This document shows, in pieces, positions 1-64,000 of a stretch of DNA of 64,000 nucleotides (the stretch's first letter is position 1; every line of letters starts with the position of its first letter). The notes under the pieces are model-generated. The model saw nothing but the letters and a program-made list of their open reading frames with translations, did not search any database and had not been told where the DNA came from. The position numbers and the translations under genes were made by a program. The DNA lies in NCBI GenBank assembly GCA_029817715.1, contig JARUPY010000473.1, forward strand, positions 7,502,001-7,566,000, read 5' to 3'. This DNA comes from Melastoma dodecandrum. Its lineage: Eukaryota > Streptophyta > Magnoliopsida > Myrtales > Melastomataceae.

Positions 1-1480
1 GTCGGAAGTAGAAGTTATTATGGCTGAATCAATTCATTTTCCTTGTGTTAACATCGTTGAAATCTTTACAGGAGAGGTTTGTCAGCACCATTAAAGATCT
101 TACCCTGAAGAAGTGATACAACCATGGTGATCCGAATGTTGGTCCGCTTGGTGAATTATTCGAAGGCTTCAAGTACCTTGTTACATATGGAGGCCCTCCC
201 ATACCTGAATTCGATGCACCAACTGGCTGGGATTCTAACCAAGTCCCAATGGAGGTCGAAGATGCCGTTCAGGCACAACATGATGAGAAGCTGGCTGAAA
301 GCCTCTAGGCAATAAAAACAGCGTAGCCTAAAGGATGCTTTTGATAATGAAGCGTCGATGATGCTGAGACGAAGGAAATCGCCAACCTGGATTTAGAGCC
401 CGAGAGACTCCCTTGGGTGGAAAATAATGCTTGAGGAAGAAGAGGAAGATGAAGTCGCTGATGTCATGGAGCGACTATGAGTGTATAGACTAACTAGGCC
501 TAGGGTTCTAGAGTTGTATTTGGATGCCACTTCACTAGACATTGATAGTCTCGACCAGTGTGTTGAAGTGGAAGAGTCGAATCTTGGTTTGAAATCGTGT
601 AAGGATTCGACTGGTATTGTACTTCATCCTATGATGAATAAAACAACGTATTGTCATCAATCTATTCTCGGTTCCACTGAGGATCGACAGTCTTTCATGA
701 ACCGTGTGATGTTTTGAAAACAGTTAACTTAGGAACCAAACACTTTCCTCGACCAACCTCCATTAGTAGCGAAACCGATGGAGTGTTATTCCACTCGATT
801 TTGCAAACGTTACAAGAATTCAAAGATTGCTTTGCTTCGTACTATACTAAAATGTCAGGGCTAGATAGAAGTTTAGTATAACATAAACTTCCAACAAAGC
901 CTGGTGTTAAAGCTGTAAAACAAGCACCACGAAGTATCCTAATCCAATATCGCCAAAATGTATATCACGAAGTAAAACAGCTTTTTGACACTGGGTGTAT
1001 TCGAACTTCGAGGTATACTGATTGGATATCATCGATCCACCCTATGAAGAAGAAAAATGGTAAAGTGAGGGTATGCATCAATTTCAGATATTTAAATAAA
1101 GCAACGCCTAAAGATGAGAACCCTTTTCCGATAGCGGAAGAACTCATTGGCAAGACCTCTGGTCATCAAATCATGTCTTTCATAGATGGATATTTCGATT
1201 ATAATCAAATATTCATTGCCGAAGAAGATGTTTACAAAACTACATTTCGTTACCCTTTTGAGATTTCGAATTGGTAGTGCTGTCATTTGGACTAAAGAAT
1301 GCAGATGTGACATACCAACGGGCGATTAATCTTATCTTTGATTCTTTGATGAGGAAAACTGTTGAAGCCTATTTTGATGACATTGTTGTAAAGTCAACAT
1401 CCGATGATTGTCACGTCGATGATCTAAGAAAAAGCTTTCTTGCAAATGAGAAAGCTTTCTTGCAGGGATGCTCGGAAACG
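1..1480 (+). pseudogene. Tat-type Ty3/gypsy gag-PR end and reverse transcriptase fragment (element A)
   Basis: This is a decayed pol fragment running in from the left edge. Before about 0.5 kb it shows the acidic linker that follows the protease in elements B and D, including an 'APTGWDSN' stretch that matches D's 'VPTGWGPD'. From about 960 to 1435 it reads as reverse transcriptase: TSRYTDWISS, KKKNGKVRVCINFRYLNKATPKDE, GHQIMSFIDG and a catalytic YFDD box near 1370. The frame breaks near 1275, and stops interrupt the upstream part. The fingers and palm of RT are present; the thumb, RNase H and integrase are missing. The fragment runs straight into antisense plant-mobile-domain sequence at about 1490, so several kilobases of pol have been lost. 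It cannot make an active enzyme. Confidence 0.8.
1431..1464. repeat. 14-bp direct repeat at the RT/antisense-PMD junction
   Basis: The 14-mer AAAGCTTTCTTGCA occurs at 1431-1444 and again at 1451-1464, six bases apart, where RT homology ends and antisense PMD homology begins. Short duplications at a deletion joint suggest repair by slippage or microhomology end joining; this is inference. Confidence 0.75.
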
Positions 1481-1499
1481 TAAAAGGAACCTTTGTTGA

Positions 1500-2290
1500 T
1501 ATCAAATTACCCTTGGTAGCACTGGTGTTCTTCCCAATTGCTACTTCGAATAAGCCTCGATATATGATACATAAGAGGAAAGGAGCCAGAGAGACATTTT
1601 CTTTCACCTTAACTAAGTAATTAGCCAGAGGGCACATCATCTTCAAATGTTGCTTCCCTCGACCACATAATATGAACTTCGATAGCCACACTATCAGAAA
1701 TTCGAACTCATCATCAGTCCATTCTTTAGAGTCCACTCTTATATGCTTAGCAATAATCTTCGGCGAAGACAGATTTGGAAGAGGGAAATCCTCATCTACT
1801 TCGACTAACCTGGGGAAAGCTCCTGACGCATAACACCCAGTAAGGAAGCTCACATCTGACAAGGTAATTGTCAAAGGACCTTCCGGTAGAAAGAAACAAT
1901 TGGTGTTGGTATCCCATAAAGAAAGCAGGGTAGCTAATGGGCGAGGATTGCAACACATTCATTCAATTGACAGCCTAATAATACTCACAATTCCCCATCG
2001 TCGCCTTCCTACGGACATTCAATCACTTTGCGAGCCCACTCATCATAACCCAAAGATGAACTAACTGTGGGGAAGCAGCACAGATTCTCCAACTAACTCG
2101 AACCCTTGGTCCAGTAGCAGGGATCCGTAAAATATGTCCTATGGATAGGTAAACCAGTAGAAGGATAGAGGTAATCATACTTCACCTTCTCCTTAATGAA
2201 GGTGGAAGACTGGAAAAATAGATCGACAGTTACTGCTAGTGGCGCCTGAGTGTCGTCCGTTATTTCGCTGTTCACCACGTCTGTCGTCAA
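1500..2290 (-). pseudogene. Remnant of the antisense plant mobile domain gene of element A
   Basis: On the minus strand this encodes the same protein family as the intact antisense gene at 50465-53634. Shared blocks in order are CNPR..LW, NCFFLPEGPLTITLSDVSFL, EFLIVWLSKFI, CPLANYL and SLAPFLLCIIYRGL. A more N-terminal block at 2093-2290 (YLYPSTGLPIHRTYFTDP) corresponds to the region just before WEGQGSF in the intact copy. Such domains are classed as PMD, or 'aminotransferase-like plant mobile domain', and occur in plant transposable elements and a few host genes. The frame is broken between the blocks, and the 3' exons (linker and coiled coil) are missing. Lying downstream of, and opposite to, a Tat-type pol fragment, it has the same arrangement as in element D. 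Confidence 0.78.
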
Positions 2291-2454
2291 GACCTAGAGG
2301 CCATGATGAATCTTGATGTTCGGAATTGGCTTTGAAACGCATACCGTCTCAGCTAAGAGGAGTGGAGTTGATGAAAGTACGAGACATGGCGATTCTAAAA
2401 GATGAACCGTACGGTTTCTGGAAAATGCGGGCAAAAATTAATCCCTCGGGATTA

Positions 2455-3775
2455 AAATGACATTTAAAGGTTGACACATGTTCAAGGAAGGCTAAATGTT
2501 TACGCAGTAAAGCCGTTTTGGGCTACGATATGAGCAAAGCCCATCGTTCTGGGTACTAGTCCAGTTAAAGCTCAATCCAATCGAAGCTCGATTCAGTCAA
2601 AAAATGATCAAGTGGAAGTACGGATAAGATGAAGTTCAGTCAAAACTTGGTCAAAGGAAGTTCTGGTTGAAGTTTGTCATTTAATATAGTCGAATTACGT
2701 TGTGTGCAGTTAGTTTTAATAAAGCATGTTCAAAATGTATTTAGCAGTTATGGTAGCGGTTGCGTTAGCGATTATTGTCAGGATAAGATTAAGTGTTAGT
2801 ATAAATACAGGGTTAGTCTCTTGTAATAAACACACGTCAATCATTCAAAGACTTCGAATAGCTGCATGGTTGTCTTCTTGCACTCTGTTTTTTAGCAATG
2901 CAAGTAAGTGTTCTTATTTATGTATTCATGTTCATCATTTTACTGTTTGTTTAGAAGTCTTGGTGACCACTTTTACTTTTACAATCACTGTGATCGTTGC
3001 CGAATATTGCGACGTGTTCCATCCGCAAACAGAGCCTATCCAATATCGTCTATCATGGTAGTGTACATGTATTCATAATGGTTGAATATCAGTTTATCCA
3101 TTTACCATTGTTCGTTTTTTTTGTTTACACATAGAATTTTGGGATAAAATAATGGGCCTGAAATGATTGTTGTATAAAAAAATATAGAATTACAGAAGAC
3201 CTATTCGAGGGTATTGAATTGAGGAGCCCATTCTAGGACGTTGGGTCGAGAAGACATGAATTTATTCAAGGGACAAGAAGACAGAAGTCCATTCGAGCAT
3301 GTTGAGTCGAGAAGACAGTAACCTAGTCGAGAACGTCAAATTTGAGTAGCAAAGATGATATCGATAAGACCTTTCGAAGACGTCACGCGATGTAGAGAAG
3401 ATTCATTCGAGGGGCCAACTCCATGATGGCACATCATGAGGCAGTTCACTTTGACATCCACACACGTTCCCGCTCCCGCCCAACGGTTTACAAGCAGTAC
3501 ACGTTCTCAAGATAGTTTATACTAGTTTATTATAAAATTAGACCGTGCGCTGTTTAAAAGGACATACATTAACCCTAATAGAAGACACTTTTTGTCCTAT
3601 GCCCTTCCCATCTTTCATAGTTTCTTCTTGTGTTTTGTGTTGGACAACAATGGTCGTAAAAATTCTTGAAATTCCAGTATGAAAGTACTTTTTTTCCATT
3701 GTTGTTTGTGTTTACTTTTTAGGCGATCACATTATTTTACTGTATTTGACTTTCCTGCGCTTCGGTAAGCGTTCG
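2455..3775 (+). repeat. Probable 3' LTR of element A
   Basis: The stretch lies where the 3' LTR of a Tat-type element should be, after the antisense gene. Its right end carries GTTTACTTTT, GGCGATCACA (3722-3731) and TTTACTGTATTTGAC, which matches the U5 ends of the LTRs of elements B and C. A TATA-like GTATAAATACA lies near 2798. The left boundary is a guess, no second LTR is in the window, and no target duplication was found. Confidence 0.35.
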
Positions 3776-4153
3776 GCGTTTGCGTTTTTGTATGCAAAAC
3801 AGTTTTATACCCATTTCTACACCGTTCCCGCTTAGGAATCCGCCCTTATTGTCTCTACAAAATTGGCCTAGATTCTCAAACTATATTCTAAAAATCTCGA
3901 ACGTGAGTATCTCTTCTTACAACAACAGACTCCTTACAATCTCTACGTTCATTGTCCATTATGGTGCGTGCTTGTTTGTTCCACTCTTACAGAGTATAGG
4001 GATCGACCACTTCCATTTTCTCTTATAAGCTCCATCATGTCTTCCGTGTTGGGTCCCCCAATCTTTCATAGTTAGAAAACTCATAAGTTGAGATCTTGAC
4101 AGTTTTGCCCTCCTCGTGGTTGTCTCGTCGGCGAACTATCCCACTATGGTTGT
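3776..4153. other. Unassigned spacer
   Basis: Between the likely LTR of A and the 3' LTR of E. I see no supported gene, only short open frames with no recognisable protein. Confidence 0.4.
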
Positions 4154-4977
4154 TGATACGGGGACGATAAGAAATATATTATTCCAATACCAAAAAGGAG
4201 AACGTCACTAAAGGTGCGGAATGGAGTGACGTGGGGTACGGACGGAAGGTTGTGTATGGGGGTGCGGCTGGAAATGGAAAAAGAAATAAGGGGGAAAAAG
4301 GATAGGTTGAGATTCAACCTCCACGGATACAGAAACACCACCATGAAAGAAGAACTCAGATATACTCATTTTGAAGTGGATACAGATACACCACCACGAC
4401 AAGACGAGGGCGAGACACAATGCGGAGGATACAGATACACCACCACCGATTGATACGCTCAACTCAATTCCCACTTAGAATCCACCAAATAAAGAATGAG
4501 GTTGAAGGAGAATCCACTCACTTCGGATAGAAAGACAATGTCTTAGAAAAGGGGTTTATAATCTGATTCCAAAAGTTGTTCAAAAGCTTACAAGGAGCCC
4601 ATTATATTGGGATCACTAGAACAAGAACATAAATGCAAGATAATGAACTTAGATAAGATGCATGCATGGCCAGATTTATGAACGAACCATAAATGACTTA
4701 TTGAAAATGCAACAAACATAAATGTTAATGCATCAATGGGAAAATGCATGAATGATCTGGGAATTTGAGATGCATTCAATGTGGAGTTGCTTCTGCTTCG
4801 ACTGCTCCTTACTTCAACGGCTCTGTACTTCGACGGATCCTTGCTTTGGCAGTTTATCGATGATGAGAAAGCTGATAGCCTTAGTCGATGGTGCGTCGAT
4901 GGTCCTTGTATAAGTTGTTCAATGGGCCGTCGCTTGCAACTTTCTCGTCTAACAATCCGATTAACCCTTGTACTCTA
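4154..4977 (-). repeat. 3' LTR of chromovirus-like element E
   Basis: This 824-bp stretch is repeated at 5698-6517 in the same orientation. Both copies end, read on the minus strand, in CCCCGTATCA and share blocks such as GGTTGAAGGAGAATCCACTC and TAAATGCAAGATAATGAACT (plus-strand reading). The copies differ at many sites and by small indels, so the insertion is old. At its 5' edge (plus 4977/4978) the LTR is joined directly to gag coding sequence, with no polypurine tract. Confidence 0.8.
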
Positions 4978-5640
4978 TAGGTCTAAACCTTGTGGGCAAG
5001 CGCTCTAACATCGTCGAAGTTGAAATACTGTCAAAGTTCGACTGCATCTACGATCTGGGGCTTAAGTCCTCGAAGATACCTCGTAATGGTTTGCTCTTGG
5101 CCTTCTTGGACATGACATTGCAACAAGAGTCTATCGAACTCTCTCGTGTACTCCGATACAATTGAAACTTACTGAAGCGACTGCAACTTGAGGTAGAGAT
5201 CTTGTCGATACTGCTCCGACAAAAACCTCTTAATCATAGCCCTCTTCATTTTTTACCATTTTCGGATCTTGTCACGTCCTTCTCTTCGACGCTACTCGCT
5301 AGTATTCTCCCACCAAAAGCTGGCGTAATTCTTCAACTTTAAAGCTGCCAACTTAATCTTTTATTCCTCGGCTGCCTCTTCATAGTCGAATATGCGCTTT
5401 ATCGTGTGCATCCAGTCGATGAACTCCACGGGGTCCAAGTTTCCTTCGAACTCCGGAATCTGAACACTCATCGTTGGGGCTCTTCTCTCCTGTCTACGAT
5501 ACTCCGGTCGCCATGGGTTCTCCTCACCATCACTATCTAATCGACTGTGGGAAGTTGATGCATGATGTGTGCGCAACGCTGTAGCTGTTGCTGAAGATCG
5601 GCGATCTGCTCCTCAAGCCGAGCAACTTGTGCTTCGTCTA
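4978..5640 (-). pseudogene. Truncated gag of element E
   Basis: On the minus strand this is a Ty3/gypsy Gag capsid region. The open part (plus 5361-5576) reads IPEFEGNLDPVEFIDWMHTIKRIFDYEE, the usual start of the retrotransposon gag domain in plant chromovirus-like elements. Further blocks follow after frame breaks: FLSEQYRQDLYLKLQSL, EYTREFDRLL and RYLRGLKPQIVDAVELY. Nothing after Gag is left: no zinc knuckle, protease, RT or integrase. The whole internal region of E is about 720 bp, so E is an internal deletion derivative that could move only with proteins from another element. Confidence 0.8.
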
Positions 5641-5680
5641 GAGACATACTGCGTTAAAATCTTCCGGCAATGGCAATCGT

Positions 5681-5694
5681 GCGCTCTGATACCA
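5681..5694 (-). other. Primer binding site of element E (tRNA-iMet type)
   Basis: Read on the minus strand the site is TGGTATCAGAGCGC, three bases inside the 5' LTR end. TGGTATCAGAGC is the standard complement of the 3' end of initiator tRNA-Met, used by most plant copia and chromovirus elements. Confidence 0.88.
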
Positions 5695-5697
5695 AGA

Positions 5698-6517
5698 TGA
5701 TACGGGGATGGCAATGAATAGATGATTCTAATACCAAAAAGAAGGGAACGTCACTAAGGGTGTGGAATGGAGAGACATGGGGTATGGAGACAAGGTTGTG
5801 TATGGGGTGGAAATGCGAAAAGGAATAACGGGGAAAAGGGATAGATTGAGAATCAACCTCCACGGATACAAAAACATCACCGTGAAAGAAGAAATATGAT
5901 AAACTCGTTTGGACATGGATACAGATACACCAAAACGAACAAGAAAAGGGCGATGCACAACACGAAGGATACAGTTACAACACCACCGGTTGATACGGTA
6001 AACTCAATCCGCACTTGGAATCCACCAAATGAAGAACGAGGTTGAAGGAGAATCCACTCACTTCGAATAAAAAGATAAAGTCTTACAAAAGGGGTTTATA
6101 ATCTAATTCCAAAAGTTGTTCAAATGCTTACAAAGGTGCCGACTATATACGGATCCCCAGAACAAGAACATAAATGCAAGATAATGAACTTAGATAAGAT
6201 GCATGCATGGCCAGATTCATGGACGAACCATAAATGGCTTATTGGAAATGTAACAAACATAAATGCTAATGCATGAATGGGAAAATGCATGAATGATCTG
6301 GGAACTTGAGATGCATTCAATGTGGAGTTGCTTCTGTTTCGACGGCTCCTTACTTCGACGGCTCCTTACTTCAACGGATCCTTTCTTCGTCAGTTAGTCG
6401 ATGATGAGCAAGTGGATAGCCCTAGTCGACGGTGTGTCGATGGTCCTTATATCAGTTGTTCAATGGGCTGTCGCTTGCAACTTTCTCGCCTAACAATCCT
6501 ATTACCCTTGTACTCTA
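5698..6517 (-). repeat. 5' LTR of element E
   Basis: This 820-bp copy matches 4154-4977. The minus-strand start is TAGAGTACAAGGG and the end is CCCCGTATCA, next to the primer binding site. I found no matching 5-bp target duplication outside the two LTRs (ACGTC against GTTGT), so one end may be eroded or the start may not be exact. Confidence 0.8.
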
Positions 6518-6855
6518 ACGTCTCAGTTCATGAAACTAGAATCAAACCATGTGGAGTAGAAGTTCAACTTTTACGATTCCATAATACGGCTTCCCTGAGT
6601 CTTGAGAATACGAGATTCTCCATATTAATTCTATATATTATGTAGTTAGTCTTATATCTGATCTAAGTAAAAATGTATTACGATGATAGATTTAGTAATT
6701 AGGGATTGAATATTTGAGAAACATGTTTGATAATTTGTAATGGTATTGGCACGTGAATTTTGGGCATCAATTTAATGGGCTGAAGAGGTAAGACTACGTG
6801 TGAACCCCACTTGAGGTTAATAGAGATCCAATAGTAATGTTACTCGAGACATTCG
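6518..6855. other. Unassigned spacer between elements E and B
   Basis: AT-rich from about 6600. No coding or structural feature is supported. Confidence 0.5.
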
Positions 6856-7579
6856 TGTCAGCACTACTCGAAAAGTGCCTCCTCGGCAAGGGCTCGAGAT
6901 TAATGCCACTCTAGAAGCATTTCTCTTGTATGACATAGACAAATCCCATTCAGCTCGTGACCTGAATAACCTCTCACTACTCGAGAGTCTGTAGTGTCTC
7001 AACGAGATACACATCAAACCACGTCTGGTTACATCAGGAGAGCAGGACACGTCAAGAATCACATTGTGCAGTTGATCTAGGAAGATCACATACTGGCCAA
7101 ATAATCACACAGAACTCTGATTTTTATCCTTTTATCTCCAGCGTCCTGAAATCACTACATCCGACCGTCGATCCACCAAGGTAGATTCCACTAAAGGTAT
7201 CTGTCGTAGCTGTCCCTTATCCACCGACGGCCGTCGGGAAGTGCTTCGCGACCTTCCCCAAGTCCTTTGTTGTTTTTTCCGCTCACGTCATGTTTTTAAG
7301 TGTTGACATGTAATTCAATACTATTTGATTCAATTTTGGTATTGTGCTTACCTTTGAACTTGCATTGAAAACATGTAATACAGTACTGCTTGATTAAATT
7401 TCAGTATTGTATTTGTCCTTATTCATTCACCTTACAACGATCACGAAAACACTGTAAATTTAGTACTGTTTGATTAAATTTCAATGTTGTATTTACTTGT
7501 GTTTGTTTACTTTACGGCGACCACACGAATTACTGTAAAATTCGACACGTGTTGCAGGAAACACAATTCCACGCCAACA
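6856..7579 (+). repeat. 5' LTR of Tat-type element B
   Basis: The LTR begins TGTCAGCACTACTCG and ends ACGCCAACA, six bases before the primer site. The other copy is 12113-12953. This copy is about 120 bp shorter; an internal deletion near 7050 removes sequence kept at about 12290-12360. Its U5 part holds degenerate 80-bp tandem units, each starting near AGTACTGYTTGATTAAATT (7382 and 7462). The last unit carries GGCGACCACA (7516-7525), a copy of the primer-site core. Confidence 0.85.
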
Positions 7580-7585
7580 CGTTTT

Positions 7586-7601
7586 TGGCGACCACAGTGG
7601 G
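7586..7601 (+). other. Primer binding site of element B (tRNA-Arg type)
   Basis: TGGCGACCACAGTGGG follows the LTR after six bases and is identical to the site in element D (42898-42913). It would pair with a tRNA ending CCCACTGTGGTCG-CCA, which fits plant tRNA-Arg. Arg primers are known for Ogre/Tat elements. The tRNA identity is from memory. Confidence 0.75.
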
Positions 7602-7645
7602 TGTCGAATTTTTAAAAATTCACAAAAGAAATTTTTTTTTGAAAA

Positions 7646-10566
7646 ATACCTCGTGCCAAAAAGAATGCTATAGAGGTTAAACCTAATGAAATAGAGGACC
7701 CCAATGAAAATCAAAATGAGGAAGATCAGGACGTGCTCATAGGACCCTTGAAAAATCCTTAGCTTGATTTTTCACCTAATGATTTTACAACCAAACAAGA
7801 GTTCGGTAGTGCAATTAGGGAATTAAATTTAGAACTGGCAGAAAGTCATAGAAAATTGGAAATGCGATTGGATTAGAAACTCCAGGAGTTAATAGATACT
7901 ATAAGTTTCCTTAAGGGTGACAGGTCTGAGAAAAAGATTAAGACTCTAGGAGAAAAATCGTTTATGGGAGATGTTAGGGTTGCTGGAAAGCAGAAGATTA
8001 ACGAAAGCTCTTATAACGAGCACAATGAATCGCATCCTGTGAACCCTAATGGAGTTGATGGAATGGGTAGTTCAAAAAGCCCAATGCATGAGACTAACAA
8101 AAATACAAATCCTACAATCGTGGACCTCGAACATAATGTCTATCCAACTTATTCTCCCCTAGGTCGTCGAAAGGAAATTGAGAGTTTTTACTATAAACCT
8201 AAAGAGTACGAGGTCAACCCTAAAACAAACCCCAACCCTGTGCACGACTTAAGTGGACAAATCCCTCTAGTCATAGCTCAGATGGTCTAGGTGCAAGGAC
8301 TAAAGAAATGCGCCTGTATAGGAGTCCAATTCCCTAACATATAGACCGAGCGAAAGATTACCTCGAGGGCATAGGATGAAATGGCTCCTGTGTAACATAT
8401 AGCTAGATTCACCTACCAAATGGGGAAATGTCGAATAACGACATGTTAAAACTCAAGTTATTTCCTAATTTCCTAACTGCAGATGCATTTGGCTGGTATT
8501 CGAGACTTCTCCCGAATACCGTTCCGAATTGGGTCGAGATGCAGACCCAGTTCTTCAAAGCATTTGATAAGTTAGATTCAATGACTTATCTAAGGGAGAT
8601 TATGAGGATGAAACAACTACTTGGGAGAGTCCTGCTCTGTTTTTAATAAAGTTTAGAAAAAAATTGACTTATAAAAAAAAGTTTAGAAAAAATTTGCTGA
8701 ACTGCACGACAACCTTAGCTGAAAGAGATCAGCTTGATACGCCTTATCATTAGAGATAAGAAAGAAACTCCAAAGAGAACGTTTTCGAGATTTCCATGAT
8801 CTCTCCAAACGAGTGACTGAATACTATAATCTCGTGTTAGAAGAATTTAACTCGGTTAGGAATTGTCAAGAGGAACCTTGGGCTGAAATTGATGGAGTTG
8901 AGTTTATAAAAGGGGAACCAATAGTGTGCGAGCCTTTAGTGAAGAAAAATTCTAAGGCTCGAATTTCAAACAAATCCGAGCAAGAAAAAGAATTCTCTTG
9001 TGATATAGAACAGATGGACAAAATTTTTTTATTGATTATATCGGAAAGGGCGTATAAAGCTTAGGCCTGGGCATAAGTTGCCACAAAATGATCGAGAGAA
9101 ATGTCAGAAGCATTGTAAATGGCATGAAACATTCACTCACGCAACTCAGGAGTGTATACATTTTAGAAATTTGATTCAAGACTTAATCGAGGGCAAAAGA
9201 ATTACAATTTGCTTAAGTGAACGAGTCGAGTGTCGTGGATAATAATCCCTTTGGCGAAGAGCCCATAATCCATATGTATTCTCTCGAGGCTGAAAATAAG
9301 TGTGTTAAATGCAATACTGATGATGTTGATTATGCACTTTATCCCGAGATCATAGGGAATCAAAGTGTCTGGTAAAACAACTGTGGCCAATGGGCTATTC
9401 AAGCGCTTGATCGAGAAGAAAGTGGCGAACTGCCCAGTTCGAGAGATCCATGATGAGCACTACCACTATCATCTGGATTCCACTCATACCACGGACAAAT
9501 GCCGCAATTTTCGCAGGTAGCTGCAGATGAACAAGGAAAGCCAGTGGTATGATTTAACTTAGTTCGAGGAAGTAGCAATGGGAATGGTGTTGTGATACTC
9601 TCATTTTGCTCCAAAACATGCTTCGTTTCATCTGGATCAATCGGATGCGAACGCCGATAGAGGCACTATGAAGAGGATGAGAGGGTCGATAAGCCCCACG
9701 TGTGTGGACGTATGGATGATCGTGAAAAGGCTAGACTTGCTGCTCGAGAGAGAGTGCCTAATAAGCATCCGAAAAAGGATGTTCCGGTTCCCGAGCTGAC
9801 TAAAGTTGAAAATGCATCTGCGGAGGCAAAGGGGAAGGAAGTGGTGCAGATCGATCCAAAGCTCATACAATTAGGCCTGCAGATTGATCGCTTTCTAGAG
9901 GAAGAGATGCTTTGTGAGAAGTGCAAGCTAATCGCCTCGAACAGGCTCCTCATCCTGCCGATGTGTACCAAGTGCTGCGTGGTATACTTCCCAAAGCTGG
10001 TTTAGATGTCGACCAGTGAGGAGATTGAAATCAAGCCGAGAAATGAGATCACAGGTAATCTCACAATGAATTTTATTGATGCTTTGATTATTGAACCTAA
10101 CGTGCAGGAAATTCGGGGCTATGATCCCGAGAAAAAAGATTTTGTTTACATTAGACGCCCTATTAAGAGTTTCGGGCGAATTGTAGGCGAGCCTTCGGAA
10201 GATCCACGATCAGAATGGCAGCAGGTCTGTAAGAAAGTAGTGATACCGAGAGCGGTACGCAAGAGAGACCTAAGATGTACCCAAAGGGAGGCTAAGAAAA
10301 GCAAAGCATCTCGCCAAAAGAGGTGAGTGAGGCTCCTCGAGAAGGGGCACCATGAACGGAAAGTGAAGAAGAAGAAGATGTTGTCTGCGACGACTACATA
10401 TATTACACCCTTGAAGGAAGGCGAGGATACTATGGTGACATGCAATGTGGTCGAGCTACCTGCATGCTTCTTGAGAGAGGGTAAAAGAATTACGAAAGCT
10501 AATGACGCATTCTGTAAGGTTCCTAGGTCGAATAACATATTTCCAAAGGGATCTCCGCTCCATTGA
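7646..10566 (+). pseudogene. Decayed gag of element B
   Basis: The expected start codon at 7646 is ATA; the matching codon in element C (22263) is ATG. In-frame stops and several frameshifts follow. Recognisable parts are an N-terminal charged region and the capsid domain at 8428-8640 (MLKLKLFPNFLTADAFGWYS, WVEMQTQFFKAFDKLD). Next are the linker at 8813-9060 (EEFNSVRNCQEEPWAEI), a knuckle region near 9100-9200 and 9470-9510 (HTTDKCRNF), and a Cys cluster at 9900-10000 (MLCEKCKLIASNRLLI, then MCTKCC). All have counterparts in elements C and D in the same order. A short A-rich duplication (AAAGTTTAGAAAAAA, near 8650-8690) interrupts the capsid. The gene is non-functional. Confidence 0.8.
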
Positions 10567-10587
10567 TTCGAGAAATCATCTCTTAGG

Positions 10588-11466
10588 ATGAGGCAACATA
10601 TTCACTCCATGTACATCACAATGGATTTTGATGGAGTAAGGATGAACAAGATGTTAGTAGACAATAGAGCTACAGTTAACATCCTTCCGTTCGTAACTTT
10701 CCTTGCAATGGATAAAGTGAGGTGGCAGTTGACGAATACAAGGATGTTGATTATTGCCTTCAATGGGAAGAGATCGGGGTGCATGAGAGTGTTCTTGGTA
10801 AACCTCCAGGTCGGGAGACACGAGATGGAGACCATCTTCTTCGTGCTGGACATTGCATCAACTTTCAATGCTCTCATGGGGCAAGAATGGCTACATAAAG
10901 CTGCAGCTGTACCTTCAACTCTACACAAAGAGTTGTTGATATGGCTTGATGATGAAATAGAACTTATACGGGCTGATAAGAATCATTGTTCTTGTGAAAC
11001 TATGTCTCTACATTTCATTGCAGACCACGAGAGGGAGAAACAGGAAAGGGACAACTTGAGAACTGGTCGCAGAATCCGGAAGTCGAGAAAGTAGTAATCC
11101 ACCTGTCTAAGGCAACAAGAGCCGAGTCTCCTATAATCCCAACCGGTTGGGGAAGCGACGATGTTGGCACTCCTCGGACTAGAGGTTTTACTCCATTGTT
11201 CAGCATCACTATGCTCTCCAAGAGATGAAGCGCTCCAGAACAACCCAGGGATGTTTGTGCCTGATGAGGGAATTCCCATCACTAGGATGGGAGAGAGGCC
11301 ACGAGGAATGCGAGAAAGTGATATTGTCCTAACTCGAACTGGAATCAGGGTAGGATACATGGAGGTTGAGGTCGCGAACCGCCCTGGACAAACCGTTCAG
11401 GAGCAAGATGATGATACGGAGTTGGGGCCTGATAGATTCCTACAAGAAGGCACATATGAAAATTGA
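10588..11466 (+). pseudogene. Aspartic protease region of element B
   Basis: Two open stretches match the protease and following linker of D (46110-46884). The active-site motif is DNRATVNILP, where D has DNGATVNVLP; the Gly to Arg change at the position after Asp-Asn probably kills catalysis. Downstream blocks are FNGKRSGCMRVFLVNLQVGRHEMET, FNALMGQEWLHKAAAVPSTLH and LGPDRFLQEGTYEN before the stop. In D the same final block ends gag-PR and overlaps pol in the +1 frame. Here too a +1 frame is open from 11366. Retropepsins of this lineage process the Gag-Pol precursor. Confidence 0.78.
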
Positions 11467-11699
11467 AGAGGAAAACCTGGTCGATGTGCACCAAGGAGCG
11501 CATCCCTCAGGGAGTTTAGGTCATGATGAAAAAGTGCGTTGCATCGCACCACCGTCATTTTCTTTCAATTCTAGGCCGTTTCTAGGTGTTTTTTCTTTGC
11601 AACTCGACGACTACAATCGAGAATCTTTGTTTTCAGCTTCGGGTCCTTTGATTAGCATTAACCTTGGTTCAGAAGAAAAACCTCGACTTACATAAATGA

Positions 11700-12112
11700 G
11701 TGCAATTCTAGACAACGAGCTAGCGTCTGCCTTAAGAGAGTTGTGCGAATTTCGAGATTGTTTTGCTTGAGATTACACTAAAATGCCAGGACTAGATAGA
11801 AGCGTGGTGGAACACAACTCCCAATTCGAGAAAAATTTAAACCTGCACAACAAGCTCCACAAAGGATGGTAGGCGAAGTAAGCAAGCTTGTGTTTGAAGA
11901 AGTAAGAAAACTTTTTCAAGCCGGCTATGTCAGGACATCTAGATACACGGAATGGATCTCGAGCATCGTTCCTGTAGTAAAGAAAAATGGTAAGATTCGA
12001 ATATGCATAGATTTTCGATATCTAAACAAAACAACTCCAAAAGACGAATATCCCATGCCAATAGCTGATAAATTAATTGACAAGACTATAGGAAATGTCG
12101 TTATATCATCCG
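11700..12112 (+). pseudogene. Reverse transcriptase N-terminal part of element B, cut by the 3' LTR
   Basis: The reading resembles D's pol from the conserved FRDCFA-like block (11745) through VFEEVRKLFQAGYVRTSRYTEW, VVKKNGKIRICIDFRYLNKTTPKDEYPMPIADKLIDKT. It then ends at 12112, immediately before TGTCAGCAC of the 3' LTR. The catalytic YxDD, RNase H, integrase and any antisense gene are all absent, as is the polypurine tract. Element B is therefore an internal deletion derivative lacking more than half of its body. Confidence 0.85.
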
Positions 12113-12953
12113 TGTCAGCACTACTCGAGAAGTGCCTCCTAGGCAAGGGCTCGAGATTCACGCCACTCGAGACAAATCCCATACAACTCGAAACCTGAAT
12201 AGCCTCTCACTACTCGAGAGTCTGTAGTGTCTCGAGGAGATTCACATCAAACCACGTCTGATTACGTCAGGAGAGTAGGACACGTGGCAAATGTAGAAGG
12301 GTGATTGGAACACGACGTGCAGGGCTCCTACAAAATAAGAATAAGATCATACGCATGATCTAGGAAGATCACATACTGGCCGAATAATCATAACTATAAG
12401 ATTCTGAAGATATGAAAAGAATCAAAAATTCAACAAACGAGGACACACACAACACAATTCAAACACAGAACTCTGATTTTTATCATTTTATCTCTAGCGT
12501 CCTGAAAAGCGTCTTAAAACCACCTTACTTCCTCACTACATCCGACCGCCGATCCACCAAGGTAGATTACACTAAAAGAATTTGTCGTAGTTGTTGCTCG
12601 TCCCCCGCCTGTCGTCGGGAAGCGCTTCCCGACCGTCCCTAAGTCTTTTGTTATTTTTTCCGCTTACGTCATATCTGTAAGTGTTGACCTGTAATTCAAT
12701 ACTGTTTGATTTAATTATAGTATTGTGTTTCAACTTACGTTTAAAACCTGTAATACAGTACTGTTTGATTAAATTTCAGTATTGTATTTGCCCGTATTCA
12801 TTTAGCTTACGACGATCACGCAAACACTGTAAATTAAGTACTCTTTGATTAAATTCCAGTATTGTATTTACTTGTGTTTGTTTACTTTACGAGGAACACA
12901 CGAATCACTGTAAAATTCGACATGTGTTACGGGGAACACAATTTCGCACCAAC
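12113..12953 (+). repeat. 3' LTR of element B
   Basis: This 841-bp copy of 6856-7579 starts TGTCAGCACTACTCGAG and ends GCACCAAC, with the final A apparently lost. It keeps about 80 bp missing from the 5' copy. The base before the LTR is the last of the RT fragment. I found no convincing target duplication. The copies differ by many substitutions and indels, so the insertion is old. Confidence 0.82.
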
Positions 12954-14514
12954 GGTTTTATTTTTTCATTTTAGTCATACACATAAATATAGAATCACAT
13001 ATTTCATAATAAGATTTAAAATGACAAAAACTTATAATTTGAAAGAGAAAATTAATAAAAAAAAGTCTTAACACAAAGTTTTGCAACTATTTTCGGTTGA
13101 TCCGTAATCAAACAAATAGTGATATAATTTGGATATATTATGATATGTTATGATTTGTGGGTTAGAAATGGTCGGGTTAGAATAAGCAAAAAAAAAAAAT
13201 GGTTCAGCGTGCAAATATGATCTAAGAGACTCATTAATTGAATATTTGTTGCATCAATTCGTTTGTATGGTCATGATTGGGTACTGTTGGGTAGAAACAA
13301 GTATGTATACCTTTAAAAAAAATAATAAATAAAAATAAAAAGTTGGCCTATCATTTGCACGGGTAGTCGTCAGCAAGCGATAGATCTAACTACCCTAAAT
13401 AAAAACATACTTGGACCCATTTTTATTGATTTTTTTTCCAATTTAAGCGGCTTCGAACAATTTTTCGCATATGACACTCAAAGTTAAAGAGTAAAATATG
13501 TTGTATTATATAATCTAATGACTGTATTCATAACAATATCTTTTTCATACATACAGTTGCAATCTATGTTGTTTATTCATATTTTTTATTCACTAATTGA
13601 GCTAAAATAATAATAAAATTAAAATATAGGATAACTTTTTTTCCAATTTGAGCAGCTTCGAACAATTTTTCGCATATGATACTCAAAGTTAAAGAGTAAA
13701 ATATGTTGTATTATATAATCTAATGACTGTATTCATAACAATATCTTTTTCATACATACAGTTGCAATCTATGTCGTTTATTCATATTTTCTATTCACTA
13801 ATTGTGCTAAAATAATAATAAAATTAAAATATAGGATAATTTCTTATGCCTCCCAATTGATAATATTGTAATTAATATTATAACTCTATGATATAAATCA
13901 TTCGAATTATTAAATGTTAATTTCCATGGTATGAATTACCAAAAGGACATATTCCAGACAAGTTGAAAAATGAAATATATTATGGTTTTTCAATTTTGTT
14001 TTTTATTTAACTAATTATTATATGTCCTAATAAAATTAAATTAGCTTAATAAATTATCTAACTTAGTGAAAAATCTTATCTGAATTGTTGTCCAAACATT
14101 ATGGAATTTAACAGATATTATTTATTTTGATTTAATATTCAAACTTAAGTGCATACCCTGCCCCAATGTTATAGCCTTATTCCAATTACTGTATTATTCA
14201 GATAGTGTCAAAATTTTTAACTCTCGCATTTCATTTTTCTTAAAATACTGCTTTTACTGCATTTGATATTGTTACTTAAAATTTTAAGAACAACATGTCT
14301 TTTTATTTAAATCATGTCTTAAATAATTTATTATTCTTATTTTTAATTTTTTTAAAAAATAAAAATATAAAAAATAATATCATAAAATAAAAGTACGACA
14401 AAAGATATAAAAATAAATACTATAAAAATAAAATACAAATACAAATTTAAAATATATTGTTGTAATTATAAATTACATGATTTTCAAATTTATTATATAA
14501 TACATGAAATATCA
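12954..14514. other. AT-rich intergenic stretch
   Basis: No gene is supported. The stretch is strongly AT-rich and contains the 205-bp tandem duplication at 13431-13840, poly-A runs and no long open frame. Confidence 0.7.
13431..13840 (+). repeat. 205-bp tandem duplication
   Basis: Two head-to-tail copies of about 205 bp: ATTTAAGCGGCTTCGAACAA at 13441 recurs as ATTTGAGCAGCTTCGAACAA at 13646, and both end near AATTAAAATATAGGATAA. They differ at only a few positions, so this is a fairly recent local duplication in non-coding DNA. Confidence 0.88.
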
Positions 14515-15360
14515 ATATTTTATTGATTTGTGTTATCACATTTTCTCGAACTTTCTTTTATGGCCTAAATTTTAAAATCTTTCTTTATAGTCTTAAATCG
14601 ATATTTTGAATCCTTTATGGCCTTATTCAAACGGCGTTAACCGAATCTACGATTTGCCGTCGCTCAATATTGTAACTTTCGAAAATATTGATTTGTGATT
14701 CCAACTTTTTACCAACTTTCTTTTGTGGCCTAAACTTTAAAATATTTTTTTTGTAGCCTTAAATTAATATTTTGAATCATTTATGACATTATTGTAATGG
14801 TGTTACCCGATTCTACGGTTTATTGAAAGCGGTGACACAACATATTTTAACACCACATATGTGAGCACACATTATTAATTGCTATGTTCACTTTCTGAAG
14901 TAAAAGCAAAACACGGAGATTTTATTTCACTATTCATCCTGAAAGGTTGTTAGTCGATGAGTATGATAATTTTTTTTTTATAAATTTTTGTTTCAAAGTG
15001 TTTTACTGTCATCAAAGTGGGAAAACGTGATATTTAAGGTGTTTAGATGTAAAGCCTAAATATTTATTGGTCACATGAGTTGTGTTGATGAGATATGATA
15101 TTGAAGTTATCTTATAAGGCTATGAAAAAAATTTCAAAAGTTAGGTCACAAAAGAAAGTTGGCGAAAAGTTGTGACCACAAATTGATATTTTACTGGATA
15201 ATTATGATCTTTAAGTAACGGCAAATCAAAGATTCTAGTAACGCCATTTGTATAAGGGCATAAAGAATTCAAAATATTGATTTAAGGCTATAAAAAAGAT
15301 TTAAAAATTCAGGCTATAAACGAAAGTTCGAGAAAAGGTAGTGCCACGAATCAATATTTT
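14515..15360. mobile_element. Fold-back (long inverted repeat) element, about 850 bp
   Basis: The left half (TTTCTCGAACTTTCTTTTATGG.., then CGATATTTTGAATCCTTTATGG) is the reverse complement, with mismatches, of the right half (AAAGTTCGAGAAAAGG, CATAAAGAATTCAAAATATTG). Each arm is itself doubled: the unit beginning near 14519 recurs near 14690, and the right arm likewise has units near 15100 and 15240. The centre is about 14850-15050. There is no transposase frame, so it would be non-autonomous. Mutator-like or MITE-type fold-back elements look like this, but the superfamily is not determined and no target duplication was found. Confidence 0.7.
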
Positions 15361-15800
15361 GCTACTAATAAATTGAGATGAATTTCAACCAATTAAGCGA
15401 CGGTTGAGAATTTCAATCCAAACCCGGGTTGGGCAATTTTTTTAACAGCCTAACTTTAATATATATCTTAATGACATAAAATTTCTTTATTTGAAACGGC
15501 ACAAAAATTTATTCCATCCGTTCAACCTTTTAGCTCTTTTAACAATTTCCCCGATATACTTATATATTTTAAACAAGAAATATTTATATTCGGAATTCCA
15601 CTATTTAAAAAAATGGGGTAGGAAATTAGTCATTTAATTGGGCAAGCTTTAAAGTCAAATAAAATGTTACATGTTTGGCTAATATGTAGGGATGAGCCGT
15701 ATTTTTTATTTAATAATAAATATTTTTATTTAAATAACTAACAATAAAACTCAAATAATATTAATGCAGTAAAAGTGAAATAGTAGCCGCTATCATTTTT
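15361..15800. other. AT-rich spacer upstream of the membrane protein gene
   Basis: No coding sequence. It may include the distal promoter of the gene that follows, but I see no convincing TATA box. Confidence 0.5.
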
Positions 15801-15889
15801 ATTTCCCAAACTTTTCGTCATGGTCAAAACGTGTACGAAAAAAATGACAAAAAGAAGAAAAACATATTCAAAGGCAGGACAAATGATGT

Positions 15890-17340
15890 ACGAGAAAATC
15901 AAGCGACACGTAGGCTTGTGCAGCCATCACCCCAACCTTTTTTCATCCCAAACCTACAGCTTCGGAGGAAGAGGGGAGGAGAAAACAGCTGGTGACAGCC
16001 TGTCTCCAACGAAGTCCCACTCATCTCCTCCTCTCTCTCCCTCTCTCTGTCTTCTTCTGCTCATTGTTCTCTCAACCTTCCCTCCCGGGACTTCGCCAGT
16101 GACTAACGCTTCCTCCCTCTCTTCCCCGGATCTCCTTCATTTCCCTCCCTCTCCCCCCCCCGTTGTGAGTCCCTCCTTTCGTCCCTTGGCTTCTCCGCCT
16201 CCCCTCTCTTGTGCCCTTGGCTGTTGTTCCTTGTTGCGGATTTCCCGTTTCGGATCATGCTCTTGTGTGTTGCTACTGGAGTTGTTCGGGGATCATGGGT
16301 GGAAGGGGGTAGTCTCTCTTGCTCTGCTGGTTTTTCTTGCAGCACTGTTGTTACCGGTTGTTCTGCATCTGCTTGCAAGGGCTTTTCTGGCGGATTCGGT
16401 GTTGGGATGTGGCTTACTGTGTTGTGAGTCGAGGTGGAGACAACTGGACGATCTTACATAGCTGTAGCCTTGCGTTTTTGCTGGTTTTTCTTGTCGGCGT
16501 TCCTGGGCGGTGTTAGGACTTTGTGTGTGTGTGTGTGTGTGTGTGTGTTTATTCTCTTTGGGCGGCATGCCTGGTTGTTGCGAGTTGTGGCGGATGGAGA
16601 TGTTGGTTAATTGCTTATTATCAAGTGGCGGATGGAGATGTTGGACTACTAGACCTACTTTTTCTTTACTATCGTCCATTATTGTCTTGTAGTGGAACTG
16701 TTAGGTCATTTAGATTTGGGCTATTAGTTTAGTTCTGGGAATAGAGGTTGGTGCTGCACAGGGATGCCTGATAGTACATCCAAAGTCGTGCTGTACTTAG
16801 CCTTAGCCTACTCTTCTTGGATAATGGCGGCTTAGAATTTACCAACCTCAGTTGATTGCTGAAACGAGGATTGTAGATTACTGTGGAATTTCCTTATACT
16901 GATCTTTTGGTTTTGATGTATGGTGTAGTTGATGCTTTGTAATGTTTCCCATTATTGTCTTGACATTTGTTCTTGTTTCTTTTCCTTTTAAAGAATCTTG
17001 AGATTCTCTTCTTTAAATAATTATTTGGGACTATAAGATAGGAATCTCATGCCTGTCGTGATTTGACTTGACAGATCTGGGAGGAAGAGTCGCTTCACAT
17101 CAGCACAATGCACTTGATCAGAACGTGGTTCCAAATAGGGGAAAAGGCCTGATTTATCTCAGTGGTTTGTTATGTCCTGAATCATGTTGTAAAGTACCTA
17201 TCTAGGGAATCGTCTTGACCTTGTCTCGGGCAGAGCTCATGCGATTCTGCTTGTTTGGTTAAGGAAGAGCAAGTCCTCTTGGAGTGACTCTTGTGCATCC
17301 ATGCTTGCAGAGAGCATGCGTGAATTCTTTGCTTCGGGTG
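15890..17340 (+). promoter_or_regulatory. 5' leader region of the seven-helix protein gene, probably with an intron
   Basis: The composition changes abruptly from AT-rich to CT-rich at about 15900, with long CTCCCTCTCT tracts typical of plant 5' untranslated exons. A strong donor GTGAGT lies at 16165-16170, and a good acceptor, TTGACTTGACAG, ends at 17074. Removing about 0.9 kb between them would leave a leader joined to the exon carrying the ATG at 17341. T-rich sequence and a GT microsatellite fill the proposed intron. The exact splice sites are inference. Confidence 0.5.
16522..16548 (+). repeat. (TG)n microsatellite
   Basis: An uninterrupted run of about 13 TG dinucleotides, inside the proposed leader intron. 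Confidence 0.95.
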
Positions 17341-18525
17341 ATGCCCCTGACAGGAATAGCTGCCGATGCATTCGGTGTGGTGACCATTTGTCTGGTTGCT
17401 CTCTTGGTTCTTCTCGGTTTGGTCTGCATCTTGTATACCCTTTACTTCAGGTCACATACTCGTAGAGACTTCATCCAGCTTAGCTATTTCACTGGTCCAT
17501 GGGTAGTCCGGATTTCATTTATCCTGTTTAGCATCTGGTGGGGTTTTGGTGAGATTGTCCGATTGACATTGCTGAGGCAGAAGGGGAGGATTCTGTATTC
17601 TCTTAGTCCTGGATGGCAGGGATATTTCTGCAAAGGATATGTTATCTTGAATCTAGGGTTAGCAGAACCATGTCTGTTCCTTACCCTTGTGTTTCTACTT
17701 CGTGCCCCCTTACAGAAGCTGGAGTCAGGGAGGTTGAGCCAAAATTGGAACAGAAAGACAATTGGCTACATCCTGTGTTATTGCCTACCTATATTTGCTC
17801 TTCAGCTCATTGTCATTCTGGTTGGTCCTCAGTTGAACAAGGTTAAGAATACTAATAGACACAAGATACCACATTATTTCACGAGTACTACTGCAAACTC
17901 TAATGGGGCTGAGCTCTGCACCTACCCCCTGTTTAGCACAATCCTATTGGGGCTTTTTTGCTTTCTCCTAGCAGCCTATTTATTGTGGCTCGGTAGGCGA
18001 ATAGTGAAGTTAGTCATCAATAAGGGTCTGCAGAAAAGAGTTTACCTGTTGATACTGTCAGTCTCAGGATTCCTCCCATTGAGGATTCTCTTACTTGGTT
18101 TATCTGTATTATCAAAGCCAGATCATATGCTCTTTGAGGGTCTCGTGTTCTTGGCATTTTTCTCCCTTTTGTGGTGCAACGGGATATGCATGTTCTTCCT
18201 GGTGTATCGGCCCGTGGCGGATTCATTAGCACTGGGTGGCATCAGGGACTTTGAGGCTTGGAGGAGGCTCAGTGAGGACCAAAATGAGACTGCCTCCCTC
18301 ATTGCTAACCAAAGCCAACTGGAGGAGAGCAACCATATAAGCCCCGGGAGGAATTCTGACTCTTCAACCATGCGAGGATCAATTTCATTCCGCACATACG
18401 AAAAGGATGGCCCTTACGCCACCGCATTTGTAGAGCTGAGTCTCTACTCTCCTAGTCGGGATTTGATGACCCCAGGTTCGCCCCTGCCACTATCTTGGCC
18501 CATGAGAGCTCCTCAACAGGTGTAG
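17341..18525 (+). CDS. Plant seven-transmembrane-helix protein of unknown function
   Basis: A single open exon of 394 codons. The first ATG in frame is at 17341; an in-frame stop lies at 17260-17262 and the codons between contain no ATG. Seven hydrophobic segments are clear at about residues 10-36, 55-78, 99-120, 140-161, 197-218, 234-257 and 264-289. Conserved-looking loops include RSHTRRDFIQLSYFTGPW after helix 1 and GRRIVKLVINKGLQKR between helices 5 and 6. The C-terminal tail of about 100 residues is hydrophilic and Ser-rich (SLIANQSQLEESN, RGSISFRTYEKDG), suggesting a cytosolic tail with phosphorylation sites. No signal peptide is needed. I recognise it as a conserved plant family without an established role; a receptor-like function would be a guess. 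It is intact and converges on the GT14 gene. Confidence 0.88.
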   Translation: MPLTGIAADAFGVVTICLVALLVLLGLVCILYTLYFRSHTRRDFIQLSYFTGPWVVRISFILFSIWWGFGEIVRLTLLRQKGRILYSLSPGWQGYFCKGYVILNLGLAEPCLFLTLVFLLRAPLQKLESGRLSQNWNRKTIGYILCYCLPIFALQLIVILVGPQLNKVKNTNRHKIPHYFTSTTANSNGAELCTYPLFSTILLGLFCFLLAAYLLWLGRRIVKLVINKGLQKRVYLLILSVSGFLPLRILLLGLSVLSKPDHMLFEGLVFLAFFSLLWCNGICMFFLVYRPVADSLALGGIRDFEAWRRLSEDQNETASLIANQSQLEESNHISPGRNSDSSTMRGSISFRTYEKDGPYATAFVELSLYSPSRDLMTPGSPLPLSWPMRAPQQV

Positions 18526-19454
18526 GGTTCATCTGAGTACTTGAGCAACTCAATTTTGTGGTGATTGCAAACTGATTGTAAAGGTTTTAGCTTTTAATAA
18601 TTTCATTTTTTTTCTTTTCGTGTTCCAGTAATGGGTTTGTATTTCGATTTCATATATGATGTCTTGTTGTGCCATTCTGTAACCATGTTTTAATTGGCTA
18701 TGCGTCTCGAACTGGGAAGAGATGGTGCTTCGTCTATACACATATTTCATGTCTTTAAGAATAGATGGATATTTTGTGTTGGGAGTGCTGACTCATATCG
18801 TATTTGTCAAACTCATCTTGATTCTTCTTTCAATTGCACGTTCAAAGAGATGCCTATGCAAATCCCTTTAGAAAAAAAATTGTTTTATTGTAAATCTACT
18901 TGGAGTTAGAGTTTAGCTGGATATGGTTGCAGCTAGTTGTCATAGATTATATGATGAATGTTATTTTTCGTTACTTCAACTTGTCATGGAATGGCACGGG
19001 AGTATGCTGTGGCTTGTTTGGCAGCAGTTCTTCTTCCCTGTCCTAATGAAGCAGTATGTCACAAAATTGGAGGGCTCTTGAAGTTGCCTGCGTTTTGTCC
19101 ATCCGCCTGTGCCCCTAAACCACTTCTGCATACTTGAAAAAACGGATTCAGGGATTACAAGAGGCTTCTCTGGTTTAGGGACGAAGAATTTGATGGACTG
19201 CAATAATGGCACCACTCAGATTTGCTTACAGAAGATATGCACACGCTATCTCATATCTATAAATACTTACGAAAAGATGTCATGTCAAAATTGGAGGGTT
19301 ACAAGCATCTGGGGATCCTGTTTATTCCGTGACAGTCTTGTTGGAATGCGGTGCTGGCCATGGAGGATCCTGCTCCTTACTTTTTTGTACCTTTCTGGAA
19401 GAATGCCCGGAACACTGGCGTGTTTGTGTGTGTATAAGACCAAGAGCAGGCGAT
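18526..19454. other. Convergent 3' flanks of the two host genes
   Basis: The region holds the 3' untranslated parts of the membrane protein gene (AATAAT near 18596) and of the GT14 gene. No other gene is supported, and the short open frames have no recognisable content. Confidence 0.6.
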
Positions 19455-20737
19455 CTAAAATTCCAGCACCGTCGTAGTGAGGTTGAGCAACGGTTCTAAC
19501 GTGCTTGCGGCGAACTTCCTTGCGAAGAGGTTGCAAATCGTTATATTCTCCGAGTTATATGAGCACGACGTCCCATTGTCCCTGATAGCTCGTATGAAAT
19601 CCTCATTGATGTCATCCTTCCTGAAGGTGGCCGGGTGTGGCCCGCCCAAGCTCCAGTCAACCCATGTGACTGTTCGGTTCGCGTTTTGTGGGCCATGGAA
19701 CATGTGGAGATACGTTGGGATGTAGTGCTCGTCCGGGTAGCAAGCGGGCTTGCAATATCGTCTGAAGAGGTCGTAATATAAGGCATCGGCGATGATATGT
19801 GTGGCGAGTTCCCTCTTGATCTCAAACCACTGTGAACCCTTTCGCCACTGGTGGAGGGAGATGTAAGGGAGCATGCTGCGGCTGTAACGACCCCGGCCAT
19901 ATCGGGTAGGATCATCGTATGACTCCACGAAGCTGTGGGCGGAGCTGGTGAGGTACTCGTAGATAATAGGGAAGTTGTAGACTGGTATGCAGCTCTCGGA
20001 CAGGAGGACGAACCGCTCGTTCGACTGGTCAAGGAGAGCGTTTGCGAGGAGGCGCCGCTCTGCATCAACCAGCTTCACTGAACCCCATTGAACGATCTTC
20101 CAAAAGGGGTTACCCGCTCAGTGAACTCAGAAAATATTACATGCGAATTGACATCCGTGATGTCCTTCCTCACCTGACTTGGTATGTGGCGGCCGTAAAA
20201 AGCAGACTCCTTCGACACCTTAAGATCGTACCCATGTGAGTGGATGTAAATGGAGTACAGATTCTTGTCCTGCCCCTCGAAGAACATCTCCCAAAGCGGC
20301 AGCATTGGCAATGGACCCCTCGTCAAGAACATGAAGGCGACCTTAGGGACCCTCTTGAAAGGGAACTCTGCCTTCCTCGGCACCATCGATGCCCTCCACA
20401 TGATCTCATCATCAGTCATCCTGTGGCTCAAGTTTTGAGGATGCAGGAACGTCTCCATGCTGAGGCAGTCCACCTTCACGCACTTCTTCTCGGTCTCAGC
20501 CCTGACCGTCTCCACGATCTCGGCGCAAAGGTCATCGGCCTGGGAAGGAGGGGCAGCAGAGACATAATTGTAGGAGAATAAGGGGGCGGCATACCGTGAA
20601 GTGAAGTGGGCATTCATGTGGGTGCTGGTGAGAAGACCGAGGATGACCCCGGCGGCGAACACGACGAGGAAGGAGAGAACTTGGACGAGCTTCAGGAGAT
20701 TGGCTTGCCTCCCCTCCAAATCATTCTTTCTCGACAT
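19455..20737 (-). pseudogene. GT14 (core-2/I-branching type, DUF266) glycosyltransferase with one frameshift
   Basis: Read from ATG at 20737 to the stop at 19455, the gene is about 427 codons, the usual size of plant DUF266/GT14 proteins such as the BC10 group. These are Golgi type II membrane proteins linked to cell-wall or arabinogalactan glycosylation. A short basic N-terminus is followed by one membrane anchor (about residues 14-36, LVQVLSFLVVFAAGVILGLL). The catalytic domain has VPKVAFMFLTRGPLPMLPLWEMFF, FVLLSESCIPVYNF, PDEHYIPTYLH and VTWVDWSLGGPHPATF, all strong family signatures. The frame breaks once, at the A4 run 20102-20105 (plus strand), where one base appears to be missing; both sides are otherwise clean. 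It may be a real recent mutation or a sequence error in a homopolymer. I typed it as a pseudogene only for that break. Confidence 0.85.
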
Positions 20738-20741
20738 GATC

Positions 20742-20777
20742 TCACCAATCCTCGTACAGGGAGGACTCCGCAAACAT
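20742..20777 (-). promoter_or_regulatory. 11-codon upstream ORF before the GT14 start
   Basis: An ATG at 20777 opens a different frame, encoding MFAESSLYEDW, and stops at TGA four bases before the main ATG (20737). Such uORFs can lower translation of the main frame. That it does so here is inference. Confidence 0.5.
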
Positions 20778-20779
20778 TA

Positions 20780-21500
20780 CATCAAAAAGCCGAACACTCA
20801 GTCTCGATCTTCCCTTCTGCCGCGAATGAACGCGGCGGATGAGATCGGGGGGCGTGACTGGTAAACGGCAAGATTAAGGGGAGGGGAGGATGAAAATGAG
20901 ACGTGGAGGAATGAACGTGGAGATAGGAGAGAAGGGACGATCTCCTTCTTCTTCTTCTTCTGGATTGTTGCAGTTATGGTTTTCTCGACAATTAATATTA
21001 AAGTGTTTGATGGGAATCTTTGATTTTCTACCAATTAACACAATATTTGAGAATTCACACGATCTAATATGGAAAATATTCCTCCAATATTATTTATTAC
21101 AAATTATTTTATTGACTGAAAGAATTTTACAAATATTATCTTTCCCCTCCATCCATGGTTGATTATCGGGAGTGAGAATTGTGGGTGATGTTGTTGAAAT
21201 CAAAGGGCATGGACTCTTAAAAACAAATATACACCCTTTCAGTGAAGTCGAATTCGCATCCTCTAATACTATAAAAAAGACGCCATCTTTTCGGGGATTT
21301 TGACTCATTAATGCTTTAATTTATTTTCTTCCGGACTTTAGCATGAACTATTTGCTTTATATAAATTACTTGTAGTTTTCTTTTCTAGAAAAATGTTAGA
21401 TGACCGGTCTTTTTTATTCAAATAATTCAGCAGAAATAATCATGTTAGCCCAAAAGGAAAACAAACTCACGCGCACGCGCGTATCGTCTAATTTTAAAAG
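20780..21500. other. Upstream flank of the GT14 gene
   Basis: It includes a (TTC)n run near 20942-20960, probably in the 5' leader, and AT-rich sequence beyond. I see no other gene. Confidence 0.5.
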
Positions 21501-21509
21501 TCCATGTCT

Positions 21510-22217
21510 TGATACATGGATTTTGAAATCCGGTGAAGGTCACTTGAGAAACGTGTCTCGAATAACTTTAGGTGATTACGCAGAAAAATAATGTGTCTCA
21601 AGAGACTATGACACCTCGAGTAGGTCAGCCCTGAAACAATTGAGGAGTCGGGATATTTTGACCACGTCAATGAAAAGGACACGTGGCAAACCCAGAAAAG
21701 TTGGTTTAAACATTGTGCATGGCTCCTATAGGGATTCAATCGTACACACGAATAAAGAAAATCATGGATAACTGTAATTGTAGGATTCTGGGAACATAAA
21801 AGGCAGAAAAAACAAAAGAGAAAAATACACAATCAACTCCATAAGTCCAAATTCGGCAAGAGTGATCTACCACCTTTGCTCTCCCCAAAGCGTCCTCAAA
21901 CAACGTCCTGAAACCACCATTCACCCTCACCACATCCGATCATCGATCTACCAAGGTAGATTCCATTAAAGAGATCTGTCGTAGTCGTCGTTCGTCCGCC
22001 GTCCACTGTGAAGCATGGTAATCCCATTTTCGTCGTCTCTTTTGTTGCTTTCTCATTTTCATTATGTCTATAAATGCTGTAAAAACTCAACCGTTGTAAT
22101 TCGACGCTGTTTGATTTCACTTCGAGTATTTATTTCCGGTTCAATTTACTTTACGGCGACCACACAATCGCTGTAAAATTCGACATGTGTTGCGAGGAAC
22201 ATAATTTCGCACCACCA
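21510..22217 (+). repeat. 5' LTR of Tat-type element C
   Basis: The right end is firm: GCACCACCA stands six bases before a primer-site copy, as in element B. Matching U5 blocks are TTTACTTTACGGCGACCACAC (22145-22165) and CTGTAAAATTCGACATGTGTTG. Upstream, AGGACACGTGGCAAA and GTGCATGGCTCCTATA resemble B's LTR. The left boundary is approximate because no second LTR survives. The GGCGACCACA core lies at 22155-22164. Confidence 0.65.
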
Positions 22218-22223
22218 TGTTTT

Positions 22224-22239
22224 TGACCACCACAGTGGG
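22224..22239 (+). other. Degenerate primer binding site of element C
   Basis: TGACCACCACAGTGGG differs at two positions from the TGGCGACCACAGTGGG of elements B and D. The position after the LTR is the same. Confidence 0.7.
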
Positions 22240-22262
22240 TGTGCAATTGCTAAGAATTCACA

Positions 22263-24790
22263 ATGCCTCGTGCTAGAGATGGAAGAAATCCTACGAAAGT
22301 TGACCCTAATAATAAAGGGAAAAACATCGAAAATCAGACTAGTGATATACAAGATATGCTTATAGGGCCTCAAAATAACCCCTGGCTTGTCTTCTTTCCT
22401 ATGGATTTCGTAATTAAACCTGAATTTAGCAACGCTATGAGAGAATTAAAAGTGGAGATTGTAGAAAGCCATAGAGCACTAAAAATGTGAATGGATGAAA
22501 AGCATCTAGAACTCATAGATATGATAAGTCTCCTTAGGAATGATAGATCCGAGAAAAAGAATGAGCCTTTAGGAGATAAATCATTCGTGGGAGACGCCAG
22601 GAAAGCTGCTGGAAAACATAAACTTAATGAAAATATTTATAAAGCGTATGCTGAATTGTATCATGTAAATTCTAATGGCGCGTTCGAAATTGGCGTGGGT
22701 AGTTAAAAAAATCCAATGCCTAAGCCTACCATGAATTTAAACTCTACATTTGTAGATTCCGAACATAATGTATGTCCAGCTTATTAATCTTTGTACCGAC
22801 GAAACCTTGAGAGTTTCTACTATAAACCTAGAAAAGACGAGAAAAATCCAAAGCTAGGGGTGGATCCCGATCTGAGTGGTTAGATTGCTTGAGTGGTAGC
22901 ACAAATGATCCTAGGTGCAAGGACTGAGGAGGTATGCTTGTCACGAGTCCAATTCCCGACTATATAGAGCGAGGGATAGAAATACCTCGAGGATACAGAA
23001 TTCCTGGCTTTACCTTATTCTTGGGGGACGTTGAAATGACTCATGTAGAACATATTGCTAGATTTACTCATCAGATGAGAGAAATGTCAAATGATGATAT
23101 GATTAAACTTCTCTCTAATTCATTAACGAGAGAGGCGTTTGGCTAGTACTCGAGACTTCCCCCAAATTCTATTTTAGGTTGGGTCGAGATGCAGACTCGA
23201 TTCCTCAAAGCTTTTGCTAAGTTAGACTCAGTAACCACTCTAGCAGAAATAATGAAAATGAAACAGCTGCTTGGGGAGAATCCTACTTTGTTTTTTAATA
23301 AAATTTAGAAGAAATTTGTTGAAGTGTACGACTACCTTAGCCGAGAGAGATCAACTCGAAATAGCAGAGAGCGCCTGTCACTAAAGATAAGGAAAAAAAA
23401 ATCCAAAGGGAGCGTTTTCGGGATTCATTATCTCTCGAGACGAGCAACTAAGTATCATAATTTCTTGTTAGAGCAGTTCCACTCGGTTAGGAATTGCCAA
23501 GTAGAATCTTGGGCGAAGTTGATGTAGTTGAGTCCATAAAAGGGGAACCGACAATATGTGGGCCTTTAGTAAAGAAAAATTATAAAGTTCAGGCTTCTCA
23601 AAAATGTAATGAAGAAAGAGAGTTCTTTTTGACATAGATTAGATGGACAAAATATTTGACTGGTTACACCAGAAAGGACGCATAAAACTTAGGCCTGAGT
23701 ATAAGTTGCCCAGAACGATCGAAAGATTGAAGGAAGTATTGTAAATGGCACGGAACTTTTACTCGTGCGAGTCAAGCATGTATGCACTTTAGAAATCTCA
23801 TTCAAGATTTGATCATGTCGAAAGAATCATGGTTTGCTGAAGTAAATAAGCCGAGTATTGTAGATGATAATCCCTTCGGTGAAGAACCAATAATACATAT
23901 ATATTATCTCGAGCATGAAAACAAGTGTGATGTTGATAATGATATTTCTGCATATTATCTCGAAATTAATGGTCATAATGTATCCCAGGGAGTTAAGGTG
24001 TCTGGAAAGACCACCATTACTAACAGGCATTTCAAACGCCTGGACGAGGGAGAAGTGGGCACTTGCCCAGTTCGAGAAATTCTTGATGGACATTGTCATT
24101 GCAATATGGACTCGACTCATACCACGGATAAGTGTCATAACTTCCGCAGATACTTGCAGATGAATAAAGGGAGTCCCTAATATGACTTTACCCAGTTCGA
24201 GGAGGTGGCAATGGTGCCATCATACTCCCGATGCTAGCTCCTCATCCGGATCCATTGGACATGAGCGCCGTCAGAGTCAATACGATGAGAGTGACAAGTT
24301 TAATAGGACCCGTGTAGCGAGCGTGTGAATGACTATGAGAAGTCTGGAATTGCTGCTTGAGAAAAGATGCCAGACAAGCACCCAAGGAAGGATACTCCCG
24401 TCATCGGTACTATGGAAGTCGCGAAAGCTCCTGTTCTATCTACAAAATGGGAAAGAGGTTTTTCAAATAAACCAAAAACTGATCCTGGAAGGCCCACATA
24501 TCACCCGGTTTCTTGAGAAAGGGATGCTATGTGAGAAGTGCAAGTGGATTGTCTCAAACAAGTTCCTCATTCCACAGATGTGCGCCAAGTACTGCGTGCT
24601 GTACTTCTTGAAGCTGGTTCAACTGTCAACCAATGAAGAAATTGAGATCAAACTCAAAAGTGAGGTTGCAGGTAATTTCATTACAAATCGCATTGATGTT
24701 GTTGTGCCTGAACCGAGCATGCAGGAGATTAGGGGCTATGACCCAGATAAAAAAGGACTTTGTTTACATGAAATGCCCTGTTAAAAATCT
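22263..24790 (+). pseudogene. Decayed gag of element C
   Basis: The ATG at 22263 opens MPRARDGRNPTKVDPN, but an in-frame stop comes at about 22488 and more breaks follow. In order I see the N-terminal region with DMISLLRNDRSEKKNE and then the pre-capsid block GYRIPGFTLFLGDVEMTHVEH (22990-23060). After these come the capsid remains (FLKAFAKLDSV) and the QFHSVRNCQVESWA linker near 23480. The last parts are a knuckle-like region ending HTTDKCHNFRRYL (24115-24160) and the Cys cluster MLCEKCKWIVSNKFLI..MCAKYC (24525-24600). The order matches B and D. Sequence stops matching at about 24790, before the protease, where an unrelated antisense integrase fragment begins. Confidence 0.8.
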
Positions 24791-24799
24791 CGAACAAAT

Positions 24800-25060
24800 T
24801 GTAGGAGAGCACCTTGCAAAGGACCAGCAAATCGGGTTGCAGAAGTGCGTCCCTTCGTCGCTTATGATAGCCCGTGGTGTGCCAAATCGGGTAAAAATCT
24901 GTTTTTTCAAAAACTTGCACACGACTTTAGAATCATTAGAAGGCAAAGCTACTGCTTCCACCCACTTTGAAAAATAATCAACAGCCATAAGGATGTACTT
25001 ATTATTGAAAGATGAAATAAAGGGACCCATAAAATCGATACCCCACACATCAATACCCAC
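24800..25060 (-). pseudogene. Integrase core fragment of an Athila-like Ty3/gypsy element
   Basis: The minus strand encodes [32 protein letters not shown] and, further on, [20 protein letters not shown]. These carry the first two Asp residues of the integrase DDE triad (D of GIDFMG, D of SDEGTHF). The rest of the core is cut off. The sequence differs from the Tat integrase of element D. It may be the displaced downstream part of the Athila-like element whose gag-RT lies at 27205-30030 on the same strand. Confidence 0.82.
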
Positions 25061-25084
25061 AAATTCCTATCAATACTCGTATGA

Positions 25085-26300
25085 CTAACCACATAAAGCA
25101 TCATTAGGGATACGAAATAACCCTACTTTCATACGAAAGAGCATTTGGCGTACCTCGGGAGTAATGTTATGTCGAGAAGAGCCAGCTGTAGCGTCTTTAG
25201 GAGGCGACTTTGCTACACCTAATGTCCCTTCTTCAATAGGTGACCTCACCAACATCAGTAGACTCCTTTGTCTCCGTCTCATCGGAGGGTGTTTTGTCCC
25301 GAGTTACGTCGACGTCCTCCAGGGGCGAAACATCTCGAGTCTCCGCCAAAAGAGCATCTCGAGTTGCTCTGACTCTATCCTCGAGAGGTGGAGATGTTTC
25401 TTGAGTTGCGGCCACCACAACATTCAAGTCGGCCTGTTTTACCGTCTCTTTTGAAGAATATGAAAGGAAAATAAACTTCAACAAAAGCGAACTTGGAAAG
25501 CAAGGATACCTCGTCATCTTGGACATGTGGTGTTCGAGAATCTTCTCCAAGACTTGTGATACATTCGGGAAGGGATGAGGTGGATACATTCGCCTCAGAA
25601 CTCCCGTCTAAGACTTCTGAGACTGTGGTTTTGCCTCTTTGGAAGAGGTGCTTCTTCATTGCCCGCTTCCTCGCTTTGTCGCCCTGATGGACGGTCTTCT
25701 CGAACTTTGGATCGTTCTTCTCTAAGGCTTTTTTCTTCAAGAAACCTCAGAGTCTGTATCTTGCATTTTTTTTCTTTGGCTCTAAGAGTTCTTGATTCGA
25801 GGTAGCCTCAGACGACTAAATTCCCAATTCAATTTTCATCATAGCTGCAAAATGAATAGATTTAAGTTAAGAGACGATCAATGGCATAAATATACGTCTT
25901 TAAGGGAAATTCTTATAGCTCATTCTCTAGGTCTGGACAGGTTCGTAGAGGTCATTCAAAGGAGCGTCTAAGTCAGCCATGAAGCCTCGCAGTTCAAACC
26001 ATGTCAGTCTAGTAAATTTGAAACAACTCGGAGGTAGAAACTCCACCACTCCTCGAGAAGGGAAATTCAATAGGAGATAGAGTAGCTCAAGACAGCACTT
26101 TGTGTACCTCCTTGAAAGGTATAGTTGCGATCTTCCCATGCATAATATTGTTGAAGATCTCGAGAATGGAACAGTGGTACCTTGGATGAAGCCAAATTGT
26201 CGAGCGCATAGTTGGGGATTGTACACTTCGAATTCAAACTTGTTTCCTCGACCAGCTCCCACCAAGTGTCAAGGTGTTAAAGCGCTATCCAAGTAAGACT
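25085..26300 (-). pseudogene. Remnant of the antisense plant mobile domain gene of element C
   Basis: The right part (25927-26265) encodes YNPQLCARQFGFIQGTTVPF, matching the intact antisense protein of element D (YNPQLCARQFGFIQGVAVPL), then FTRLTWFELRGFMADL, near the end of its first exon. To the left, 25230-25740 holds basic and acidic Ser/Thr-rich pieces (KKHLFQRGKTTVSEVLDGSSEA) comparable in style to the linker exons of D. The coiled-coil exon is not recognisable. Orientation is opposite to gag of element C, as in D. Frame breaks show that it is dead. Confidence 0.75.
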
Positions 26301-26579
26301 ACTCGATAAGGACACCATTCTGGCTCTCTCTTGGGATCAACGAGTTCATTCATCAGGAAAGACACAATCTTAAAGGACCGGGTGTTCGAGTTGCTGCACA
26401 CACGAAGGGCGAATAAAGTCCAAAGCACTTGCCCGTGAGCACTGACGTGTTAAAAGAAGTCAGTTAAGGAAACCAGATGTGTGCCCACAAGTACGATAGC
26501 CATATCGATCCCCAAACGGATAACTTGGAAAACCCATATCGATCCACAAGTACGATAACAGCCTCCATCTCCGCCACCA

Positions 26580-26745
26580 GCCGGCCGCTGTCACCGTTCG
26601 AAACCCTTCTGGTCATATTGAAGAAGTCGAGTCGAAGGAGTTGTTCCTTGGGAAAGACTTCAAGCTCGCCCCCTGTGGGCAGCCTTTGAATGACGAGGTC
26701 GCTCGAGAATGTGGGTTTACTTCGTTTTTTTTTTTACGGGGCCTG
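26580..26745 (+). other. Short coding-like stretch of unknown origin
   Basis: One plus-strand frame is open for about 48 codons and has protein-like composition (HIEEVESKELFLGKDF, PLNDEVARECG). AT-rich sequence resembling a 3' untranslated region follows. I do not recognise the protein. It might be a captured host exon or part of a retroelement. Confidence 0.3.
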
Positions 26746-26879
26746 TTTGTCATAATATGTTAATGCTGGTGAGGCATGTCAGGCCTGTCTTGTAATTGAA
26801 TAATTGATGTTTGAAATGGAATGAATACTATCGGCAACCATGATCACTCTTTCAGTGTTTGCATTTACTTTGGCAACTT

Positions 26880-27007
26880 GGACAGTGTTTGGTTTCAAGC
26901 AAGGATTTTATGTAGTCCACGTAGAGCAATGCCAGGAAAGCTGCATTCGCCATGTACTGTAGCAGCAACTGTGGCTTCCCGAAGTTGAGCTTGATCATAC
27001 CCCCTGC
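26880..27007 (-). pseudogene. Exon fragment of a GH9 endo-1,4-beta-glucanase
   Basis: After an acceptor-like CTTGCAG, the minus strand reads GGMIKLNFGKPQLLLQYMAN then AAFLALLYVDYIKS. This is the well-known block of plant family 9 glucanases, including the KORRIGAN group, before the C-terminal catalytic motifs. Only about 35 codons are recognisable; the frame then runs into unrelated sequence. No other exon of such a gene is in the window. It is a stranded fragment, probably carried here by a transposon or left by rearrangement, between two retroelement pieces. Confidence 0.75.
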
Positions 27008-27029
27008 AAGACCGTAAAGTTAAAGACGT

Positions 27030-27203
27030 GAAATTCGGTAATTTGGTATTTACCGAAATACCGAATTAAAATTCAGTAATTTACCGAATACCGAATTTTA
27101 AATTCGGGAACGGGATCGAGATCTAAAATTTTAAGGTTTTTGAAATTTGATATTTCGGTATTCGGTATTTCGGAATACCGAAATACCGAACGCTCACCCC
27201 TAC
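27030..27203. repeat. Small hAT-like non-autonomous repeat rich in CGGTA motifs
   Basis: On the minus strand it begins TAGGGGTGAGCGTTCGG, like the terminal repeats of many plant hAT elements, then alternates GGTATTTCGG, GGTATTCGG and their complements, so that it can fold on itself. The right end abuts the broken RT of the Athila-like element. The left end and target duplication are not resolved. Confidence 0.5.
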
Positions 27204-27204
27204 T

Positions 27205-28552
27205 CGTGACAGTGCGAGTAGGGATGAGTTCATTCTTCTCATTTGTTACAACTGTCATTCCGCCTTTCTTGGGAATACACTGTATAGGACTAACCCACGA
27301 GCTGTCAGAAATTGGATAGATGATACCTGCATCGAGCCACTTGATGATCTCCTTCTTCACGACATGCTTCATGTTTGGGTTCAATCTCCGTTGATTCTCT
27401 ATCGATGGTTTGTGATCGTCTTCGAGGAGGATTTTATGCATGCAAATTGTTGGACTATTTCCTCGAATATCTACAATAGTACATCCTATCGCTCTCTTGT
27501 GATCCCTCAAGATTCGAAGTAATTTCTCCTCTTGCAACTCCGTTAATTCTGCAGAAATAATCACAAGGAGTTGATTGGCATTTTGGAGGAATGAATACCT
27601 CAAATGTGTGGGTAAAGTTTTGAGTTCGAATTCCGGTACTTCTATGATGGATGGTTTGGTGGTCGTTTCTGGCATCTCCAATGGATCGAAAACTCTCAAG
27701 TCTCTGGGTATGTAAGACTTGTTCTCCATCCAATTGACCATTTCCTTTGTTTTTTCATCGATGGTTGTTTCCTCAGAAGTTAATGCCAGCTCAAGCACAT
27801 CAGTCGTCTTTAAAATATTAACTTCTTCGGCCGCTAACCTGTCAATGATGTCAATATAAAAACAATCATCAGGTTCATTCGGGCATTTCATTGCACTAAG
27901 AATATTGAAAGTTACCTCCTCGTTATTAACCCTCATGGTTAGCTCACCCTTTTGCACATCAATTAAAGTCCTACCTGTGGCTAAGAATGGTCTTCCAAGG
28001 ATGATTGGTATTTCACCGTCCTCTTCAAAATCGAGCAAAATAAAATTCGCGGGAAAAACAAATTTATCTACCTTAACCGCAATATCCTCAATGATTCCCC
28101 TTAGAAAAGCAACAGATGAGTCAATTAATTGCAACGTGACCGATGTAGGTTTTACTTCCCCCAAACCCAATTCATGATATATTGATAAAGGCATTAAATT
28201 AACACTCGCTCCAAGATCACACAATGAAACTAATAGAATAGGGTATAGTGAAACTACTTAGATCTTTGAGCCTTGGAGGCAACTTTTTCTGCAAAATAGC
28301 ACTACATTCTTCGGTTAAAGCGACAGTTTCGAACTCACCGAGACGTCTCGTTTTAGATAATATATCTTTTATGAATTTAACATAGCTCGGCATCTTCTCT
28401 AATGCTTCAGCTAAAGGGATGCTAATGTGTAGGTTTTTGAAGACTTCTAAGAATTTCAGGAAGCCCTTCTCATCATTCTGCTTACTAGCTCGTTGTGGAA
28501 AAGGAAGAGGTGGATAGATGAGTTTATCTGTTCCAATATAAGCATTTTTCAT
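27205..28552 (-). pseudogene. Protease and N-terminal RT of an Athila-like element
   Basis: A long minus-strand frame reads DLGASVNLMPLSIYHELGLG, the protease active-site region (DLGA type), then PIILGRPFLATG. Next comes the linker to RT: LRRILNPNMKHVV-like sequence, KEIIKWLDAGIIYPISDSSW and VSPIQCIPKKGGMTVVTNE. RT is cut at IPTRTVT, just before the hAT-like repeat, so the catalytic YxDD box is gone. A further block to the right (28217-28552) holds LKDLSSFTIPYSI and VALTEECSAILQKKLPPRLKD and is separated from the protease by a frame break. Athila elements are Ty3/gypsy relatives with this protease type. The enzyme cannot be made. Confidence 0.85.
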
Positions 28553-30030
28553 ACCTTCATTTGGCTGAAAAGTTGCCGGCTAGGCTGGACAAAAGGTTCG
28601 TTGCGGCTGCACGAAAGTTTTGGTGCTGCTGAACTGTTTGGTCTGTCCACTTCTGATGCATCCGTGCGGCTGCGCTGTTTTTCTAATGCAGCTGCAACAA
28701 CGTCCTTGAACTTTGGGGCTTCAGGAAACGTTCTCCCATTCCATAGAGTGATAGCTTGGACTTGTGCATGCCCTTCATTCCTTGGATTCACCTCCGTATT
28801 GCTCGGAATAACGCCTTGAGATCGATTATTAATCGCTTGTGCCAATTGTCCGACTTAGGCCTCCAAACTCCAAAGTGAAGCTGATTGGTTCTGCAAAAGA
28901 GTGTCCGTTTTAGAAATGTATTTGACCAATAGTTCTTCAATACCTAACTTTTTTCTTGCGGTTGTGGCTTTTGCTGTTGAAGTCCCGTAGAGGAGTTGGT
29001 TTTGCTAATTGTTGATTTCCGCACGAGAAGTTCTGGTGATTCCATCATCCCGAATTGTAAGTGTTCGAGAAGAGGTTGTTCCTCAAGTTGGCTTCCAAAT
29101 AGTTGGCAGACTCAGCACCAATGAAGCATTGACCCGGAGCATGATTTTCTCCACACCTCTCACATGGATAATGGATGGGATGACTAGGACCTTTTAATGT
29201 ATTCAACTCCCGAGTTAATGTATCCACTTTAGCATTGAGGGCAACAACTTCATCATCTAAATGTATTCCAGCTACTCCTCGTGTACGCGATACTCCATGA
29301 CCATTATTAGCCATCTGCTCAAATAACCCCAGTGCTTCCTCGACTGCTCGTTTAATATTGTTCCCCCAATAGCTGCATCTATCGATGGGCGAAGTGCATC
29401 TGTTAATTCATCATAAAAGATTTGCACCAACATCCATTGAGGTAACTCGTGATGCGGGCACACTCGTAGAAAATCCTTGAATCTCTACCAAGCCTAATAA
29501 AGTGACTCTGTTCCATGTTGTCGAAACGAAGTGATGTCGTTCCGCATCTTAATGGTCTTATCAGGTGGGAAATACTTTGATAAGAATTTTTCAGACATCT
29601 CCTCCTAGTTTGTGTTGGACCCTTCTGGGAAATAGTAGAGCCATGTTCGTGCCTTTTCCCTCAACGAGAATGGCAAGAGTCTCATCCGAATGGCCTCACT
29701 CGATACTCTATTCTAGCAAAAAGTATCGCAAATTTCCAGAAAGTTGGTGATGTGCTCATGCGGATCATCCGATGGATATCCCCTGAAACTCGAATTTTGT
29801 AACATAGTGATGACTGCCGGTTTAATTTCAAATGTGTTGGCTTGGATAGTCGGCTTCACTATGCTAGAGCGTTCATGCACATTAAGCTGGGCATAATCAT
29901 GCATGATTCTCGATTTAACTTCTTGATTGTTGTTCTCCATTGTATGTTGTCGTGTGGCTTCCTTTTGTTCTCTTAAATGTAACCGAAAGGTTCTTTCTAT
30001 TTCGGGATCAAAAGGAACCAACTACTTCAC
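28553..30030 (-). pseudogene. gag of the Athila-like element
   Basis: Minus-strand pieces in several frames give an Athila-type Gag. From N- to C-terminus they are IKPAVITMLQNSSFRGYPSD with DPHEHITNFLEICDTF (29713-29900), a capsid region around 29500-29600 with breaks, LPQWMLVQIFYDELTDALRP (29390-29460), HYPCERCGENHAPGQC (a CCHC-like knuckle, 29130-29170) and the QLAQ-type tail with VQAITLWNGRTFPEAP (28720-28790). The sequence is cut at about 30030, where a copia reverse transcriptase begins, so the start of the element and its LTR are missing. Confidence 0.8.
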
Positions 30031-30039
30031 TACTGCGAA

Positions 30040-30960
30040 TGCAACGTCAAGATTTTTTCTGTAAATAATCGAAGTAGCCAAAGGAGTCGACAGGGGTTTT
30101 GTGCTATCTAGGCCAAATCATTTCAGAAGCTGCTTACTGTACTTTTCTTGATGTAGAAAGATACCTTCTACAATTTATTGATTTTGCAATCCGAGAAAGA
30201 GCATAAGTTTTCCCATCATGCTCATTTGAACTCAGTTGTCATGAGTTCTGCAAACTCTTTGCAGAGCTTACCATCGTTTAATCCAAAGCTTATGTCATCA
30301 ACATAAATGTGAACCACCATAAGATGATTGTTTTTGTTTTTTGAGGAAGTGTGTAGTATCTACTCGACCTCTTCTGTAGCCCTTTTTTAGTAGAAAGGAG
30401 CTGAGCTTCTCGTACCAGGCTCTTGGTGCTTATTTAAGCCCATAATGCCTTCGAGAGCTTATAGACGTGCTTCATGTGCTTTGGATTCTCGAATCTAGGA
30501 GGTTGCTCAACGTAGAGCTCCTTCTTAATTTCACCATTAAGGAAGGCACTCTTCACATTCATTTCATACAACTTAAAGTTGTTGTAGCAGAAGCCTTATA
30601 GCCTCAAGACGTGCTATAGGAGCAAATGTCTCGTTATTCACTCTTTTTGGGAATAACCTTTCGTAACGAGTCTTGCTTTGTTTCGAACAACATCGCCTGA
30701 CTCATTTAGTTTGTTTCTGAAGACCCATTTTGTTCCGATCACGGAACGGTCATCAAGACGTGGGACAAGTGTCCACACTTTGTTCCTCTCAAACTGATTT
30801 AGCACTTCCTGTGTTGTAAGAATCCAATTTGGATCACTAAGAGCTTCATAAATGCCATCTGGCTCAATTTAAGATAAGAATGCAGAATGTTGGTAGAAGT
30901 CATTAAGAGAACGTCGTGTTTGAATGCCTCTGTTGATGTTGCCTATAACTTGGTCATATT
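30040..30960 (-). pseudogene. Ty1/copia reverse transcriptase (first copia element)
   Basis: The minus strand carries the catalytic box VHIYVDD at 30294-30315, then KYSKQLLK and STKPLSTPLATS near the RT end. Upstream blocks around 30450-30780 match the usual copia RT (KARLVARG-like and SIRIL-like regions) but in several frames. Stops and frame changes make it inactive. RNase H and the 3' LTR are missing; the element stops at about 30040 against Athila-like gag. Confidence 0.8.
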
Positions 30961-31199
30961 AGGGTGGAACATTTAAATCTGAATGGCGATTGTCCATATT
31001 AGAGGTAGAATACTCTTTAGACGGATCAACGTTAAATCCCTCAAATCCATCGTAGAAATTTGGGGCAGAAGTATGTTCATTCTTATTACCTTCTACTGAA
31101 GGTATATCTGTAGAAACTATATCTTCTGCGGGTTCCAGAAACACTACGGGTTTTGTAGTATCTTTTGTTTTGATGGACTCTTCAATTTTACATGTCCTT

Positions 31200-31850
31200 T
31201 TATTAAGAACTCGATAATCTTTGCTAGTCGTAGAGTATCATAGAAAAATTCCCTCATTGGACTTAGCATCAAACTTCCCTAAGTTATCCTTAGGAGGTCT
31301 TAATATATAGTGGACACTTCCAAATGGATGAAAGTATGAAATACTTGGTCTTCTCACCCTGAAAAGTTCATAGGAAGTTTTATCCAACTTGGGTCTAATA
31401 AGTACCCTATTGGATATGTAGCAAGCGGTATTCACAGCTTCTACCCAAAGGTTCTGTGGAACCTTACTCTCACAGATCATGGTCTTTGCAATGTCCATTA
31501 GAGTCTTGTTTTTCCTCTCCACAACACCATTTTGTTGAGGAGTATAGGGAGCAGGAAAAGTGTGATCAACACCATATTTGCTACAAAATATTTCAAAATC
31601 ATGGTTTTCAAACCATGATCTCTCCTTATAGCTTTTACAGAAGAGTTGAACTCATTCTGCAAAAGTTTAGCAAAGCTTTCGAAAGCCTCGAAAGCATCAC
31701 TTTTGTGGGTGAGGAATTAACCCAGGTAAACCTAGAGTAGTCATCAACCACTACGAGGCAATATCTTTTTCCTCCAACACTTTAAATTATGGTTAGACCA
31801 AAAAGATCTATGTGCATAAGGACCAAAGGTTTAGTTGTAGAAACCTCATT
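31200..31850 (-). pseudogene. Ty1/copia integrase (first copia element)
   Basis: The 31238-31522 frame reads MERKNKTLMDIAKTMICESKVPQNLWVEAVNTACYISNRV, including the Glu of the DDE triad in the ERKN motif. It goes on to SYELFRVRRPSISYFHPFGS. The preceding catalytic core lies in other frames at 31540-31850. This is the downstream half of a copia integrase; the order gag-protease-integrase-RT is diagnostic of Ty1/copia. Confidence 0.85.
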
Positions 31851-31853
31851 CTT

Positions 31854-32400
31854 CTACTTGAATGAGTTTTTGGTTTGCTTATCGAGAAAACAAGCTTCAC
31901 ATAAGCTTTCCTGCTCAAATTTGATGTTAGGAACTCCTTTCACCAAATTCATTGAAGCAAGCTTGGATAGCAACCGAAACTTGGTATGACCGAACTTTCT
32001 TTGCCAAAGATAACTCTCATCCTTGACAGACAGAAGGCAGTTTTCTGTGTTACAGAAACTGTTAGGTGGTAAGGAATAAATATTCCTTCTGTGTTTTCCA
32101 ATAAACCGAATTTCATTGTCTAGCATCCCAGAACAAGAATCTTTATCAAAGGTAATAATATACCCTTTATCACCTAGCTTGCTGATGCTCAGCAAGTTAT
32201 GCTTCAGTTCTGCTACCGGTAAAACGTCTTCAATAACCATAGTTTCTAGAGTACCAACAATTCCAGTTCCAATTACAAAACCTTTGTTGTTGTCTCCAGA
32301 GCTTACAGAACCTCCATTCTGCAGTGTGAGGTTGGAAAATTTTGAGGGATCACCAGTCATGTGCTTAGAGCAACCACTGTCCAGATACCACTCATTTTCC
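31854..32400 (-). pseudogene. Ty1/copia protease and GAG-pre-integrase region
   Basis: The frame contains WYLDSGCSKHMTGD (protease active-site DSG, intact), then LKHNLLSISKLGDKGYIITF and ESYLWQRKFGHTKFRLLSKLASMNLVKGVP, the zinc-binding GAG-pre-integrase domain with the LWHxRxGH-like motif. CEACFLDKQTKNSFK closes it. The piece is well preserved compared with the RT. Confidence 0.87.
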
Positions 32401-32509
32401 TGAGCTTCTATCCTTAGACAAAGCGATTCTTATATTGTATGATTTAATTTTGTGCGATAAGTAGAACAGACAAGTGCTTGTTCTTTCTCATCATCAGACT
32501 CATCACTTT

Positions 32510-33060
32510 CTTCCTAGGCAAGCATAGCTCTCTTACCCTTATTGGGAGCAGAAGGTTGTTCCTCCTCCTGAAGAAAAGGACAATCGATCTTTATACGACC
32601 TATCTTATTGCATTCAAAGCACCTTAGTTCTGGTTGCTTAGAATGTCTTTTCCTTTCGCCTTGGTTCTTGTTGAAGCGGCATTTGGAGGCGAATTTGAAA
32701 AGTCGCTTTGCAATCATCGCAAGTTCATCAACCGTTTCAGCTTCAGGAGGCGAACTGTATCATCCTCAAAAGCTTATGTTTTTTCTCTTATAGCTTTAAA
32801 AGCCACAAAGACAGGTTTGATGTCCGGGCAAGATGATTTCTCAATCTCATAAGACATTAAGGAACTCATAAGTTGTTCCAATGGGAGAGTAGTGAGATCA
32901 CTTGCTTCCTCTAAAGCATTTTCTTGGCTTCCCAAGATTTGGGCAAGGTGCGTAGAACCTTTCTCACCAATTCTCCATTTGTGAAGACTTTCCTAGATGT
33001 TCTAGAGCATTTACCGGAAGGGTTAGTGAAAGGATCCGAGGACTTATCAATTTCATAATT
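32510..33060 (-). pseudogene. Ty1/copia gag, middle and zinc-knuckle part
   Basis: NGELVRKVLRTLPKSWE and the LMSSLMSYEIEKS-type block (32850-32990) are typical UBN2-type copia Gag. At 32514-32717 the knuckle reads CFECNKIGRIKIDC, where the expected His is replaced by Arg. Gag is interrupted at about 33060 by an unrelated 2.3-kb insert and resumes at 35322. Confidence 0.82.
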
Positions 33061-35330
33061 TATCATAACCTTGATTTCAAGCCTTAGAATTGAGCAAGAA
33101 AAGTTCGATGAACGACAGCTACCTTTCTATCTTAACTTGGTCTCAGGCCGCCCATCTTGAGCCCTTCTATTCCTAAGTAGTCTCCCTGCATATTGTGTTA
33201 ATCGTCCACATTAGACTACACCCTTTTATTCTTTTAAACCATGCGTTGTCTCAACCTAAAACCAGCCATTCGTATCCTTATTCTCATATGTGCCTCTCCC
33301 TTCGGAGATCCCATTTCCCAATTCCGTCCCTTCTCGCCATTGAGATCTAACCACTCAGGTTCCTCTGCCTAGTGCTTCAACCCCTCACTTCTTATCTTTC
33401 CTCTAAGATGATATACTCGGGCTGTTAAATAACGAGTTGCCCTTCAACTCCCTCACCTATCCCAATGTTTAATCATCAGACCGGGACTACTCTTGATCCC
33501 CCACTTCCACTCGGACCCGATACTCCTGTCTGACCCAGCCACCACTGTGCCCACAACACCTTTCTCCGGTTCTCTAATGCGTTAGCCTTTGATCCGAGTA
33601 CCCCTGCTCTCATAGCCCATGTTCCTTTACTTTTGGCTATCACCGAGATGATCCCTCCTGGTTAACTCGCGCTTACTACATTAATTAAACGGCTACTTGC
33701 GGGCCCGACTCCATTCGTTCATATCAAGGCGTAAGTCACCTTTCATCCTTGTTCCTTCCCAAGAGGCCACCATTATTACGTACCTGCAGTCCCACTAGGT
33801 TTTCTCACGCGACTCCTAATCATGACGTACTATATCAAGTGTCGATCTCAGGTTCTTCCTTACCACCTTTCGGTTTCCTAGCAAGATTAACCTTACCTCC
33901 CTTCACACGTGTAGTGCCATTCACCTAACGGATCGTCGAGTTCACATCCTAACTTTAAGCAAGGGGAGGGGGGTCTAATGTAGAACCTGACCTTTGCACC
34001 CTTCATGATCACAACTTTTTACCCGATCTCGGCCCTAGTGAGTTCCCTTTCCTTCCTTAATATACTCACTTCCTGTTTCGTGGTCGTACTCTGACCTATT
34101 CGAGATTCGTTCCAAGATATCCCTCAAGTTCATGACTTTCTTCCTCGTCCGCACTCTCCCGACAGAGATCGTGCCCTCCATTATCGTTCATCGCATGATC
34201 AAGTTTTGTAACAGAACTCAAGTAAAGAAGGAAGGGGGTCTGGGAGTACCTTGGCAGTGCCTTGAGTCCCTGAGCTATGCCTCTTCCTGAGACAACCTTG
34301 TGTTCCCCCAGCTTGCGATAGCCCTTCCCGAGTCTCCGCTAGGATCGCTCCTTCCCCTTCCTTTCTGAGTCCTTCCCCGAACGCTTTCCAGTCGGAGGGA
34401 GGAAAGAGAAAATACCAGGGCTCACCCCGATCGGGTCCTCCTCTTTCCCTCTTTCCTCCTTATCCTCTTCCATTCTCATTTCCTTTATTTCATTATGTCT
34501 TGTCGATGCGTGTGGCCTCTCCACGTCCACATGTTTCTACCTGGTTGAGATTTTACCACCTAATTCCACCCCTTTTCTGAATTATTTTTCACTCCTCGGC
34601 CCCTAGGGCCGGTTGTTAACCAGCTCGTTTCTTCCTTCAAGTTCGGGTGAAGGAATTTCCTGTCGAGCTCGGTCCATTTCCCGTTTCTCCTTCATTTCAT
34701 TCTGAGGGACCGAAATTCGTGACCTTCCCAATGTTTTCCTTTCCAGCCTCGTCCACTTGTGTTCTTGATCCTTCTCGCAACCCTCGTAAGGCATTCATCT
34801 TCTCGATCTCACTCCTTGGGTTAGTACTTCCTTTTCCCTCAACGCTTGCTACCAAATCATTTCCCGCATCCACTATTCCCCCGGAATGAGTAGATGACAT
34901 TCTTCTTTCCTACCAATTGGACCGTTAGTAGATACATTTCATTCGGATACCATCAACCATGACAAGGGTCATATCACTGGAACCATTCCTTGATTCTTAT
35001 CCTCCAACCTTCTTTACTCCCACTCGATCGTACCTTTGTCCACCCTAGGGGCGCCTATCTTGCTCTCTTTATTGTTAATCAATTGGGCGACTCCTTGCCG
35101 TCTCGGGCATCTCCTCTCGCCCTTGTCTCAATCCACGCTGAACCCTACATCCTTTGTATTCTTTGTATCCCACTAGTCTTACCAACCTTTCCGGTTCTTC
35201 TATTCATTCCCGACTTCATCCCTCAACGCTAGAAATTAATAAAAGACCGTATCGTTGTAGTTATATCTGTTTTCGTAAGTTATTCAGAAGCGGTCTCTTA
35301 ACTTTTTGGGTTATCGTTCAATCACAATCT
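33060..35330. mobile_element. Unidentified 2.3-kb insert inside copia gag
   Basis: The stretch separates two parts of one gag gene, so it arrived later. It is pyrimidine-rich on the plus strand (many CCTTCC, CTTTCC) and has no convincing protein. A purine run AAGGGGAGGGGGG ending near 33975, followed by TCTAATGTAGAACC, looks like a polypurine tract with an LTR start. That would make part of it a plus-strand LTR element remnant; this is uncertain. Exact ends and target duplication were not resolved. Confidence 0.5.
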
Positions 35331-35807
35331 TATAATAACGTGGATCTCGGACCTATGAATGGGGGTATTCCCGAAACTCACAAAGAATTTTGGGACAGTC
35401 TCATCTCTTTTCATAGAGAAATTCTCATATTGATAAACCAAAATGTTCATCTTTGTTTCACGGATTTGAATCGTCCCAACATACATGGTGACCTGCTTCT
35501 CGATGATTTCTTGTGCAGTATTGCACGTAGAAACTTTTGCAAACTTACTCGGTGACATCGCATTAAATAACAAATACTTTGCCATTGAGTTGAGTCTCAT
35601 AAGCCTCTGAAATTCTCCAGTAGGACGTCCATGTGAGTCTAGTAGGTTTCTGATTGGAGTAAAGAGTAGACCATTTTCAACAATCTTCCACATATCCTCA
35701 TCAATCGCTTCCATGTAAGATTTCATTAAGGTTCTCCAGTAAGAGAAGTTTTGGCCATCGAATTTGAGAGGATTACCCAATTGTGGTCGTCCACAAAAGT
35801 CAGCCAT
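35322..35807 (-). pseudogene. Ty1/copia gag, N-terminal part
   Basis: From the ATG at 35807 the minus strand reads MADFCGRPQLGNPLKFDGQN, then YWRTLMKSYMEAIDEDMWKIVENG and LNSMAKYLLFNAMSPSKFAKV, the standard N-terminus of plant copia Gag. The start is only 120 bp inside the primer site, as expected. The frame is open until the insert interrupts it. Confidence 0.87.
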
Positions 35808-35924
35808 TGTTAAGTTCTGACAGAGCGTAGAACTTCTGTAGACTTTATGCAGAAACTCGAAGAGTTGGAAGCTTCTGTCGAGTGAAAACTGTTTCTCAAC
35901 TAGTTGTAAGGCCTACGTTGAGTT

Positions 35925-35938
35925 GGGCTCTGATACCA
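35925..35938 (-). other. Primer binding site of the first copia element (tRNA-iMet)
   Basis: On the minus strand TGGTATCAGAGCCC starts two bases after the LTR end; it is the classic initiator tRNA-Met complement. Confidence 0.92.
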
Positions 35939-35940
35939 AT

Positions 35941-38259
35941 TGTTAGTGTAACAATAAAACTAAGAGGGGGTGAATTAGGGTAATGGACTTTTTAGCCTTT
36001 TTACAACTAATAGAACCCAACAACGAAAGGTTAGATTTATGTACGTTACAGAACCCTTGTACACAGCAAATCCTGAAGTGAATTGCTTGATGAGAGAACG
36101 ATCAACCAAAGTCTAATCTAGAATGTGACTCTACTGTCCTGAATAGGTTTTTGTAGTAGCAGAAGGTTGATGCAGAAAGTTGATGCTTCTGCAATCAAGG
36201 TTCTACATATCCGACCACCTTAGGCGTGATCAGCAAGGTATACTTCAAGATTTGAAAGATACCAGTAGTAGCATAAGGTTGTCAAAAAACCTTGTAGGTT
36301 TCTGTACTACCAAGAGATGATCCGTGAGAACTAGTTTGAAGGAAACAACTCTAGAACCTGATTGGTTTCTGTAGCGGTAGATGTTTGATGCAGGACCTTT
36401 GAAGTCAATGCTCTAACGTTTGCGTTGTGTTAGTTAATTTGCTTTTCTGTTAGGTTTTCGCTGAATGCTCAGTGATATAACCGTTTCCGCAAAAAGTAAA
36501 TGAGACACAAAACGTTTATAGTGGTTCGGTAATTACCTACTCCACTCTTGTAAGATGTAATTCACTATTAAACACTTATAGCGAATACAGACTGACAGAA
36601 GAAGTAAAATACTCCCGTAGAGGGTATTGTAGATAGCCCTTTGGCTTTTCCACAAATGATGTACTAGCAGAATGCACTGGGACACTACTGTAATATATGA
36701 GATGATGCAGATCGCCCTTCGACTTTTCAACCAATAGAAACCCGATGGGTTGTGGTCTGTAACCCTTTGGGTCGTGCACAGAGATCTGTGACTAAACCCA
36801 AAAACTCTCTAGTTGAGGATCAACACTGAAGACAGTGACTAACTCCACAATCCCTGTGGTTGGGGTTCTGTATAACGTGGCAGCTCCATGCAAGCACGTA
36901 GCGGCCCTACGCAGGCAAACAACCCCTCTGTCCAAGGGTGGATTTCCCTCCGACGATTCCACAACCTGCATGGCTCCTCACCAAGGCTTCCTCGATGCGT
37001 CGCTCTTCAAATTCTGCAGCAAGTATTCCCTTCTGCAAAAACACAAATGTTAGTGCCTCACCATGAATCTCCCAGACGCGCGCCCTTCTTCTGCTCATTG
37101 CCCTAGCACGTATACACCCCGACTTCTCCCTAAGCCTGATGCACGTCCGCTGCGCCACACAACAGTCAGATCCTTCACGACCTCACTCACGCCTGGCGTA
37201 GCTTGCACTCTCGACACCTGCTTTCTACACACACGAGCAAATTAGTTACAAAACAACCCATAACAGTACCTCACCAGATTCCTCCAAAAGCGGCCCTTCT
37301 TCTGCTCACTGCCCTGGCACGTATGCACCCCGACTTCTCCCTAAGCCTGATGCACGTCCGCCATGCCACAGTGCAGCCAGATCCTTCGCGTCCGGTCTAG
37401 CTCGTACCCTAGGCACCAGTCTTCTGCAATCGAATGCTCAACCCTAAAGAGAACGAAAAGTCACAAGTCTCTCAGGCTACAATACACTCACTCCACACAT
37501 AAGTCCTCCACTATTCTATCTTTCTAACAAATGTTCCTATCTTATACAAAATAGAAATACATATTTACAGAAGGTACAGTAGTTGACGGAAGTCTCTACA
37601 AAACAAGGAAACAACATATCAACCAAATAAAACATTCCCCCATTGGGAGAGATAATTTGTATCATTTAGAGATCGATCATGACATCTGGTCATGATAGTG
37701 TTCACAATCCTAAGAGATAGAGCTTGCAGAAGGTTCAGACAGATAAGGCCCGTCAAGCTTCTATAAATGGAAATCAGATAATCTTGGTTTCCATAATTGG
37801 TTGTCAAACCTTCTGGATACAAAGACATGTGGAGTGCGTCCATATTCAGATGGGTTGTCGTTTGCCATGATTCATAAAGCATCTGGTGATGTTTAGATGC
37901 AAGAGGATGGATTAATTGCCGTTGGATAGTCCCAGATCAATCAACAGGACCTTACATCAGTGCTTTCCATATATAAAGTGATTTCTTCCCTTAAAGAGAG
38001 TAGATCAACTCGCCCGGAAATAAATCATAATAAAAAAGATTTGGAACCATTTTAATTGTGATAAAATACCAAATGAATATATTTAAATAATCAGATGATT
38101 AATTTAAATAATTGGTGGTCATGATTAGGTGACAGATGGTACGAATCAGACTGTCCCTGTAGGTTAACTTTCTGCAGAGTAGTAGAAGCTTACCTTCTAC
38201 ACATAAGAAGCTTACCTTCTGTATGACATCATCAAAACCATACTAACAGAATGTTAACA
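35941..38259 (-). repeat. 5' LTR of the first copia element, 2.3 kb
   Basis: On the minus strand it begins TGTTAACATTCTGTTAG (plus 38259) and ends GTTACACTAACA (plus 35941), so the ends form the usual TGTTA...TAACA inverted pair and the inner end abuts the primer site. A TATA-like CTTTATATATGG lies about 280 bp from the start (plus 37970-37981). The 3' LTR is not in the window. The outer end is inferred from the motif, not from a second copy, so the 2.3-kb length is provisional. Confidence 0.65.
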
Positions 38260-38560
38260 TAAAGTTTCTTACAAACATCAAGAAACTTAAAGAATTGGGC
38301 TTCATAATGCTTTCGAGCACTTCAAGGGAATGAAAGTGGTGGGTCTTCCTTCTCCATGTTAGATCTTTGACTCGCCTGAGATTGCTCCAACGGTATAGTG
38401 AATTTGCTCGAAAGAAGCAGTGGTTAGCCTGCTATGGGAAGGAAACGTTCTTTGAATAGCAAGGGACACATCCTTCTGTATTGTTTCCTCCAAGAATGAG
38501 GAAGGATACATCCTTCACACTTGGAGGATGCATCCACCGCGAATTTGTGAAATTTTTAAA
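38260..38560. other. Unassigned spacer with near-palindromic 16-mer
   Basis: Flank of the copia LTR. It contains GAAGGATACATCCTTC (38501-38516) and related GGATGCATCC words. No gene seen. Confidence 0.5.
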
Positions 38561-39150
38561 ATTCAGGGGCACGTCCTTCACCAAGCATCGATAAATTTGT
38601 CCCTTCATTGTTCGGTCCTTGCCGATGATGATTGCTCTCTTTCAACCTCATAGTGTCGCTCAACTAAATCCTTAGTAGTACTTCTTTATGCACCCTACCG
38701 TTCCTCAAGGTAATGACATTCACATGTTCTCGCAGACTAATCTCAGTTTCGCTCGGCAACCGTCCTTGTTGTCGCAAGTTCAATGCTTGAGCAAGCTGCC
38801 TAAACTGACTATCCAACTTTCCAATTGACGCGGCTTAATTCTTAGTCATGATGTCCTGATTCTTAATCATGGTGTCCCGATTTGCCTTTTATTTCATCAT
38901 TATCCCCAAAAAACTCGAGTTCTTTTCCGATTATGATGGTTCGGGTAGCTGAAATCCTAGAGATCGTGTCACTTGAGTCTCAATTGTTTGTTGCCCTTTC
39001 CATTTGGATGGTGTTAGGATTGGCGTTGTTCCTTTGATTTCCTAGATAGTTGGCTTCCTCCATACTTTCTAAACATTGATCTATTAAGTATCACCATCGC
39101 AAATATTACAACCCCTGGATGTACCCGGAATAGAATGCACATTCACCATC
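38561..39150 (-). pseudogene. Decayed Athila-like gag C-terminal fragment
   Basis: On the minus strand, KLDSQFRQLAQALNLRQQGR, LPSETEISL and VNVITLRNGRVH match the tail of Athila-type Gag before the protease. Upstream of this (39050-39140) is a broken knuckle region. No longer frame survives. Confidence 0.65.
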
Positions 39151-40439
39151 TCGAACTTCTTTGCTAACGCCTATATCTGCACTTGGATAGATGAGAGTGC
39201 TTTAAATTCATGAGCACTGTAAATACCCCAAATTAACCTTTTTAAATTTCTATACATATTCACCGTGATATTTAACATTAACATTGAAAGGGACATTTTC
39301 CGTTGGGAAGCAATGAACGTGATCGCGTGCGAAGGCTCTGAGCGAATCAAGAGGCCAGAAACATACAAGCATTAGCAGATGCGGAATACAAGAGCGGGTT
39401 TCAAGCAAATCCCTATGAATTGAGAAATAGTGGAGATGGCGAAGAATCGGGTCAAAGCTTACTATCATAAATATTTTGCTGTCAGTGAAGATGGACAGTA
39501 GCTTCTGCAAGGTTGGAAAGGTCGGATCGTGTATGGACTCTCAACTTGGAGGCCTACAGCCGTCTGAAGCATGATCAATCCTCGAGGAGATTGGTTATCG
39601 CTCCCTTTGAAGAGCAGAGTGGAATCTCAACATCCACAGTGAAACATCAGCTCAGGAGTACAGTCATGATCCAATCTGATGGTTTCTCCCAAGAACTGAT
39701 TCTGGAGATCCAGGCAAGCTTACCAACTTCAGGATGTCGGCTCTACTACACGAATGGAGCCATACCATTGTTACGGAAGACTCTGTGCTATTTCCCTAGT
39801 GTTTTGGATGAATAGAGTTCTCATTTCTCCTAAGAGGTTGATGCAGACATACAAAATCGCCAACGATTTTGGTGACGGGCTGACAAAGATGAAACTCTCA
39901 ACTGGAATACTCAGTAAACATAATGAGAAGTATCCAAACATGAACCCCTATGAGACAAGGATCTGGGATGGACAAATTATTATTTTTCTTCTCTCTCATT
40001 TTCAAAGGCCTAATATGAAGATTCAACTTCACACGTTATTAAAAAAAATGTTAGTCCCTTGCCCTAAAAACTTTTTTTTCGACAGAGACTCCCACTTGGA
40101 ACAGCAGACGTCAAGTTCACCAACACGTTCAGAAGAAGCCGAATCACTGCTTTTCCGGCCAAACTTCCACAGCTTTCTGACTTATTTTAGACAACGACTC
40201 CTAAGGCTGATTTTCAACAGTTTCTGGTGGATTCTTCATTCCCATTCCATGTGAATCAGTTACCTGAATTCTGACATATGAATGCAACGTCACTTTGTGG
40301 ATTGGACCCCTCCTAGCATCATCTCGTGTTCTACACACAAAAAGCGGAAGATTAAAGCTAACCAGGCAAATAGGGAGAAGACCAAGTTCAACGGATTCGG
40401 AAAGATACACATTCTGTGAAAGAGGCTCTTGTTAGGATT
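39151..40439 (+). other. Unassigned, with possible transposase scrap
   Basis: Several short frames (39513-39815, 39754-40254) have no recognisable domain. Near 40290-40420 the plus strand reads HFVDWTPPSIISCSTHKKRKIKANQANREKTKFNG. The KANQANREKTKF part resembles plant Ptta/En-Spm-type transposase tails. That match is weak and from memory. Confidence 0.3.
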
Positions 40440-41908
40440 CTCTGGTTAGTCGCTGCATATCCCCACTCTCTCACACCCGAGATTTTTGGACACTCAACGG
40501 CTTCCCCACTCACCTCTCCTCCCCGAGATTTTTGGAACTAAAAGAAAATCTGGCCAACACACGATCCCCTTTGAGGAGCCCCTTTTATTCCCCACAGAAG
40601 CTGGGGGACTAAGGACAGAGAGGGAGAAAAGAGGTCTCACCTTTCGGAGGACTCACCAGGCTGGAGAGACCACCAGTCCCTGATCCGACCACTGCCGCGT
40701 CCCCATCACTCTCCAGCCAAAGGTGAGTCCATGCCAAGGACATGGAAATCCCTCCTTCGTCAGCCCAAACCCGGTTGCCGTCGATCACAACTGGAGACGG
40801 CCGCTGCAACAGCAAACATAATGGTCTTCAACTCCTCTGGATACGGCAACGGCGACCAATGGCGTCCGCTGTCTTGGCTGTTGAACACGAATAGGAATTT
40901 CCCAGCCGAATCTCGAACAGCCACCTCCCGCAGGCCATGGCCTCGCGGGAGGTTTCCTTTGCTAGTGATATTCCTCCTTTCATGTGCAGGTCATGAAGTC
41001 GGAGGCGAACAAGAAGGCTCCAAAGACAGCCGCAGCCGCAGGAAGATGTGATCGCAACCCCAAGGAGTCCAAGCGGCAAACCCGTCTCTCCGGCGCTTCC
41101 AGACAACCGGCAGCGGCGGATACCTCTTCTCCCTACATCTCCAGAACCAGTGGCAGCAACCCATCTTCGTGGCGTTTTCAGAACCCGCAGCGGCCAATAA
41201 ACCACTTTCTGGCCCCGACATCTTCTCCAGTAACGGTTGTCCCCAAGTCCAGCTACGACGGTCCATAAGTCCTCTCAGTCGTCCAGCAGCAGCGTTCCCA
41301 AGTCTTCCCATTTCCACAGCCCTTGAGCGTCCTCAGAACCGACGGCAACAATGCCCCGTCCTCCCGGCATTTCCCATAACCAACTCCCGGCAAACCCGCT
41401 TTCAGCAGTCATCCCTAGAGCCGACAACAACGACCAAAGCATTCTCCAACCTCCCCAAAGCTGGCACCGACGAACCAGCCTTCCCGACCTTCTCAAAACC
41501 AGCGGCAACGAGCGTACGCCACTCCCCGACGTCCTCAGATCCGACAGTGATGGATCCCTGTTCCCGATCATCCCGAAGCCAAAGCCTTCCCTCTCCCCTC
41601 CTCAGTCCTTTGGCTGACCTCGGCCACAGAAAACCTCCTGCTCGTATCAGCAAAGCAGCCACCGCTGCTCGACACTCCAGTGAAAAGACTTGCTCCCACG
41701 CCCTCCATGACGTCTCTTGATTTAACAGCAGCGGACGCTTGGATCTCATTGCAGCTTCTTTCAATCCCTGGCTGCAACAAGCAACAGTAAGACGTCAACG
41801 GGGGAGAAGCTCTTCGAACCCACGTCTTCTTCGACGACTTTAGATCACAGCCCCTCTCCCAACAATGACGGCGTCGTCCCCTGCTTCCAAGATCTCCCTC
41901 CGTAGACC
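40440..41908. other. C-rich target DNA left of element D
   Basis: GC-rich, pyrimidine-biased DNA with long but featureless Ser/Pro/Thr-rich frames on both strands (for example 41169-41720), as composition alone would give. A twice-used phrase, CCGAGATTTTTGGA, occurs near 40470 and 40530. Sequence continues after element D at 54795, so D landed inside this unit. It may be an old LTR or leader of another element; I cannot name it. Confidence 0.4.
41904..41908 (+). repeat. Target site duplication AGACC, left
   Basis: Identical to 54790-54794 directly after the 3' LTR; 5 bp is the normal Ty3/gypsy length. Confidence 0.9.
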
Positions 41909-42007
41909 TGTTGACATGGCAATTAATTTTGGGCCTGGGTTTAGAACAGAAACCCAGTAAACCCTCAAGTCATACTCCGAGTCAGCCCACGATACAGTTG
42001 TCTAGGC

Positions 42008-42108
42008 CGACTCATGACGAAGTCGACTAGGTCGACTCATGACAAAGTCGACTAGGTCGACTCATGACGAAGTCGACTAGGTCGACTTATGAACGGGGTC
42101 GACTAGGT
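42008..42108 (+). repeat. Tandem 25-bp repeats in U3 of element D
   Basis: Units of the form CGACTCATGACGAAGTCGACTAGGT at 42008, 42033 and 42058, followed by a 26-bp variant at 42083. The 3' LTR (53931-54006) has one unit fewer. Most units contain TGACG, the core of as-1 type bZIP (TGA factor) sites, and two GTCGAC-type words. A role as a transcriptional enhancer is inference. Confidence 0.85.
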
Positions 42109-42410
42109 CGACTCACAATGAAGGAGTATGGTGATCAAAGTCAACCAAGATGACTCAACAGTAGCTAGGCCTACTAGTAGGGCCAAGTCAACGGAATTCT
42201 GGATAAGTCGACCAAGTCGGTCGTAGTCTGTACAGTCAAGTCGACAGGGTTGGAATAAATTTATCACATTTGTTAAGGATCGTAACTGATCCTATTATCC
42301 AGGAACGTGATCCCAAAGATTAAGGAGGTTGTTCAAACACTCCCACGATGTTAGGGATCACGATCTGCAACACGATCTATCTGTTACGTGTTAAACACGT
42401 ACAAATCCTC

Positions 42411-42418
42411 TATAAATA
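42411..42418 (+). promoter_or_regulatory. TATA box of the sense promoter of element D
   Basis: TATAAATA in the context CTCTATAAATAGC, midway in the LTR and about 385 bp before AATAAA. It is the expected Pol II promoter for genomic RNA; the transcript should start about 30 bases downstream. Confidence 0.8.
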
Positions 42419-42897
42419 GCAAAGGAATATTTCAAGACAAAGGGTACGACCACACACAGCCAAAACACTGAAGTTTGTTCGTCAACTTTAGGAAATTAGA
42501 TACCTCGACCCGGTTTGTAGGTCAACCTCCCTCCGCCAGCAGAGTGAGCTCGCAGGGCCTTTGCCGTCAACCCCCTCCAGCGACACCACCGACGGAGTGA
42601 GCTCGTAGGGCCTTCGTCACAGCCTCCCGCCAGCGACCACCACCGACGGAGCGAGCTTCTAAGGCCTTTGTCACAAGTTCTTCACCGTCACGGATTTCCA
42701 CATCGTCATCAATACTTGCGCTCTTTTTCCATTTTTTAATGGCTGTAAGCCCTGTTTCCTTTATTCATTAAGATTGTAAGACTTGCATTTGATTTCAATA
42801 AAATTGTGCATCTTCTTACTGGCGACCACAATATAACTACCGTGAGTCCATTGCCAAATATTTCCAACGTGATCCGTTTCGTGCGTGAACACGTTTT

Positions 42898-42913
42898 TGG
42901 CGACCACAGTGGG
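42898..42913 (+). other. Primer binding site of element D (tRNA-Arg type)
   Basis: TGGCGACCACAGTGGG lies six bases after the LTR. It is complementary to a tRNA 3' end CCCACTGTGGTCG plus CCA, consistent with plant tRNA-Arg, and is the same site as in element B. Confidence 0.8.
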
Positions 42914-42918
42914 AGAAC

Positions 42919-45900
42919 ATGCCGAGAAATACTCGAAGTACCACTCAGAATCCCTTAGATGGGGAAAACCAGGAGCTTCCTCCGGGAATGAACTTGGAAG
43001 CGCCAGCCCTAGGAGGCCAGGCAGCTACGAACCAGTCCGCTTTTGATTCACATGCCCAAGCGCCAGCCCTAGGAGGCCAGGCAGCTACGAACCAGTCCGC
43101 TTTTGATTCACATGCCCCGTCTGAATTTATTTCGAGACTGGAGTTCCACAAGGAATTGGGGAGTGTGCGTCAGGATTTGACCGATATGAAGGGCATCCTA
43201 ATGGATGTCCAAACTCTAATAGGGCGTCTTTCTGGCCCGAGAGACGAGGAAAGAGTAAGACCTCGTATGAGAGAGACCCCATTTAGGGAGTCTATGTTCA
43301 TGGCAGACGCTCGTCGGACTACTCAAGGGCCACGTAACGTGACTTTTGAGCGATCCGACATAAGGACAAATACTCTATTCGAACCTGGGAATTTGGTTCC
43401 CCCTAGTCGACCCTCTTCTTCACGTAATCAACCGACGAATACGTATTGGAATGAGGCAGAGGACTTTCAAGAGGAAACGGATCTAGGGGAGAATTTTATT
43501 CCGTCTCATCGCCCTGGAAAAGAACCTGTAATCGACGCAACTGGAGACCCCTATGGGCTTGGATCCCGAGGTGGAAACTTTCGGGAAGAGCCTTCTTCCT
43601 ACACGAGGAATCCAGCGAGTCAGACAGTGGGGGAAAGATCTCCGTACAGCCCGATAAGGTCGACTCGACCTACAGCGCAGGCCCCAGTAGGCGGTGTACC
43701 CCCAGACCTGAGGGAGGCCATAACTCAGGTTATAGAGCAAGTCGTCCCCGGAATAGCTCGGCGAGACGACGCCTGTTTGTACAGGTCTCCCTATCCTACG
43801 TATGTCGACAGGGATTTCCCTTTACCTAGAGGTTATAAGGTGCCCGACTTTACACGTTTTTCGGGTGAAGATGAAATGACCCCACTCGAGCATGTCGCTC
43901 GCTTCACTCACCAACTTGGTGAGGCGGCTGGGAACGACTTTTGAAAACTGAAGCTCTTCCCTAACTCGTTAACAGGGGATGCCTTTACGTGGTATGCGAG
44001 TTTGCCGCCAGGGTCAATAGCCTCGTGGACTCAGATGCAATCTATGTTCGTTAAGACCTTTGCTCGACTGGACGCCCCCATGTCGATGTTTGAGGTAATG
44101 CGCCTTAAGCAGGCTAATGGAGAACACCCAGGGCAGTTTCTAATGAAACTCAGGAAGGCCCTACTACGGTGTAGCCCCCCCATACCGGAGAAGGATCAAT
44201 TACTTCTCGCATTAAATGCGTTGACTATTCCGTTCCGGAAAAAGCTGCAGGGCGAGCGCTTTGCTGACCTGTATGACTTAGCAAGGAGGGCCGCAGAGTA
44301 TTATCAGCTTCTTACAGAGGAAGCCCAGCTGACTCGAGCCTGCCAAGTCGACACTTATGAAGTCGACGTGGCGGAATTCGTCAAGGGGGAGTCGACTATA
44401 TGCGACCCCCTGGCTAAGAAAAATTCCAAAGCTAGGGCATCCCAAAAGAATGCCGAAGAAAGAAAATATTCTTTCGACACAGATAAAGTCGACGCTATAT
44501 TCGACTGGCTTCATCAAAGGAAAAGGATTAGGCTTAAGCCCGGCCATCGAGTTCCCCAGACAGAGAGGGAAAAGAATAGGAATTACTGCAAGTGGCATGG
44601 GTCTTTCACCCATGCTACCAAGGACTGTTTGTCCTTTAGAAATATCATACAGGATTTAATAGAGTCTAAAGAGCTCCGTTTTCCTGAAGTTGACGAAGTC
44701 GCCGTGGTGGATAATAATCCATTCGGGGATGAAGTCGCTATTCATACGTTTGACATATTTGACGCTGAGGTTAATCTCTTAGAAGTTATTAACGACTCTG
44801 TTGTACCCTCGCAGGACGTACAAGCAACCGGCGAGACTTTGGTGGCCAATGCCCTCATGAAGCGACTAGCTGAGCGTGGGGTCTTCATTCTGCCCAAAGG
44901 AAGGGAGAAGTGGCTATGCCACTAGCACTTGAACGACACTCACACTACGGATCGGTGCCACACGTTCAAGAAGTATCTACTGGACAGCAAAACGGAGGAG
45001 TGGTACGACTTGACCCCGTTCGAAGAAGCAGCAATGTCACTCAATACTCCCCAAGGATCTTCTCACGCCTTCAAAAGCCCTCCTAGCGCAGATCGCCGAT
45101 TAGCCTCGCGAGGTGGAAGAGGAGGCCCCCAGGGTCACAAGGGCAATGGAGAGGCAGTCGCCCGGGGAACAGAACGCCCGGCACGGCGACTGGAGTTCAT
45201 AGACTCGTCTGGTCAAAGGGTCATCAAACAGGGGTACACTAGAACTACCCCTGTCAAGGAGATCAAGCCGGTAGCGGAACACAAGGGAGAGGACCAACCT
45301 CAGCAGGCCATGAATCGCAGACCCCGTTATGCGTCGCAGACAGTCGATCCTCAGGAACTACGGAGGGGGCCACCCATCGCCCAATTCCTAGACGAAAAGC
45401 TGCTGTGCCAAAAGTGCAAGCTGATCGCTCACAACCGCATACTCATTACCCAGCTCTGCACAGCATGCTGCGTTAGCTACTTCTTGCGGCTCGTCGACTT
45501 ATCCGCAAAAGGGGAGATGCTCGTGAAGGCAGCCCGTCCTGAGGGCTCAGGTAACTCGAACCTTAACAAGCCCTCGAATAGGCCAGCAGATAACCCTGTG
45601 CAGGTAGGATATGACCCAGCCGACGGAAGGTTTGTGGAGGTGAGTCGACTTCCCTTTGGTTCTAAGAAACCAAGATTTGTCAAAGCGCCTAACCCTTCGT
45701 CTCAATGGCAGAAGGCGGAAAGAAAGATTACGCTTCCCGTGAGGGCTCAAAAGAGAAAAGAAAGGCGTCTAAGTCACGCCCAGAAAAAGCCAAGAATGAC
45801 CCCTGTGATGCCATCCTTTGGCGGGAACCACGCCACAGGGAAACAAGTCGCAGAGCCCGAGCGGGTCGAGTCTACTGATTACTCGGAAGACCCAGGCTCG

Positions 45901-46884
45901 AGTTTCGACTACACTCCTCTACAAGGAGATAAGCCCTGCGACTTCGATGCAGAGCAACGGCCCCTCGTGGGCTGTAACGTTCTTACCCTCCCTGCGGAGT
46001 TCGCCTGCAACAACAAGCCAGAGGCACCGGAAGGTAAAACTCTCGACTCTAGAGTCACTACATTTCCTTCTGGCTTCCCTCTGCACTGGTTGAGGAAACC
46101 ATCAGATCGTATGAAACAGCATATGCATTCGCTGTATATCTCAGCCACCTTTGATGGTGTCTTAGTGGGTCGAGTCTTAATAGACAATGGCGCCACTGTC
46201 AATGTTCTTCCCCTCGCCAAGTTTAGATTACTTGGGTACAAGCCTAGCGAGTTGGTGCGAACCGACGTAGCTGTAAGTGGCTTCAATGGGAGAAAATCCG
46301 AGTGCCTGGGTATATGCTCCGTGCGCCTAGGCGTCGGGAGACACGAGCAGGAAACTGCTTTCTTTGTAATCGATATAGCCCCTTCATTTAATGCGCTTTT
46401 AGGACGCGATTGGCTTCATAAGGCCGCCGCGATTCCATCTACTTTGCATAGGGAGTTAATCCTATGGCTTGACTCCGAAATAGAAATCGTTAAGGCTGAT
46501 GAATACTTCTGTTGTGACAAGGGTATTTTGCATGCAGAGACGTGTAAGACAGTCAAGGACCTTACTCTGGACCAGCGCTACAAGCTGGGAGACCCCACAG
46601 TCGGACCCTTAGGTGAACCTTCAGGGAAGTTCGACTTCATCGTGAGCTATGGCACCTCTCACCCCAAGCCTGACGAAGGACCGATTGTGCCAACAGGATG
46701 GGGGCCCGACTTCACAGACAAAGACATAGACGAGGTCCTGCAGAAGGTAGTCACGACTAAAGATGGAGGCGAAACGAACAACAGCCCAAACGACGACCAG
46801 GGAGAAGCGCCTAAGAGCCAAGAGAGCACTGCGACGGAGTTGGAGCCCGATAGACTCCTGCATGAAGGGATGTATGGACAGTGA
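42919..46884 (+). pseudogene. gag-protease of element D with two in-frame stops
   Basis: One frame of 1322 codons from ATG 42919 to TGA 46884, interrupted by TGA at 43942-43944 (in the capsid, before KLKLFPNSLTGDAF) and TAG at 44923-44925 (after the first knuckle). Both could arise by C-to-T change of methylated cytosine. Blocks are: an N-terminal region with a duplicated 20-residue segment; capsid at about residues 340-470 (FTWYASLPPGSIASW, FVKTFARLDAPM); a CCHC-like knuckle YCKWHGSFTHATKDC starting at Cys557; and a C-X2-C-X13-C-X2-C-C cluster near residue 830 (LLCQKCKLIAHNRILI..LCTACC). Last comes the retropepsin, with Asp1089 in DNGATVNVLP and GRDWLHKAAAIPS. Gag forms the particle; the protease cuts the precursor. 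The end overlaps pol by 122 bases in the +1 frame. Confidence 0.9.
43001..43120 (+). repeat. 60-bp in-frame tandem duplication in gag
   Basis: CGCCAGCCCTAGGAGGCCAG begins both 43001-43060 and 43061-43120. The two copies are identical except at the last bases. They encode a repeated segment (APALGGQAATNQSAFDSHA). The frame is kept. Confidence 0.95.
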
Positions 46885-49800
46885 GGAGAAAGGTCATGCA
46901 GTCGCTGATATCCTACAGCGACTTCAGAAGCATGTTAGGACGACTAGGAAAGTAGGATGCCAGATAGGCAACGTCGATTTCGAAATTAGGCCATGTAATA
47001 ACGTGGACACCAATTTAGGTGGTGTCCAGAGTCGTGAGTCACTGATGATGCCATGTGACTCACTCGTAGGTGTCAATTTCGGCGAGGCATCGAGCCCTCG
47101 AATTGTTTTTATCAGTTCCTCGATGAATAAAGAACTTTTCCATTCTATCAAAGCTACTCTAGAAGAGTTTAAAGATTGTTTCGCTTGGGATTACACTGAG
47201 ATGCCTGGCCTAGATCGCCGACTTGTGGAACACAAGTTACCAATCAAAACAGGATTTAAACCAGTCCAACAGGCGCCGAGGAGAATGACTCATGAAGTCA
47301 CTCAAGCAGTATTTGAGGAAGTTAAAAAGCTCTTTAAAGCCGGATATATAAGGACATCGAGGTACACCGAATGGATATCCAGTATAGTTCCTGTCATTAA
47401 AAAGAATGGTAAGATTAGGGTTTGCATCGACTTTAGAGACTTGAATCGTGCCACTCCAAAAGATGAGTACCCTATGCCCATCGCAGATGATTTAGTCGAC
47501 AAGACTGCAGGGCACCAAATTATGTCCTTCATGGATGGTTTCTCAGGATATAACCAAATCTTCCTAGCCGAAGAGGATATCCATAAAACTGCGTTCAGAT
47601 GTCCCTTAGGCATTTTCGAATGGGTAGTCATGCCATTCGGACTCAAAAACGCTGGGGCAACCTACCAACGGGCCATGAACGCTATATTTGATGCCTTAAT
47701 TAGCAAAACGGTCGAAGTATACATAGACGATATAGTAGTCAAGTCGCGAGATGGGAAGTCGCATGTTAATGACCTTAAAAATGCTTTCATTCAAATGAGA
47801 ACGCATCAACTCAAATTAAACCCTCTCAAATGTGCCTTCGGAGTCAGAGCAGGACATTTCCTAGGGTTCCTAGTTCATCAACGTGGTATAGAAGTCGACC
47901 AGAACAAAGTGAACGCCATTCAAAGATTGAACCCTCCGAGTAATAAGAAGCAGTTACAGGCTTTCTTAGGAAGGGTCAATTATCTAAGGCGATTTATTGG
48001 TAACGTCGCTGGACGGACAGAAGTTTTCTCGACCTTACTAAAGGCAAAGGGAAATTTTGTGTGGAGCGACAAACACCAAAAAGCATTTGAAGGCTTAAAG
48101 GAGTACTTAATGAAACCGCCTGTGCTTGCCCCTCCTCGGATAGGAAAGCCTTATCTGCTTTACGTGGCAGCGACCGAATCAGTCATCGGTGCCATGTTAG
48201 CCCAAGAGACAGAGGACAAAACTGAGAGAGCAGTCTACTATCTGTCAAGACAACTAACTGCTACAGAAAAGCGCTATACAATTAAGGAGAAGTTATGCCT
48301 GTCAGTTTTTTATGCTGTTAAGAAGCTGAGACATTATATCGGATCCCAAGAGGTTCATGTTATTGCCAAGTCCCCAGTCATAAAATACTTTTTCGAAAGT
48401 CCCCTATTGACCGGAAGAATTAGTAAATGGAGCTTGGTCCTATCCGCATACGATCTGCGTTTCAAACCTCAACAGTCGGTGAAAGGGCAGGCCTTAGCCG
48501 ATTTCTTAGTGAACCACGATCCATCTACATCAATCGATCAAGAGGACTTCCTTGAGAATGTCTGGCAAGCTTGGTTTGATGGATCTTCGGCGAAATCCGG
48601 CGTAGGCATAGGCCTCCACGTACTTTCGCCACTAGGAAAGGACGTTCGCCTAGCATATCGTCTGTCGGCAACTCATACAAACAATGCGACTGAGTACGAA
48701 GCGTTGATCACGCTCTTGAAGGAGTTATTAGCCTTGGGAGCCAGGAAAGCCAGAGTAATGGGAGACTCTCAACTGGTTATTAACCAGATGAACGGCGACT
48801 CTCTATGTCAAGAGAAACTCGCACCCTATCATCAAGTCGCTCGAAGGCTAGTCGAGCGATTCGAAGTAATTACTTTCCTTTTTGTAGGCCGGGAGGAAAA
48901 CACAATCGCTAACGACCTAGCCCAAAAGGCTTCAGGATACAAGGCCAAAAGGGGAAGCGATTGTATCCCAGAAATAGCTTCCCACTTAGCTCCCCAAGGC
49001 GACGCGTTCACTCTGAATATAATGACAAGCGATAAAGATTGGAGGAGACCAATCACCGACTTCCTCTCTGACCCAACACAAAAGGCGAGCCAAAGAATCA
49101 AGACTCAGGCTTTGTCGTACACTCTTATAGATGGGGTACTTTACAGAAAGACCAAAGAAGGAGTCCTACTAAGATGCGTCGATTTAGACGAAGCGACCCC
49201 AATTATGTTGGAGACTCATCAGGGTTTATGCGGGTCTCACCAATCTGGCACCAAAATGTCTTGGACTATCCAAAGACATGGTTTTTACTGGCCATCAATG
49301 CTAAAGAATTGCATAGAAATGGCTAGGGGGTGCCAAGAGTGTCAAAAACATGGTCCGGTGACAAGGGCCCCAGCGTCCGATTTAGTCTCAGTCATCAAGT
49401 CTTGGCCGTTTAGGTCTTGGGCTTTAGATATAATCGGGGAGATTCACCCACACTTGAGTAAAGGCGATGCCTACATTCTAGTCGCTACTGACTACTTTAC
49501 CAAGTGGGTCGAGGCTCAAGTATACCGGAAAATTGATCACAAAGAGGTGATCGATTTTCTCAGATCCTCCATCATTTATAGATTTGGGATTCCCCAGAAT
49601 ATCGTAGTAGATAATGGCACCGTTTTCAATAATGAGAAGGTGCGTGAATTCGCTGCTGAATTTAGCTTTTCAATCACTAATTCGACACCTTATTACCCCC
49701 AGTCGAATGGACAAGCTGAAGCTACTAATAAGCTCATAAAGAATAACATTCAGAAAATGGTTGGTGCAAATCCAAGAAAATGGCACGAACTATTACAGGA

Positions 49801-50332
49801 CACCTTGTGGGCTCTAAGAGTCACCAAGAGAGACAGCACAGGAGAAGCCCCTTTTTCGCTGGTATATGGGCAAGATGCTGTCCTACCTATTGAGATTCGA
49901 TACAAGTCGCTCCGGGTAGCTCATCCTGACTTGCAAGACGAGGCAATGTACCTCGCTTTAGAAGAATTGGAGAAAAAGCGACTCGACGTAATAGACCGAC
50001 TTGAGGTACATAAGCAAAGAATTGCTAGATACTATAATAAAAAGGTTGTCCATAAGCGCTTCAAAGTGGGCGACTTGGTATGGAAGATGATCCTACCCCT
50101 TAAATCAAAAGACCAAGTCTTGGGTAAGTGGTCTCCTAATTGGGAAGGTCCATATGAAGTGTGCGAGACATACTCATCTAATACGTATCGACTTATGACC
50201 AGAGAAGGAGATAGGCATCCATTGAAGGTCAATGGTAAATATCTTAAATCCTACTGCGCGACTATCTGGGAAGCTCATCATAAAATCCTAAGACAAAGGA
50301 CTCCATTAATTTGGGAAGCGCTTAATTCCTAA
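46763..50332 (+). CDS. pol of element D: RT, RNase H, archaeal-type RNase H, integrase
   Basis: The frame is open for 1189 codons; numbering here is from the first ATG in it, which is probably not the true start because translation most likely enters from gag-PR. RT occupies about residues 170-380 (TSRYTEWISSIVPVIKK, CIDFRDLNRATPKDE, FMDGFSGYNQIF, and YIDD at 320-323). The first RNase H follows to about 590 (HYIGSQ.., KPQQSVKGQALADFLV). A second, archaeal-type RNase H covers 600-735 (AWFDGSSAKSGVG with Asp606, ATEYEAL, MGDSQLVINQM, EENTIANDLA); this is the mark of the Tat group. The integrase has an HHCC finger (His819 to Cys860) and the DDE triad Asp889, Asp950, Glu986 with 35 residues between the last two. 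The C-terminus has GDLVWKMILPL and KWSPNWEGPYEV. No stop or frameshift was seen, and all catalytic residues are present. Confidence 0.95.
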   Translation: MEAKRTTAQTTTREKRLRAKRALRRSWSPIDSCMKGCMDSEEKGHAVADILQRLQKHVRTTRKVGCQIGNVDFEIRPCNNVDTNLGGVQSRESLMMPCDSLVGVNFGEASSPRIVFISSSMNKELFHSIKATLEEFKDCFAWDYTEMPGLDRRLVEHKLPIKTGFKPVQQAPRRMTHEVTQAVFEEVKKLFKAGYIRTSRYTEWISSIVPVIKKNGKIRVCIDFRDLNRATPKDEYPMPIADDLVDKTAGHQIMSFMDGFSGYNQIFLAEEDIHKTAFRCPLGIFEWVVMPFGLKNAGATYQRAMNAIFDALISKTVEVYIDDIVVKSRDGKSHVNDLKNAFIQMRTHQLKLNPLKCAFGVRAGHFLGFLVHQRGIEVDQNKVNAIQRLNPPSNKKQLQAFLGRVNYLRRFIGNVAGRTEVFSTLLKAKGNFVWSDKHQKAFEGLKEYLMKPPVLAPPRIGKPYLLYVAATESVIGAMLAQETEDKTERAVYYLSRQLTATEKRYTIKEKLCLSVFYAVKKLRHYIGSQEVHVIAKSPVIKYFFESPLLTGRISKWSLVLSAYDLRFKPQQSVKGQALADFLVNHDPSTSIDQEDFLENVWQAWFDGSSAKSGVGIGLHVLSPLGKDVRLAYRLSATHTNNATEYEALITLLKELLALGARKARVMGDSQLVINQMNGDSLCQEKLAPYHQVARRLVERFEVITFLFVGREENTIANDLAQKASGYKAKRGSDCIPEIASHLAPQGDAFTLNIMTSDKDWRRPITDFLSDPTQKASQRIKTQALSYTLIDGVLYRKTKEGVLLRCVDLDEATPIMLETHQGLCGSHQSGTKMSWTIQRHGFYWPSMLKNCIEMARGCQECQKHGPVTRAPASDLVSVIKSWPFRSWALDIIGEIHPHLSKGDAYILVATDYFTKWVEAQVYRKIDHKEVIDFLRSSIIYRFGIPQNIVVDNGTVFNNEKVREFAAEFSFSITNSTPYYPQSNGQAEATNKLIKNNIQKMVGANPRKWHELLQDTLWALRVTKRDSTGEAPFSLVYGQDAVLPIEIRYKSLRVAHPDLQDEAMYLALEELEKKRLDVIDRLEVHKQRIARYYNKKVVHKRFKVGDLVWKMILPLKSKDQVLGKWSPNWEGPYEVCETYSSNTYRLMTREGDRHPLKVNGKYLKSYCATIWEAHHKILRQRTPLIWEALNS

Positions 50333-50464
50333 GAAAATCGCGCTAGGCTTCAGTAACGCTGTTTGGAAGAATGAATTTAGCGTAGTGGGCAGGAATTCGT
50401 TCGAGACATAAGACACTTGATTTGTTCAGTAAAGCAAAAATAATCGAGTGGCGTTGTTCTTTGG

Positions 50465-53400
50465 TTACAAGTCTAGACTCCATAACCCGCCAACTTCTCT
50501 AAAATCGAGGACAAGGGATTTACGAGCTCGTCGCTGGACATTGTTCACCTTGTTTCGCTGGGCATAAAGGTCGACGACCTTTTCTCTATCCTTCTCAGCA
50601 TTGGCCTCCAGCTCCTCGATTTCTTGAGTATTGATCGACGCAAGCTGCCGAGTCAGGTCATTCTTCAGGTTCGTATAGAACTCTATCTGTCTCTCTGTCT
50701 CGGTCAGCTTCTCTTGCACATCGACCAAATGTTGGCGGGCGTCCTGTGCAGCTTTAGAGGCCTGCCCTCGAGCATCATTGATCGACCGAATCTTCGAGTC
50801 GGTCAAGTCGTAGGCGAGCAGGTCGGCGTAGTAATCCTTCCAGCGAGTCCAATACGTCGACCTAAAGCTCTTGCAGGCCCCCAGTATTTCGTCCGTCACC
50901 CGAGGGGATGCCTCGATCTCCTTCAACAGCTTCTGCATCTTCTCAAACTCGTCGACGCTTAAGGGGTCAATGAGCAGAAGTCGGCAGAATTCGTCAATGT
51001 CCTGATGAAGCTTCACCCATGGGTCGACAGTCGAGGTCGCTGCAGCAGGAGCCTGCAGAATAAGAAATGAAATGTTGCTAAGACACAATGTCCCAAACAG
51101 TCAACACCTCCATGCAATCCAATACTTACCTCTGAACGTAGTAAATCCTCAGAACTTTCGCCTGAAGAAGTGGAGGGAGTAGGAGCCTTCTTGCGACCAG
51201 CAGTCGTCTTCACTCTCTTCGGGCGAGCCTGTGAAGTGTCACGGTTAGAATCGTGATAACAACGCCATACTTTGTGAGAAAGAAGAACACATACCATTGG
51301 TGGTGCAGGAGTGGGGGCTGAAGAAGAAGGGACGCCTTGTTCTTCCTCCTCTCGCATCGGCTGAGGTAGTGCCCCCTCCTGCGTCGACCGAGTTGAAGGA
51401 TCGACTGAAACCATAGCGGTCCCTTCTTGTAGCAAGGCTTCAGGAGCCTGCTCTTCCTAGAGTGGAGTGTAATAAAACTAAAGTTCATGTATGAACTAGG
51501 GTAATATATCCTAGCAGGGAGTCGAGCTCACCTCGGCGGTCGAAGCCGTTGCACCCGTCTCGAACGCAACCAGAGTAGGCTGGTCACCACCTCCGGTTGA
51601 CGCTTCGCCCTAGGCAATATAGTGCGGGTTAGATACAGAAGCTCAGGATGAATTAGAACCAGTAAAGTCATACCTCTGTAGCCGCTCCTCGAGCGACATC
51701 GACCGTCGCTAAGGTCACAGGTACAATAGCAGATGATGAGCTCACTGGGGCCACCGCTGTTGGTGACCTCGAAGAAGAAGTCGCCGCTACGGTAGTCGGC
51801 GACTTGGGAAGAGGAGCCGCCACTGAAGCTGGTACCTTCACCAATCTCCTCCTCTGGGATAGAGACATCTCCTCAAGATCTCCTTTCTCGGCCGCCTTGC
51901 GCTTTGGAGCAGCCTTAGGTCGAGCCTTAGCAGGGTCACCTGCGGTTGTTTCCCTGGAGCTCGCCACCTTAGCTTTCCCCTTGCCAGTCGACTTGAGTCT
52001 AGAAGGAGCGGGGGCAAGGGGAGCCTTAGGCTTTCCAGAGCCCTGAGGCATCATTGATCCTGAAAAGGAGAAAGCTCACGATTAATACTAAGAACCCAAT
52101 ACTCTTAAAGTAAAGCTAAGCCTTTACCTCTCGCTTTGATATGTGCGTCGCCCATGTAAAAGTCAGGTTCCTTGGAGACCTCCAAGAAATGCATCAAAGC
52201 CCGCAGCTCTTCATAAGTAGTCGACCACAGCACAGTGAAGAATTGCGTGGCGAAACAGGCAGAAGTACTAGATGGGAATTCTATCTGGGAGAGCTGCGCC
52301 TTGCTGTTGAGCAAGTCGAGGGTCTTCGGGGAGATCGGCTTGCACGAAATCCTCTTCATCCTATCCCCGCACAAGCCACCGGTAGGGTCAGCAAGTGGAA
52401 CCGCTACGCCCTGGATGAACCCAAACTGCCTTGCACACAGCTGAGGGTTATAGGCTTCAAAGGTCAGGTAGCCGTCGAAGATGACTGGTAGGTCCCTGCG
52501 GGTCAATACCCCATTCCAGAAGCCACGAGCAGCTTGGAGCTTAATTTCCTGAGCAAATGTCTTGCCACCTGGAAAGGGTGCCCAGTTGCGTCGATCTGCC
52601 CTGCCGAAGTCGACGATGTGCTTCATGTGGCCAGTGACCGATGTCATAAGCCATTGATCCTTCCGCTGGCAGCACTGCTCCAAGATGGTCTCCCCATAAT
52701 AGGCCGACTCGAGGGGCGAAGCAGGGCCCTTGAACCCAGTCAATCCTGGCATCCACATAGCTGACCAAAGGTGAACTAACCAAAGCAATCCTCCTGCTGG
52801 ATGTTTTGGAAACGGCTTGATCTGAGTCGTCGCTCTGTCCAGATCATGGTAAAGAAGACCCAAAATGAAGGGGGCCCAAGAGATTTCTTCATTGGTCTCC
52901 CTCAGAAAGTTGGCCACTGGATAAGAAGTGTGGCTGACCTTCTTCCCTGGGAAGCAATAGACAAACTTGCTTAACCAAGTGCTGAGAAACTCGACCTCTT
53001 CCCGGGCGCCAAAGCACTCGGTCGACAACTTCTCATCTGGCTCTTTGCCTGCTGAGGCCATTTTCAAATGCCTGCTTACCACCTCCATGTACTGAAGGGC
53101 GCCCTTCGGATTAATATCGCCTGCCAGGGAGTATTGGCGAACAGGGAGGCTATTGACTTTGCACCTGGCCAAAATCTTCACATCTGCCAAGGTAATAGAC
53201 ATGGGACCCTCCGGGAAATAGAAGCAATTGACTGAGGAGTTCCAGAAAGGCAGCATAGCCGAGCAGACTCTAGGATCACAGTTCTTGTCTGCCACGGACA
53301 TCCTAAAGAACCTCAGAATTTTCTGACTCCTAAACCTCTCTGTGAAGTGCTCCTCCCACATCTCGAGCCATTCCACCATCTCAGATTTAGACGAAGAAGG

Positions 53401-53634
53401 AAAACACAGGAAGGATCCCTGACCTTCCCAGTTGAGGGGATCGACGAAGTTGGGATGGCAGATCGGGATGGGCTTCTCGGTGACGAGATAGTTGAGCGGC
53501 ACTGTCCCCGGGAAGAGACGCTCCGGCAGGATGGGTCCGAGGGTGACGCCCGATCCCTGATCCTCTATGACCGGAATGGGTCCGGTTGGCCCCGCACGCT
53601 GATTATGGACCTCGAAAGCCTGGAAAGTCGACAT
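50465..53634 (-). CDS. Intact six-exon antisense gene: plant mobile domain plus coiled-coil protein
   Basis: Exons (plus coordinates): 53634-52128, 52059-51674, 51609-51532, 51456-51295, 51228-51130, 51052-50465. The five introns are 68, 64, 75, 66 and 77 bp, all GT...AG. The first is phase 1 and the others phase 0, and the joined frame has 939 codons and no stop. Exon 1 (about 502 aa) is the plant mobile domain: MWEEHFTERFRSQKILRFFR, FYFPEGPMSITLADVKIL, VEFLSTWLSKFVYC, YPVANFL, WAPFILGLLYHDLD, GLLWLVHLWSAMW and YNPQLCARQFGFIQG. Exons 2-5 form a Pro/Ser/Thr/Ala-rich basic linker with possible nuclear signals (PKRKAAEKG, RPKRVKTTAGRKK). Exon 6 (195 aa) is a predicted coiled coil (VQEKLTETERQIEFYTNLKN, EELEANAEKDREKVV). 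The function is unknown; PMD proteins are linked to transposons and silencing. The open frame extends 61 codons upstream of ATG 53634, but that part would lie around the TATA box. Confidence 0.85.
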
Positions 53635-53769
53635 CTTTTTAAGGATCGGAAGAGTGTTAAGGAGGAAGACGAAGAGTTTTCCGGGAAGCGAGGGTTTTCT
53701 AGTTTCTTGGAGAAGATGAAGAAGTGTTGAGCAAGGAAGAAAAGTGCGGGAAAAGGACGATGACTCTCC

Positions 53770-53777
53770 TTTATATA
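53770..53777 (-). promoter_or_regulatory. TATA box of the antisense gene
   Basis: On the minus strand CCCTATATAAAGGAG stands 136 bp before ATG 53634. The stretch between is a CT-rich, ATG-free leader (CTTCCTTGCTC, CTTCTTCATCTTCTCC). It lies 55 bp from the 3' LTR, so U3 with its 25-bp repeats is upstream DNA for this promoter. Position and context are good for a plant core promoter; activity is untested. Confidence 0.7.
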
Positions 53778-53817
53778 GGGTATGATTTTTGCTGAGTCGG
53801 CGTAGCCAACCCAGCAT

Positions 53818-53827
53818 AAAAGGGGGG
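53818..53827 (+). other. Polypurine tract of element D
   Basis: AAAAGGGGGG followed by CTTA and the LTR start TGTTGAC; the plus-strand primer for reverse transcription. Confidence 0.88.
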
Positions 53828-53831
53828 CTTA

Positions 53832-54789
53832 TGTTGACATGGCAATTAATTTTGGGCCTGGGTTTAGAACAGAAACCCAGTAATCCCTCAAGTCATACTC
53901 CGAGTCAGCCCAAGATACAGTTGTCTAGGCCGACTCATGACGAAGTCGACTAGGTCGACTCATGACGAAGTCGACTAGGTCGACTTATGAACGGGGTCGA
54001 CTAGGTCGACTCACAATGAAGGAGTATGGTGATCAAAGTCAACCAAGATGACTCAACAGTAGCTAGGCCTACTAGTAGGGCCAAGTCAACGGAATTCTGG
54101 ATAAGTCGACCAAGTCGGTCGTAGTCTGTACAGTCAAGTCGACAGGGTTGGAATAAATTTATCACATTTGTTAAGGATCGTAACTGATCCTATTATCCAG
54201 GAACGTGATCCCAAAGATCAAGGAGGTTGTTCAAACACTCCCACGATGTTAGGGATCACGATCTGCAACACGATCTATCTGTTACGTGTTAAACACGTAC
54301 AAATCCTCTATAAATAGCAAAGGAATATTTCAAGACAAAGGGTACGACCACACACAGCCAAAACACTGAAGTTTGTTCGTCAACTTTAGGAAATTAGATA
54401 CCTCGACCCGGTTTGTAGGTCAACCTCCCTCCGCCAGCAGAGTGAGCTCGCAGGGCCTTTGCCGTCAACCCCCTCCAGCGACACCACCGACGGAGTGAGC
54501 TCGTAGGGCCTTCGTCACAGCCTCCCGCCAGCGACCACCACCGACGGAGCGAGCTTCTAAGGCCTTTGTCACAAGTTCTTCATCGTCACGGATTTCCACA
54601 TCGTCATCAATACTTGCGCTCTTTTTCCATTTTTTAATGGCTGTAAGCCCTGTTTCCTTTATTCATTAAGATTGTAAGACTTGCATTTGATTTCAATAAA
54701 ATTGTGCATCTTCTTACTGGCGACCACAATATAACTACCGTGAGTCCTTTGCCAAATATTTCCAACGTGATCCGTTTCGTGCGTGAACA
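53832..54789 (+). repeat. 3' LTR of element D (958 bp)
   Basis: Collinear with 41909-42891; differs by five substitutions and by lack of one 25-bp unit. The TATA box is at 54309-54316 and the primer-core copy TGGCGACCACA at 54718-54728. Confidence 0.95.
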
Positions 54790-54794
54790 AGACC
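54790..54794 (+). repeat. Target site duplication AGACC, right
   Basis: Matches 41904-41908. Confidence 0.9.
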
Positions 54795-56380
54795 CCTTGG
54801 AGTGCCGATCCGACCCCGACTTCCCTTCTCGCCGTTGCGGTTGTCCTTCCTGATGACCCGGTGAATCGTTGGCCTCCCAGACCTGGGCATGGGTTGCAAC
54901 CCCACGCGATGCGTTCAAAAATGGAAATCCAAGAGTGCCACCTCTTTTTCCGACAGAGATGACCCGCATCCCGGCCTCGGGAAGGCATGAACCAAGCAAG
55001 TCGAAGATTTTCTTCACTTCGTTTCACGGGGGTAACAATTCTTCTCTTATTCATTTAATTTTGACTTGGTCAAAGCAATCACCATGCTTTCTGATCGTTG
55101 TTTGTTTTGCTTTGTTTTATTTTTTTAAAAAAAATGCTTTCTCATGTGTTTGCTAAGAATTATTGCATTAGTTGAGATGTGACAGATAGATTTTACGTTC
55201 TCATTAATTGCATTTGTGGTTTCTGCCCTCCGAATATGCTTTGAACATATGTGTGTAATCGTTGTTTATAAAAATTGCAGGATCGATTTCTTTTTATTTG
55301 TCGATCTGAGTATTATCCTTTAAACATGCATAGGATTTTCGTCCATTTTACATGTGTTTTGAATAGTAGGAATATTTATATAATTATCGATTGATATGAA
55401 TATTACGATAATTAACGCATATTCCCTGTTTGTCTTACATGAAAAATACATCAACGATGCGTTGGATTTATTCGGGACGTCGAGACATCGCCCGGTTATC
55501 TTGGTATGAACGCACCAAGGAGTCATTTTCCAACATTCGGGGATAAAAATTGACTCGTGTAAGTCCCATTCCGACTTACCTGATTTATTCTAATTGGATT
55601 ACATGTTTCCATTAGAAAAATCTAAGCATGCTTGTATTTTTATCTTCACATGTACACTGAGCATACAACTTCGGAAAATCGGCGTCAAACTTTCGAAGAC
55701 TACATGAAGGCGCGTGTATCAAACCGCGTGGATCTTTCCGCGTGTGTAAAAACCGCGATGCCAAGATTATAAAGCGGCCCCAACCGTCATTTCACGTACA
55801 TGAGGGAGGTGCGGGATTCCCGAAGTTTTGTTATTTCCACATGTAACGGATCGTGGGCCCAAGTGCATAGGCCCACGATCACCACCCTTCCCCGCTCCCT
55901 TTGATCTAAATACTTGATCTGTGGTTGCGTGCATGTCGTTAGGTTTTTAGGATTTTATCGTCGCATGTTGTTTGCCAAACCAATACACATGAGTTAGGGC
56001 CCAAAAAGCCCGAATCGGGTCCAACGCCCGTAAAACATTGACATGAGTCTGGAGTCATGCCCGGATCGGGTCCAACACCCGTTAACCCAAAGCAAACTTT
56101 TGGAGCAAACGCCACCTTTTCGCATGTTTAAGTGTAAGAGTTAGTAATTAGGGATCCCCGAACCCTACTCTGGTTTTCCGACTTAGACCAGTTTTTTTAA
56201 ATAAGTCGATGGCGACTCCGTAATCGTTTACCTAGGTTAAACAACACATTTTTTACAAACGGAGCCATTTTTGGATGAGGGACCAGCGCCCGCGCGCGTG
56301 CTAGGCCGGAAGACGTGCGTACAAGCACCAACAACTTTTTTACCGCTTACCCCGTCGAATGATTAATTCACAACTCAAGT
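54795..56380. other. Target DNA right of element D
   Basis: It continues the C-rich unit interrupted by D, then turns T-rich (55030-55290) and ends in sequence with repeated CGGGTCCAAC-CCCG phrases near 56015 and 56075. TGGCGACTCCG at 56210-56220 resembles a tRNA-Arg primer site of other elements, but no LTR end was verified. No protein is recognised. Confidence 0.4.
55849..55880. repeat. Perfect 11-bp hairpin
   Basis: GATCGTGGGCC (55849-55859) and GGCCCACGATC (55870-55880) with a 10-base loop. It could be a transcript hairpin or a binding site within a repeat. Confidence 0.9.
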
Positions 56381-57050
56381 CTTCCTCGTGATCTCTAAGA
56401 GCTCTCCTCATTCCATATACCATTTTCTTATGAATGATCTATTCGATAATAAGATCATGTCCTTGCTCGATGCTTAGGCTAACCCATTATAGATTGCTTG
56501 TAATTATCGCCATCCCAGTAAATCATGATATTGGCACTGAATTCAAAAATTTTCGAAACGCTCCCAAGCCTCTACGAAAGTCTCCATCTCATGTTGCTTA
56601 AAGGTAGTGATTTTGGTTCTCATCGATGCTAACTTTGACGATGGAAAGTATTGGTCCAACAATGCTTCTTCCATCTGTTCCCAAGTCGCAATCGATCATG
56701 CCGATATGGAATTTAACCAACTCTATGCTCTATCTTTCAAAACAATGGGAATAGCTTCCATAGGACCCCATCACGGGGCACCCCATTCTGCCTACCACTG
56801 TCGCAAATACTCAGGAACTTGCTCAAATTGTGGATCCTCGCTTAGTGACCCTCGAGTCATTACTGAGTTTTGAATTTTTTGCAACACAAATGTTTTTATC
56901 TCGTAGTTTTATGCTTGAATTGTAGGTGTAACAGTACATGACCGATTGAAATGTGATTTTGCTAAAGTGAATTTCACCATCGATCTACTATTATTATCCA
57001 ACTCCGCCTTAGTTTGTGCCCCTGAATGAGATTTTCGACTAGGTTTTTTT
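56380..57050 (-). pseudogene. Athila-like gag fragment
   Basis: On the minus strand are MEAIPIVLKDRA, SWLNSISACSIATWEQMEEA, LLDQYFPSSKLASMRTKITT, FKQHEMETFVEAWERFEN and TSNL, matching the Athila-type capsid region (compare the 27205-30030 element). The frame is broken by stops. The N-terminal end lies toward 57050, and the rest of the element is not visible downstream of 56380. Confidence 0.8.
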
Positions 57051-58620
57051 GATCTCTTTCGTATTCAAGTTCGTCGCATGCACCTTTTAGAAAATTAACA
57101 AAAGTAAAAGGTAGAAATTAAAAGACTTGAACGTCAAATAGTAAAATGTGTTAACAATAGAAAAAATAAAAATATGAAAGGAGGATGAAATAAAAATGAA
57201 ACACAAAATACCTAGAGTTCTGTTATCTCTTTATCCCTTTCTTGAATCCTCTAAGAATGTATTCCATGTATCGAGTTAATTACACTATCCCTAGGCCATT
57301 AACTTGTGGAAATCCCTTATCTATCAATTCTAAATGGCTACATAAGGTGATCCGATATCTTTCATATCCTTGTCATGGATTAGTTGTGTCTTTCAACGTG
57401 ACACTAACTTAGGCTATCCAATCAACGGCTTAACCTAATTAACTTTTCTAATCCCGAATAGGTTTCCAAATCAAATTAAAATGTGGCCAGTCAATCAACC
57501 GCTTTAAGATTAAGAAATGAATAAATAACTAAATAAGTTTGAATAACAGGAAGAAAGGAATTCGATCGTTAAAATAAAAAGCTAGATTCCATTGAAGCCA
57601 TAGAAAATAAATTAGTTCATAATGAAAACAACAATCTATCCGAATTTAAAGAAAAAAGACAACGACATCCTACACTAGAGGGACACGAGATGATATAAGT
57701 GCCAACCTAGTCGTCACGAGATGTTTCGACACGGGAAGTAGTACCTAGATCTCTGTTCCAACCTAGTCGTCACGAACTTTGTTAGATCTAAAACTCCAAA
57801 AAACTCCACTCTAGGGTTAGATCTAAAAATATAAATAGTGCACCTTAAAAGATTTTCAAGTGTTTTCCAAATCTTAATAAGATCTAAAATAATGCAGTAA
57901 ACTTATCCAAAATAAAATAACCTAGAAGGACTAAATCAAGTAACTAATTGATGCTCTTTGCCCTTGAAACAAAATTTGGAGAAGGTTTGAAGTGCTTGTA
58001 CCAGGTTAAGTATGGATTATTGAAGGTCGCGTCCTCTATGTAGACAAACACATCGTTCGCTTAGCAGATTCTCCAAGGATACATCCTTCAGATCATAAGG
58101 ATGCGTCTTTCTGCTCTCTGTCCAATTTTGACCATTTTGCTTCATTTTGTCCAACTTCAAGAGTGTTGTATACCAAATCAATAAGAACACTAATTTCCCC
58201 AAAATAGACTAAAAAACTACAAAGATACAAATACTGACTTAAAACTAAACTAAACTGAAAAAGGTCTAAAACCAATTAAAATCCTATAAAAACTCACATG
58301 ATTAACAATATAAAGCATTGTTTAGAATATGGAGTAACTATACTTTCAAAGAGTTATCCCCTTCATTCAAGGAGATCGATTAATGACCTTGTGTCAATCT
58401 TCAATATCGTTGTCATTTCCTCCTCCATGACATTTCTCTACTTTTCTTGTTTGGCTGCCTCCTCAATGTTTTGTGGCTCAAATGCATCAAGAGCAAAGTT
58501 AGCTTGTTGGTGGTCGATACCTACTCGGTGGTGTATCTCCAATTGGACCCTTTGTTTTTTAAATGATTTCGAAGGAACACGGTTATTTGTTCTAAAATAA
58601 TTTTGTATTGTAACTTTTGA
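57051..58620. other. AT-rich spacer, possibly 5' leader/LTR of the Athila-like fragment
   Basis: No coding sequence is supported. CAACCTAGTCGTCACGA occurs twice (near 57702 and 57758). AAGGATACATCCTTC (58075-58089) is shared with the spacer at 38501, which also flanks Athila-like gag, so both may belong to one family. Confidence 0.4.
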
Positions 58621-59540
58621 TGCTACTTATGTTGTTCTGATAGGGTTCTGTACTGATGCTTCTGCTACTCCTTCTGTAAACAAGAACATCTAAGTCATAA
58701 AGGACTTTTCCTACCATTTCCAAGCTGCAAGTTCATGAAATGTAAATTCTCTGAACAGAATGAACTTGTCAGAGTTCGAATTATACAGACAATATCCTTT
58801 GATTTATTACTATATTCAATAAAAATCAACTTCTAACATTTCTCACCAAACTTTTCTCTTTCTTGAGAAGGTGTGAGGCATATACAACACACCCAAATAC
58901 TTTCAAATGATTCGACATGGGCTTCCTTCTGTGTCGTGCTTAATATGGTGTCTTGTTCTTAGCCGCTATGGTAGGGCATCTATTCAGTAGTTGGCTTTTG
59001 CCCAAAATTTGTTGGATAGACCTTTGGCCTTCAGCATGCTTCAAGCTATCTCTACCATAATTTTGTTCTTTCTTTCTACGACTCCATTCTACTGTGGAGA
59101 ATACAACATAGTTAACTGCCTTTGTATCCCCTTTTGTTTGCAATAATCCAAGAATGGTATTGACAGAAACCCTCCTTAGTGATCTGTCATCCAGGTCTTA
59201 ATCATGTAATCACTTTGATTCCCTACAAGTGCTTTGAACTTCTTAAAGGTGGTAATAACATCTGACTTCCTCTCAAGAACATAATGCTAGGTCATTCTAG
59301 TATACTCATCAACGAACAGCAAAGAATATCTTATGTTATAAAGAGAGGGAGTTTGAGTTGGTTCACAAATGTTCGCATGAACCAACTCGAGAAGGCTTTA
59401 CTCTCCATGATGTGTTTGGAAATGGAAGACATTGATCCTTTTCGAAGACCAATCATTCACAGACGTCACCTTCTATACCTTATATATAAGGTAGTACTAC
59501 CACCATATACTTTTGATTCAACAGAGCATGACATTTCATA
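58620..59540 (-). pseudogene. Ty1/copia integrase remnant (second copia element)
   Basis: The minus strand gives KGIQLTMLYSPQ, ERKNKIMVEIA-like sequence and AEGQRSIQQILGKSQLLNRCPT near 58950-59140, where copia integrase has the E of ERKN and then WAEAV. The upstream core, with Asp-containing blocks, lies at 59150-59540. Many frame breaks are present. No RT follows to the left. Confidence 0.65.
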
Positions 59541-60060
59541 TTCAACTGTTCATACCTAAGATGTCAAAGATGAGAATTATCTACAGCCTCACTTTTGATA
59601 CCGACGTTATTGCAAGGAGTCATCTTTAACGGGAACAAATTGTTGGACATCATCATCACGACTACGTGCTTTTGTCCTTTTTTGTCCATTATCGCACATT
59701 GAGCTTCTACAAAAACTAACGTATATCCATTTTCATCATATCTACCACACTTAATAGGTTATATGTAATTTCTGGAGTGTAGAAAATGTCGTGCATCCTC
59801 TTTTGTTGATGTTCTATATTGAAAGCTCAAACAACATATTTACATTTTATCTTTAACTTCTTGTCATCTCCAAGTTCCAAGAAAGAGTTATATTTATCAT
59901 CAAGCTCCACAAAGTTATTCTTGATCCTTGTGACATGGTTTCTACAACTACTATCGAGGAACCATAACTCATTCACATATTGCATGGAGTTAGAGGAAGA
60001 ACAAAAAACTTTAGACGATTCATCTTCCATAGAGAAATTTTTCGAGCATCTGTCATCATG
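59541..60060 (-). pseudogene. Ty1/copia protease and GAG-pre-integrase remnant (second copia element)
   Basis: The block at 59827-60030 reads NELWFLDSSCRNHVT, the copia protease active site with Gly of DSG changed to Ser, then FVELDDKYNSFLELGDDKKLKIK. Further left, degraded GAG-pre-integrase sequence leads into the integrase. Confidence 0.75.
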
Positions 60061-60067
60061 CTTATGT

Positions 60068-60990
60068 TCATGTTTTCCTCTTTATCTTTTTACCAGCAAT
60101 CACGATCTGAATGGGTTGGGAACTTTCATCTCCTCCACCGAAAGCAATTATCTTTCGTTTCATGGCTTTGCTTTGTGTAGATGCGGCATTATGTTTTTGC
60201 ATATCCATGTTCGTTTTTGAACTGACTTCTGATTCTCCTTCTGTGTAGCCTCTGACTCTGCCACAAGACTGGTTGTCATGTCCTCTACCATAAGATCTTC
60301 TGTTATTTCCATAATGTTCTCGCATCTACTCAGAAAGATTCAACTTCGCTTGAAATGCTTGTTCCACCAGGGCTGCATACTTGTTGAGCCACTTCTCATG
60401 AGCTTCTAAAGAACTAATCAACTCATAGATCGAAACTTCTACGAGATTCCTTATCTCTTCAATCACATTTACCACATGCTCTAACTTTTGTGTCAAGGTT
60501 CTGATGATTTCCTCCATCACTTTCCAATTTGAGACAATTTCTCTGTAACTCTTCAATTGATTTCCTCCATCCTTGAGAAGTAGTCTTTAGCTGTTCACAC
60601 GTCTTTCATGCCCAGATTATCAAAGTTTCTCTAAAGGATCTACAACTTTAGAGTGATCACCTTATATGACCCTTTGATTTCCTTCTTTAGGACCTCTCAC
60701 ACTTCATTCACCTTCTTCAGGCCAAATGTCCTTAGCTAAATGGTTTTTCTCATACGTTGTTGCAGAATCCGTAAAACCATGGCTTTTGTCATGATGTTCT
60801 CCTTGGACGCCTTCTGCACATCTTCTGTGAGGTTGGTGACACCTTCTGCGGAAGTGTTGTCACCATCTGGGGGAGAGTTGACTTCTGGAACTTCTTCAAT
60901 GCCTTCTTCCACAAGTTTCCAGAGATCTTGCGAATGGAAAATGACATCCATTCGAGAACTCTAATAGTCGAAGTGCTCATCATAAAAAAT
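60068..60990 (-). pseudogene. Ty1/copia gag remnant (second copia element)
   Basis: Three minus-strand pieces: 60736-60951 (FHSQDLWKLVEEGIEEVPE, N-terminal), 60326-60556 (VVNVIEEIRNLVEVSIYELI, SLEAHEKWLNKYAALVEQAF, UBN2 domain) and 60068-60325 (Arg/Gly-rich region where a knuckle is expected). The same order as in other copia Gags; all are broken. Confidence 0.78.
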
Positions 60991-61064
60991 GGGGATTTGG
61001 TTGAGAGAAAAAGTGAAGAACATGTTTCCAGCTGATGTAAACATGACCTTATACGCTGTTGTAC

Positions 61065-61277
61065 CAAATGATGCGCGACCAACCACGGAAGCAAGGAAAT
61101 GTTACGACGACTGCGATACGGAAGGAACGAGAACTACAAAAAGAATGAATAAAATAGAACTCGGACCGCCACGGATATATCCGAAGCACAACTGGGACCG
61201 TCACGTGAGTTAAATGCCACACAATCGAATACATAAACACCATCGATTATGAGAATGCTCGGATAAAATCTCGCCAC
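61065..61277 (-). repeat. About 210-bp direct repeat, left copy, flanking gypsy fragment F
   Basis: Aligns with 62846-63056 by eye: ATAGAACTCGGACCGCCACG here against ATAGAACTCGGATCGCCACG there, and CTCGGATAAAATCTCGCCACGC in both. Similarity ends sharply at CGCCACGC on the right in both copies. Probably LTR-derived. Confidence 0.7.
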
Positions 61278-62845
61278 GCCTGGAGAGATCAAATGAATGT
61301 ACTCAGAGCATTCGAGAAACCAAATGGCTTGACTATCCACTCGTACAACCCGAATTTGGTCTTCAACGCCGTCTTCCACTCATCTCCTTCTTTCATCTGA
61401 ATCTAGTGATATCCGCTTAGTAGGTCTACCTTCGAGAATACTCAACCACTTAGTAGGTCTACCTTCGAGAATATTGTCGACCCATGCAACTCATCGAACA
61501 TATGATCATGTCAAGGAATGGAAAATTGATACTTGATGGCGATCTTATTAGTTGCTCGACAGTCGACACACAACCACGAAGAACCATCCTTCTTGGGAAC
61601 CAATATGGCGGGAACAGAATATGGGCTGAGGCTTTTTCGAACAAAGCCTCATTCAATGAGTTCATCGACCTATCGTTGCTGCTCTTTCACCTCGTCGGGA
61701 TTGCATCGATACGCCGGTCGATTAGGCATCGACACTCCAGAAATGAGGTCAATCTGATGTTGTATGTCCCTCAAAGGAGGAATTCCTCCCGTCAACTCCT
61801 CGGGAAACACGTCATCAAATTCTCGTAACAACGCTCGAACTCGAGGTGATAAAGTTGAGGTTTGCTCCTCTCATTTCTCGAACAACATCAACATGTACAC
61901 ATACTTCTCCTCTCGAATAGGTCGAGTCAACTCAACAAACTTCGCACTCACTTCTCGAGTTTGATCCCTTTGCAACAGTTTGGCTAGCGCTTGGGTGGTC
62001 AAGGGTAGAAGAGTAATCTTCTTTTGATGAAGAGTGATTGAATATGTAGTCTTCTACCCATCATAAGCAACTCGCCGATCATATTGCCAAGGCCTTCTCA
62101 ACAACAAGTGACACGCATCCATCGGTACTACATCGCAAGTCACCGTGTCCTTGTAGTGGTGGTCAATATTCAACGAAACCAATACCTGCTTAGTCACCCT
62201 GATATCACTCTCTTTTCTCAACCATTAAAGCTTGTATGGTCGAGGATGGGGCTTAGTCAATAACTTCGGTTTCTCGACCACGGTAGTAGAGGCGACATAG
62301 GTGCAAGTCCCATTATGGAGAATTACTGACACACCTTCCTTTGTACGGTGCATATAGTTTGAAATATCCTCTCCCACTAGTCGACTTCATCAAGCACCAT
62401 GTTTGCATTAAAGGCTTTTATAATAACCAATAACTCGCCCTCATCGGGTTCCTCCACCACTTCTTCCTCGACATCCCAAATGGGTTCTCCTTCTCGATCA
62501 AACACCTGATCATCATCCAAGAGCTCATAATAGTGACAGTTCGTCGATTTAAGCACTCAAAAGCTATATGTCCAACTCCTTGACATCTGAAACACTTTCT
62601 CGAGACACTAGTGTTTGATGCTTGCCAAACTTCAACTTGGCCTAGTCCCTGTCGTTACACGATATTGGAGTTCTCGAGGACGGACTCGAGATTGGTCTCG
62701 ATGACAAACTCCCTTAGCTGAATGAAGTGCTCCTCATGGCTGGTCTCGCAAGCGCTCTCCTAGCTTATTGATTCTCGAATTTATGGGCCATGTTGCATAC
62801 ATCCGCGAAACTCTAATATGGTTGCAACTCGACAGCATACCAACT
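61278..62845 (-). pseudogene. Gypsy fragment F: gag knuckle, protease linker and RT N-terminus
   Basis: Minus strand, left part: RT with [19 protein letters not shown] sequence and MFDELHGSTIFSKVDLLSGYH, then [17 protein letters not shown], cut at 61278. The middle contains GGIPPLRDIQHQIDLISGVS, MPNRPAYRCNPDEVKEQQR and VVPMDACHLLLRRPWQYDRR, typical of chromovirus-like pol. At 62553-62594 is a good CCHC knuckle, CFRCQGVGHIAFEC. There are stops and frame changes throughout. YxDD, RNase H and integrase are missing. Confidence 0.82.
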
Positions 62846-63056
62846 GATGTGCAGCCAACCACATTAGCAGGAAAATACTATGACGACAGAGAAATGGAAC
62901 GAATGGGAACTATGAAACAAACGAATACAATAGAACTCGGATCGCCACGAATACAGCGCAAGCACCACCGGGACCATCACAAGGGTTGAACACCGCACAA
63001 TCGGATATAGAAACACCAACGATTATGGGGACACTCGGATAAAATCTCGCCACGCT
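62846..63056 (-). repeat. About 210-bp direct repeat, right copy, flanking gypsy fragment F
   Basis: See 61065-61277. Gag C-terminal sequence starts right beside it with no primer site, so it is not a normal intact LTR/leader junction. Confidence 0.7.
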
Positions 63057-64000
63057 TTGAAATTATCCAGACGATAAGAGAAAAGCGTAAAGTTCAAGAA
63101 GAACTTGATGGTTGCGAAGTTTGGGGAAGTATTTCAAAAGGTTCTTCCTAACCCTAAACACAAAGGCCTCATTTATAGAGGAACCAAAAATGGGTAAACC
63201 TAGCTCCCAATTAGGTCCAAAATAGAAATACCAAACAATAATTAAAACAAAGTCCAAAAGTTGTAAACTAAACAAACTAGGCCTGTCATCGAGTGGGTCA
63301 TCCGTCAACAAGTCCGGTCATCGAGCGCTCTCGAGGTCCCTGGCCTCGAGTTGGAGCTGATCTCGAGATGACCCCTTCCTCTCGATCTCGAGATCAACTC
63401 GACCTCTTCAAAACCGTCTCCTCATCTCGATTGCTCCTCTCAATTTGTTCCCAACTCAGCCTTGCTCAATCCAACTCGCATCACCAAATTTGTTAGGGGT
63501 TATGTATGAAAGGATTGGAAAGAAAGAGAGAAGGTGATAGCAGTACATAGGTTATGTACTGCCGACGACCTTCTATAGCATAGATGAATCTTATGTAGAG
63601 CTGTTGCTATTACAAAAGTTGAATATTTAGTGGAGTTCAAGTGTATAGGTTGCAAAATATTTTCTCATTCATTCTTTTGAAATGTTTACACGCTCCACCA
63701 TTTATAGGGATGAGTAGGAAATTCAAACGACTATAGAAAGCTCTAGCTTAAATGATTTAGGCATTATGATAGTATTTACTACTATTCATTACGATGACAT
63801 TAATGCTCCACCTAAATGAGATCATAAATTACTTTTAACAGGCAAATCATTAATATTATTCCTATAAAAAAATATTTTGTACTCCAATTAAAAAGAAAAT
63901 CTACCAATTCTTGTCAAATCTTATGGTAAAATTTTTATATAATCTATTTACTAGAGGTTTGATGTGACCATTTTCGACAATTTATTCGTATTGTACAACA
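63057..64000. other. Unassigned right-hand end
   Basis: TCGAG-rich sequence to 63480, then AT-rich. No gene is supported. A hairpin CAGTACATA-GGT-TATGTACTG lies at 63541-63561. Confidence 0.5.

Follow-up and report, generated by a model that had tools for sequence, protein, structure and literature searches.

A conserved five-intron plant mobile domain gene antisense to gag-pol in a Tat-type retrotransposon of Melastoma dodecandrum

The locus described here raises the question of how a gene interrupted by five introns can be carried in an element that multiplies through an RNA copy, and whether such a frame belongs to the element, to the host, or is no gene at all. In the window, as the whole analysed stretch of 64,000 nucleotides is called here, the minus strand of positions 50465-53634 reads as six exons and five GT-AG introns of 64-77 bp giving 939 codons and a stop opposite to pol, as the preliminary description had proposed. 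Exon 1 (52128-53634, with the ATG at 53634) is followed by intron 1 (52060-52127, 68 bp), exon 2 (51674-52059), intron 2 (51610-51673, 64 bp), exon 3 (51532-51609, 78 bp, phase 0-0), intron 3 (51457-51531, 75 bp), exon 4 (51295-51456), intron 4 (51229-51294, 66 bp), exon 5 (51130-51228), intron 5 (51053-51129, 77 bp) and exon 6 (50465-51052; 195 aa and the stop), all on the minus strand, and the phases of introns 1-5 are 1, 0, 0, 0 and 0. The boundaries follow from the spliced frame, together with the copy alignment for all introns and for exons 1 and 4-6, the genome matches for exon 1, related proteins for intron 4 and exon 5, and an AlphaFold2 model for exon 6. Upstream of the start, on the same strand, lies the TATA box TATATAAAGG (53768-53777), which starts at 53777.

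The gene fills the interval between pol and the 3′ LTR of a Ty3/Gypsy LTR retrotransposon of Tat type. The 5′ LTR (41909-42891, plus strand, 983 bp; defined by self-alignment and TG...CA ends) is closely followed by the primer-binding site TGGCGACCACAGTGGGAG (42898-42915, plus strand), which is assigned by position and is putatively complementary to the 3′ end of a plant tRNA-Arg. The gag-protease frame (42892-46881, plus strand; Pfam Retrotrans_gag and Asp_protease_2 in the listed frame) has two in-frame stops in the window copy, at 43942-43944 and 44923-44925, and near its start there is a perfect 60-bp tandem duplication (42998-43117). The pol frame (46751-50332, plus strand) is open for 1193 aa and encodes, according to Pfam, RT, RNase H, a second RNase H-like domain and integrase (RT_RNaseH 465-567, RVT_3 636-727, H2C2/rve 814-983); it stands tail to tail with the antisense gene, with 132 bases between them. 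A polypurine tract, AAAAGGGGGG (53818-53827, plus strand), precedes the 3′ LTR (53832-54789, plus strand, 958 bp by self-alignment), which lies directly upstream of the antisense promoter and carries 3.5 copies of a 25-bp GTCGAC-rich repeat (53925-54013) at 148-236 bp upstream of the antisense TATA box. The five bases AGACC occur on both flanks (41904-41908 and 54790-54794), and the element thus combines two LTRs, a 5-bp target-site duplication, a primer-binding site, a polypurine tract and an RT placed before the integrase, as LTR retrotransposons with the Ty3/Gypsy order of domains do. It is also young, as had been claimed: 5 of the 958 aligned bases are mismatched between its LTRs, which further differ by one 25-bp repeat-unit indel, and at assumed LTR substitution rates of 7e-9 to 1.3e-8 per site per year this divergence dates the insertion to approximately 0.2-0.37 million years ago. 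The second RNase H domain between RNase H and integrase is the Ogre/Retand arrangement (Neumann et al. 2019, PMC6317226), and by this domain order the element is assigned to the Ogre/Retand group of the Tat clade. Elsewhere in the window, a Core-2/I-branching enzyme gene (19458-20776, minus strand, PF02485) is found in two overlapping frames and is likely to belong to the host, with an intron or a frameshift interrupting it.

The first point to settle is whether the frame could have arisen by chance or as an artefact of the gene model. Models built without RNA can err, and intron 4 is optional in the window, where avoidance of stops requires only introns 1, 2, 3 and 5 and intron 4 can be retained in frame. 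All five introns are present in every copy aligned. Intron 4, although dispensable for the window frame itself, is backed by relatives, being left out of the annotated Melastoma proteins P0001 and P0012, and its retention would introduce a stop in three of the 24 open copies. Under a chance model that allowed up to five GT[AG]..[CT]AG introns of 60-80 bp in first-order Markov sequence of the region after exon 1, none of 300 simulations gave the required 1373 coding bases, the largest reaching 605, in agreement with the expectation that random sequence would not give such a set of phased introns, intron 4 being unneeded for the frame. The introns are GC-poor (mean GC 0.39; 20,000 random draws of five equally long windows included none as low), and a simple consensus count places all five donors within the best 11 of the strand's 158 GT sites. 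With codon usage trained on pol, the proposed frame outscores both alternative frames of its own strand in all six exons, and a frame of the opposite strand scores above it in exons 3 and 5. An Rfam search gave no matches.

Copies in the same genome carry the argument further. The 373-Mb assembly holds at least 85 exon-1 matches that span all 503 query residues (85 of 2365 candidates scored), and 75 of these 85 are free of internal stops. A non-random set was fetched, namely the 20 copies with the best scores, taken at 8.2 kb, and a further ten, taken at 3.5 kb, from a group of about 93-95%; the 3′-truncated L009 was dropped from the alignment counts, leaving 29 copies and the window as 30 rows. 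Every row has all five introns, with GT at 150 of 150 donors and AG at 148 of 150 acceptors, and the ATG start and the TAA stop are likewise kept in 30 of 30. The TATA box named in the preliminary description is conserved as well, as TATATAAA in 26 of the 30 rows, CATATAAA in three and TATATAGA in one. The spliced frame is open from end to end in 24 rows and broken in six, a share that is an upper estimate, since the sample favours the best-scoring copies. Of the indel runs counted per copy, 66 of 68 in exons and 2 of 17 in introns have a length divisible by three; for distinct events the figures are 14 of 16 and 1 of 9, respectively (Fisher p=3.4e-4). Even the most diverged copy, L033, in which the introns differ from the window by 27% and exon 3 by 46%, keeps every junction and an open frame of 945 residues. 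The copies are mosaic between subfamilies, as would result from template switching: L013 is 1.3% apart from the window in exon 1 and 5.5% in exons 5-6, where it differs from L030 by 0.8%.

The dN/dS among copies, for which a value near 1, combined with a lack of junction reads in any tissue, had been named beforehand as refuting the gene, is well below that value. Comparisons were made between the window and 11 of the 23 intact non-window copies, with the six broken copies left out, and they are non-independent because the copies are related. The nine diverged copies give 0.23-0.32 with upper 95% bounds of at most 0.44, the two close copies 0.275 (0.11-0.58) and 0.425 (0.17-1.14), and four pairs without the window 0.30-0.32. 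By part, the nine diverged copies give 0.05-0.17 in exon 1, 0.38-0.63 in exons 2-5 and 0.31-0.68 in exon 6, the last value coming from one pair. Judged from these ratios, constraint on exons 2-5 is weak, and a value of 1.33 there in one close copy stems from very few changes. The corresponding figures for pol are 0.13-0.45 (10 copies with an open frame of equal length); an open pol frame over the compared span was counted in 10 of the 20 long loci, or 11 if a copy with a 12-base gap is included, and an open antisense gene in 14, so that by these sequence counts the antisense gene is preserved about as well as pol. The low dN/dS, the kept splice sites and the frame-keeping indels together indicate a selected gene of the element, and chance is refuted at the level of the frame by the simulations and by conservation in the copies, which makes an accidental frame or a faulty model hardly conceivable. 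We conclude that the locus is very probably a selected, spliced, protein-coding gene of the element, antisense to gag-pol, and the earlier judgement that this is a gene and not an accidental frame is upheld.

Whether the whole frame is normally translated is a separate matter. Three protein searches (7, 11 and 2 rows) found 12 Melastoma candidum clusters representing 33 sequences and no matches outside this species, with a 5-residue word filter that probably hides distant relatives. The 918-aa P0001 joins all parts of the gene at 77% identity and full query coverage; its joints at introns 1, 4 and 5 are the same as in the window gene, and exon 3 is absent from it, as also from P0011. Identity to P0001 is 449/502 in exon 1, 107/174 in exons 2-4 and 188/227 in exons 5-6 (chi-square p=8e-16). 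The C-terminal half is carried by just three of the 12 annotated models, and the ends of four are those expected from reading on into intron 2 or 3. Were intron 2 retained in the window, the protein would end after residue 632 (...ATEV), and with intron 3 retained after residue 663 (...VSSTPC); the model ends are ...AAEV in P0003 and P0005, ...TAEVWL in P0007 and ...VSSTPC in P0002. P0011 and P0012 have the C-terminal half and lack a complete mobile domain. These models would suit a main product consisting of the mobile domain and linker, with introns 2 or 3 usually retained and the C-terminal exons serving a minor isoform or a second gene. The short annotated models may however be cuts made by the gene finder, and as RNA-seq, homology and Augustus all contributed to the annotation of M. 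candidum (PMC9911893), they may or may not rest on reads. Moreover, all five introns occur in 30 of 30 rows with conserved lengths and splice sites despite intron indels that are mostly not multiples of three, exon 6 has a dN/dS of 0.24-0.68 across all 11 comparisons, and P0001 joins all parts, which leaves the short main product unlikely against the full-length spliced gene.

The protein encoded by the full spliced gene contains a plant mobile domain (PMD) at residues 110-413 (52396-53307, minus strand; PF10536, E=9.2e-24), scoring 84.7 bits against a curated cut-off of 34.9, so that the search of PMD families suggested earlier returned the anticipated domain. The basic linker that had been described with it is encoded largely in exon 2, is rich in Ala, Ser and Pro and has NLS-like basic clusters at 555, 572, 715 and 723, as detected with a motif pattern of our own making. 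The expected coiled coil is upheld in part: the AlphaFold2 model of exon 6 has short helices together with a single long one spanning its residues 54-194 (mean pLDDT 79.5, pTM 0.38, from a four-sequence alignment), whereas a heptad heuristic for coiled coils did no better on the antisense protein than on shuffles, 351 of 500 of which reached its score. The exon 1 model, covering the PMD and based on 11 sequences, had no usable fold (mean pLDDT 33.6), a search of solved structures gave a single match at chance level (E=0.91), and among viral contigs none of 171 pattern matches was confirmed.

The preliminary description had called the gene host-like, and this part of it does not hold. Most PMDs are TE-associated and the plant PMD genes are domesticated ones (Ikeda et al. 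2020, PMC7156037), while Gypsy-borne PMDs form their own clades in the published trees, where Gypsy-only PMD-A clades span the angiosperms (Ikeda et al. 2017, PMC5418596). Gene orientation relative to pol was established on the 20 long fetched copies, and in all of them, belonging to several subfamilies, pol lies on the opposite strand, an LTR adjoins the gene start and the gene fills the pol-3′ LTR interval, one gene being 3′-truncated. Host-like identity was rejected on these trees and this location. The gene could in principle still have been captured from the host or have come with an intron-bearing transposon inserted in reverse, as a recent passenger, since multi-exon genes are typical of hosts and the same genome has MULE-type loci in which a PMD and a neighbouring SWIM-finger ORF share a strand. 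Such a capture is very improbable in view of the constant location in 20 of 20 long loci, the breadth of the Gypsy-only clades (PMC5418596) and an older Tat relic at window positions 15-2003, in which a minus-strand PMD fragment, 33-35% identical to the PMD of the antisense gene, comes after plus-strand pieces of protease and RT; an antisense PMD after RT in this relic implies that the arrangement predates the present family. Another Tat relic at 22931-26532 has gag-protease on the plus strand and a PMD piece on the minus strand at 26128-26244.

Other PMD loci were also seen in the genome, which has at least 139 PMD matches of several families. One near-complete open frame of 759 aa on C233 has the best score among them and may be a host PMD gene. 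The MULE-like L039 and L040 have a SWIM zinc-finger ORF followed by a PMD on the same strand, which is interrupted at profile position 238 by an intron-like gap of about 90 bp.

How the element could express and keep such a gene can be outlined as follows. RNA polymerase II would start at the TATA box that lies immediately internal to the 3′ LTR, whose 25-bp repeats would act as an upstream element and proposed shared enhancer; the antisense transcript would head toward pol, its five short introns would be removed, and a protein of about 100 kDa with a PMD, a basic linker and a long helix would be made and enter the nucleus. On the genomic-RNA strand the introns read as CT..AC, so that they would not be spliced there and every new copy would inherit them at reverse transcription. 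In our explanation it is this antisense orientation that lets a five-intron gene survive an RNA life cycle, and rows with intron loss number 0 of 30. The transcript might alternatively act as RNA, pairing with the genomic RNA and feeding small-RNA silencing or damping the element, with the protein as a by-product; regulation by dsRNA has been raised by Vicient and Casacuberta 2020 (PMC7264820), and PMD genes yield phasiRNAs in tea (PMC10673657). An RNA would however not need the observed selection on codons and frame, and the introns would lower its pairing with the genomic RNA, which makes this role rather improbable beside that of a selected coding gene. For the selected coding gene, analogy to deltaretroviral antisense proteins, which are spliced, and to the PMD silencing factors suggests that the product may be a trans-acting nuclear regulator of element chromatin or transcription, perhaps in competition with host PMD proteins. 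We give the nuclear accessory regulator about an even chance, and the conjunction of a selected spliced element gene with that role is likewise finely balanced; action against host PMD silencing is a tentative and rather doubtful extension. More speculative still, and unlikely as a whole, is the idea that antisense placement is a selected means by which a retrotransposon can have a regulated gene with introns. Splicing or retention at the five introns would then give long and short nuclear PMD proteins set against the silencing factors of the host that carry a PMD, and the sense RNA would pass the introns on, unspliced, to each new copy.

No function is known for the antisense accessory ORFs found in plant Tat elements. 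If antisense placement is indeed such a selected means, intron-bearing accessory genes would be expected to lie antisense across plant LTR elements, and single-ORF surveys, which we suggest cut such genes into fragments, would have missed most of their coding content. The window gene also offers a simple rule: an element copied through RNA can keep introns on its antisense strand and nowhere else. Since the family numbers at least 85 copies of exon 1 in this genome, with a constant set of five introns and measured purifying selection, the question can be tested with existing RNA data, such as the M. candidum reads SRR22574044-SRR22574048 (PMC9911893), and a search for antisense spliced transcripts is what Vicient and Casacuberta ask for (PMC7264820).

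Several known systems share some of these features. First, the extra ORFs of Tat/Ogre Ty3-Gypsy elements resemble the window gene in that a Gypsy element encodes a PMD, which 57% of the Ogre elements in the survey of Neumann et al. 2019 carry (PMC6317226); as described there, the ORFs were obtained with getorf at 250 codons or more without joining exons, whereas in the window gene five conserved introns and the C-terminal long-helix part are resolved. Next, the Retand aORF with Transposase_28 (Vicient 2025, PMC11963269) is also antisense, although the 939-aa protein has no match to Transposase_28 (PF04195) at E<=1, and the aORFs are single ORFs from ORF Finder in a paper whose available text contains neither the word intron nor PMD. 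The gene23 of maize Grande is similarly antisense with its own upstream promoter and is described as encoding a nuclear protein (PMC7264820), while the window protein is nuclear by prediction and the likeness is one of description. The HBZ and APH-2/3/4 of HTLV are antisense, start from the 3′ LTR, are spliced and are mostly nuclear regulators (PMC10186651), but HBZ is a bZIP protein and as far as known unrelated to the PMD protein, and the HTLV system has one spliced antisense intron in contrast to the five predicted in the window gene. Finally, the host proteins MAIN and MAIL1, which silence TEs, share the plant mobile domain with the window protein (PMC7156037, PMC5418596), yet they are products of host genes of the PMD-C clade, whereas the window gene is element-borne and has an extra C-terminal part; an anti-silencing use of captured PMDs by MULEs has been put forward as a speculation by Ikeda et al. 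(PMC5418596). A paper describing introns in antisense accessory genes was not found in the open-licence literature. Antisense accessory genes and PMD ORFs are already known, and the new detail added by the window gene is a conserved and intact five-intron structure.
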